This document shows positions 1 through 33,201 of a stretch of 33,201 bases of DNA, piece after piece; positions within the stretch are counted from its first letter, which is position 1, and every line of letters starts with the position of its first letter. The position numbers were made by a program, and so were the translations under genes. Origin of the DNA: Gracilibacteraceae bacterium (GTDB lineage: Bacteria; Bacillota; Desulfitobacteriia; Desulfitobacteriales; Syntrophobotulaceae); assembly GCA_031266805.1 (NCBI GenBank), contig JAISAH010000066.1, positions 1 to 33,201 of the forward strand, given 5' to 3'. Under the pieces are notes generated by a model, which worked only from the letters and a program-made list of their open reading frames with translations, ran no database searches and had not been told where the DNA came from.

Positions 1-23
1 GGCGGGCAAGCCGCCGCCTATGT

Positions 24-53
24 AAAAGGGCGGCGGAATCGCTCCCGCCGCCC
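24..53 (-). terminator. Rho-independent terminator closing the surface operon
   Basis: Read on the minus strand, a perfect 9-bp GC stem (GGGCGGCGG with CCGCCGCCC, positions 53-45 and 36-28) encloses an 8-nt loop and is followed at once by TTTT (27-24). It begins 13 bases past the stop of the small anchor ORF, so it is the natural transcription end for the leftward gene string. The U-tract is short (four bases), but the stem is very stable. Confidence 0.8.
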
Positions 54-66
54 GCGTACCTGTCCG

Positions 67-156
67 CTATTTCCGCTTGCTCCGCAGAAACAACCACACG
101 CCCGCGCCCAATACAAAAAGGACAAGGGCAATGCTTAAAATCGTTTTCGTGTCCAT
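67..156 (-). CDS. 29-aa membrane-anchor ORF: detached tail of the adhesin sorting signal
   Basis: This ORF begins ATG at 156, 13 bases past the adhesin stop codon, and ends TAG at 67-69. It encodes a short polar start (MDTKT), an uninterrupted hydrophobic stretch of about 19 residues (IL...WLFL) and a basic end (RSKRK). That is the architecture that normally follows LPXTG in a cell-wall sorting signal. The preceding gene ends LPRTGY-stop, so motif and anchor lie in different frames, with an additional in-frame TGA just ahead of this ATG. An AGAGG Shine-Dalgarno-like sequence lies 7 bases upstream of the ATG, so independent or coupled translation is possible. Alternatives are a frameshifted end of one gene or a deliberately separate membrane peptide. 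Confidence 0.6.
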   Translation of the reverse strand: MDTKTILSIALVLFVLGAGVWLFLRSKRK

Positions 157-169
157 GTGTCAACCTCTG

Positions 170-3100
170 TCAATATCCCGTGCGCGGGAGTTTTTCGGGC
201 TTCTTGAACACCGTGCAAAGCGTTGTGCTATTCGACAAAACCCATTCTTGCCCGTATTTGCCGCCCGCGTCGGATTTGTTTGCGAACTCGTAACCGTTCG
301 GCAAAGAAGCCAATACCTTGACGAAAATCCGAGGTTGCTCAACTTGCGCGAAGCCCGCCTTGACGGTTCCGAACAGCAATGTGAACGAAGTCACGTACTC
401 GTCCGAGTAAAGCCCCAGACTCGCATTTGAGCAGTCAATCACATTGTTTTTCGTTGTTGATAAATTATCCGCTATAACTCTCGAATCGCCTTTGTTTGTG
501 GTAATCATCACCTTGTATTTCAAGGCTTGGTTGTAAGTTCCCGTGACGATTCGAGTCAGTCGCACGGCGTCGGTGGGCAGGGTATCTCTCCAGTAAAAAT
601 CCGTGAGCGGCACTGTGGACGTGTTCCTCACTTCCCTGATGACGTAGCTTATCGTATCGCCGGGCATACACTCGGCGGGGCCTGTTTTCTTGATATACGC
701 GCCCGTGTTGGCCGAATAATTGAGGTACTCTGTCTTGATGATCTGAGTGGCAAACTCAATCTCAATGTCGAGCGTCTTGTCGGACAGTTTGTAATACGAC
801 GGACTTTGAACCTCTTTTACGAGATAGCGTCCGAGCGGCAGCGGTTTTGATATTGCTCTGCCGTCGCTGCCCGACACAAAGCGGTCAATGAGAGTTCCTG
901 TTTTATAGTCGTAGCACTCAAAGATCGCCCCGGAGAGCGGCGTCCCGGCAGGAAGCCCGTTTACTTCGTTATCGTCGCCGCTCAGTTTGGTTATCTGCAC
1001 TTGCCCCATTTCGGGGGTGTTCTCCCAGCGGATCTCCGTCACTTTTCCGGGCGTGAACTCCGCCGTTCTCGGCGTATCATCACGGTAGTAACCCGCCGCT
1101 GCGCGGGTTTCGCGAATTGTATAGCGCCCCGCTGTCAGATCATCCGTGAAGTCAATAACACCATTGTTATCGGTGTAATACGTTCCTACAACTTTGTTGT
1201 CGCTGTCAAAAATCATAAACTCGACATTGTAAATGCCTTTCTTTGTAATACTGTCGATTTTTACAAGCCGCAGCCCGGCCTTTGGCGTGTTGGTGAGCTC
1301 ACGCGCGGATAATTGGCCCGGCGTGACGGTGACGCTGTGAACGCTCGTATCAAGCTCATAGCCGCTCAAAGCCTTGCGCTCAACAACATTGTACTCGCCG
1401 GCCGGGAGGGAGTTTATGAGGATCCTGCCTTGCGCGTCCGTGGTGTAGCTGCCCGCGACGTCCCCATTCGGCGTAGTCGTGCGGTTTGGGCTGTTAGCTT
1501 CGGTATCAGGCTGATTGCCGTCCAAAATATTCCCGGCGACGCGCTGCCCGTCCGCTCTCGTCACGTCAAAAACCACGCCCTCAAGAGGATCGCCCGTGCG
1601 CTCGTCGGTCTTAACGATGAGTAGTCCGCTCATGGGCGTGTTAAGAATTTCAAGCACAGTGGGCACTCCGCTCTCGATCCGCACGGTTTTTGGCTCGGCG
1701 TCAAGCAGATAGCCCTCCTGTTGGCGGGTTTCCGTTACGGTGTAATAGCCGTCCACGAGATTGGGGATATATATTTGCCCGGTTTTGTCAGTCGTGAAAG
1801 TATTGCCGCCCAATTCGCCCGTCACCTTCTCGCCGCTCATCCCCGCGATCTCGAATTCCGCGCCCTCGATAGGCTCACGAGTCACGCTATCCAGCTTGAT
1901 GATCTTGAGGCCGGAAAGAGGCTTGTTCAGAAATTCCACTGCTGTCAGCTTGCCGGACTTCACGACCACTGTTTTCGGGGCCTCGTCCAAGGCATACCCA
2001 TCTGGGCTGATGGTCTCTGACACTATAAACGTGCCTTCCGGCAGGCCGGAAACAAGGATTTTTCCCGCGCTGTCGGTCTTGTACGTCCCGATTTTCTCCC
2101 CTGTGTCGCGCTCCACCGTGAACGTCGCGCCGGAAAGCGGGGCTTTGGTGAAGGCGTCCAGTTTCAGAATTTCTATGCCGGAAAGCGGGCGGTTCGTGAA
2201 CGTCACCACGGTGGGTACAATGGGTTTCACCTCTACGGTCCTCACCGCCGCGCTGAGAATGAATCCTGCTGGGGCCTTTTTCTCGGAAATCACCAGCCAT
2301 CCGGGACTGACGCTTGGTATGCTGATCGCGCCGCCGGCGTCGGTGGTGTATTCGCCCACATACTCGCCGCTTTGCTTCCTGACCTCAAAGACAGCGCCCG
2401 CCAGCGGCGTCCCGTCCGTCTCGCTCACCTTGCGGATCTGCAGAGAGGATAGCTGTTTGTTCTCGAAAACCAGCTTGATGAACTGATTATCCGTCACCTC
2501 AAAATCCTGCGGCGTATCGTCCAAAAGCCATCCGTCCGGCGCCTTGGTCTCGGCCGCTTTAAACCAGCCGGGGGAGAGCTTATCCAGGATGATCACGCCA
2601 TCGCCATTCGTCTCGTAATGGCCGACGATTTCCCCGTTTTGCCTGTACACGGTAAACTCCGCGCCTTTGAGCGGCTGTTTGCTCGCGGCGTCAATCTTGA
2701 TGATCTGAACGCCGCTTTTGGCCTTGTTGTAGAAGTCGATGGTGTAGGTCTGCCCGTAGTCCACCGCCACTGTCCGCGTCTGATTTTCCAAGATATGCGT
2801 CGGCAGTGTTTTGGTTTCGGTGACGACATAGCTGCTTTTGGGCAGGTTTGGGATGGTGATGATTCCCTGCGCGTCTGTGGTAAAAACGCCGCCCGCGCTT
2901 CCGATCACGCTCCCATCGAAGGCCGTCACCTTAAATTCCACCCCGCCAAGCGGCTCGTGGGTCGCGTGATCCATCTTGCGGATGATGATCGCGCCGTAGG
3001 GATAATCCTCAAACGACACCTTGTAGATCTTGCCGTCCGTGCCGATTTGAACTGTCTGTGGCGCAGTATCAATAGCGTAATTGGCGGGAGCCTGCAATTC

Positions 3101-6100
3101 TGTTACGACCGCCGCGCCAGGTTTTACGTTCGGTATCAGGATTTCTCCTCGGCTGTCCGTGACATACTCGCCGTTTGTATTACCGATCACCGCGCCTGTG
3201 CCGTCAACGACCTTGAAACGCGCTCCGGCCAAAGGCTTACCCGTCAGCGCGTCCGTCTTGGAGATCAGCAGAGATCCGTAGGGATAATTGGCAAAGGAAA
3301 ATTCGAGTACCGTCGTTCCATCCGCTTTGAGGAAGCCGTTTTGCTGTGAGTTTTCACTGATCAGGAAATTAGCGGGAGCCTGTACTTCTTTGCAGACATA
3401 AAATCCCGGCCCGAGGCCCGTGATCACGATGACGCCGCTGTTATCCGTGGTGTAGCGCCCTATGGCCGTGCCGGGCACGCCGGACACTTGCTCATCGGCG
3501 CGATAAAGCTCAAAGACCGCGCCCGCGAGCAATTCGCCCGTTATAGCGTGAGTTTTCTTGATGACTATGCTGTTGAGCGGCCAGTTAAAGCCCTCGCCCT
3601 GGGCATAATACTCGCTGCCGGAGTGTTCGGCGGCCTGTGCCGCGAAAGCACTCGCGGAAACCACGCCAGAGTCCGCCGCGCTCTGCGCAGCCTCTGCGCT
3701 GTCCGCGCCGGTGTAGTAACGCTCAAATTCCGGCAGATAGGCGTTATCGCCTGCGCTGAAATACATGCGGGTCACGGGATTCTTCGGGAGTGAAAAACCG
3801 GGAGCCGGCAAAGTTTCCGTGAATATAAGCCACCCCGGCTCCGCTTTGGGTATGATTATGCGCCCGTCCGTTCCCGTCTTGTAGCTGCCGAGGTTTTTCA
3901 GTCCGCCGCCCGGCTGCTCATATTCCACTTTGAATGTCGCGCCGGGTATGCCTTCGCCTGTTAAGGCGTTGGTTTTCAGAAATATCGCCACGGGTTTTCT
4001 GATGTTATCGAACTTAAGGGTTTTAGTTTTGCCCCATTCAAGCTGAATTTCCTTGCTTTCGGTGTAAAGGAGCCAGCCCTCAGGCGGCATAAATTCCTCG
4101 GCGCGGTACACCGCTTCGTCGAGATTCTCAATCAGGATTTCGCCCGACAAATCGGTGATATACTCGGAAACTGTGGCATCCTCCGCTTTCGTCACACGAA
4201 ACTCCGCATTTGGCAGCGGCTCTCCAGTCGCGGCGTCGATTTTGAGGATCCGCAGCTTAGGCCTGGCCTTGTTGGTGAAAACAAGGGTTTTTGTTTCTCC
4301 CCATTCGAGTTTGATGTCCTTTCGCTGCGGATCAAGCAGATAACCGGCCGGCGCGGCATATTCCTCAGCTGAGTAGATTTTGTCCTCAAGCCCCGTGATG
4401 AGTATGCGCCCGTCTGCCCCTGTGACGTACTCGGAAACCGTGCCGCCCTCAGCAGCCCAAACGCGGAACTTGGCTCCCGCCAGCGGCGCTTTGGTTTCCT
4501 CGTCGATTTTGAGGATTTCCAGCGCGGGCTTTGCTTTGTTGGTGAAAATCAGCGTTTTAGTTTTTCCCCATTCGAGCTTTATATCCTTATGCTGCGGGTC
4601 CAGCAGATAGCCGTCCGGAGCCTCGTACTCCCAGACGGAGTACACCGCTTCGTCAAGATCGTATATCATGACAATCCCGTCCGGCCCCGTGACATATTCG
4701 CTGACTGTAGCGTCCTCGGTCTTTTGCACTTTGAACTTCGCTCCGGCCAGCGGCTCACCCGTTTGACTGTCAAGCTTCATAATTCGGAGCGCCGGACGCA
4801 ACCGGTTATCGAATTTGATTTCGACCGTTTTGCCGGGTTCAAGGTAAACGTCCTTGGATTCCCAGGTTTTGAGATAGCCCTTCGGCGCGGCCAGTTCCGT
4901 AACGGTATACCACTCGCTTAGGTCAAGGTTCTCAAGGTGGATCATGCCGCTCGGACCGGTGATGCCCTCGTACAAGATACTGCCGCCCTTTTTCGCCACC
5001 GAAAACTCCGCGCCCGCCAGCGGCAGACCGGTGTCCTCGTCATATTTCCAGATGATCAGGCCAGGCTTCTTGCTGTTTTCCAGGACGATGGACGCGCTTT
5101 TGCCCGCTTCTAAACTGATGGTTTGCGGCGCGGAATCAAGCGCATAAGGCTCCGGCACGGATATTTCCGTCGCGGTATACACGCCAGGAGGGAGGGAGAG
5201 GTATGCCCAGCCGCCCGCGCCGGTCGTCACGTCCGTAAAATTCATGCCGCCTTCTTTGGCGACGCGGATGACGGCGCCTTCCACGCCCACACCGGTTTCC
5301 GCGTCGATTTTGCGCACGGAGAGCGACGGCTCTTTTTCGTTGGTGAATGTAACAGTGGCCGTCTGCTCCCACTTGACGGTCACGTCCTTGTGAGATATCA
5401 CGTCTAATACGAACCCGGTCGGCGGGGTCAGTTCCTCAACTTGAAACACGCCGGTTTTCGTCAGCGGGACAACAACGCGCCCGCTGCTATCCGCAGTGAA
5501 CACTCCAACCACGCCGCCGCCCTCATCCGTCACCTTGAATACAGCGCCCGCGAGCGGTGAGTTCGTGCCTGCGGCCAGTTTGACGATCTCAAGGAAGGTG
5601 TTTTGCGAGGAGTAAAGCGCGGTCGTCGTAGCGTTTTGAAAGTCGAACGGATCGCGGGTCACAGCGAAGTCCTGCAAGGCGCTGTCATAGGACAAACCGT
5701 AAATAACGGCGTTGGTACGCAGCTGCCCTTTGACCGTGACAACAAAATTACCTGTTCTATCCGCGATTTGGTCAGCCGGAACGATCACCTTAAATTGTTC
5801 GCCGGTTGCGAATACTGTCTTTGGATTGCCTGCGGGGTCTGTAACTTTTGTGCCGCCAGGGACATCGCCCTCAAGGAAAACTTCGAAGTTGCGGATTTCC
5901 ATGTTGGCCGTGACGGTGTAGGTCTGCGAGACGTAGCCAGGACTCAGCGCGTCTTGCTCCATTTTCGCTGCGCTCGGCGCGACTGAAAGCATGGTCTGCG
6001 GGATTGAGGTGACGGCTATGCCCGCCGCATAAATTTGTTTCATCGCGGCCAGCGTAACCGCCTGCTCGCCGCCTGCCGCCGTCCAGCTGTTCACGTTCCA

Positions 6101-6523
6101 GCCGTAAATGTAGGTCCAGAGCGCCATTTTGGTGGCGTAATACGCCTGCTCGCGGGTGTGGACGCCGAGTTCGCCGATGGTTTTGTAGGGATAGCCGTTT
6201 GAAACTATGCCCCATATTTTCGGGTTACTGATATAATCTTTGGTATCCACGCTGTAGGGACTCGTTTCGCTCGGCCCCGGTTTTTGCGGGTTTAGGCAGT
6301 AGGCCGGGAATTCAAATGATTCGCCGGTGAGCAGGCGCCCGGTGTAGCCGACGAAGAACACGGTTTTGGGAACGCCCTCATAGAGCAGGTAGTTGAGCGC
6401 TTCCCCAAGGGAATAAATGCGGGCCTCGGCCATCGCTTCTTCCTCGGTGGGAGCCGCCGTCGCGGGACTGACCGCGCCCAGCAGGGCGATAAGCGCAAGC
6501 AAAATGATCAACGCTTTTTTCAT
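170..6523 (-). CDS. Giant SpaA/Cna-B repeat surface adhesin with N-terminal thioester-like domain and LPRTG end
   Basis: A 2,117-aa secreted surface protein. The start is ATG 6523 behind AAGGAG, because the encoded residues then open with a clear signal peptide (MKKALIILLALIALLG, cleavage near ATA-AP, residue 24). Residues about 30-300 resemble the thioester adhesin domain: YCLNPQ with Cys76, an NGYPY element, and AYYATKMALW, where families of this type usually carry TQ before the aliphatic-Trp segment. Residues about 311-1935 are 17 tandem prealbumin-fold (SpaA/Cna-B) repeats. Each begins K-[ILV]-D-x-T-G and ends F-x-N, with a central E-x-x-x-P-x-G, consistent with intramolecular Lys-Asn isopeptide bonds known from this fold. 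A last domain (about 1935-2110) precedes LPRTGY and the stop codon. The transmembrane and basic tail are missing from this frame. The expected role is a sortase-anchored stalk for attachment to surfaces or mating partners. The sortase and a stalk-domain protein are directly upstream. Confidence 0.9.
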   Translation of the reverse strand: MKKALIILLALIALLGAVSPATAAPTEEEAMAEARIYSLGEALNYLLYEGVPKTVFFVGYTGRLLTGESFEFPAYCLNPQKPGPSETSPYSVDTKDYISNPKIWGIVSNGYPYKTIGELGVHTREQAYYATKMALWTYIYGWNVNSWTAAGGEQAVTLAAMKQIYAAGIAVTSIPQTMLSVAPSAAKMEQDALSPGYVSQTYTVTANMEIRNFEVFLEGDVPGGTKVTDPAGNPKTVFATGEQFKVIVPADQIADRTGNFVVTVKGQLRTNAVIYGLSYDSALQDFAVTRDPFDFQNATTTALYSSQNTFLEIVKLAAGTNSPLAGAVFKVTDEGGGVVGVFTADSSGRVVVPLTKTGVFQVEELTPPTGFVLDVISHKDVTVKWEQTATVTFTNEKEPSLSVRKIDAETGVGVEGAVIRVAKEGGMNFTDVTTGAGGWAYLSLPPGVYTATEISVPEPYALDSAPQTISLEAGKSASIVLENSKKPGLIIWKYDEDTGLPLAGAEFSVAKKGGSILYEGITGPSGMIHLENLDLSEWYTVTELAAPKGYLKTWESKDVYLEPGKTVEIKFDNRLRPALRIMKLDSQTGEPLAGAKFKVQKTEDATVSEYVTGPDGIVMIYDLDEAVYSVWEYEAPDGYLLDPQHKDIKLEWGKTKTLIFTNKAKPALEILKIDEETKAPLAGAKFRVWAAEGGTVSEYVTGADGRILITGLEDKIYSAEEYAAPAGYLLDPQRKDIKLEWGETKTLVFTNKARPKLRILKIDAATGEPLPNAEFRVTKAEDATVSEYITDLSGEILIENLDEAVYRAEEFMPPEGWLLYTESKEIQLEWGKTKTLKFDNIRKPVAIFLKTNALTGEGIPGATFKVEYEQPGGGLKNLGSYKTGTDGRIIIPKAEPGWLIFTETLPAPGFSLPKNPVTRMYFSAGDNAYLPEFERYYTGADSAEAAQSAADSGVVSASAFAAQAAEHSGSEYYAQGEGFNWPLNSIVIKKTHAITGELLAGAVFELYRADEQVSGVPGTAIGRYTTDNSGVIVITGLGPGFYVCKEVQAPANFLISENSQQNGFLKADGTTVLEFSFANYPYGSLLISKTDALTGKPLAGARFKVVDGTGAVIGNTNGEYVTDSRGEILIPNVKPGAAVVTELQAPANYAIDTAPQTVQIGTDGKIYKVSFEDYPYGAIIIRKMDHATHEPLGGVEFKVTAFDGSVIGSAGGVFTTDAQGIITIPNLPKSSYVVTETKTLPTHILENQTRTVAVDYGQTYTIDFYNKAKSGVQIIKIDAASKQPLKGAEFTVYRQNGEIVGHYETNGDGVIILDKLSPGWFKAAETKAPDGWLLDDTPQDFEVTDNQFIKLVFENKQLSSLQIRKVSETDGTPLAGAVFEVRKQSGEYVGEYTTDAGGAISIPSVSPGWLVISEKKAPAGFILSAAVRTVEVKPIVPTVVTFTNRPLSGIEILKLDAFTKAPLSGATFTVERDTGEKIGTYKTDSAGKILVSGLPEGTFIVSETISPDGYALDEAPKTVVVKSGKLTAVEFLNKPLSGLKIIKLDSVTREPIEGAEFEIAGMSGEKVTGELGGNTFTTDKTGQIYIPNLVDGYYTVTETRQQEGYLLDAEPKTVRIESGVPTVLEILNTPMSGLLIVKTDERTGDPLEGVVFDVTRADGQRVAGNILDGNQPDTEANSPNRTTTPNGDVAGSYTTDAQGRILINSLPAGEYNVVERKALSGYELDTSVHSVTVTPGQLSARELTNTPKAGLRLVKIDSITKKGIYNVEFMIFDSDNKVVGTYYTDNNGVIDFTDDLTAGRYTIRETRAAAGYYRDDTPRTAEFTPGKVTEIRWENTPEMGQVQITKLSGDDNEVNGLPAGTPLSGAIFECYDYKTGTLIDRFVSGSDGRAISKPLPLGRYLVKEVQSPSYYKLSDKTLDIEIEFATQIIKTEYLNYSANTGAYIKKTGPAECMPGDTISYVIREVRNTSTVPLTDFYWRDTLPTDAVRLTRIVTGTYNQALKYKVMITTNKGDSRVIADNLSTTKNNVIDCSNASLGLYSDEYVTSFTLLFGTVKAGFAQVEQPRIFVKVLASLPNGYEFANKSDAGGKYGQEWVLSNSTTLCTVFKKPEKLPRTGY
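716..5593 (-). repeat. Array of 17 SpaA/Cna-B coding repeats inside the adhesin
   Basis: Seventeen consecutive units of about 85-115 residues can be read by eye from LEIVKLAAG (5593) to TEYLNY (716). Units 4, 5 and 6 are the most alike and share the KDIKLEWGKTKTL type ending; their DNA is also visibly similar (for example 4,260-4,350 versus 4,530-4,620), suggesting recent duplication. Unit 7 is atypical: its last strand lacks the F-x-N ending and it is followed by an Ala/Ser-rich linker of about 45 residues. The unit number may vary between strains through recombination (inference). Confidence 0.85.
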
Positions 6524-6553
6524 GGGATAAAATCTCCTTTTCAATTTTATGGC

Positions 6554-6586
6554 AAAAGAAAAAGGACACGGAGTAACCCATGTCCT
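6554..6586 (-). terminator. Terminator-like hairpin in the adhesin leader (possible attenuator)
   Basis: On the minus strand, AGGACATGGG pairs with TCCGTGTCCT around a TTAC loop (eight Watson-Crick pairs plus two G-U), followed by TTTTCTTTT (6562-6554). It lies between the stop of the stalk-domain gene (6620) and the adhesin ATG (6523), and ends about 31 bases before that ATG. I see no convincing promoter after it, so adhesin expression would depend on readthrough or on regulated antitermination. Confidence 0.6.
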
Positions 6587-6619
6587 CAAACAATGGATCT
6601 GTTCAGTTGCCGGTCCTTG

Positions 6620-7540
6620 TCATTTCATGAAATATTCAGTGTCCAGAAATTTGCCGTTGTTGTAGCTGTCGTAGGCGTAAATGCGGATTACTGTGCCGCC
6701 ACCCGTTGATTTTACGAACTTCTCAATTTCCCAATCTCGCCACGGATAGAATGTGTGCGGTCCCATGTCGTCCGTGATTTCAACGCTGATGGTGAAATTC
6801 GGGATATTGGTGGACGGATCGTGGTTTTTCCATAAGAGCGGATTCTGTCTGGCGTATTTGTAAATCGTTCGCGCCATGCGCTCAACCTCGTAGGGATTGA
6901 ACACCATGAGCGTGTCGTAGGGAAAGCCGTACGTCTCGCCGGTAAAACGGACGGGCGGCTGACCCGGGAATGTCAGGCGGGGATAGCTGTCCCATTCGCT
7001 CTGCCAGGCGGGGAGCGGCACATTCGGCCAGAGAGTGCCGTCCGCTGTTTTCCAGGGCCTGTCCTCCGGACCGCGCAGGATTTTGTAGTCGCCGCCGACG
7101 CTGCCTTTTGAGGTCGCCACGGGCGAGACATTCACAATGTCGCCCGTTTTCAGGGGACTGAACGCGAAGCCGTAGCCGCCCGTCAGGGGCGCGGGCGTAG
7201 GAATTGCGATTGGCTGCACCGCTTGCGGCGCTTGCTCGCCCCCGTCATAGCCGCGCGTCGTGTCGATGACTACGCGGCTGTTTGCGTCATCCCACACGGC
7301 GCTGAAATCCTTGCCGCTCGCTTTGAGCGCGGCTGACGTGTCGCGGAGCTGGAAGTAGTGACTGCCTTCAATGACGTAGCCTTTCAGGCTGGCCGTCCGG
7401 CCGTCGATCACGGCGGCCACCGCCATAGGCTGCGCTATGACGCCGGCCGCCGCGTAAGCCGCCGCCCCGCCAAAGAACACCGCCCCGATAATCACGCCAA
7501 GAATGAATTGGACGCCGCCTGTTTTATTCAGTTTTTTCAT
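6620..7540 (-). CDS. Membrane-anchored stalk-domain (copper amine oxidase N-domain-like) protein
   Basis: A 306-aa surface protein. ATG 7540 is preferred because GGAGGGG lies 9 bases upstream and the protein then begins with a short basic segment followed by an uncleaved-looking hydrophobic helix (residues about 10-37). Residues about 40-95 (ASLKGYVIEGSHYFQLRD, then a VWDD...VVID strand) match the stalk domain related to the copper amine oxidase N-terminal domain. This domain is a wall-exposed spacer in clostridia and carries no oxidase activity itself. A Pro-rich linker (about 105-118) leads to a C-terminal domain of about 190 residues rich in aromatic residues, which I cannot assign. The gene follows its own candidate promoter and sits directly ahead of the adhesin, so a role in surface display or adhesin support is plausible. 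Confidence 0.75.
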   Translation of the reverse strand: MKKLNKTGGVQFILGVIIGAVFFGGAAAYAAAGVIAQPMAVAAVIDGRTASLKGYVIEGSHYFQLRDTSAALKASGKDFSAVWDDANSRVVIDTTRGYDGGEQAPQAVQPIAIPTPAPLTGGYGFAFSPLKTGDIVNVSPVATSKGSVGGDYKILRGPEDRPWKTADGTLWPNVPLPAWQSEWDSYPRLTFPGQPPVRFTGETYGFPYDTLMVFNPYEVERMARTIYKYARQNPLLWKNHDPSTNIPNFTISVEITDDMGPHTFYPWRDWEIEKFVKSTGGGTVIRIYAYDSYNNGKFLDTEYFMK

Positions 7541-7598
7541 AGTCAATATCCCCTCCGATATAGCATTGACACGGATTTTGAGATTTTCCCCCGCTGAT

Positions 7599-7627
7599 AT
7601 TGTACCAAGTATCCGGGGCGGCGCCAA
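7599..7627 (-). promoter_or_regulatory. Candidate sigma-A promoter for the stalk protein/adhesin operon
   Basis: Minus strand: -35 TTGGCG (7627-7622), exactly 17 bases, then -10 TACAAT (7604-7599) with a TG one base ahead (extended -10). The -35 matches the consensus at 4 of 6 positions and the -10 at 5 of 6. The predicted start lies near 7592, giving a leader of about 50 bases to the ATG at 7540. It lies in the 139-bp gap between sortase and stalk gene, one of the few real intergenic gaps in the window. It is read by eye only. Confidence 0.55.
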
Positions 7628-7679
7628 TCCCTAAAATGAAAAAAATCCAGTAACGGAGCCGTTTTGCGGGCTTTTGGGA

Positions 7680-8450
7680 TCAGACGATTTCGCGGCATTG
7701 CAGCGCCCAGCGGAGTTCTGGGGCGCTTATGACACAGGTGATGAGGGTGAGGACGTTATTCGTCGTCTGGCCCAGCTTGGAATAATCGGTCTCGCTGATC
7801 TGCTCCTTGCTGTACACTTCATAGGTTCGCGTTCCGTAAAGCGTGGTGTAGGTGATCCTGTCGCCGATCTGCAAGTCCTTGACAAAACTGAAATACGGCC
7901 AGCTTCCGCGGTTATGGCCGCAAAGCCCGACATTGCCGTTCCATGCCGAGGTGGATGAGAAATGTCCCGCACCCTTTTGAAGGTTGGCTAAATCCTCGCC
8001 CTCATATATTTTGATGGTTTCTCTCGTCCGGGCGACATAGATCATGCCGATAGAACCGTCAGAATAAAACATTGGCTGGGCGCCCGCCGCGACGGAGGTA
8101 CTCGGCAGGAAGCCGCCCGGTAGGTCGGGAGTTGCGGAGGACGCGCCGCCCATTCCATTGTAGCCGTCGCCCGCGCCGGCCGGCGTATTGTCGTGATAGA
8201 GGCTGGACGGGTCTGTGGGGATCTCGCCGCTTCCGTAGAAATACGGCGGCGGTAGCGCGGCGTTATCCTTGTCCCGCCGGATGTTTTCGCTCATGAAGGC
8301 GGGGGAAAGCGGCTTGTCCGTGCCGGTAGGTTTCCCGAAAATCAAACCGCTGTCCGGGCCGGAGCCGAACGTGTGATCGGCGGCCGGCGCGGGAGCGGCC
8401 ACGCCTGCACACAGGACAAGCGTCAGAATCGCGATAAACAGTTTTCGCAT
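7680..8450 (-). CDS. Sortase (class D-like transpeptidase)
   Basis: A 256-aa membrane-associated cysteine transpeptidase. ATG 8450 follows AAGGAAG and yields an N-terminal hydrophobic signal/anchor (MRKLFIAILTLVLCAG). A Pro/Gly-rich spacer of about 115 residues separates this from the catalytic domain. The sortase triad is visible: His179 in GHNRG, Cys239 in LTLITC, and Arg about 247 in APELRW. The LQIGDRITY and YEVYSKEQI strands typical of the sortase barrel lie between His and Cys. Family knowledge: sortases cleave LPXTG-type motifs between Thr and Gly and link the protein to the wall or to another subunit. Its obvious substrate is the LPRTG adhesin two genes downstream. The class assignment (D-like rather than B) is from motif appearance only. 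Confidence 0.88.
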   Translation of the reverse strand: MRKLFIAILTLVLCAGVAAPAPAADHTFGSGPDSGLIFGKPTGTDKPLSPAFMSENIRRDKDNAALPPPYFYGSGEIPTDPSSLYHDNTPAGAGDGYNGMGGASSATPDLPGGFLPSTSVAAGAQPMFYSDGSIGMIYVARTRETIKIYEGEDLANLQKGAGHFSSTSAWNGNVGLCGHNRGSWPYFSFVKDLQIGDRITYTTLYGTRTYEVYSKEQISETDYSKLGQTTNNVLTLITCVISAPELRWALQCREIV

Positions 8451-8474
8451 AGAGTTTTCACTTCCTTCATATGA

Positions 8475-8504
8475 TGTATGCAAAATATATGCAAATGTGT
8501 ATGC
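8475..8504 (+). repeat. Three phased TRTATGC repeats upstream of the sortase gene
   Basis: Plus strand: TGTATGC at 8475, TATATGC at 8486 and TGTATGC at 8498, starting 11 and 12 bases apart, so all face the same side of the helix. They lie 25-54 bases upstream of the sortase ATG, inside an AT-rich 79-bp gap (8451-8529) that contrasts with the GC-rich surroundings. The layout fits a regulator binding site overlapping the sortase promoter. I see no clear -35/-10 pair there. Confidence 0.45.
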
Positions 8505-8529
8505 CAGTAATATGAATTTGCGGCGGCGC

Positions 8530-9384
8530 TTAAATGCCAGAGATCACTCCTTTCAAGCGTTCTTCGGCAAGACGGCAGTAGCCGGGGTTGAGGTCAATGC
8601 CTATATACCGCCTGCCGAGTTTCAGCGCGGCCTCGCCGGTCGTGCCAGATCCAAAAAACGGATCTAAGACAACGCCGCCCGGAGGGCAGCCCGCGAGGAC
8701 GCAAGGAGTGATCAATTCCACCGGGTAGGCAGCAAAATGCGCGCCGCGATAACTTTTTGCGCTGCATGTCCACAGGTCTCGGAGGTTGCGCGTGTCAGCC
8801 AGTTTTACTTCCCTTCCGGCGCGGCTAGGACGGGGCTTGCTCAATGTCTGAGCCCTCTGACCGGGCACGGCGGCGGCGTATTTGTGATCATTCGACACGG
8901 CGCGTTTCATGCGCGCGTGGGTCCCCGCCGCTACGGGCTTTGCCACCGCCTGCCTGTCGTAATAATACTGCGGCGACTTGGATAGCAGGAAGATATGCTC
9001 ATAAGAGCGCGTCGGGCGGTCACGGCAGCTTTCGGGGAGCGCGTTGGGCTTGTGCCAGATGATCGCGCTCCGCAGATACCAGCCGTCGTCACGCAGGGCG
9101 AACGCCAGCCGCCACGGCACGCCAAGCAGCTGTTTTTCGGCGTAGGAATCGGCAATGACTATCCAGAGCGTGCCGTCGCGAGCGAGAACGCGCCCGACTT
9201 CGCGGAACACCTCTGTCAATCGGGTGATATACCTGTCCAGGGTCTGCTCCAGTCCTATCTGGCCCTTCACACCATAATCCCGGAGTCCATAGTAGGGCGG
9301 GGATGTGACGCAGCAGCTTACGCTCTCATCGGGGAGCGTCCGCAGGGTTTGAGTCGCGCCGCCGCAGATGATCTGATTGCCCAT
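8530..9384 (-). CDS. Beta-class DNA amino-methyltransferase (N4-cytosine or N6-adenine)
   Basis: A 284-aa enzyme transferring methyl from S-adenosylmethionine to an exocyclic amino group in DNA. The catalytic motif IV TSPPYYGL (residues about 28-35) precedes the AdoMet-binding motif DPFFGSGT (about 240), the circular order of beta-class enzymes. The S/TSPPY form is more common in N4-cytosine enzymes, so that specificity is favoured but not proven. WHKPNALPESCRDRPTRSYE and YYYDRQ between the two fit this group. ATG 9384 is preceded by AAGGGGGG and starts 14 bases after the upstream stop. No restriction endonuclease is adjacent, so it looks like an orphan enzyme protecting the element or marking its DNA. 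Confidence 0.88.
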   Translation of the reverse strand: MGNQIICGGATQTLRTLPDESVSCCVTSPPYYGLRDYGVKGQIGLEQTLDRYITRLTEVFREVGRVLARDGTLWIVIADSYAEKQLLGVPWRLAFALRDDGWYLRSAIIWHKPNALPESCRDRPTRSYEHIFLLSKSPQYYYDRQAVAKPVAAGTHARMKRAVSNDHKYAAAVPGQRAQTLSKPRPSRAGREVKLADTRNLRDLWTCSAKSYRGAHFAAYPVELITPCVLAGCPPGGVVLDPFFGSGTTGEAALKLGRRYIGIDLNPGYCRLAEERLKGVISGI

Positions 9385-9398
9385 GCGCCCCGCCCCCC

Positions 9399-10691
9399 TT
9401 AAAAATCGACCTCGAACTGATACTCGCCGCCGCCGCTAGCGACAATATGCTGCAAGCTCCTGTCGCCGTAATTCACTGTGATGGTTTTGCCGGACAGGGC
9501 TTTTGCCGTCAATGCGCCCAATATGAGAATGAAACTACCGGTGACGGCCTTGTCCGCGAACGGGGTCAGGTTGACGACGGGGCTTTTTGCCGTTATCCGC
9601 GTTTTGCCTACGGGGATGTATTTCCCCTCCTTGAGACTCAGAACTTTCACGTTTCTGCGGAGAAAGAAGAAAAACACTACGCCGCCGAGCAAACCCGCGC
9701 CCGCCGCCGTTCCTGCTGCCGGGACCGGATTCATCGGTCCACGTTCCGGCGCTATCGGCGTTCCGGCAAAATACGCGGTATAGACTGTTTTCCCGGCTAT
9801 GAGCTTTGCGATTGTGCCTTTATACTCCGCTGTGGTGACGTAACCGGTGACGACGGTTCTGCTCGCGGCGGCGGTGTACGACGCAACAGCGGTATAACTT
9901 CCGGGCAGAGCCTCGTAGTCAATGGTCTCCGTATTTTGCGTCCGCCAGTCCACGCTTGCCAGCGTCAGCGTCCTGCCGCCTTCGGCAATGGTTTTGGGAA
10001 TAAGGGCTGTGTCGGGCGCTGATAAATGCGGGTATTCCCGTGTGGCGCTCATGGTGTAGCCTGATGTTTTCGTGCCCGCCTGCTCAACCTTGACGGTGGC
10101 GATGTCCAGCGTCAGCGTCCCGGCGTAACCATCCTCTGAGCTAAAATCCAGCGTGGGCGCCAGCAACTTAATGATCGCCGCCATCTCCTTTGTCTCGGTA
10201 CTGACCGTGACGTTCTCGGTATGCTCCCGCGTGTCGGCGGCGGCAGTTTCTTTTTTGAGAATGTCGGTAAGCTCATACCGCCAACCATCAAGCTCAAAGT
10301 TGCTGCGGGGTATGGCGTCCGGCGATTCCTCCGCGCTGAGTTCATAGGTCTTGATGATCCGCCGAGCGCCGCTCTCTAGGGCGCCTTGCACATCGGACGG
10401 ATAAAGCGGAGGGTCTGCCGCCTCGGATCCTGATGTCTCTGCGGGTTCAGCCGACAGCTCCAGTGTGAATGACAGCGGATAGTTAGGCGTTATATCTGCC
10501 GTTTCTGTTGTTTCCGGCGCGGCGGTTGCCGCCGCGCCAGGCATAGACGGCGGCGCGCCGCTATGCAGCGTTTCCGCCGCGCTTGGCGCTCGCGGCGGCA
10601 CGGCATCCGCCGCGAGCGCCGTCACGCCTCCGCCCAACATGATAGCCGCCATCAATAAGAGCGTCAGCACTCCTGTGATTATGCGTGTCAT
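9399..10691 (-). CDS. Type I membrane protein of the ICE, function unknown
   Basis: A 430-aa protein with a signal peptide (residues 1-28, ending ALAA-DA), an Ala/Pro/Thr-rich low-complexity stretch (about 30-75), an extracellular part of about 230 residues rich in Thr and beta-type sequence, a single membrane helix near 327-350 (GLLGGVVFFFFL followed by RRN) and a C-terminal tail of about 80 residues. The tail (KVLSLKEGKYIPVGK...ITVNYGDRSLQH) resembles the end of membrane proteins I associate with this ICE group, but I know of no function. Its ATG overlaps the upstream stop as ATGA (10691-10688), so translation is coupled. A sensor, mating-surface or channel-associated role is possible. I cannot choose between them. 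Confidence 0.7.
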   Translation of the reverse strand: MTRIITGVLTLLLMAAIMLGGGVTALAADAVPPRAPSAAETLHSGAPPSMPGAAATAAPETTETADITPNYPLSFTLELSAEPAETSGSEAADPPLYPSDVQGALESGARRIIKTYELSAEESPDAIPRSNFELDGWRYELTDILKKETAAADTREHTENVTVSTETKEMAAIIKLLAPTLDFSSEDGYAGTLTLDIATVKVEQAGTKTSGYTMSATREYPHLSAPDTALIPKTIAEGGRTLTLASVDWRTQNTETIDYEALPGSYTAVASYTAAASRTVVTGYVTTAEYKGTIAKLIAGKTVYTAYFAGTPIAPERGPMNPVPAAGTAAGAGLLGGVVFFFFLRRNVKVLSLKEGKYIPVGKTRITAKSPVVNLTPFADKAVTGSFILILGALTAKALSGKTITVNYGDRSLQHIVASGGGEYQFEVDF

Positions 10692-11389
10692 GGTTCAATT
10701 TCCTCGCTTTCCTCATTATTGTTTGCTTGCTGGTATTCCTCGAACCTGTCCCGCGCCCATTCGGGAAGGCGGTTTTCTATGGCGACGCCGCAGAAGTCGG
10801 AACGGTTCCACCGCGCTTTCTCGCCATCAAACAGATTTGTGGCATAGACGGCGCGACCGCTCGCGCTTGGACTGCAACCGAAACCACTGTCGGCGATCCA
10901 GAGCTGGTTTTCCGGCTCCTGCGCCCAAGGCGCCAGGTTAGAGTGTTTCAGCACAAGAAGCTGGTTTGTGAAGTCTTTTTCGCCGCTGTGCTTGTAACAG
11001 ACTGATTCCTCCAGCATAGGCCGCATACCGTCAATGGCGGCCTGTATTTTCTCCTGTTTTACCCCCATGGAATAAATGGGCTTGCTCAAGCGCGCGGCGG
11101 TGCGGATCTCACCGCGCATACCCTCGGAAACATGACTGCCCGCCACCCATAGCTCGTCGCATTTGGACAGCAGAGCCGCACCCATGCGGAGCGCCTGTCG
11201 CCGTTCCTCCGGCTTGTCGTCGTCAAGGTAAGGAAACAGGCCGATTGGCGTGACGGGTATGATCTTATGGCCGCTCAACCGCCCCAGACGGTAGACTTCC
11301 CCACAATAGCTGAGCGCCGCCTGCCGGTTTTCCTCCATTTCTGCCGGCGTATCGGCATGGTAAGGCGACGCGATATATACAATTTTCAA
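10688..11389 (-). CDS. DUF4406/nucleoside 2-deoxyribosyltransferase-like protein with ICE C-terminal module
   Basis: A 233-aa protein starting with TTG at 11389, chosen because GAGGGG lies 8 bases ahead. The N-terminal half (IASPYHADTPAEMEEN, CDELWVAG, MRGEI) matches the Rossmann-like DUF4406 family related to nucleoside 2-deoxyribosyltransferases. In that family a Glu in the [ST]xGMxxE element is catalytic in true transferases, and here SEGMRGEI is present. The C-terminal part (about 165-225: GFGCSPSASGRAVYATNLF, then a W-N-R-S-D-F element and LPEWAR) is a module I recognise from large accessory proteins of clostridial ICEs. Substrate and role are unknown; nucleotide salvage or binding of a modified nucleotide is possible. 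Confidence 0.65.
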   Translation of the reverse strand: MKIVYIASPYHADTPAEMEENRQAALSYCGEVYRLGRLSGHKIIPVTPIGLFPYLDDDKPEERRQALRMGAALLSKCDELWVAGSHVSEGMRGEIRTAARLSKPIYSMGVKQEKIQAAIDGMRPMLEESVCYKHSGEKDFTNQLLVLKHSNLAPWAQEPENQLWIADSGFGCSPSASGRAVYATNLFDGEKARWNRSDFCGVAIENRLPEWARDRFEEYQQANNNEESEEIEP

Positions 11390-11401
11390 ATTCTCATCCC
11401 C

Positions 11402-11644
11402 TCAGTTCCCGAAAAATGTCCTGCAGGCAAGCTCAAGCAACATGTCCCGCAGGGGCTTGTTGAGAAGCGTCGTCAGACCAACGCTGGATAAGGCGGTAGC
11501 CGCGAGATACAAAACGGCGGCCAAGAACTTATGAAAAAAGCCTATGGCCGCCGCGCCCGCGCCGCCGTATATCACTGCGGGCCTGTCCCGCTGCCGCTCC
11601 TCGCCCCGCTTTTCTTTCTGGTAATCTTCATAAAATCCGCGCAC
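11402..11644 (-). CDS. Small membrane protein (80 aa)
   Basis: The start is GTG 11644, seven bases after the stop of the upstream P-loop gene, whose end supplies GAGGTGA as a Shine-Dalgarno sequence, so translation is coupled. The protein has a charged N-terminus rich in Lys, Arg and Glu (residues 1-22), one strong hydrophobic segment (about 26-56, perhaps a helical hairpin) and a short cytosol-like tail. It belongs to no family I recognise. Its position at the end of the mating-channel genes suggests a minor channel or membrane subunit. Confidence 0.55.
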   Translation of the reverse strand: MRGFYEDYQKEKRGEERQRDRPAVIYGGAGAAAIGFFHKFLAAVLYLAATALSSVGLTTLLNKPLRDMLLELACRTFFGN

Positions 11645-11651
11645 GGCGGCA

Positions 11652-12797
11652 TCACCTCAATCCGAAAAATCTTTTTTTGCCCGCCCGTTTGGTTTCCGCA
11701 GGCGGTTTTACCTGCTCGATCGTCAGGTAATCCCTGAAAATCTCTTTGTACATGCCGAGATTTGCGCCTGTTGCGAATGGATAAGGCGCGTAGTCCGCGA
11801 AATGGGTCTTGCAGCCGCCCATCAGAGAGCGGATGCCGGCCTGCTCGCCGGGCGGGGCGTGATTCATAATGAACTGCACGTTCCGGCAGTCCGCCACCGC
11901 CTCGAATACAGAGCTGTAGGCCGGCATTTCCCACGCTTTCGCGCCGCCGACCACGAGTTTTATATCTTTTGCCAGAAACGACGCGGATTCAAGCTCGGAA
12001 AAACGCCCAAAATCGAAGATCAAGAAGTCGTAGCCCGCCGACACCACCTCCGGCAGCTTGAAATCAAAATACATGTCCACGCCCTCAAACTGGAGCAAGT
12101 GGCGGCGCTCATTGGCGTTGACGGCGTAGGCGCGGGCGAGATAGACGATGTTGCGCCGCTCGCCGGCCTCCAAATAGCACGCCTTAAACCCTGTGCCGCA
12201 GAGGAATTTTGTCGCCAGCAAGGCGTGATGGGTCGCGCCGATATGCGGCTCGGCGCCGCAGACGGCAACCGTCACAAACTGCTTATGCTTCTTGAAATCC
12301 CGGTTGGCCGTGAGCTTCTCATTGGCGCATGGCGGTCCCGGCATAGGCGGCGCATGTTCCGGGGAAGACTCCCCTCTGCCCGGAGGCGGCAGGGGGGAAT
12401 CAGGCATAAGAACCGCTCTGGCTTCCTCTTGCGTCATGCCCGTCGTCAGGCATTTTTTCAGCGCGTCATCGCCGGGATCGCGCGCAATATCGTAAACGCC
12501 CATCTCAATCAAACGGGCGAACAGCAGGCTGCCGGGCGTTTCCCGGTCGGCGACGACGATCACGCGGGTATCGGTGTACATGGCGCGGAACGCCGCGATG
12601 GCTTCAATGAACTCGCCAGTCGTGTCCTTTAGCGCGGAGAGATCAACGACAAAGCGGCCGGCGTGAGAGAAATCCGCCGCGCTGCCGATCACCAGCTTTT
12701 TCAGGTGGGATTGCCGTATTTTCGTCACGATCATAAAGAGCTTGCCGCATATCTCGTCCAGGAGATCGGGGCGAAGCTCGGAAACATAGATTATCAA
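11652..12797 (-). CDS. CpaE/ParA-like protein with degenerate Walker A
   Basis: A 381-aa protein. The TTG start at 12797 is preferred because GGAGGTGATC, a full match to the 16S anti-Shine-Dalgarno sequence, lies directly upstream (five bases between the match and the TTG). Residues about 1-125 look like a degenerate receiver-type domain (FVVDLSALKD, then VIVVAD and GVYDIARDP), as in CpaE-like proteins. A Pro-rich linker (about 130-155) leads to a P-loop-like domain. The nucleotide loop reads CGAEPHIGATH, without the lysine of G-x-G-K-[ST], and a Walker B-like FLIFDFG is present. ATP hydrolysis is therefore doubtful. Placement beside the VirB4 and C39 genes suggests a positioning or regulatory role in the mating apparatus (inference). 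Confidence 0.6.
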   Translation of the reverse strand: MIIYVSELRPDLLDEICGKLFMIVTKIRQSHLKKLVIGSAADFSHAGRFVVDLSALKDTTGEFIEAIAAFRAMYTDTRVIVVADRETPGSLLFARLIEMGVYDIARDPGDDALKKCLTTGMTQEEARAVLMPDSPLPPPGRGESSPEHAPPMPGPPCANEKLTANRDFKKHKQFVTVAVCGAEPHIGATHHALLATKFLCGTGFKACYLEAGERRNIVYLARAYAVNANERRHLLQFEGVDMYFDFKLPEVVSAGYDFLIFDFGRFSELESASFLAKDIKLVVGGAKAWEMPAYSSVFEAVADCRNVQFIMNHAPPGEQAGIRSLMGGCKTHFADYAPYPFATGANLGMYKEIFRDYLTIEQVKPPAETKRAGKKRFFGLR

Positions 12798-12831
12798 GCG
12801 TTGATCACCTCCGTCCGCTATGTCCTTGCCG

Positions 12832-13032
12832 TCAATCTCGCCCGCGAGGTCCATAAGCTGCGCAATCGGGCATAAAAATACCGCCGCTCATTGCTTGGGG
12901 AACACGTCCCCGCGGCGCTATTTCAGGCGGGTCGTACAGTTTGCCGCCCGTCAGCAGCCAGATCACGGCAGCGGCGACAATGAGGATGTAGAGGCATAAC
13001 TCCACGATCCTCGCGGGGGAACGAGTTTTCAT
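12832..13032 (-). CDS. Small single-span membrane protein (66 aa)
   Basis: ATG 13032 is preceded by AAGGAGTG with good spacing. The protein has a basic N-terminus (MKTRSPAR), one hydrophobic helix (residues about 10-28, VELCLYILIVAAAVIWLL) and a Pro/Arg-rich tail of about 35 residues without recognised motifs. It lies between the C39-peptidase and P-loop genes in the same run. No family assigned. Confidence 0.6.
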   Translation of the reverse strand: MKTRSPARIVELCLYILIVAAAVIWLLTGGKLYDPPEIAPRGRVPQAMSGGIFMPDCAAYGPRGRD

Positions 13033-13083
13033 AGCTTTTTCACTCCTTGCCTGATACAACATGATATGATAGCCCCATCCAAA

Positions 13084-13929
13084 TCAAGGGGAGGGGCCGA
13101 GGATCCAAAACGGGCCGCCAGCGCCGGCGTCCTTGCGCGCCTCGCTGAGAATGATGGACAAATCCCACTCCTGTTCGCTCCGGGACCGGCTGGCGGGGTC
13201 GGCCACAAGGATTTTGCCGGCGCTGGTCACGCCGCGCAGCACGATGAAGTGGCCGCCTTTGGTAAAATGCCCTTGGGACATGATGGCGACGACCAACTTG
13301 CCGGAAGCGAGGGCGTCTGCGAGCTTTTGCCCATCTTCTGCCCCGGCGCCCTCCACGGCCAGGCCGAAATGCGCCGCGCCTTCCGGGATCAGGCTGTGGT
13401 AGCTGCCGTTGCCCTCGCATTTGTAGCCGTTATGATAAGCCCAGTTCGCCATCGCCGCCGGATCGACCGTTTGAGTGGACAAAGTGGACACCGCGATAGC
13501 CAGCGAGGCCGGGCCGCAGCCGGAGCTTCCGATTGTACCCTGCTTGCCGTAGGGCTCGTTTGTCCACCGGGAATCAAACTGGCTGTAATACACGACGGAA
13601 GTATTGCCGTCCGCGAAAAGGGCGCCTTCATAGTTCGCGCCGCTTTCGGCGATCCAGTCCTCGTCCGAGGGGTCTATATACTGGTCATAGCCGTGTTCAA
13701 TGCGGACGCCGCGCACAGTGTCGTAATCATTGCCGAAAAAGAAGTCCCCCAGCAGTTGCAGCGGCATGGTGAGAATATAAAAGAACAGACTGACGATGAA
13801 GATGAACGCCGCTAGCGGCGCTACGGCCATTGCAAGGACTTTGCCGCGTTTGTTTTCATCCGTCAGAACGGAAACGGCGGCTTTCGCCGCCAGTTTGACG
13901 GTCGCGGGGCCTATAGTGACCACCTCCAT
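13084..13929 (-). CDS. C39-like cysteine peptidase of the mating apparatus (VirB1-like role)
   Basis: A 281-aa membrane-anchored hydrolase. After a hydrophobic segment (about 33-60) comes a peptidase C39-like domain: YYSQFDSRW, then SSGCGPASLAIA with the catalytic Cys near 136, GGHFIVLRG with the catalytic His near 226, and VADPAS supplying the Asp. In Gram-positive ICEs a wall-cleaving enzyme opens peptidoglycan for the channel, and this gene lies just downstream of VirB4, where such enzymes are usual. The start is uncertain. ATG 13929 has no good ribosome site. GTG 13989 is possible. A GGAGGTGG element instead sits 5 bases ahead of an ATA codon at 13914, as if a standard start codon had mutated there. 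Confidence 0.78.
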   Translation of the reverse strand: MEVVTIGPATVKLAAKAAVSVLTDENKRGKVLAMAVAPLAAFIFIVSLFFYILTMPLQLLGDFFFGNDYDTVRGVRIEHGYDQYIDPSDEDWIAESGANYEGALFADGNTSVVYYSQFDSRWTNEPYGKQGTIGSSGCGPASLAIAVSTLSTQTVDPAAMANWAYHNGYKCEGNGSYHSLIPEGAAHFGLAVEGAGAEDGQKLADALASGKLVVAIMSQGHFTKGGHFIVLRGVTSAGKILVADPASRSRSEQEWDLSIILSEARKDAGAGGPFWILGPSP

Positions 13930-14028
13930 AAACTTTTTGAAACTTTTAAGCGGCGGGCAACGGTCAATACCCGCAAAACCATGTAACACGCGATCTTCCG
14001 CCGACGCAGAATCGGAGGGAGGGCTACT

Positions 14029-15849
14029 TTACCGCCCGCCGCCCTTGCCCATGTAGCGCAGTTTGTAGTCCGCTATGTCAAAGCGTATCAGCATCCGCTT
14101 TGACCCGGCGAAAAGCAGGGCGTAGCCGCGCTTCTTGTTGAACAGATGATCCTGCTCCACCTCGGTGAGATTGTACAATTCGGCGGTCTCGGTAAGGTTC
14201 TTTCCATCACAGCCCATCAGGATCTTGTACGCCGGTATGTCCATGAGCGCCTGCCCATACATCTTTACAGCCGGATCAAGAAAATCCACGACCGAATGGG
14301 AGATGATCACCAGTCCCGCCTCGTATTTGCGGGCGCGCTTCGCCACGTTGCGGAGAAAAATAAGGCTCTGCGGCACGTTCGGGTCAACCAGCAAATAGGC
14401 CTCGTCGCAAACCAGCAGGACTTTTTCCCCCCGATCCTTGCTCATCTGCTCCCACGCCCAGGTCAGAATGTTGTAATACTGCGTCTTTTTGATGGTGTCG
14501 GACATGCTTTGCAAATCAAAGGTGTCAAGGCAGATGAACCGGCTCTTGGGGCTGACCGTCGTGGCTCCGTTCCATAGAAATGAATCGCTGCCCTCAGCAA
14601 GCTCGCGCGCGACGATCGTCAGATATTCCAGATTTTTCTTATCCCCAGACATTTCAAGCCGCTGCTTCAAGAGAGCGTACAAATCGGCGAATGTAGGGAA
14701 GGCATCAGGCTTCATGCCCGTGACATCCGTGTCCCATGTGATCCCAAAGCCCTTATACAGTTCTTCCAGCGCCTGTTTCAGCAGGGCTTTTTGTATTTCC
14801 GTCAAATCCGGCATATACAGCTTCATAAAGACTTCAAAGGTTTTGAAGTGTAAAGCCAGCGCGCCCATGCCGGAACCCTCGTTGGAATACAGCTTTTCGC
14901 TCTCGTCCTCGTCGTCTGCCGGCGCGGGGCGCGGCTCCAAAGGGTTAATGCGTCCGCCCGCGCCGCCGCCGCAGTTGATCCAGTCGCCGCCCAGACGCTG
15001 GCACATGTCTTTCATTTCCCGTTCCGGGTCAACGCAGATAATTTTCGTGCCGCTCATGTACTCGGAGAGGATAAAACTCTTGGCGGCGGTGGACTTCCCC
15101 ACGCCGGCCACGCCAAGGATCACAAAGTTGGTATTGGTGCGGTCTCCGCCGCGCAGCCACGGGTCGATCACCACAAGTCCGCCTTGCGCGTCCTTGGCGA
15201 AGTAGCAGCCGTCCCGGTCGGAAAAGCCGGAACTGGCGAACGGCATACCGCCCATAAACGTGCTGAGCGGCACATTGCGCCGGGTGATGCCGCGGATCAC
15301 CTCCGGCATGACGTGATAAGGCGCGACGGCCTGATAGGCCTCTTTTTGCAGATTGGCCAAGACCCGGATCCGGCAGCGCAGAGTGGCCACGGCGCTCTCG
15401 ATCCCTCGGCAGATTTTCTCCAGCGCCGCCTCGTCCTTTGCCACCGGCATGATGAGGTTGCTCATATAGCCCACAGTTTCGCCGTTCTGGTCGATCTGGC
15501 GCATGAGGCGTTCCGCGTCGTCCGCCGATTTTTCCGCCCGCTGCCGCGCAAGCGCGTCCCGCGTGCTTTCGGCAATCCCCCGGTACTGCGTCACGCTCCG
15601 GGAGAGGTGTTCAATCAAAGCCCCGCTCACGCAAGGTTCAAATATCTGGCAGCTGACGGCGCGGGGGATGTTGGATATTTTGGACAGCCAGCCGGGGTCA
15701 ATGCTCTGCGGATATTTGGTGATGGCATAGACCTTTGCCACATTCTCGCCTATGACGATTTTTGCCCGTTGAAATTCCAGCCCGCCCATCGGCGTGATGG
15801 CATTCAGAAGCGCGTTGTTTATGGGCACGGCTTCTTTAACCGTTTTCAT
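14029..15849 (-). CDS. virB4: VirB4-type conjugation ATPase
   Basis: A 606-aa ATPase that powers the type IV secretion channel at the inner face of the membrane. ATG 15849 follows AAAGGAG and lies inside the end of the upstream gene (14-bp overlap), so the two are coupled. Residues 1-200 form the N-terminal VirB4 domain. Walker A is GVAGVGKST (about 246-254), followed by the ICVDPEREMKDMCQRLGGDW and INPLEPRP segments typical of the family. Walker B is LLVCDEAYLL (about 476-485), followed by the RKYEAGLVIISHSV segment. It is shorter than the roughly 800 residues of many VirB4 proteins; the missing N-terminal part appears to be supplied by the 216-aa product of the preceding gene. Confidence 0.95.
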   Translation of the reverse strand: MKTVKEAVPINNALLNAITPMGGLEFQRAKIVIGENVAKVYAITKYPQSIDPGWLSKISNIPRAVSCQIFEPCVSGALIEHLSRSVTQYRGIAESTRDALARQRAEKSADDAERLMRQIDQNGETVGYMSNLIMPVAKDEAALEKICRGIESAVATLRCRIRVLANLQKEAYQAVAPYHVMPEVIRGITRRNVPLSTFMGGMPFASSGFSDRDGCYFAKDAQGGLVVIDPWLRGGDRTNTNFVILGVAGVGKSTAAKSFILSEYMSGTKIICVDPEREMKDMCQRLGGDWINCGGGAGGRINPLEPRPAPADDEDESEKLYSNEGSGMGALALHFKTFEVFMKLYMPDLTEIQKALLKQALEELYKGFGITWDTDVTGMKPDAFPTFADLYALLKQRLEMSGDKKNLEYLTIVARELAEGSDSFLWNGATTVSPKSRFICLDTFDLQSMSDTIKKTQYYNILTWAWEQMSKDRGEKVLLVCDEAYLLVDPNVPQSLIFLRNVAKRARKYEAGLVIISHSVVDFLDPAVKMYGQALMDIPAYKILMGCDGKNLTETAELYNLTEVEQDHLFNKKRGYALLFAGSKRMLIRFDIADYKLRYMGKGGGR

Positions 15850-16486
15850 GGCCTGCTCCTTTCGCCGCCAGCATAGGGATTGCCGGGGCCACGTCCTCAT
15901 CTTCCAAGTGAGCGTAATTCGGGTTGGCAAACAGGTTCAGCAAGCGGATCACCGTGCCTTGACCGCACAATTCCGCTGTGATCTCACAACCGGAGAAACG
16001 GGTTTCAAGTTCCCGCGCCCGGCGCAGCAGTTCTTTCTCCCCGTCGCCGGAAGCGTGTTCCCACAGGATAATGTAAAACTGCCGCTCTGTGACCTCGCCG
16101 GTCAGCGCGAACGCGCTCATTTCCCGGATTTCATGGTGCAAGAGATCTTTTTGCGCGGCGCCTGTGGCCTCGGTCAACAGCCTGGCCAGACGCGCCGACA
16201 TGCCGGAGATGTCAACCGGCCGGGAGATGGAAAAGAACTTGAAGCCTTTCTTTTCCGCCGAGAACTCGGCGGCAAAACTCTTGATTTTCTTCTCTTTTTC
16301 GCGGGGAGACAAGAGATCAAGACTGATGGGCTGGATCCGCAGGAACGCGAACAGCAGAGAGTCCTTGCCATAGAGGACGGGACCGCGAACATCCTTGACG
16401 TTCACAAACTCCCCCGCGGTCTGCGCCCGCCGCTCGGCGCCGGCATCTCCCTGCTTTTTATTGCTGAATAAACCCAGCAAGCTCAA
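15836..16486 (-). CDS. VirB4 accessory protein (PrgI-VirB4 intergenic conjugation protein)
   Basis: A 216-aa soluble protein. TTG 16486 is favoured: it overlaps the stop of the PrgI gene as TTGA, and a GGGGGG run lies 7 bases ahead. ATG 16501 in the same frame is the alternative. Conserved-looking elements include a F-V-N-V-K-D-V-R start, LRIQPISLDLLS and FKFFSISRPVDIS (about residues 30-100). I associate these with the protein that precedes VirB4 in Tn1549-like elements. It has no Walker motif and no membrane segment. It probably acts as, or with, the N-terminal domain of VirB4. Its last 14 bases overlap the VirB4 start. Confidence 0.72.
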   Translation of the reverse strand: MSLLGLFSNKKQGDAGAERRAQTAGEFVNVKDVRGPVLYGKDSLLFAFLRIQPISLDLLSPREKEKKIKSFAAEFSAEKKGFKFFSISRPVDISGMSARLARLLTEATGAAQKDLLHHEIREMSAFALTGEVTERQFYIILWEHASGDGEKELLRRARELETRFSGCEITAELCGQGTVIRLLNLFANPNYAHLEDEDVAPAIPMLAAKGAGHENG

Positions 16487-16806
16487 TTTTCGTCCCCCCA
16501 TTCGCCTGTGTAGCGGTACGGATATTTGCGCTGTTCCCGCATAAAGCGCAGGACGCATTTGCTCTGATCGACGACGCTCATGTTGTTTTCACCCTTCGCC
16601 AAGGCCATCACCGACGCCGCCACAGTGACAAGCACCATCAAAACCGGCAGGATCGCCTCGCCAAAGGCGGCATGGATCACAAACGCGAAAAAGCCGCTCA
16701 CGAGAGCGGCGGCGACGGTTGGCAATAGTTCAGCCATGCCGTAACCCTCGAACAGCTCAAACCGGGTCTTGATGTTCACGGGAATATACAGACTTGTTTG
16801 TTCCAT
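16483..16806 (-). CDS. PrgI-family conjugation membrane protein
   Basis: A 107-aa protein with the classic PrgI layout: a short soluble start (YIPVNIKTRFELFEGYG), two membrane helices (about 29-46 and 50-69) and a basic C-terminal tail (LRFMREQRKYPYRY). ATG 16806 follows GAGGTGATC. PrgI proteins are VirB3-like partners of VirB4 in Gram-positive channels. The gene order PrgI, accessory protein, VirB4 supports this. Confidence 0.85.
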   Translation of the reverse strand: MEQTSLYIPVNIKTRFELFEGYGMAELLPTVAAALVSGFFAFVIHAAFGEAILPVLMVLVTVAASVMALAKGENNMSVVDQSKCVLRFMREQRKYPYRYTGEWGDEN

Positions 16807-16820
16807 ATAGAATGATCACC

Positions 16821-17030
16821 TCACGAAAAGTAATATATAATGATGTTCTTGATCACAAACGCCAGCTCTGCGGCAATGTAAAAGACCACCGCGTTGCGGA
16901 TCCGCTTCTTATACTGCGCCGCTTCTTCCTCGGCGGTCATCAAAGCGATGAGGCAAAGCGTGACGCGGCAGGCGAGTCCGGCACGGATCAGGATGATCAC
17001 CGCCTTTGAAATCTCGTCTACATATGGCAA
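16821..17030 (-). CDS. Small two-span ICE membrane protein (69 aa)
   Basis: The start is TTG 17030, seven bases after AGGAAG that overlaps the upstream stop region. Two hydrophobic segments (about 10-31 and 47-67) flank a charged loop (AEEEAAQYKKRIRN). The sequence style YVDEISKAVIILIRAG matches a small protein conserved between the VirB6-like and PrgI genes of Tn1549-like elements. Its function is not established; a small channel subunit is likely. Confidence 0.68.
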   Translation of the reverse strand: MPYVDEISKAVIILIRAGLACRVTLCLIALMTAEEEAAQYKKRIRNAVVFYIAAELAFVIKNIIIYYFS

Positions 17031-17042
17031 TTCATCACTTCC

Positions 17043-17888
17043 TCACTTTGACAACGCGCCCCTCGCCATCTGATACAGGCGGGACGTGTGGTAAACGGTG
17101 TTGACGACGCCGGCCCCCGCGCCCCCGGCGCTCAAAACGAACTCCTGCAAGAACTTGGGCGTCCGCATGGCGACAAATACGATAGCCAGCGCGTAGAAGC
17201 AGTTGCCGAGTATCATCACGGTCAGAGACAATTTCACAAGCGCGATCTGGATCAGCACCGTCGCGGCGTTCATAAAGAACTTTTTCATGTACGGCGCGAA
17301 AATCCCCTTGTCGCTGTCGATAAGGCCGGCGCAGGCTATGGGCACACCCACGCGCATGACCATCATTTCAATGCCCCTCATCATAAACTGCACCCAAAGC
17401 ATCAGGTACACAATGACGAGGATCAGTCCCGCCAGAGCCATGAAAATGCTGTTGCTGATGGTGTTCACGATCATGTCCGTCACGCTCTGCTGGTTTGTGA
17501 GCTGGTCGATCATCATGACGGTTTGGTCAATCAGCTGCGTGGTGACGGAGATCAGCGCGTCATACAGAATGGGGAAGCAGAGGGCGACCACCATAGCCCG
17601 CAAAAAGTTCGTCACGAGAGCCAGGGGATCCAAATCCGGGTCGCCGTCGCTCCAGCCGACGTAAATATCAAAGCCCTTTTTTAGGAATTTGAGGACAATG
17701 AGGCTCACGCCGAAACCAAAGAACAAATCGTACAAGCCGGAGAAGTCGATGACGTGGCCGCCGATGGCGGTCGCCATATAGTTTTCCGCGTAAAATGCCA
17801 TCGGGATCAGACCGCTTAGCATGACGTCCACGATGAACTGCGAGCCCATGATGACGGCAATGATCAGCCCTATCAATATCCATTCCAA
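17043..17888 (-). CDS. VirB6/TrbL-like polytopic channel protein
   Basis: A 281-aa integral membrane protein with about six hydrophobic helices, no signal peptide and few charges outside the loops. The start is TTG 17888, behind GAGGTGAG at normal spacing. The central loop VGWSDGDPDLDPLALVTNF and the long helix-rich second half match TrbL/VirB6-like proteins of Gram-positive ICEs, which form the membrane part of the DNA channel. It sits directly after the VirB2-like gene and before the small two-span protein and PrgI, as expected for the mating-pair formation cluster. Confidence 0.85.
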   Translation of the reverse strand: MEWILIGLIIAVIMGSQFIVDVMLSGLIPMAFYAENYMATAIGGHVIDFSGLYDLFFGFGVSLIVLKFLKKGFDIYVGWSDGDPDLDPLALVTNFLRAMVVALCFPILYDALISVTTQLIDQTVMMIDQLTNQQSVTDMIVNTISNSIFMALAGLILVIVYLMLWVQFMMRGIEMMVMRVGVPIACAGLIDSDKGIFAPYMKKFFMNAATVLIQIALVKLSLTVMILGNCFYALAIVFVAMRTPKFLQEFVLSAGGAGAGVVNTVYHTSRLYQMARGALSK

Positions 17889-17933
17889 AAATTCTCACCT
17901 CACAATCGGGCGCCGCCGCCGTTCGTTTATGGA

Positions 17934-18293
17934 TCACTGATAGTAGCTGACGATGAGCTTGATAATGACCGAGGCGAGTACCACGCCTATACAGCAGATG
18001 ATCGCGGTGGAGATGCGCGTGTTCCATTTCTTGTGGTCAATTTCGTCCGATACCGTCTTGCGGATCAGGTAATAGATCACCGCCACGACGGCCACGAGGG
18101 GCGCGACGACCAGCAGCCACGAGGTCACGTCATTGACGAGCTTTTCCGTGCCGGTGGCGAGCTTGGAGCCTCCGATGCCTCCCGCGAACACGGGAGCGGG
18201 CAGTGTAAACGCCCACACAGACAGCGCTGCGGCAAGGGGCCGCTCCAGCGCGCTGGATAAGAACGCGCCGATTTTGCGGATAAGAGTTTTCAT
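17934..18293 (-). CDS. VirB2/TrbC-like (Maff2-type) small membrane protein
   Basis: A 119-aa precursor with an N-terminal signal sequence (residues about 1-37, cleavage near VFA-GG) and a mature part with two hydrophobic helices (about 61-79 and 97-117) separated by a basic loop (RKTVSDEIDHKKWNTR). This is the shape of VirB2/TrbC pilin-like and Maff2 proteins. The ATG overlaps the stop of the VirD4 gene as ATGA (18293-18290). GGAGG lies 11 bases upstream. Placement between VirD4 and VirB6-like genes agrees. Confidence 0.78.
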   Translation of the reverse strand: MKTLIRKIGAFLSSALERPLAAALSVWAFTLPAPVFAGGIGGSKLATGTEKLVNDVTSWLLVVAPLVAVVAVIYYLIRKTVSDEIDHKKWNTRISTAIICCIGVVLASVIIKLIVSYYQ

Positions 18294-20044
18294 AGGTTTT
18301 CAAGCCTCCATTCTTTATCGCTCAGATCTTTCGGGCGAAATCTATTCGCCTGTTTGAACCGGGTAAACATCTCGTCGATCTCTTGCCCGGCTTTCGCGGC
18401 GCCGGCCACGCTGACCGCGCCGGGAAACACTCTGGCGGGAAGCCGCAGCATCCCGTCTTCAATATATTCCTGTTCCAGCTCCGCGCCTCCGCGTTCATCA
18501 CAGGAGGGGGACGCGCTTTTCTTCGGGCGGTACTTGTCCCAAACGCCCCAAAGCTCAATGGTTGTGGGCGCCCGCGCTTCCCGTTTCTTTTCCCGCACCT
18601 CCCTCAGTCTGCGGTTATGCTCCGGGTCGCCCATGCCCAGCGCCTGGTTGAAGCGCCATTCCGATAAATCCGGCAGCTTCATCACGGCCGGATACTGACC
18701 CGTCAGCATCACAAGGGCGTAAGGCCGCTCAATGCGAAGTATTTCATCCTCCGTCAAAAGCGGCCGGGCGATCAGGTTCATGGAATTGCTCACGCTGCCC
18801 CCCGGCGCTGCGGAGGAATTGTAAGAGCTTGACCGGGAATAGCTGGATGTGGTGTACTGGCCGAGCTTCTTTGAGATTTGCGTCGCGGTTTCCACATTAG
18901 CGGTTTTGAGGTAAATCCAGCAATGGCAGTTGTCAGTAATGGTCTGCGCCTGCTCCCGCCCATACTTATGCTCGATTTGGCTGATGGACTGCACGAACAG
19001 GTTAAAGCGGCAGCCGCGTCCGCCGCCCACGGTCAAAAGGTTCGAGAACGCCGGGATCTCCGTGAAATTCCCAAACTCGTCAAGAAAGAAATTGACGCGC
19101 ACTTTCAATCTGCCGCCGCGCTCGTCGGCGGCCTCTGTCAGCGCTACATAATGCTGGTAGACGAACAGAGAGGCGAGAGAGTAGAATGTCACTTTTTCAT
19201 CGGGCAAAATTATAAAGATGACGCGCCGCTTGCTTCCCGTGTCGGCCAGCGCAAAATCGCTGGCGGCTGTCTGGCTGTAAATGTTCTCGCCTGTGAACAG
19301 GCGAAGCGTGGTCAGCGCCGCTGTGAAGAAGCTGCCCCGCGTCCGGGATGGCGCGATCTGTGCGATGCCGAACAGCCCCTTTGCCGGATGGCTGTCAGGG
19401 ATTTCCGTGATGTACTTGTTGATTGGCATGTCGCTGCCCTCGGCGCGGCACATGTTGAGGATAAAATGATAGACATTGGTGAGATTTTGGTATTGCGGCT
19501 GTTCTTGGTTATCGAACACGACCGACATGATCGCGCCAGCGACGACCGACGCCTGCCCGTCGTTCCAAATCCGTTCCCCTTTTTCGTCGGCGGGGACGAG
19601 GGATGATGTAATATCCCATACGAGGTCAACGGCTTTGGCGCTCACGCCCTGGTTCACCGCGTCTATCACCGGCTGGAGGAAGTTGTAGCGGCTGGATTTC
19701 AGGGGATTTTTGAAGTCGAGACATATCACTTCATAATCAAGCCGTCTCAAGTACGGCGCGCAGTAGGCGGCCAGTTCGCCTTTCGGGTCGTTCACCACCA
19801 TGCTTTCACCGGCAAGCGCGGTATAGGCGATGCTCTGGAGTACGATGCAGCGAGATTTTCCGCTGCGGGTCGCGCCGATGGTGAGAGAGTGAACGTCGCC
19901 GGAAAGGTAATGGATCTGTTCTGTCCGCCCGTGTTTGCCGTAACCGACGACAAGACCGCCTTGCGCGCCTTTATTGATTTTCGTCAGGCGCTTCGGGCAT
20001 TGTCTCAATGCCCGAAGCGGCGACGCCAGCAAGTTTTTTGGCAT
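18290..20044 (-). CDS. virD4: VirD4/TraG coupling ATPase, soluble part
   Basis: A 584-aa ATPase that links the relaxase-DNA complex to the channel. Walker A is GATRSGKSR (about 57-65), followed by VVNDPKGELAAY and LDFKNPLKSSRYNFLQP, typical of this TraG/VirD4 branch. Walker B is FFLDEFGNF (about 318-326), followed by a LLTVGGGRGCRFNLFVQS segment. The usual membrane-spanning N-terminus is absent; it is encoded by the upstream gene in another frame, which overlaps this one by 74 bases. ATG 20044 has its own ribosome site (AGGAAGGAG, 10 bases upstream, inside the upstream gene). The ORF is open slightly further (to 20083), but without a better start. Confidence 0.93.
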   Translation of the reverse strand: MPKNLLASPLRALRQCPKRLTKINKGAQGGLVVGYGKHGRTEQIHYLSGDVHSLTIGATRSGKSRCIVLQSIAYTALAGESMVVNDPKGELAAYCAPYLRRLDYEVICLDFKNPLKSSRYNFLQPVIDAVNQGVSAKAVDLVWDITSSLVPADEKGERIWNDGQASVVAGAIMSVVFDNQEQPQYQNLTNVYHFILNMCRAEGSDMPINKYITEIPDSHPAKGLFGIAQIAPSRTRGSFFTAALTTLRLFTGENIYSQTAASDFALADTGSKRRVIFIILPDEKVTFYSLASLFVYQHYVALTEAADERGGRLKVRVNFFLDEFGNFTEIPAFSNLLTVGGGRGCRFNLFVQSISQIEHKYGREQAQTITDNCHCWIYLKTANVETATQISKKLGQYTTSSYSRSSSYNSSAAPGGSVSNSMNLIARPLLTEDEILRIERPYALVMLTGQYPAVMKLPDLSEWRFNQALGMGDPEHNRRLREVREKKREARAPTTIELWGVWDKYRPKKSASPSCDERGGAELEQEYIEDGMLRLPARVFPGAVSVAGAAKAGQEIDEMFTRFKQANRFRPKDLSDKEWRLENL

Positions 20045-20498
20045 GGCCGGCGATCTCCTTCCTGTCCCGCGCCCCGGCTTCAAGGAGCGCGGCGAATATG
20101 GGCTCCGCTTGTTCCAGACGGTACAGCGCGAACGCTTTCCCTCGCTCAGCTGGTTTCAGCCAGCGCGCCGTGCCGTGCTGCCCCTGCCCGACGGCGACCG
20201 GGGTGCTGATGCTGCCGGCCACCGCCGACGTGTCGCTCTCAAAAGTCTCTCGGCGACTCATCAGCATGAGCGCGGCGATCCCAGACTCGGTGACGAAAGA
20301 GACGCAGAGGGTCAGCAGCCGGTAGCGCTCGTCGGTCGTGAAACTGTCAAGCAGGGCGGCGGGGCGCAGGGCGGCGATGCCCTTCATGTTCCCGCCCGTA
20401 AGCAGGAGGTTGACATACCCGGCAAAGAAAAAGCCGGCGACCAGCCCGATTGCCGACAGAAAAATAAACAACATGATTTTCATTTTCGTTTTGTTCAT
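19971..20498 (-). CDS. VirD4 N-terminal membrane subunit (separate gene)
   Basis: A 175-aa protein with two N-terminal hydrophobic segments (about 6-31 and 55-78) and then a GQHGTARWLKPAERGKAF element. A GTARW/GSARW motif is what follows the membrane helices in one-piece VirD4/TraG proteins. Its last residues are in the frame -1 to the coupling ATPase and stop at 19971, where the ATPase frame continues with GGLVVGYG. Together the two make one complete coupling protein. ATG 20498 follows GGAG at 5 bases; GTG 20504 is the alternative. I take it as a natural two-gene version because the downstream part has its own strong ribosome site. Confidence 0.72.
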   Translation of the reverse strand: MNKTKMKIMLFIFLSAIGLVAGFFFAGYVNLLLTGGNMKGIAALRPAALLDSFTTDERYRLLTLCVSFVTESGIAALMLMSRRETFESDTSAVAGSISTPVAVGQGQHGTARWLKPAERGKAFALYRLEQAEPIFAALLEAGARDRKEIAGHAKKLAGVAASGIETMPEAPDENQ

Positions 20499-20561
20499 AG
20501 TCACTCCATTTCCATCGCGTAATCCTCAAGTTCCGAAATGAGGCCGTGTATTTTGTTATTG

Positions 20562-21803
20562 TTATCGCTCCCAGTCGTAGTTACCGGAATTTTCCAGTTT
20601 CAAGACCAGCTCCTTTCTCGCCTGTTTGGACAGTTCACCTGTGTGGTAGGCGAGCTTGTTTTCCTCTGCGCGGGCGGCGCGGGAGAGGATGCCGAAAAGT
20701 TCCGTGATCAGGCCTTCGATCATCTGCCGCCGGTATATTTCCCGCTTTTCCTCCCCTGTTTTGTCTCGCGCCTGTCCATTTATTTTCTTGACCGCTCGCA
20801 AGACGGCGCCCGCGAGCCGGGCCGTCATGTCGTCATAGGCGGCTTTTGCCGCCATTTCGTGGGACTCCGGCTTGTCCGTGTAGTATTTGCACAGGTCAGA
20901 GGCCGCCTGGACGTACTTCTTGAACTCCCGGTCACAGTCGTTGTTTTTCTCCAAAACCTTTTCAATAAAAGCGCGAATGCCGTCCTTGACCTCCGGGGGC
21001 ATGAGCTTGAAACTCAACCGCCCGGTCCTGGGCACGAGAGCGCACAGACGCAGCAGCCTGGCGGCAAGCTCCCGCGTATCGGCGGTGTTGAAACGGCTGT
21101 ATATGAGGGAGGCGCCCGAAAGGTCGCTCTCCCGGTTGAGGCGTTCCACCGCCGCGGCGTACTCCTTCGGCGTCATATCGGCGAAAGCGCCGGCGAACCG
21201 GCCAAAAAAGCCGTTTGCGTTAGCCAACGCCGCCTTGCGGGCTTCATTCTTCATGGTTTGCAGCGCCGCCATTTCCTCGTCGAATACATATTTGATCAGC
21301 CCCGCGCGGATAGCGCTGGATACCTTCGGCGCGACGAACGCCTTTTTTTTCACTTCCTGCGCCTTGTCCCAAAAGAGGATATGGCAATGGGGATGTCTTT
21401 TGTCACGGTGGACGGCAGCGGTATATTCGAGATTTTGTATCGGTATGCCGATCTTCTCGCACATATCCGGCAGACGCGCCCACACAAGTTCCCGCCACTT
21501 TTTCGCGTAGTCGTAACCGAGCCGCAGGGCGTCGGCCTCTGTCAGCGAGATCACGACGCGATAGGCAATGACGCCCTCGCGGGTCTTGGTTTCGATATGG
21601 CGGGACAGTTCCCTCAAATTCTTGACTTCCTCGGCTTTTTTGCCGTCTACGATCCCGAAAAGGCCGTGCTTTGACCCCTCGCTTAGCACAACGCCGGGCC
21701 TGCGTCCGATATACTCCATGTGCGCGCGGTTGCGCTGCGGCGCGTCACGCGAGCGCGGACTGACTACCCGCAGCTTATACACTACGGTGGAAATACGCGC
21801 CAC
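20562..21803 (-). CDS. MobP-type relaxase (MobP3-like)
   Basis: A 413-aa DNA-nicking enzyme that starts conjugative transfer at oriT. The likely nicking tyrosine is in MEYIGRRPG (about residue 31). The metal-binding histidines are in HRDKRHPHCHILFWD (about 131-145), the HxH-type motif of MobP relaxases. The remaining C-terminal 230 residues are helical and charged, without further motifs I recognise. GTG 21803 follows the stop of the upstream remnant (TAG, then GGG), with AAGGA slightly upstream. The adjacent VirD4 genes downstream and RHH gene upstream form the expected mobilisation block. Confidence 0.88.
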   Translation of the reverse strand: MARISTVVYKLRVVSPRSRDAPQRNRAHMEYIGRRPGVVLSEGSKHGLFGIVDGKKAEEVKNLRELSRHIETKTREGVIAYRVVISLTEADALRLGYDYAKKWRELVWARLPDMCEKIGIPIQNLEYTAAVHRDKRHPHCHILFWDKAQEVKKKAFVAPKVSSAIRAGLIKYVFDEEMAALQTMKNEARKAALANANGFFGRFAGAFADMTPKEYAAAVERLNRESDLSGASLIYSRFNTADTRELAARLLRLCALVPRTGRLSFKLMPPEVKDGIRAFIEKVLEKNNDCDREFKKYVQAASDLCKYYTDKPESHEMAAKAAYDDMTARLAGAVLRAVKKINGQARDKTGEEKREIYRRQMIEGLITELFGILSRAARAEENKLAYHTGELSKQARKELVLKLENSGNYDWER

Positions 21804-21806
21804 CCC

Positions 21807-22069
21807 CTATAGATCCTTGCGGTACAGTTTCTTCTTGCATGTCGGAGCGTTGTCCGCCCGCCTGCGGCTAGGTCTGTCCCAGCTTCCGCCGCCGCGGACG
21901 CCGACGAGCGTCCACCCAGAGGCGCGGAGGCTCACGCCCTCCTCGCTTTCCAGCACATAGGTGAGGATCCTCGCATAACCCATCGCCCGCGCTACCCGCG
22001 CGGCGGCGCCGTAGAGGAAACTGCATCCGTTTTTCACGCCGCCGCGAGGGAGAGCGGAACGACCTTCAC
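21807..22069 (-). pseudogene. XF1762-family (acetyltransferase-like) gene with internal deletion
   Basis: The C-terminal half reads like an XF1762-family protein in one frame: KNGCSFLYGAAARVARAMG, then a ESEEGVSLRASGW element and GGGSWDRPSRRRADNAPT. The start of the family is also present, in a second frame: GTG 22069 gives MKVVPLSLAAA followed by a stop, and the GTG overlaps the upstream stop as GTGA. The two parts abut within about 3 bases (22034-22037), while intact members have roughly 60-70 residues between them. The simplest reading is an internal deletion that also broke the frame. A truncated 93-aa ORF from ATG 22088 still covers the tail but has a nonsense N-terminus. Confidence 0.75.
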
Positions 22070-23130
22070 AGGTCAATCTCCGGCTCATAGCATTGATCCT
22101 CGGCGCGCTGTTCCTGCTCGGAGATCTCCGGGATCACAACGTCGTCGATTTTCTCCACCAGCGCGCGGATGGCGGTCATCTCAGCAAACCCTCTGTCCGG
22201 CGTGATGTCGGCGATTTCCGCGAGGCCAGAGCGAATCAGGCGAAGCTCCGTCTCGGTGAACAGCTTGCGCCGGTCAATCAGGCCGCAGCGCATGACAAAG
22301 TCCTCTTTGGCGGCGGCGTAGTCTCCGAAGTAATGCCCGATCTCGCGCTCGCCGTTACGGTCGAGCCGCCAGGTGACAAAATCCACGCCGTAGCGCGACG
22401 ACCGGCGCGCCGCGAATTCCGTATTGCCAAACATCAGCAGCGTCCGCGTTTGTGCGACGCTTTTTTCATCGCCCGGGAAGCGCGGCGGCGCGGCGGCAAA
22501 CGCCGTCATGTACTCGTCCACCTCGTCGCGGATGACGCGTATGCGCTGGGCGAGCGCTCTGTGTTCCGGTTTGTAGAAAATGTCCCTGCTTGCGTCCACC
22601 CTCACACTCTCACCGCGCCCGGCGTAAATCATCCCCGCGCCCTTTTCATCAAGAGCAAAACGGAAGCTCTCGGCGTTAAGCCGCCGCATAAACTCCCGCC
22701 CAAAGGCCGTGTCCGCAAACGCCGTCTGCGGAGTACAGAATTCCGCACAGTACGCGCGCAAGGAGTAACGGGTCAGGTATTCATTCTCACTTTTGTCGGT
22801 CTTGGCGCTGAAATCAATGCCGCAGATATATTTGCCGTCCATCCCCAGCGCCTCCGCATTGTCGGCAGGGAGGACCCGCACGGGCGGCATGGGCGCGCCC
22901 TGCGGCAGCAAACCCGCGCCCGGATCCCCCGTTCTCTCGCCTGCCGCCCACAGCGCGGTCGTCCCAGCGGGGATCAGGCCAACGTCCTCTTTGAAGAAGG
23001 CGACGGAAAGCGGTTTCAGCGGGGCGGCGCCGTCGTAAAACCCGGCGCCGCGCGCCTCGGCGCACAGCCGTATAAGCTCGCGAAAATCCTTTTCGTCCCG
23101 CGCTGTGACCAAATATTCCTGATAGCCCAT
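22066..23130 (-). CDS. ICE accessory protein of unknown function (354 aa)
   Basis: ATG 23130 is taken because AAGGGGGC lies upstream. There is no signal peptide or membrane span. The N-terminus (MGYQEYLVTARDEKDFRELI) looks like a small alpha-beta domain. A middle portion has F-R-F-A-L-D and R-D-I-F-Y-K-P elements. The C-terminal third (SRYGVDFVTWRLDRNGE, GHYFGDYAAAKEDF, LFTETEL) is a module I recall from uncharacterised accessory proteins of clostridial conjugative elements. It sits between the RHH protein and the relaxase, so a role in relaxosome assembly or regulation is possible. Its stop overlaps the XF1762 start. Confidence 0.6.
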   Translation of the reverse strand: MGYQEYLVTARDEKDFRELIRLCAEARGAGFYDGAAPLKPLSVAFFKEDVGLIPAGTTALWAAGERTGDPGAGLLPQGAPMPPVRVLPADNAEALGMDGKYICGIDFSAKTDKSENEYLTRYSLRAYCAEFCTPQTAFADTAFGREFMRRLNAESFRFALDEKGAGMIYAGRGESVRVDASRDIFYKPEHRALAQRIRVIRDEVDEYMTAFAAAPPRFPGDEKSVAQTRTLLMFGNTEFAARRSSRYGVDFVTWRLDRNGEREIGHYFGDYAAAKEDFVMRCGLIDRRKLFTETELRLIRSGLAEIADITPDRGFAEMTAIRALVEKIDDVVIPEISEQEQRAEDQCYEPEIDL

Positions 23131-23143
23131 ATTCAGCCCCCTT

Positions 23144-23569
23144 TCATGAATTGTTCTCGTCAAACTCGCGGAAGGCCGCGTCGAGCGTGGCGTCGCGCAT
23201 GTTCAGGTACGCGGCGGCGTTGTGCTTGCACTCAGCCATCAGTTCCTCGTAGCTTGTCCTGTCTCTGACCGGCGCGAAGATGTGAACGAGTTTAGAGTTG
23301 AAGTAGCAAAGAGATATGCTCATAATGCCGATGCGCATAAGCAGCTTGGCAAGCCGGTTGATTTGCGGTTTCAGCATAACGCCCAGTTCTTCGCGTATCT
23401 GTCTGCGGATAAAGTCGATGTCTGAGACCGTTTTATCAATGTTCATACCCTTGTCAATGTAGTCCCGTATAAGCTCGCTGACCGGGATATGCCGCTTGGC
23501 GGCGATGGTGTCAAGCTCGACTTTCATCTTCTCGGAGACGGCGAACGATACAATAGGTGATTTTGCCAT
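23144..23569 (-). CDS. Ribbon-helix-helix MobC-like relaxosome accessory protein
   Basis: A 141-aa DNA-binding protein. ATG 23569 follows an ideal GGAAGGAG. The first 45 residues form a ribbon-helix-helix: a beta strand (PIVSFAVSEKMKVELDTIA), then helices around HIPVSELIRDYIDKGM. A helical part (about 50-85, LGVMLKPQINRLAKLLMRIG) resembles the dimer/relaxase contact region of MobC-type proteins. Its gene is next to a hairpin-rich non-coding segment, its most likely target, and upstream of the relaxase. It probably binds oriT and may repress its own promoter (inference). Confidence 0.75.
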   Translation of the reverse strand: MAKSPIVSFAVSEKMKVELDTIAAKRHIPVSELIRDYIDKGMNIDKTVSDIDFIRRQIREELGVMLKPQINRLAKLLMRIGIMSISLCYFNSKLVHIFAPVRDRTSYEELMAECKHNAAAYLNMRDATLDAAFREFDENNS

Positions 23570-23783
23570 AAGCTCTCCTTCCCGCGTTATGCGTTTTTTA
23601 TTAACGATTCAAACGGTTTAATAACCGTTGCAGGCTTTGCCTGTAAGCTGCTATGGGCGTTCGTTAAGAACGCTATTCCTGCCCTCAATCGCCGGTGGCT
23701 TGTTTTTTCCGCCCCTCTGGGGCGGGAGAGGGCGGCCGAGATGTAAAAACACAGAATTTCCAGAGGAAAAACACAAACCCGCG
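23570..23783 (-). other. Hairpin-rich non-coding segment: candidate oriT and/or operator-promoter
   Basis: This 214-bp gap, the longest in the window, carries three inverted repeats: AACGGTT-TAAT-AACCGTT (23612-23629), GCGTTC-GTTAA-GAACGC (23657-23673) and CCGCCCC-TCT-GGGGCGG (23709-23725). None is followed by a T-tract in either direction, so they are not ordinary terminators. A weak promoter for the leftward mobilisation genes can be drawn (TTGAAT, 17 bases, TAACGC) next to the first repeat. Position immediately upstream of the RHH and relaxase genes fits oriT. No nick site can be named from the sequence alone. Confidence 0.5.
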
Positions 23784-25231
23784 TTATACATGGCTCTCGC
23801 CTTTGCCGAGTCGCGCCGCGATATTCTGCATGATGTACGCCAGCACGTTCACGACGATGGAATTTCCGCACATCTGATAGCGCGCGGAATCGCTCATTGG
23901 TTTCCCGTCGTGGCCGTATTCCGTCCACCCGCGAGGCAGCGACATCAACAGTTCGCACTCCGCGGGCGTCAGACGGCGCACGACGTGTATCCGCGCCTGC
24001 TGCGTGTCCTGCGGGATCGGGCAATGAGGCTGCGCGATATATGTCTGCTGCTTCATGCCGGGATTTGCCGCGAGGCAGTCGGCGGTGTCACTTAGGTCGC
24101 GCACCTCGCTTCGCTGGTTCTGCGCGAAAGCAATGATATTCGGGCCGCCGTCCGCGTTGGGACTGCCCTCGCCCCGCGCCGTCAGCGTCCGGGCTATTTG
24201 CGGCTCACACACGCAGGGAACTTGGTTCAAGCCGCTGGGCGAGGCTTTCAGCGTCGGGGACACCATCTCATTGTAGGCGATACTGCGGGCGTTTTTCGCC
24301 TGTCCTGCCATGAACGCCGCGCAGATATACGGCTGCTCATGGTGGATTGTCAGCGTCGGGGCAAGATCGCGAAGCGTTTCCGCATTCGTCTGGCCGGACG
24401 CGGCCACGACGACGTTTGAGGGATGGCGGGGCTGGCTTTCGCCCTGCGCCCGGATGCTCCCCCGCCAATAGCCGCGCCTGGTTTCGCCATAGGCGTTCAT
24501 TTCGGTGATTCCGCCGCTCTCGCTTCCAGCGCCGCTTTCAGCATCGGCGGCAGTTCCTTTCCCCTCGCCCTCGCGCGCCGCAAAATACCCTGACAGGCTC
24601 GTGGGCTTAAAGAGTATTTCTCCGGCACATTCTCCTGTAAAATCGACGACAACAAACAGACGCCTTCTTCGCTGTGCGACTCGGTAATGTTTGGCAGCGT
24701 CTTTGACGATCCAAGCGAGACTAAAGCCTCGGCCTCGTACCATTCCGGCGTTTGCCCATCGGCCAGACTGAGGCATTGGAATTTCGCTCTCACAGAACGC
24801 TTTGAGCGCGGTCTGATAATCACGCCCGGCATAACTTCCTTTGCCGCTGGACAGGAGACCGACGACGTTCTCGAAGATGGCGATCTTGGGGTATTGTCCA
24901 TTCGTTTCTTCCCTCATTTCCCGTATGATCCTGATGGCTTCCATGAACAAACCGGATTTTCCCGCAAAGCCTGTGCGGGTTCCGGCGATTGAAAAGACTG
25001 GCAGGGTGAGCCGAAGGCGATAATGTCTGTCGGCTCTATCGCTCCGCCGTCGAGCTTTGTGATGTCGCCCAAGTGCGCCATATCGGGGAAATGGCGCTTT
25101 GTGACCGATATAGCGCCCGGCAGTATCTCGCTTGCCCATACCGGTGTTATCCCGAAATATGTTCCGGCGAGAGGCACGGCTCCGATCCCGTCAAAGAGGG
25201 AGCCGAGTTTAATGGCGGCGCTGCTGTTCAT
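23784..25231 (-). pseudogene. C5-cytosine DNA methyltransferase disrupted by a one-base frameshift
   Basis: The 5' part (from ATG 25231, overlapping the upstream stop as ATGA) encodes motif I (GSLFDGIGAVPLAG) and the catalytic motif IV (FGSPCQSF). Immediately after, the sense continues only in the -1 frame as FSIAGTRTGFAGKSGLF, then ENV (motif VI), QRRRRLFVV (VIII) and NSIVVNVLA (X) through 23784. A single missing T in the run at 24992-24995 explains it: with five Ts instead of four, the protein would read FGSPCQSFSIAGTRTG without interruption, about 482 residues. The 5' ORF runs on to a stop at 24914. The long variable region between VIII and IX (about 200 residues) would be the target-recognition part. 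Either a mutation or a sequence error in a homopolymer. Confidence 0.82.
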
Positions 25232-26247
25232 AATTCCCAATCATCCTCCTGTTCCTGCCGATAGTTCAGCAAATCCTCGTTAAAGTCTTTGGATCGCGGG
25301 GCCTCGCGCCCCACAGCGTAGCCTTTGGCGGCGTATTCCTCCGCGAGCTTGACGCTACGGCGTTCGCCCGTAGCGTCATTGTCGAGACAGGAGACGATTT
25401 CCCTGACATTCGGGTGTTCGGAGAGGAACCGGTCAAGCCCTAAAAAGCTCGTGCCGCCGAGGGAGACGCGCCAGCCGACTCGCCAGTCCGCGCCGTTCAT
25501 TTTTAGCAGCGAGGCATGACTGACGGCGTCGATGGCGCTCTCGAAGCAAAACACCCTGCCTGAGTTCTCGCGCCCATGCAAAGTGAAGGGGTAGCTTTTA
25601 TTCGATCCGTCGACGTCTTTCTTGAACGGCTTTTCCGCGCCGGGTATCGTCCCGCGCAGGAAAGCGTTTTGCGGCCTGCCCTCGCGGTCATAGGCGACGA
25701 ACACGGCGTTGTGATGCGGGCCGCCTGCATAGCGCCCGGTCTCTCTGTCCCACCGCTGAACTGTCTCATATATCTTGCCGTATTTTATCAGCCCACGCAC
25801 GATGTCCGGGTCAAGGCCGCGTGACACGCATAAATACGCCATGACGCGGCTGTTGTTTTTGTAAGGCGCGGGGAGCGGCAGCGGCTCGTCTGGCGCTCCC
25901 CGCGGCGGTTCTTCTTTTATATGCGCGGGCGCGCCGCAAGCCCCGCGCCCGCTCGCCAACTCTTTCACCGCCGCTATCGCCGCCGTGATCTCGTCCCGAT
26001 AGCCGTAATCGTGCAAAAGTATCTGCTTGTACAGTTCCACCGGGGAGCGCCCGTGCAGATCCCGGCTGTTCCAGTACCAGAGGCTGCCGTCCGCTTTAAT
26101 GGAAAGGCTGTCATGCGTTTTGCCCTTGTACCAGTTGCCGAAGCGCGTCAGGCCGTAACCGATGGACATAAGAAACGCCGCGATGTTGACCTCTTTCGCG
26201 GCGGCGTATTCCTCGGCGGTATAAAATTCGGCTCGCGCGGCGCACAT
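25228..26247 (-). CDS. DUF3991/Toprim-domain protein (primase-like)
   Basis: A 339-aa protein; ATG 26247 follows GAGGAGGTGG. The N-terminal part (about 1-75) includes RFGNWYKGKTHDSLSI, typical of the CHC2-like/DUF3991 start of ICE Toprim proteins. A Pro-rich linker (about 105-130) follows. The Toprim domain spans about 225-325: VFCFESAIDAVSH contains the catalytic Glu, and SCLDNDATG carries the D-x-D-like metal site. Such proteins may prime or process DNA during element replication or transfer. It sits between the ankyrin protein and the methylase, with its stop overlapping the methylase start. Confidence 0.83.
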   Translation of the reverse strand: MCAARAEFYTAEEYAAAKEVNIAAFLMSIGYGLTRFGNWYKGKTHDSLSIKADGSLWYWNSRDLHGRSPVELYKQILLHDYGYRDEITAAIAAVKELASGRGACGAPAHIKEEPPRGAPDEPLPLPAPYKNNSRVMAYLCVSRGLDPDIVRGLIKYGKIYETVQRWDRETGRYAGGPHHNAVFVAYDREGRPQNAFLRGTIPGAEKPFKKDVDGSNKSYPFTLHGRENSGRVFCFESAIDAVSHASLLKMNGADWRVGWRVSLGGTSFLGLDRFLSEHPNVREIVSCLDNDATGERRSVKLAEEYAAKGYAVGREAPRSKDFNEDLLNYRQEQEDDWEL

Positions 26248-26259
26248 AGTCCCACCTCC

Positions 26260-27723
26260 TCAATCGTCGTCACCCATCTCTATATCTCCGCCTCGCTCCG
26301 TCATATTCTCCGGCTCTTTGATGTGGCTGTCGTAAAAGTCTTTTACCGTGGCAAGGAAGTCCTTTTCGTTTTCCGTCAGGTTTCGCCCGGTCACGGCGTC
26401 TGAAAATCCCTCGAAGTCTGCGCCGAGCTTCAGCAGGAACATCCCGGAAGCGGGATCGTTCGCGCGCATGGCGGTGTGCAGCGCGGCGTAATTCTGCCCG
26501 TTCACGTCCGCGCCGGCCTGTATCATCCGCTCGGCCAATCCTATCTCTTTTTTCATGGCGGCGAAGTAAATCAGCATGGCAGGCTCATAAGTTACGGGAA
26601 AATCCTTGTCCAGCAGGGCGTTTGCCAGTCTGCGGTCGTCGTGCATGATGGCGAGATGCAGGAGGTAGGGGTCAGCGCCTCTTATCTGCTCCGGTGTACA
26701 CTGCTCCGCTATCGCGGTGGCGATATGCGTCTTACTGCCGCCGTGTTTTTCGTCATGATCCAGCGCGCGTCGGATCACTTCGCCGTAAAATTCCGGATCC
26801 GCGTCTATGTCTATGCCGCAATCGGGGGCTTTCGAGAGCATGTGCAGGACGCGCGCCGCGTCGCCTGTATTGACGGCGGCTTTGCAGGCGCGGAGGTACA
26901 TGTCATAACTGACATCGGCGGCGGCCTCGCTGACGGCGGCGCAGAGCATGTCCGTCATCTCGCGCCCCTTCGCGTCGGGCCGGGCGGCGGCCTGTTCCAG
27001 CAGATGGCCGTAGACCTGCGGGACTTTTCGGTAGACGGCGCGGAACGCCTCTGTGTCGCCGTCAGCGATGGCGAGAGAGGCGCGGTCATGGTCGTCCAGC
27101 CAGTTGGGCCGATCGCCGGCGATCCTGACGTATTCAGTGATGCTGCCGATGATCCGGTGCAAAAGCCGCTCTGCCCCCTCTATCGCCTTGAGCGGTTCGT
27201 TTTCGACTTTCAGCCGGGCGCGCTCCGTAAGCAAGCTGGCGCCGACGATTTTCCGTTCCTCTTGGTTCAGTTGGACGATCGCGCTTCCCTCCGGCTGGTT
27301 CTCGCCGCCAAAGGCGATATACCGGGCGTGTACGCCGTCGGAGTGGAACGCCTTCGTCACCGCCGAGGCGATCAGGTACATGCGGTCCATGTCCGCATCG
27401 CTCTCGCCGAGAGTCTTGCCGGTGATAAAGCCATCCGTCCTATATTTGCCGCTTTCGTCTTTATATTTCAAGTACACGTCCAGATAGATGCCCTCGCTCC
27501 CGCCGTAATCGACGGTGCAGAACATATCGCCGTCTTTTGGCCACGTCTTTCCGTTCTCCCAATGGCTGTCAAGCAGGAAATACTCGTCGGGCAGATAGCC
27601 TGCGGATTCCAGGCGGCGCTGCAGTTCCGCAAAGACCTCCTGCACGGATCGCCCCTTGTCGTAAACGACATACCCCGGTTTGTCCGGATGGGGTTTGTAA
27701 TACTCTGTTTCTATGCGTTTCAT
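26260..27723 (-). CDS. Ankyrin-repeat ICE accessory protein
   Basis: A 487-aa soluble protein. ATG 27723 follows GGGAGG at 9 bases; the open frame further upstream lies over the helicase gene and is not real coding. Residues about 1-145 form an N-terminal domain (DKPGYVVYDKGRSVQEVF, YFLLDSHWENG, TVDYGGSEGIYLDVYLKYKD) that I know only from ICE accessory proteins. The C-terminal half contains ankyrin-like units, clearest at PYLLHLAIMHDDRRLANALL and ERMIQAGADVNGQNYAALHT (about 360-450). The end is acidic (EMGDDD). Ankyrin repeats bind proteins, so a host-protein or anti-defence partner is possible, but nothing here identifies one. Confidence 0.68.
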   Translation of the reverse strand: MKRIETEYYKPHPDKPGYVVYDKGRSVQEVFAELQRRLESAGYLPDEYFLLDSHWENGKTWPKDGDMFCTVDYGGSEGIYLDVYLKYKDESGKYRTDGFITGKTLGESDADMDRMYLIASAVTKAFHSDGVHARYIAFGGENQPEGSAIVQLNQEERKIVGASLLTERARLKVENEPLKAIEGAERLLHRIIGSITEYVRIAGDRPNWLDDHDRASLAIADGDTEAFRAVYRKVPQVYGHLLEQAAARPDAKGREMTDMLCAAVSEAAADVSYDMYLRACKAAVNTGDAARVLHMLSKAPDCGIDIDADPEFYGEVIRRALDHDEKHGGSKTHIATAIAEQCTPEQIRGADPYLLHLAIMHDDRRLANALLDKDFPVTYEPAMLIYFAAMKKEIGLAERMIQAGADVNGQNYAALHTAMRANDPASGMFLLKLGADFEGFSDAVTGRNLTENEKDFLATVKDFYDSHIKEPENMTERGGDIEMGDDD

Positions 27724-27760
27724 ATAATTGTCCTCCCATAAATAATAATCGCCGGGAATG

Positions 27761-30700
27761 TTACATCTCCGGCTCGTTCTCGGCCTCCTCATCGTCCATG
27801 CCGGTGACATCTTCATTTTCTGGCTCAGGAGGCCGGTTGCCGTCGTCCAAAAGGGCGCCGTCGTCCGCACTCCGGTCAAGGTCAAGCTCCGCAGTGATCT
27901 TGGCAAGCTCCGAGAGTACGGACGCCAGCTCCCGTTCCTGCTCAAACGGGCGGGTCAGCCGTGTTTTTGAGGCTTCCAGCCGCCGCTCCAAGTCCGCGGC
28001 CTCGCGTCTATCGTCGTCAAGGTAGGTTTCCAAGCGTTCAAGAGCGTTTTCGATCCGGGTGATGCTGCCCGCATCGCTCCTTGACAATGCGACCTTGTGA
28101 GACCTTGCGCCTTTCAAAGCAATGACAGGCTCGTCGACGAGGCTCTTTCGCTCCTGAGGAACTATGTCAAAGCCCAGGTAGCGGCCAATGGCTTTATCCA
28201 CGTGCCGGCCCGACGAAACGGCTTTCAATAGCATTTCGCCCGCTTCTTTTCTCTCTGAAAATTCATGCTTGCCGAGCCGCATGTGAAACTCCGGCTTGCC
28301 GTCCCCACCCTTTGCCGTCTGCCCGTCCCTGAGCTTTATGTCCTCCTCAAAGCCCCGTATCTCACCGGCGAGCTTTGCCAACATCGCGGGGATATGCCCA
28401 GATATATCGTCCTCCAGCCTGTAACGGTCATACCGGTACTGCGATTCAAGGATTTGCAGCCGCTGGGCTTCAAGCTCCAATTCCATTCTGCGCTTGATCA
28501 AGGGGTTGCCGGTGGCGATGGCCTTGACCTCGGCGTAATTCAAAACCGTCTCATCCATGTCCTCAATCTCGCGGGAGGGGTTCTTGCCGCTCATCACCTG
28601 GGCGATGGCTTTGGCTTTGGACTCCACGATCTGCCAGAGGTAAGCATCGAAGCTGTTTTTTGTGACATACTGATATATCCGCACCTCCGGGTTGTCATTG
28701 CCCTGACGGACGATCCTGCCGTCGCGCTGTTCGAGGTCGGAGGGGCGATAAGGGCAATCCAAATGATGCAGCGCTATCAGCCGTTTTTGCGCGTTAGTGC
28801 CCGCGCCCATCTTCTGCGTACTGCCGAGGATCACGCGGATGTCGCCGCGCCGGACTGCGGCGAACATTTTCTCCTTCTGCTCGTCTGTTTTCGCGTCATG
28901 GATAAAGGCGATCTCCGAGGGCTCGGCGCCCATGTCGGTCAGTTTTTCGCGTATGTCGTCGTAGACGGAAAAGCCCGCGCCGCCTTTTGGTGTTGAGATG
29001 TCGCAGAAAATCATCTGCGCGGATTTATCCTTTGCCGTCTCTTGGTAAATCTCAAAGACCGTTTGAACGCAAATATTGACTTTGCTGCCTCCAAAGTCAG
29101 GCAGGGCGGCATTGATGCACCGCATATCCAGCGCGGCGTTTCTGCCGTCCGAGGTCACGCAGAGCATGTTATCGACTTCCGGCTTGACTGCGCCGTTTTG
29201 TATGCGCTCCGCGCGCTCGACAAGCGATTCCGTATACTTCCGCAGCTCAGGCGAGGGCTCTGCGGCGACCGTCACCGGCTTGCCGCCCATAATATCGGGA
29301 ACGGGCAGATCAAGCATGTCGGCGGTCTGAATGTCCGCCACGAGATGAAACAGGGTCATCAATTCAGGCAGATTAACGAATTTGGCAAACCTCTCCCGCA
29401 CTCTAATGCCTTGGCCGCTCGGCGCCAGTTCCAACGCGGACACCACCTCGCCGAACGCCGTCGCCCAGTTGTCGAAATGATTGAGACCGAGGCGTTCCAG
29501 TTCCTCCCGCTGCAAATAGCTCTGCATGGTGAAAAACTCGACCATCGAATTGCTGACGGGCGTGCCAGTGGCAAACACCACTCCGCGCGGGGAATGATTG
29601 CGCTCGTTGATGTATTCGCATTTCATGTCCATATCGGTGGATTTTTTGGCGCGGGCCTTTGACAGTCCCGCCACATTATTCATCTTCGTAAAAAAGAACT
29701 TATTTTTGTAATAGTGAGCCTCGTCCACCATCAGGGCGTCCACGCCCAATTCCTCAAAGTTGACGAGGTCGTCTTTCGGGCTGTCTCGCAAGCATTTTAA
29801 TTGGTACTCAAGATTTTTGCGCTCTCGCTCAAGTTCCTTTACGGTGATCCGCTCGCCGCTATTCGTCTTTGCCTCGATCAGCGCCGCCTCTATCTCGCCG
29901 AGATCGCGCTGTAACCGTTTTTCCTGGCGCTCCCGCGACATCGGCACCTTTTCAAAGCTGCTGTGCCCGATGATCACGGCGTCCCATTCCCCGGTGGCGA
30001 TGCGCGCGCAGAAACGGCGGCGATTTTCTTTCTGAAAATCCTTTTTGGTGGCGGCGAGTACGTTCGCCGTGGGGTAGAGAGCTTGAAACTCGTTCGCCCA
30101 CTGGCCGACAAGATGATTGGGCACAACAAAACAGGGTTTTTGGGCGAGGCCAAGCCGCTTTTGTTCCATAGCGGCGGCTGTCATGATGTAAGTCTTGCCG
30201 CTGCCAACGACATGGGCCAAAAGCGTATTGCCGCCGTAGAGGATCCTTGCCACCGCCGCCTTTTGGTGAGGCCGCAAGGTTTTCTCCGGGTTCATGCCGG
30301 GGAAGGAAAGGTGCGCGCCGTCATAAGCGCGGGAGCGCTCCGAGTTGAACAGCCGGTTATATACCGCGCAGAGACGCTCCCGCCGCTCCGGGTCGTCGAA
30401 CACCCAGCTTTTGAACTCCTGTTTAAGTTTTGCCTGGCGGGCACGAATAGCGACGGTCTCTTTATGATTCAGTCCGCGCTTTTCTTTGCCGTCCACGATC
30501 TTGACGTCATATATCCGGGCGTTGCGCTGGTTCAGCGTGAGTTCAAACAGATAGCAGGCGTCCATGCGCTTGGTGCCGTACTCCTGCGTCGCCTCCACAG
30601 AGCCTTGAAGCCTGTAGCCAATGCCTGCCGTCCATTCGCCGGTGCGCTCGGAATAATGCACCTTCACGCCTGCACGCGCGGCGGCGGGGACGTTCAGCTT

Positions 30701-33070
30701 CTCACAAAGGAATCGCTCGTAATCCTCCGGCTCGATCCAATGGGCGCCGATGCGGGCGCTGATCTCGTGCGCTTTCAGCGGCTTAGGCTGAACGGCGCGG
30801 AGCGCTTCAATGTTGGCGGTATAAATCGGATTATCCGCCGCCGCCAGTTCCGCCGCCGCCAATTTGTCCGTTACGCGCCCGGAAAGGTATTCGTCGGCGG
30901 TCTCCCAGCCCGCGAAAATATTGTTCTCGTCGTCCGGGTCGTCATAATCAGGGTTTTTGAAGATCACACCCCGCAGGTCGGCGATCACCTCCTCATGGGT
31001 TTCGCCGCAAAGGGAGGCCATGAAGCCGACGTCCACGCGCCCACGCTCGTTGAGGCAGATCGGCAGGGCCTCCGCCGCGGTGTCGGCGTGGGTTATCCGT
31101 TTCTCCGGCGCGATGGTGCGCCCTGTAAAGATGGCGGCTTTGGTCACGTTGCCGTCGTCAAGATTTTCGATGGAGGACAGCAGCGGAAAGTCCGCGTCGT
31201 CGCCGAACAGCCGCGTATTGTACCCGGAGTTGATCGGGCCGAAGCGCCTGAAAAAACGGTCGTACCGTTCGTTTAATTCAAGCTGTGACCGCTGTAAATA
31301 TTCATCGGTACAGCCTTCAAGCTGCTGGGTCAGCATAAACCGCGTGAGGGCGCGCATTTCGATCATGGATTTCACGCGCTCGGCGGCGGTTTTGCCGAAT
31401 TCGCGCCGTTCCATGTGGGAATTGACGCGCTGATATATTTCACCGTCCTCCATAACGGTATAGCAGTAATTTTTCACGGCGAGGTCGGCGGGTATACCCG
31501 TTTCCGCGTCGTCAAGCCTGCCTAGACCGGAGGCTTCGTCCACCGCGCCCTCCGGCAGAAATTCTGCCGCCTCAAGCAGAGCCTCTCTTAAATCGCGTTT
31601 GTCCGGGTTCAATGTGGTTTCGCTGTTGTTCCCGTACATGCGGTTGTCAAAAGCCATCGCGCCGAGCATCATGTGAGGATTGTCGATATAATATTCGTTA
31701 AGGGGGATACCATCGCCGGTCTTGCCCGTGTAAACCCATTTCTCATTTTCGGCGTCCACAAGGCGGTCGCGCTTTTTGAGAAAAATAATGTCGCTTGTGA
31801 CCTCCGTGCCCGCCGAAGCTTTGAAGGCGGTATTGGGCAAGCGGATCGCGCCCAAAAGTTCCGCGCGCTCGGCGATGTGGCGGCGAGCCGACGTATTCGC
31901 CTTGTCCATCGTGCCTTTGCTGGTGATGAACGCGATCACGCCGCCCGGTCTGACCTTATCCAGCGCTTTTGCGAAAAAGTAGTCGTGGATCAGAAAATTG
32001 TATTTGTCAAACCTGGTGTCGTTCACTTTGTACTGCCCAAAGGGGACATTGCCGATGGCGGCGTCGAAAAAGCTGTCGGGAAGATCGGCGGTCTCGAAAC
32101 CCTGTATGCGTATATCCGCGCCCGGATAAAGCTGCCGGGCGATGCGGCCGGTGACGCCGTCCAGTTCCACTCCGTAGAGCCGGGACGCCGCCGCCAGCTT
32201 CTCCGGCATACAGCCGTAGAAATTGCCGACGCCCAACGCTGGCTCCAACACATTGCCGCCTTTAAAGCCGAGGCGGTCGAGCGCGGCGTATATGCCGCCA
32301 ATCACTTCGGTGGACGTGTAATGCGCGTTGAGTACGGAGCCTTGCGCCTTGCGGTATTCGTTTTCCGGCAATAGCTCCAGGAGCTCGCTATGCTCGCGCC
32401 GCCAGCCTAAGTGATTGCCGTCAAAGACCTGTGAAATACCGCCCCAGCCGGAATATAGCGCAAGTACTGCCTGTTCCTCCGGTGCGGCGTAGCGGTTCTC
32501 GCTTTCAACTATCTGCAAAAGCCGGATCGCGTCCGCGTTGCGGCGGTACTTGATTTTCGCGCCGCCGCCCCCTATGTCGATGTCGCCGGTTATATGAAAG
32601 TTCGGCGGTTTGGGCATGTCAGGCTGAACGGGCGTGAGTTCAGACGGCGGCGGAGGGGCGAGAGCTTCCAAATCATCGCCGCTCTCCTCGTTATCGGAGT
32701 TATCCGCTTCTATATCGAATATGGACGTCTGAGTGGCCGCGGCCTTGCGCGGTCTGCGCGGGGCGGGCTGCTGCCGCGCGCGCCCGCTCGCCTCGCTCAA
32801 TTTCGCTATGACAGGTTGGGGAAAAAGATTCTCTCCCGGAAACGCGGAAACGCCGCTCGGTTCATCGCCCGGATCGAGCGGCGCGTTAGCGGAAATATTC
32901 GGGGGTTCTCCGGACGGCGCTGTTTCTTTCTCATCCTCGCCAAGCGGCGGCTCTATGCCGACTTTCTTGGCGTAGGCGTCTATCGCCTCAGTCCAGCCGT
33001 TGATTGCCGTCACGTTCCCGTCCGCACCATAGAGTATTTCGATTTCCTCGCCGCGGGATATGACGGTCAT
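27761..33070 (-). CDS. Fused DNA methylase-SNF2 helicase of conjugative elements
   Basis: A 1,769-aa protein. Residues 1-170 are low-complexity and acidic. A Rossmann methylase domain follows (about 200-430): AdoMet loop NVLEPALGVGNFYG (about 273) and GNVPFGQY (about 339) in place of the usual NPP[YF]. The SNF2-type helicase part has motif I AHVVGSGKT (about 950), DEAH box VDEAHYYKN (about 1115), ATGTPVSNS, and motif VI RDGRIVRQGN (about 1448). A charged helical tail ends the protein. Known relatives in Gram-positive ICEs are often longer, with extra N-terminal domains, so this is a short form. Role: probably DNA remodelling or protection against host restriction. ATG 33070 has only a weak A/G-rich ribosome site, but a stop lies seven codons upstream. 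Confidence 0.9.
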   Translation of the reverse strand: MTVISRGEEIEILYGADGNVTAINGWTEAIDAYAKKVGIEPPLGEDEKETAPSGEPPNISANAPLDPGDEPSGVSAFPGENLFPQPVIAKLSEASGRARQQPAPRRPRKAAATQTSIFDIEADNSDNEESGDDLEALAPPPPSELTPVQPDMPKPPNFHITGDIDIGGGGAKIKYRRNADAIRLLQIVESENRYAAPEEQAVLALYSGWGGISQVFDGNHLGWRREHSELLELLPENEYRKAQGSVLNAHYTSTEVIGGIYAALDRLGFKGGNVLEPALGVGNFYGCMPEKLAAASRLYGVELDGVTGRIARQLYPGADIRIQGFETADLPDSFFDAAIGNVPFGQYKVNDTRFDKYNFLIHDYFFAKALDKVRPGGVIAFITSKGTMDKANTSARRHIAERAELLGAIRLPNTAFKASAGTEVTSDIIFLKKRDRLVDAENEKWVYTGKTGDGIPLNEYYIDNPHMMLGAMAFDNRMYGNNSETTLNPDKRDLREALLEAAEFLPEGAVDEASGLGRLDDAETGIPADLAVKNYCYTVMEDGEIYQRVNSHMERREFGKTAAERVKSMIEMRALTRFMLTQQLEGCTDEYLQRSQLELNERYDRFFRRFGPINSGYNTRLFGDDADFPLLSSIENLDDGNVTKAAIFTGRTIAPEKRITHADTAAEALPICLNERGRVDVGFMASLCGETHEEVIADLRGVIFKNPDYDDPDDENNIFAGWETADEYLSGRVTDKLAAAELAAADNPIYTANIEALRAVQPKPLKAHEISARIGAHWIEPEDYERFLCEKLNVPAAARAGVKVHYSERTGEWTAGIGYRLQGSVEATQEYGTKRMDACYLFELTLNQRNARIYDVKIVDGKEKRGLNHKETVAIRARQAKLKQEFKSWVFDDPERRERLCAVYNRLFNSERSRAYDGAHLSFPGMNPEKTLRPHQKAAVARILYGGNTLLAHVVGSGKTYIMTAAAMEQKRLGLAQKPCFVVPNHLVGQWANEFQALYPTANVLAATKKDFQKENRRRFCARIATGEWDAVIIGHSSFEKVPMSRERQEKRLQRDLGEIEAALIEAKTNSGERITVKELERERKNLEYQLKCLRDSPKDDLVNFEELGVDALMVDEAHYYKNKFFFTKMNNVAGLSKARAKKSTDMDMKCEYINERNHSPRGVVFATGTPVSNSMVEFFTMQSYLQREELERLGLNHFDNWATAFGEVVSALELAPSGQGIRVRERFAKFVNLPELMTLFHLVADIQTADMLDLPVPDIMGGKPVTVAAEPSPELRKYTESLVERAERIQNGAVKPEVDNMLCVTSDGRNAALDMRCINAALPDFGGSKVNICVQTVFEIYQETAKDKSAQMIFCDISTPKGGAGFSVYDDIREKLTDMGAEPSEIAFIHDAKTDEQKEKMFAAVRRGDIRVILGSTQKMGAGTNAQKRLIALHHLDCPYRPSDLEQRDGRIVRQGNDNPEVRIYQYVTKNSFDAYLWQIVESKAKAIAQVMSGKNPSREIEDMDETVLNYAEVKAIATGNPLIKRRMELELEAQRLQILESQYRYDRYRLEDDISGHIPAMLAKLAGEIRGFEEDIKLRDGQTAKGGDGKPEFHMRLGKHEFSERKEAGEMLLKAVSSGRHVDKAIGRYLGFDIVPQERKSLVDEPVIALKGARSHKVALSRSDAGSITRIENALERLETYLDDDRREAADLERRLEASKTRLTRPFEQERELASVLSELAKITAELDLDRSADDGALLDDGNRPPEPENEDVTGMDDEEAENEPEM

Positions 33071-33124
33071 CTTTTCTTTTATACATAAATTCTAAGCCGT
33101 TTTGAGCACATACAAGTCACGGTA

Positions 33125-33201
33125 TTATCTTCTTTCCACGTAAGCCTTAAGATCATCCTCTGTCAAGCCGCAAGCTTCAAGTATGGTTCGCTGCGTCTTC
33201 G
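33125..33201 (-). CDS. 3' end of an unidentified gene (partial)
   Basis: On the minus strand an open frame enters from beyond the window edge and ends TAA at 33127-33125. Its last 24 residues read like a real helical protein end (ILEACGLTEDDLKAYVERR). It precedes the helicase gene by 54 bases, an AT-rich gap in which I see no convincing promoter. Too little remains to name the protein. Confidence 0.5.
   Translation of the reverse strand, partial: KTQRTILEACGLTEDDLKAYVERR

Follow-up and report, generated by a model that had tools for sequence, protein, structure and literature searches.

A family of adhesins borne by integrative and conjugative elements (ICEs) ends one residue past its LPXTG motif, in LP[RK]TGY followed directly by a stop codon. 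The tail-less end is conserved, and a membrane tail is no part of the adhesin's make-up. The family is linked to sortases whose signal peptide is their sole membrane segment, and in a few loci to a small membrane ORF that is optional. In the window (the whole 33,201-nt stretch of DNA analysed here), the adhesin frame closes with KKPEKLPRTGY and a TGA stop (170-172, minus strand), and a 29-codon ORF for a membrane helix and basic end starts 13 nt past that stop in frame +1, as a sequence-only reading of this DNA had described when it placed motif and helix in two separate ORFs of different frames. The reading that we consider the probable one is that a dedicated ICE sortase fixes a mating adhesin to the wall by means of this minimal sorting signal.

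Table 1. Features of the window bearing on the tail-less adhesin and its sortase
Feature	Position	Strand	Remarks
GC-rich hairpin then TTTT, terminator-like	24..53	minus	identified by eye; stem also conserved at C72, the genome's second copy
29-codon ORF MDTKTILSIALVLFVLGAGVWLFLRSKRK, one helix and basic end (RSKRK)	67..156	minus	optional; homologues in L005 and L008
Tail-less sorting motif LPRTGY and TGA stop	170..190	minus	LP[RK]TGY-stop invariant in the family
ICE adhesin gene	170..6523	minus	from its ATG; ends KLPRTGY-stop
Protein of about 306 aa, N-terminal membrane anchor	6620..7540	minus	between sortase and adhesin
Sortase gene	7680..8450	minus	catalytic H, C and R; cleavable-looking signal peptide ending APA before D; class D-like catalytic domain
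Signal-peptide protein whose C-terminal half has a membrane helix	9399..10691	minus	relatives precede the sortase in several loci

Conservation of the tail-less end

Relatives were sought with the last 180 residues of the adhesin as query, no particular C-terminal end being demanded, and all 19 with a readable C-terminus (about 49-83% identical) show LP[RK]TGY followed immediately by TAA or TGA. They comprise the second copy in the window's own genome (G000:C72, or L003; 83% identical over the 180 residues), 11 loci on genome contigs from MAGs labelled Oscillospiraceae, Clostridiales, Family XIII, Clostridia or Eubacteriaceae, four IMG/VR contigs about 50% identical to the window adhesin end, and three sequences from other whole genomes; a fragment at 42% (L034) that does not reach the C-terminal end stands outside this count. 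The aligned sequences show no variation in LP, TGY or the end itself; the roughly 10 linker residues that precede them differ in length and sequence. The motif part of a canonical sorting signal is present throughout (LP[RK]TG is invariant in 20 adhesins), and the fused hydrophobic helix and basic tail are missing, the stop falling one residue past LPXTG in every close relative. The sequence-only reading had reasoned that homologues with an uninterrupted LPXTG, helix and tail would reduce the split to a mutation or an error; the family holds none, and the sole relative with a canonical tail is a distant one (L025, E 1.7e-5) that carries a fused, ordinary LPKTGS-helix-tail.

When 17 genomes or records were scanned for the pattern LPXTGY-stop, 30 matches came up, of which 27 belong to this adhesin family and the other three are not adhesin ends, and the reversed pattern returned none in the same 17. 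The conservation of a stop directly after LPXTGY is thus far beyond chance, and it is from these 27 adhesin ends, against none in the control, together with all 19 relatives that we conclude the absence of a membrane tail to be built in. A PF00746 search of the own genome gave no match.

No adhesin matches were found in the plasmid and phage collections, and the same-family and same-class genomes searched held no further copies, so the elements appear patchy. The copy at C72 lies on another ICE of this kind in the genome, a diverged one that encodes an adhesin and a sortase of its own; given that no copies turned up in the same-family genomes searched, recent transfer or a MAG binning error is possible for it. 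On the 43.7-kb record G505 (L069) the LPXTGY-stop adhesin frame (11976-15728, minus strand) starts unlike other adhesins, a signal peptide not being seen, and the record contains no sortase. This frame is possibly an assembly or fusion oddity.

Adhesin architecture

From its N-terminus the window adhesin consists of a Sec signal peptide, a thioester-type (TED/TQXA-like) head and 17 SpaA/CnaB-type stalk domains (matches to PF08341 and to PF17802 in 17 stretches), and its last domain is DUF11-like. An AlphaFold model of this last domain (180 residues) is confident, with pLDDT 93 and strand up to residue 168, and places LPRTGY in the low-confidence, disordered tail beyond that residue; the end is therefore probably exposed. 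A fold search with the same domain gave weak beta-sandwich matches only, the best being 1amx at a TM-score of 0.35.

The head has a peculiarity of its own. The TQxA-like stretch (residues about 162-168 of P0001) reads ATKMALW, apparently with lysine where glutamine is usual, and the same replacement is seen in the L003 and L007 copies. The cysteine of the thioester-type head is kept (PAYCLNP). The thioester may accordingly not be formed, or it may be formed via another glutamine (REQAYYA).

The linked sortase

Eleven loci have a sortase gene upstream of the adhesin, on the adhesin's own strand and contig. Among 16 aligned sortases the catalytic residues H179, C239 and R247 are invariant; all 16 have an N-terminal, signal-peptide-like hydrophobic stretch and an AxA-like site with an invariant alanine preceding the mature part, and none has a further hydrophobic segment. 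A region of about 100 aa at the N-terminus is conserved among them as well. These genomes also encode several other sortases that do have an anchor at the N-terminus or a helix at the C-terminus. The ICE sortase thus seems to be a secreted protein with a cleavable-looking signal peptide, and it is possible that the N-terminal segment stays uncleaved and serves as an anchor. If the signal peptide is cleaved, as its sequence suggests, enzyme and substrate would both be free of the membrane.

By catalytic-domain sequence the closest PDB chains are 5hu4, 4d70 and 2kw8, which we take to be class D sortases. The window sortase scores 45.6 against the general model TIGR01076, above its cut-off of 39.35, and 50 bits against the NCBIfam class D model, whose cut-off is 165; it reaches the cut-off of no class model. 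Structure prediction for this enzyme with AlphaFold gave a poor model, with a pLDDT of 56.

A further observation concerns the linker before the catalytic domain, which in 10 of the 16 ICE sortases contains an LPxT sequence (LPSTS, LPPTS or LPDT): at 8094-8108 (minus strand) in the window and also in L058, L041, L045, L057, L035, L044, L047, L055 and L064. This sequence could be a self-substrate, a pseudosubstrate or inhibitory element, or a chance occurrence in a linker rich in proline, serine and threonine.

The small membrane ORF

The small ORF of the window (codons 70-156, stop 67-69) lies between the adhesin and a terminator-like hairpin, and the AGAGG noted by the sequence-only reading is indeed found 7 nt upstream of its ATG. 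A helix ORF with a basic end directly follows the adhesin in 3 of 27 loci (the window, L005 and L008) and is absent within 300 nt of the adhesin stop in the other 24, two of which have just 248-400 nt of downstream sequence available. In Markov-shuffled downstream DNA the chance of a hydrophobic, basic-ended ORF starting no more than 17 nt past the stop is about 0.0005 per locus, so that three occurrences in 27 are more than chance. The L005 and L008 peptides are homologous to that of the window (76% and 48% identical), all three are 29 residues long, and pN/pS is 0.44-0.47 in each pair, the window-L005 comparison alone not being significant (P 0.07). The peptide otherwise finds only itself in the own genome, nothing above noise except L005 and L008 in 16 other genomes or records, and nothing in viral contigs.

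In a tree of the last adhesin domain the three helix-ORF loci do not group, and three gains or losses are needed; two near-copies from one MAG (L006 and L008, 95%) differ in its presence; and the C72 copy lacks the small-ORF segment and keeps the GC-rich hairpin downstream. Taken together with its reading frames, discussed below, the small ORF looks like a real but optional gene that is translated separately, rather than a recoded tail.

ICE setting

The window is that of an ICE, with a VirD4-type coupling protein, a MobL relaxase, PrgI, TrbL and a VirB4-like ATPase. The gene order of membrane protein, sortase, N-anchored protein and adhesin recurs in other loci. No recognised domain was found in the window's N-anchored product, its relatives have a weak copper-amine-oxidase-N-like stretch, and the gene in the same middle position in L067 (2524-3213, plus strand) encodes a CAP domain. 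The ICE also encodes two DNA methyltransferases and a large helicase-methylase protein (8530-9384, 23784-25139 and 27761-33070, minus strand).

Origin and role of the detached helix

The sequence-only reading had suggested that a slippage duplication split one gene, pointing to an imperfect 10-nt repeat at the junction; the repeat exists, with 7 of 10 positions matching, but it is not conserved in other loci, and its collapse would leave a TGA between the parts and so yield no single open frame. As every close relative stops at the identical position after LPXTGY, with or without a small ORF, slippage and sequencing error were rejected, and we give them almost no credence. Recoding, by stop readthrough or frameshift, would join the tail part of the time and produce a canonical LPXTG-helix-tail protein, and at L005, where adhesin and helix ORF share a frame and are parted by a single TGA, this might be imagined. 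The frame relative to the adhesin differs in each of the three loci, however (0 in L005, +1 in the window, +2 in L008), whereas a recoding signal would keep one; in the window a TGA stands in the small ORF's own frame one codon before its ATG, so that simple frameshifting cannot fuse the two; and in most loci there is nothing to join. The three frames led us to reject recoding, which we regard as very improbable, and favour independent translation of the small ORF, which the sequence-only reading had allowed for.

A further proposal of that reading was that the small peptide is a detached anchor, needed as a partner to bring the adhesin to its sortase. The shared position, the 29-aa length, the conserved helix and basic end, a pN/pS of about 0.45 and a ribosome-site-like sequence in the window and L005 are all in keeping with such a partner. 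As a general need, however, the idea fails on the loci themselves, since the expected recurrence held for the LPXTGY stop in all 19 relatives but for a membrane ORF at the same place in only three of 27 loci, with no other copy of meaningful score in the genomes and none beside the second adhesin of the same genome. A required partner is therefore quite improbable. In the elements that encode it, the peptide may be an accessory that keeps adhesin or sortase near the membrane.

Proposed mechanism

Under the favoured reading, in which the tail-less motif suffices for wall attachment, the adhesin would be exported by Sec, leaving its flexible LP[RK]TGY end accessible to the sortase encoded a few genes upstream. 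Cleavage of the captured end at the T-G bond would free the dipeptide GY, and the adhesin would be linked to an amine in the cell wall or on a further subunit. The membrane helix is perhaps dispensable for the adhesin because its own sortase also appears not to be firmly membrane-bound. Staphylococcus aureus SrtA incorporates exogenous LPETG peptides that have no membrane segment, at high concentrations (PMC4723074), and given this need for high concentrations the efficiency of sorting without retention is questionable.

It is also possible, and on balance unlikely, that most of the adhesin is released or is retained by non-covalent contacts. LPXTGY would then be a motif for binding to the sortase, to a wall component or to part of the transfer machine, or a signal that links subunits, rather than a wall anchor. 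That no close relative has a membrane tail would fit such a role, as would the partial occurrence of the tail-less AbpA in the medium and the service of the pLS20 adhesin in conjugation without any sortase signal; the exact LPxTG consensus and a linked sortase with all its catalytic residues argue instead for a sortase substrate. A variant was also considered in which sortase and adhesin both lack a membrane anchor: the sortase would be secreted and would weld the adhesin outside the membrane, possibly also, in view of the LPxT sequences in the linkers of most of these sortases, onto itself or the mating partner. This variant seems distinctly unlikely.

Relation to known systems

In the textbook sorting signal a membrane helix is required and retains the protein for the sortase. 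A conserved family without the helix, together with a seemingly secreted sortase, points to other ways of achieving retention, and the LPXTGY-stop adhesins and their ICE sortase offer a natural system for testing alternative retention. These adhesins would escape annotation based on the LPXTG-helix-tail unit.

The tail-less sorting signal itself has one experimental precedent. AbpA of oral streptococci ends in LPKTS followed only by AVK and is anchored to the wall by the linked SrtB, part of it being lost to the medium (PMC4974636), which indicates that such a signal can work. Both are secreted adhesins with an LPxT motif, few residues after it, no helix and a dedicated adjoining sortase (here GY-stop, with the sortase upstream in 11 loci). 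AbpA-SrtB, however, is not described as ICE-borne, whereas the present family is carried by ICEs; AbpA is unrelated to the giant SpaA adhesin and its signal is LPKTS-AVK rather than LP[RK]TGY-stop; and SrtB is a class B enzyme assumed to be a membrane protein, in contrast to the class D-like signal-peptide sortase seen here. Class D sortases provide the best sequence matches to the catalytic domain of the ICE sortase, which nonetheless falls below the NCBIfam class cut-offs and differs in its conserved N-terminal region of about 100 aa, its cleavable-looking signal peptide and the lack of an evident anchor. In open-licence papers on secreted or soluble sortases, tail-less LPXTG and LPXTGY, the ICE-borne LPXTGY-stop family with its signal-peptide sortase was not found described.

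There is also reason to compare the adhesin with the TIE adhesins, one of which, the TED/CnaB adhesin of plasmid pLS20 (TIE-pLS20, Bacillus subtilis), is needed for efficient conjugation (PMC8092201). The window adhesin shares with TIE-pLS20 and BaTIE the signal peptide, the thioester-type head (recognised by domain match) and the CnaB-type isopeptide stalk, and a class of gut ICEs probably has its mating adhesins in the LPXTGY-stop family. TIE-pLS20 has no LPXTG and pLS20 no sortase, and BaTIE has both LPXTG and a membrane helix; the window adhesin stands between the two, with the motif and its own sortase but without the tail.

Follow-up and report, generated by a model that had tools for sequence, protein, structure and literature searches.

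The stretch analysed here (the window) is the whole of the 33,201 nt at positions 1-33,201 of contig JAISAH010000066.1, and it carries, among a set of type IV secretion system (T4SS) genes on the minus strand, two overlapping genes that together resemble a VirD4-type coupling protein (Table 1). The upstream gene, for which the in-frame ATG lies at 20498 (with a GTG at 20504) and the open reading frame ends at 19971, encodes a membrane half with two predicted transmembrane (TM) helices, followed by the segment VGQGQHGTARW and a cytosolic tail of 62 aa. The downstream gene encodes an ATPase half that starts with a basic leader of 28 aa (net charge +7) and continues with a GGLVVG strand, a Walker A motif (GATRSGKSR) and the motif DEFGNF; it has no TM helix, the peak 19-residue hydropathy ahead of the core being 0.01. 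The ATPase half passed the curated cut-off (250 bits) of the NF045973 model (conju_CD1115) with 305.9 bits (E 4.7e-91) and also matched PF02534 (T4SS-DNA_transf, E 7.9e-61) and PF12696 (TraG-D_C, E 4.3e-35), and none of the NCBIfam and Pfam models matched the membrane half. A preliminary description of this DNA had proposed exactly such a split, and the stop of the membrane gene, the start of the ATPase gene and the overlap of their frames were all confirmed in the open reading frames.

Table 1. Features of the coupling-protein locus, its T4SS neighbours in the window and the related gene pair of plasmid pRE25
Feature	Coordinates	Strand	Remarks
MobP3-family relaxase, directly upstream	20562..21803	-	NF041499, E 7.2e-53
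Membrane half of coupling protein, 175 aa	19971..20498	-	ORF list, hydropathy
Shine-Dalgarno-like AGGAAGGAG	20055..20063	-	within membrane gene, 10 nt ahead of ATG 20044
Overlap of both reading frames, 74 nt	19971..20044	-	ATPase frame +1 relative to membrane gene
ATPase half of coupling protein, 584 aa	18290..20044	-	ATG 20044; NF045973, PF02534, PF12696
Pilin-like T4SS protein (Mbov_0395 type)	17934..18293	-	NF045849, 39.5 bits, just below cut-off of 40; 4-nt overlap with end of ATPase gene
VirB6/TrbL-like protein	17043..17888	-	PF19597, E 2.6e-90
PrgI-like (VirB3-like) protein	16483..16806	-	PF12666, E 5e-4, under gathering score; 69-71% to L028 and L027
VirB4 N-terminal part, own gene	15836..16558	-	71% and 70% to same gene in L027 and L028
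VirB4 ATPase part, own gene	14029..15849	-	ATG 15849; NF045975, profile positions 304-888 of 894
pRE25 TraI/TraJ-like pair	L088:28044-28475 and 28468-30123		proteins of 143 aa and 551 aa

VirB4 is also encoded in two parts in the window. The N-terminal part, of which the listed start is 16558 and the true start may be further in, gave no match in Pfam and aligns with the N-terminal part of the one-piece VirB4 of loci L031 and L032; its gene overlaps that of the ATPase part by 14 nt, with AAAGGAG from position 15862. L027 and L028 have this split VirB4 as well. The C-terminal part was found in 14 distinct loci (L027, L028, L031, L032, L060, L065, L074-L080 and L086), in a frame of its own of 592-626 aa in ten of them (L060 by annotation, 614 aa) and in one frame with the N-terminal part in three (L031, L032 and L086), L080 being ambiguous; the N-terminal part was not found in two of the ten own-frame loci (L076 and L079). 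Judged by these frames, the VirB4 split is common in the wider group, and it does not follow the split of the coupling protein, which is a single piece in L060, L074, L075, L078 and L079. Further along the window, positions 170-6589 (minus strand) encode a surface protein of 2139 aa, a probable adhesin of the element, in which a thioester domain and 17 matches to SpaA were found; a sortase gene (7680-8483) is next to it. Positions 27761-33070 (minus strand) encode a protein of 1769 aa that has ResIII/helicase domains and also matches Eco57I methylase weakly, and two more DNA methylase genes lie at 8530-9384 and 23784-25139.

Both halves of the coupling protein have their counterparts in single proteins. 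In BLAST searches the membrane half matched the N-terminus of the one-piece coupling protein L029 (39% over 114 aa, E 2e-27) and that of L002, the second coupling protein of the same genome (33% over 141 aa, E 2e-18), matches that make it a homologue of the N-terminal part of one-piece coupling proteins. L029, L002 and the likewise one-piece L060 belong to the CD1115 family; L029 and L002 align in their matching parts with both halves of the window, and the operon around L060 resembles that of the window in having a MobP3 relaxase, a pilin and TrbL. All three consist of one open reading frame, and at the place of the stop and second start in the window they have a linker (99, 26 and 21 residues in L029, L002 and L060, respectively). 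The break therefore sits in the linker that separates the ARW block on the membrane side from the GGLVVG block on the ATPase side. An AlphaFold2 model of L029 reached a mean pLDDT of 59.7 and fell below 50 over residues 97-174, where the ARW segment lies, and over residues 221-253; its quality was too poor for the fit of the halves to be read from it. A sequence search of solved structures matched TrwB entries alone, weakly, and in a viral collection the single-protein query gave no relative and the alignment query one partial relative. For a Sulfobacillus coupling protein (L089, NC_016040.1) the annotated start at 2375 seems too late, as the open frame upstream of it has hydrophobic segments and GQHGTAHW.

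The closest relatives found among the GTDB contigs are L027 and L028, from other metagenome-assembled genomes (MAGs). Both show the two-gene form, and their ATPase halves are about 77-78% and 74% identical to that of the window (84% and 81% in the core). The next relative is L029 (62%), which is one-piece. The overlap measures 92 nt in L027 and 47 nt in L028, and the stop positions differ from that of the window; the ATPase ATG is found 19 nt past the same GAC codon in all three when the DNA is aligned. This comparison supported a two-gene form that is real and inherited and not a sequencing frameshift; the preliminary description, too, had taken the split for something other than a random frameshift, and the outcome in which all close relatives have a single frame was not encountered. 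The leader of the ATPase half carries a net charge of +7 in L027 and +6 in L028, and of -2 to +3 in the other eight systems listed. Docking of an acidic anchor tail with the basic ATPase leader fits the window, L027 and L028 but not these eight taken together, and we do not propose it as a general rule.

The preliminary description also placed a strong ribosome site at normal spacing inside the membrane gene, and such a site was confirmed. The stretch AGGAAGGAG does lie there, is predicted to pair with the anti-Shine-Dalgarno sequence at -11.2 kcal/mol and occurs once in the window when both strands are counted; its distance of 10 nt to the ATG is at the long end of the usual spacing. In the upstream stretch scored, an equally strong site was found for 1 of 38 start-like codons and at 1.6% of positions, so that AGGAAGGAG alone is modest, suggestive evidence and not decisive. 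The conserved position of the ATG and of the AGG core, which occupies invariant columns in the window, L027, L028 and also L030 (46% protein identity) within an otherwise variable stretch, argues more strongly for an internal start than the site itself. L030 has an overlap of 35 nt and the near-identical AGAAAGGAGATCGCCA ahead of its ATPase ATG. Pairing of -9 kcal/mol or stronger was found for 13 of the 16 two-gene starts that were scored, the three weak scorers (L020, L023 and L025) having a TTG immediately 3' of GGAGG, and an in-frame start preceded by such a site was present in five of 34 one-piece linkers. The script that searched for these linker starts recovered 11 of 17 two-gene loci, L055 and L056 being missed because of its search range.

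Gene pairs of the same kind were also found on plasmids. In pRE25, an Inc18 plasmid which we take to be akin to pIP501, the genes of the TraI/TraJ-like pair overlap by 8 nt and GAGGAGGGGG lies ahead of the ATPase start, inside the upstream gene. As in the window, the gene of a VirD4-like ATPase that has no TM helix directly follows that of a membrane protein, which in pRE25 has hydrophobic segments and the motif HGSAYW, and the TraJ-like protein is annotated in the NCBIfam CD1115 family. The pair differs from that of the window in that the ATPases share only 24% identity, the membrane halves give no significant BLAST match (E 0.086), the relaxase is of the MOBQ instead of the MobP3 type, the overlap is far shorter (8 versus 74 nt) and pRE25 lies elsewhere on the tree, with one-piece proteins in between. 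The HGSAYW motif and the hydrophobic layout, and only these, suggest that the upstream protein of pRE25 is a detached VirD4 N-terminus. We found 656 records matching pRE25 TraJ, and of nine further plasmid regions taken from these, five were two-gene and four one-piece; the two-gene layout occurs in plasmids of Staphylococcus, Lactobacillus, Lactiplantibacillus, Lactococcus and Terribacillus as well. A TraN-like protein mentioned in PMC4981023 points to kinship between pRE25 and pIP501.

A two-protein coupling protein as such is already known from pIP501, to which the window adds a further case. In the literature the TraI and TraJ proteins of pIP501 are described as a two-protein coupling protein (PMC4981023), in a review as the first of its kind, with Grohmann et al. 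cited for the precedent; coupling proteins without a TM domain are treated there as a subfamily (PMC7434980, PMC7431656), and TraI as the likely or proposed membrane anchor of TraJ (PMC13037476, PMC12857230), the binding of the two and their role in transfer being presumable only (PMC4981023, PMC13037476). The TraG-TraJ pairs, named as a class in the review PMC7434980, resemble the window in that the coupling protein has a partner in the membrane protein next to it, but there the coupling protein retains its own TM domain. The window shares with the two-protein kind an ATPase without TM helices and, encoded directly upstream of it, a small membrane protein with two hydrophobic segments; by a further mark, which is our own and not taken from the literature, this protein corresponds to a detached VirD4 N-terminus, as the BLAST matches to L029 and L002 indicate. 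Given the pIP501 precedent and the layouts of pRE25 and the other plasmids, the window belongs to a kind that has been described, and the rarity implied in the preliminary description was not supported.

Very probably, therefore, the locus encodes, in two genes, a VirD4-type coupling protein of the CD1115 family, belonging to an integrative or conjugative element whose relaxase is of the MobP3 type; its halves would rebuild the VirD4 unit. Points against two genes as the best explanation are that L029 is one-piece, that the genome has the one-piece L002 as a second coupling protein, and that, as described above, the internal site is not exceptional in itself and three of the 16 two-gene starts scored weakly. 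In the pathway of coupled translation, binding of the halves and activity in transfer that we infer from the sequences, the upstream gene would provide the membrane anchor, with its two helices and the conserved HGxARW segment, and the downstream gene a soluble FtsK/HerA-type ATPase. Ribosomes on the membrane gene would cross the internal Shine-Dalgarno site and start the ATPase at its ATG in the +1 frame, and one message would thus give both halves. Once bound to one another at the membrane, these would reconstitute a VirD4 unit of the ordinary kind, which would bring the strand bound by the relaxase to the channel; the same has been proposed for TraI/TraJ of pIP501. The earlier suggestion that the split is adapted for coupled translation is borne out in so far as the two-gene form is inherited; the internal start of the ATPase is read from the anatomy of the genes, and tight coupling is not required in every relative. 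This can be seen in the single-contig genome G023, in which an intact membrane half (L068:509-973) and an intact ATPase half (L068:1781-3382) lie 807 nt apart and the ATPase ATG is preceded by an AAAGGAG of its own. The gap in this region (L068:509-3382, at about 296508-299381 of G023:C1) holds an antisense open reading frame of 177 aa with a weak AAA_18 match, and with an unrelated gene between two intact halves these must be separate proteins.

Three other explanations of the layout were considered. Programmed ribosomal frameshifting could join the two frames into a one-piece protein, alone or beside the two separate products, and the same +1 relation is indeed found at all four long-overlap junctions (window, L027, L028 and L030). 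We regard this as improbable, because the near-identical loci L019, L020 and L023-L025 mix +1 and +2 relations (+2 in L023), the two genes are 1 to 77 nt apart in other two-gene loci and 807 nt apart, with an extra gene between them, in G023, and no slippery motif shared by the window, L027 and L028 was seen in their alignment when inspected by eye. The chances are slightly poorer still that the two genes are the inactive remnant of a decayed coupling protein and persist by chance, as the motifs are kept in both halves (Walker A, DEFGNF and HGxARW), the ATPase core is as conserved in L027 and L028 as noted above, the remaining T4SS operon is intact and syntenic, and pIP501, which has the same layout, is self-transmissible according to the literature. 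Least credible of the three is an indel introduced in sequencing or assembly, or else a recent frameshift, that split a one-piece gene and left the internal ribosome site as a coincidence: the halves do differ by a one-base frame change, L029 and L002 are one-piece, the linker is so variable that homology across the break is unreadable, and L053 exemplifies such a break, yet the two genes recur in L027 and L028 with other overlaps, other stops and an aligned start, in the distant L030 with a near-identical site before the ATG, and in G023 with a gene inserted between the halves. In L053 the coupling-protein gene is broken at a run of nine A and the one-piece sequence resumes in the next frame (at about 1330-1560, minus strand orientation), which is likely a sequencing or true frameshift, unlike the break in the window.

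The two-gene form also recurs. In a first count of 61 loci, 51 were classified and ten were dropped: the weak paralogues L003-L008, most of which are partial; L033 and L034, which duplicate L001 and L013; L038, at a contig edge; and the partial L061. Of the 51, 17 were two-gene, L053 then among them, and 34 one-piece. L053 was afterwards removed, since its interruption at a run of nine A resembles an ordinary frame break, and 13 plasmid loci were added. In the resulting set 22 of 63 coupling proteins were two-gene, a proportion that is no natural frequency since the loci were chosen for their resemblance to the window or pRE25 TraJ. The earlier statement that coupling proteins are normally in one piece is thus only partly right for the CD1115 family. 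A careful tree of 51 rows showed six layout changes, all forced by starred branches and one of them being L053, and a quick tree of 63 rows likewise showed six, all forced by starred branches. On the latter the two-gene forms fall into six groups as read from the Newick file: the window with L027 and L028; L015, L019, L020 and L022-L025; L011; L030-L032; L055 and L056; and pRE25 with the Staphylococcus, lactic-acid-bacteria and Terribacillus plasmids. As this tree has long branches, no bootstrap and no root, fission and fusion are not separable on it. In alignment A2 the rows of the membrane halves are misplaced near their ends.

In the two-gene forms examined, the break always falls in the same linker, a variable stretch that follows the HGxARW-type motif of the membrane piece and precedes the ATPase core. 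Two-gene forms in six tree groups, cut at one linker, suggest that coupling proteins lacking a TM domain are probably not a single lineage; nor did the two-gene forms fall into one clade with TraJ on the 63-row tree, as descent from a pIP501 lineage would have it. We somewhat favour the more general reading that the TM-less class is no lineage at all, that the Gram-positive CD1115-type VirD4 was cut (or joined) about six times at one linker and that TraI of the pIP501 type is the detached N-terminus. Neither the statement that TraI-type anchors are detached VirD4 N-termini nor the statement that the split arose repeatedly was found in a literature search, most subscription papers being outside its reach. 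What is added here to the pIP501 precedent, by comparison of sequences, is the count of two-gene forms, their distribution over six tree groups and the single shared linker as the site of the break.

These results turn what was an oddity of one plasmid family (TraI/TraJ of pIP501) into a recurrent arrangement, indicate what TraI probably is and mark the linker at which a VirD4 motor can be parted from the membrane anchor. If the general reading is true, the two halves are a general non-covalent two-part module, of which the overlapping genes and the internal ribosome site would set the ratio. The one-piece and two-piece sister proteins offer a comparison set for asking if DNA transfer depends in any way on a covalent connection of the motor to its anchor, and a coupling-protein gene that looks broken in an element of the Clostridia need not be broken.
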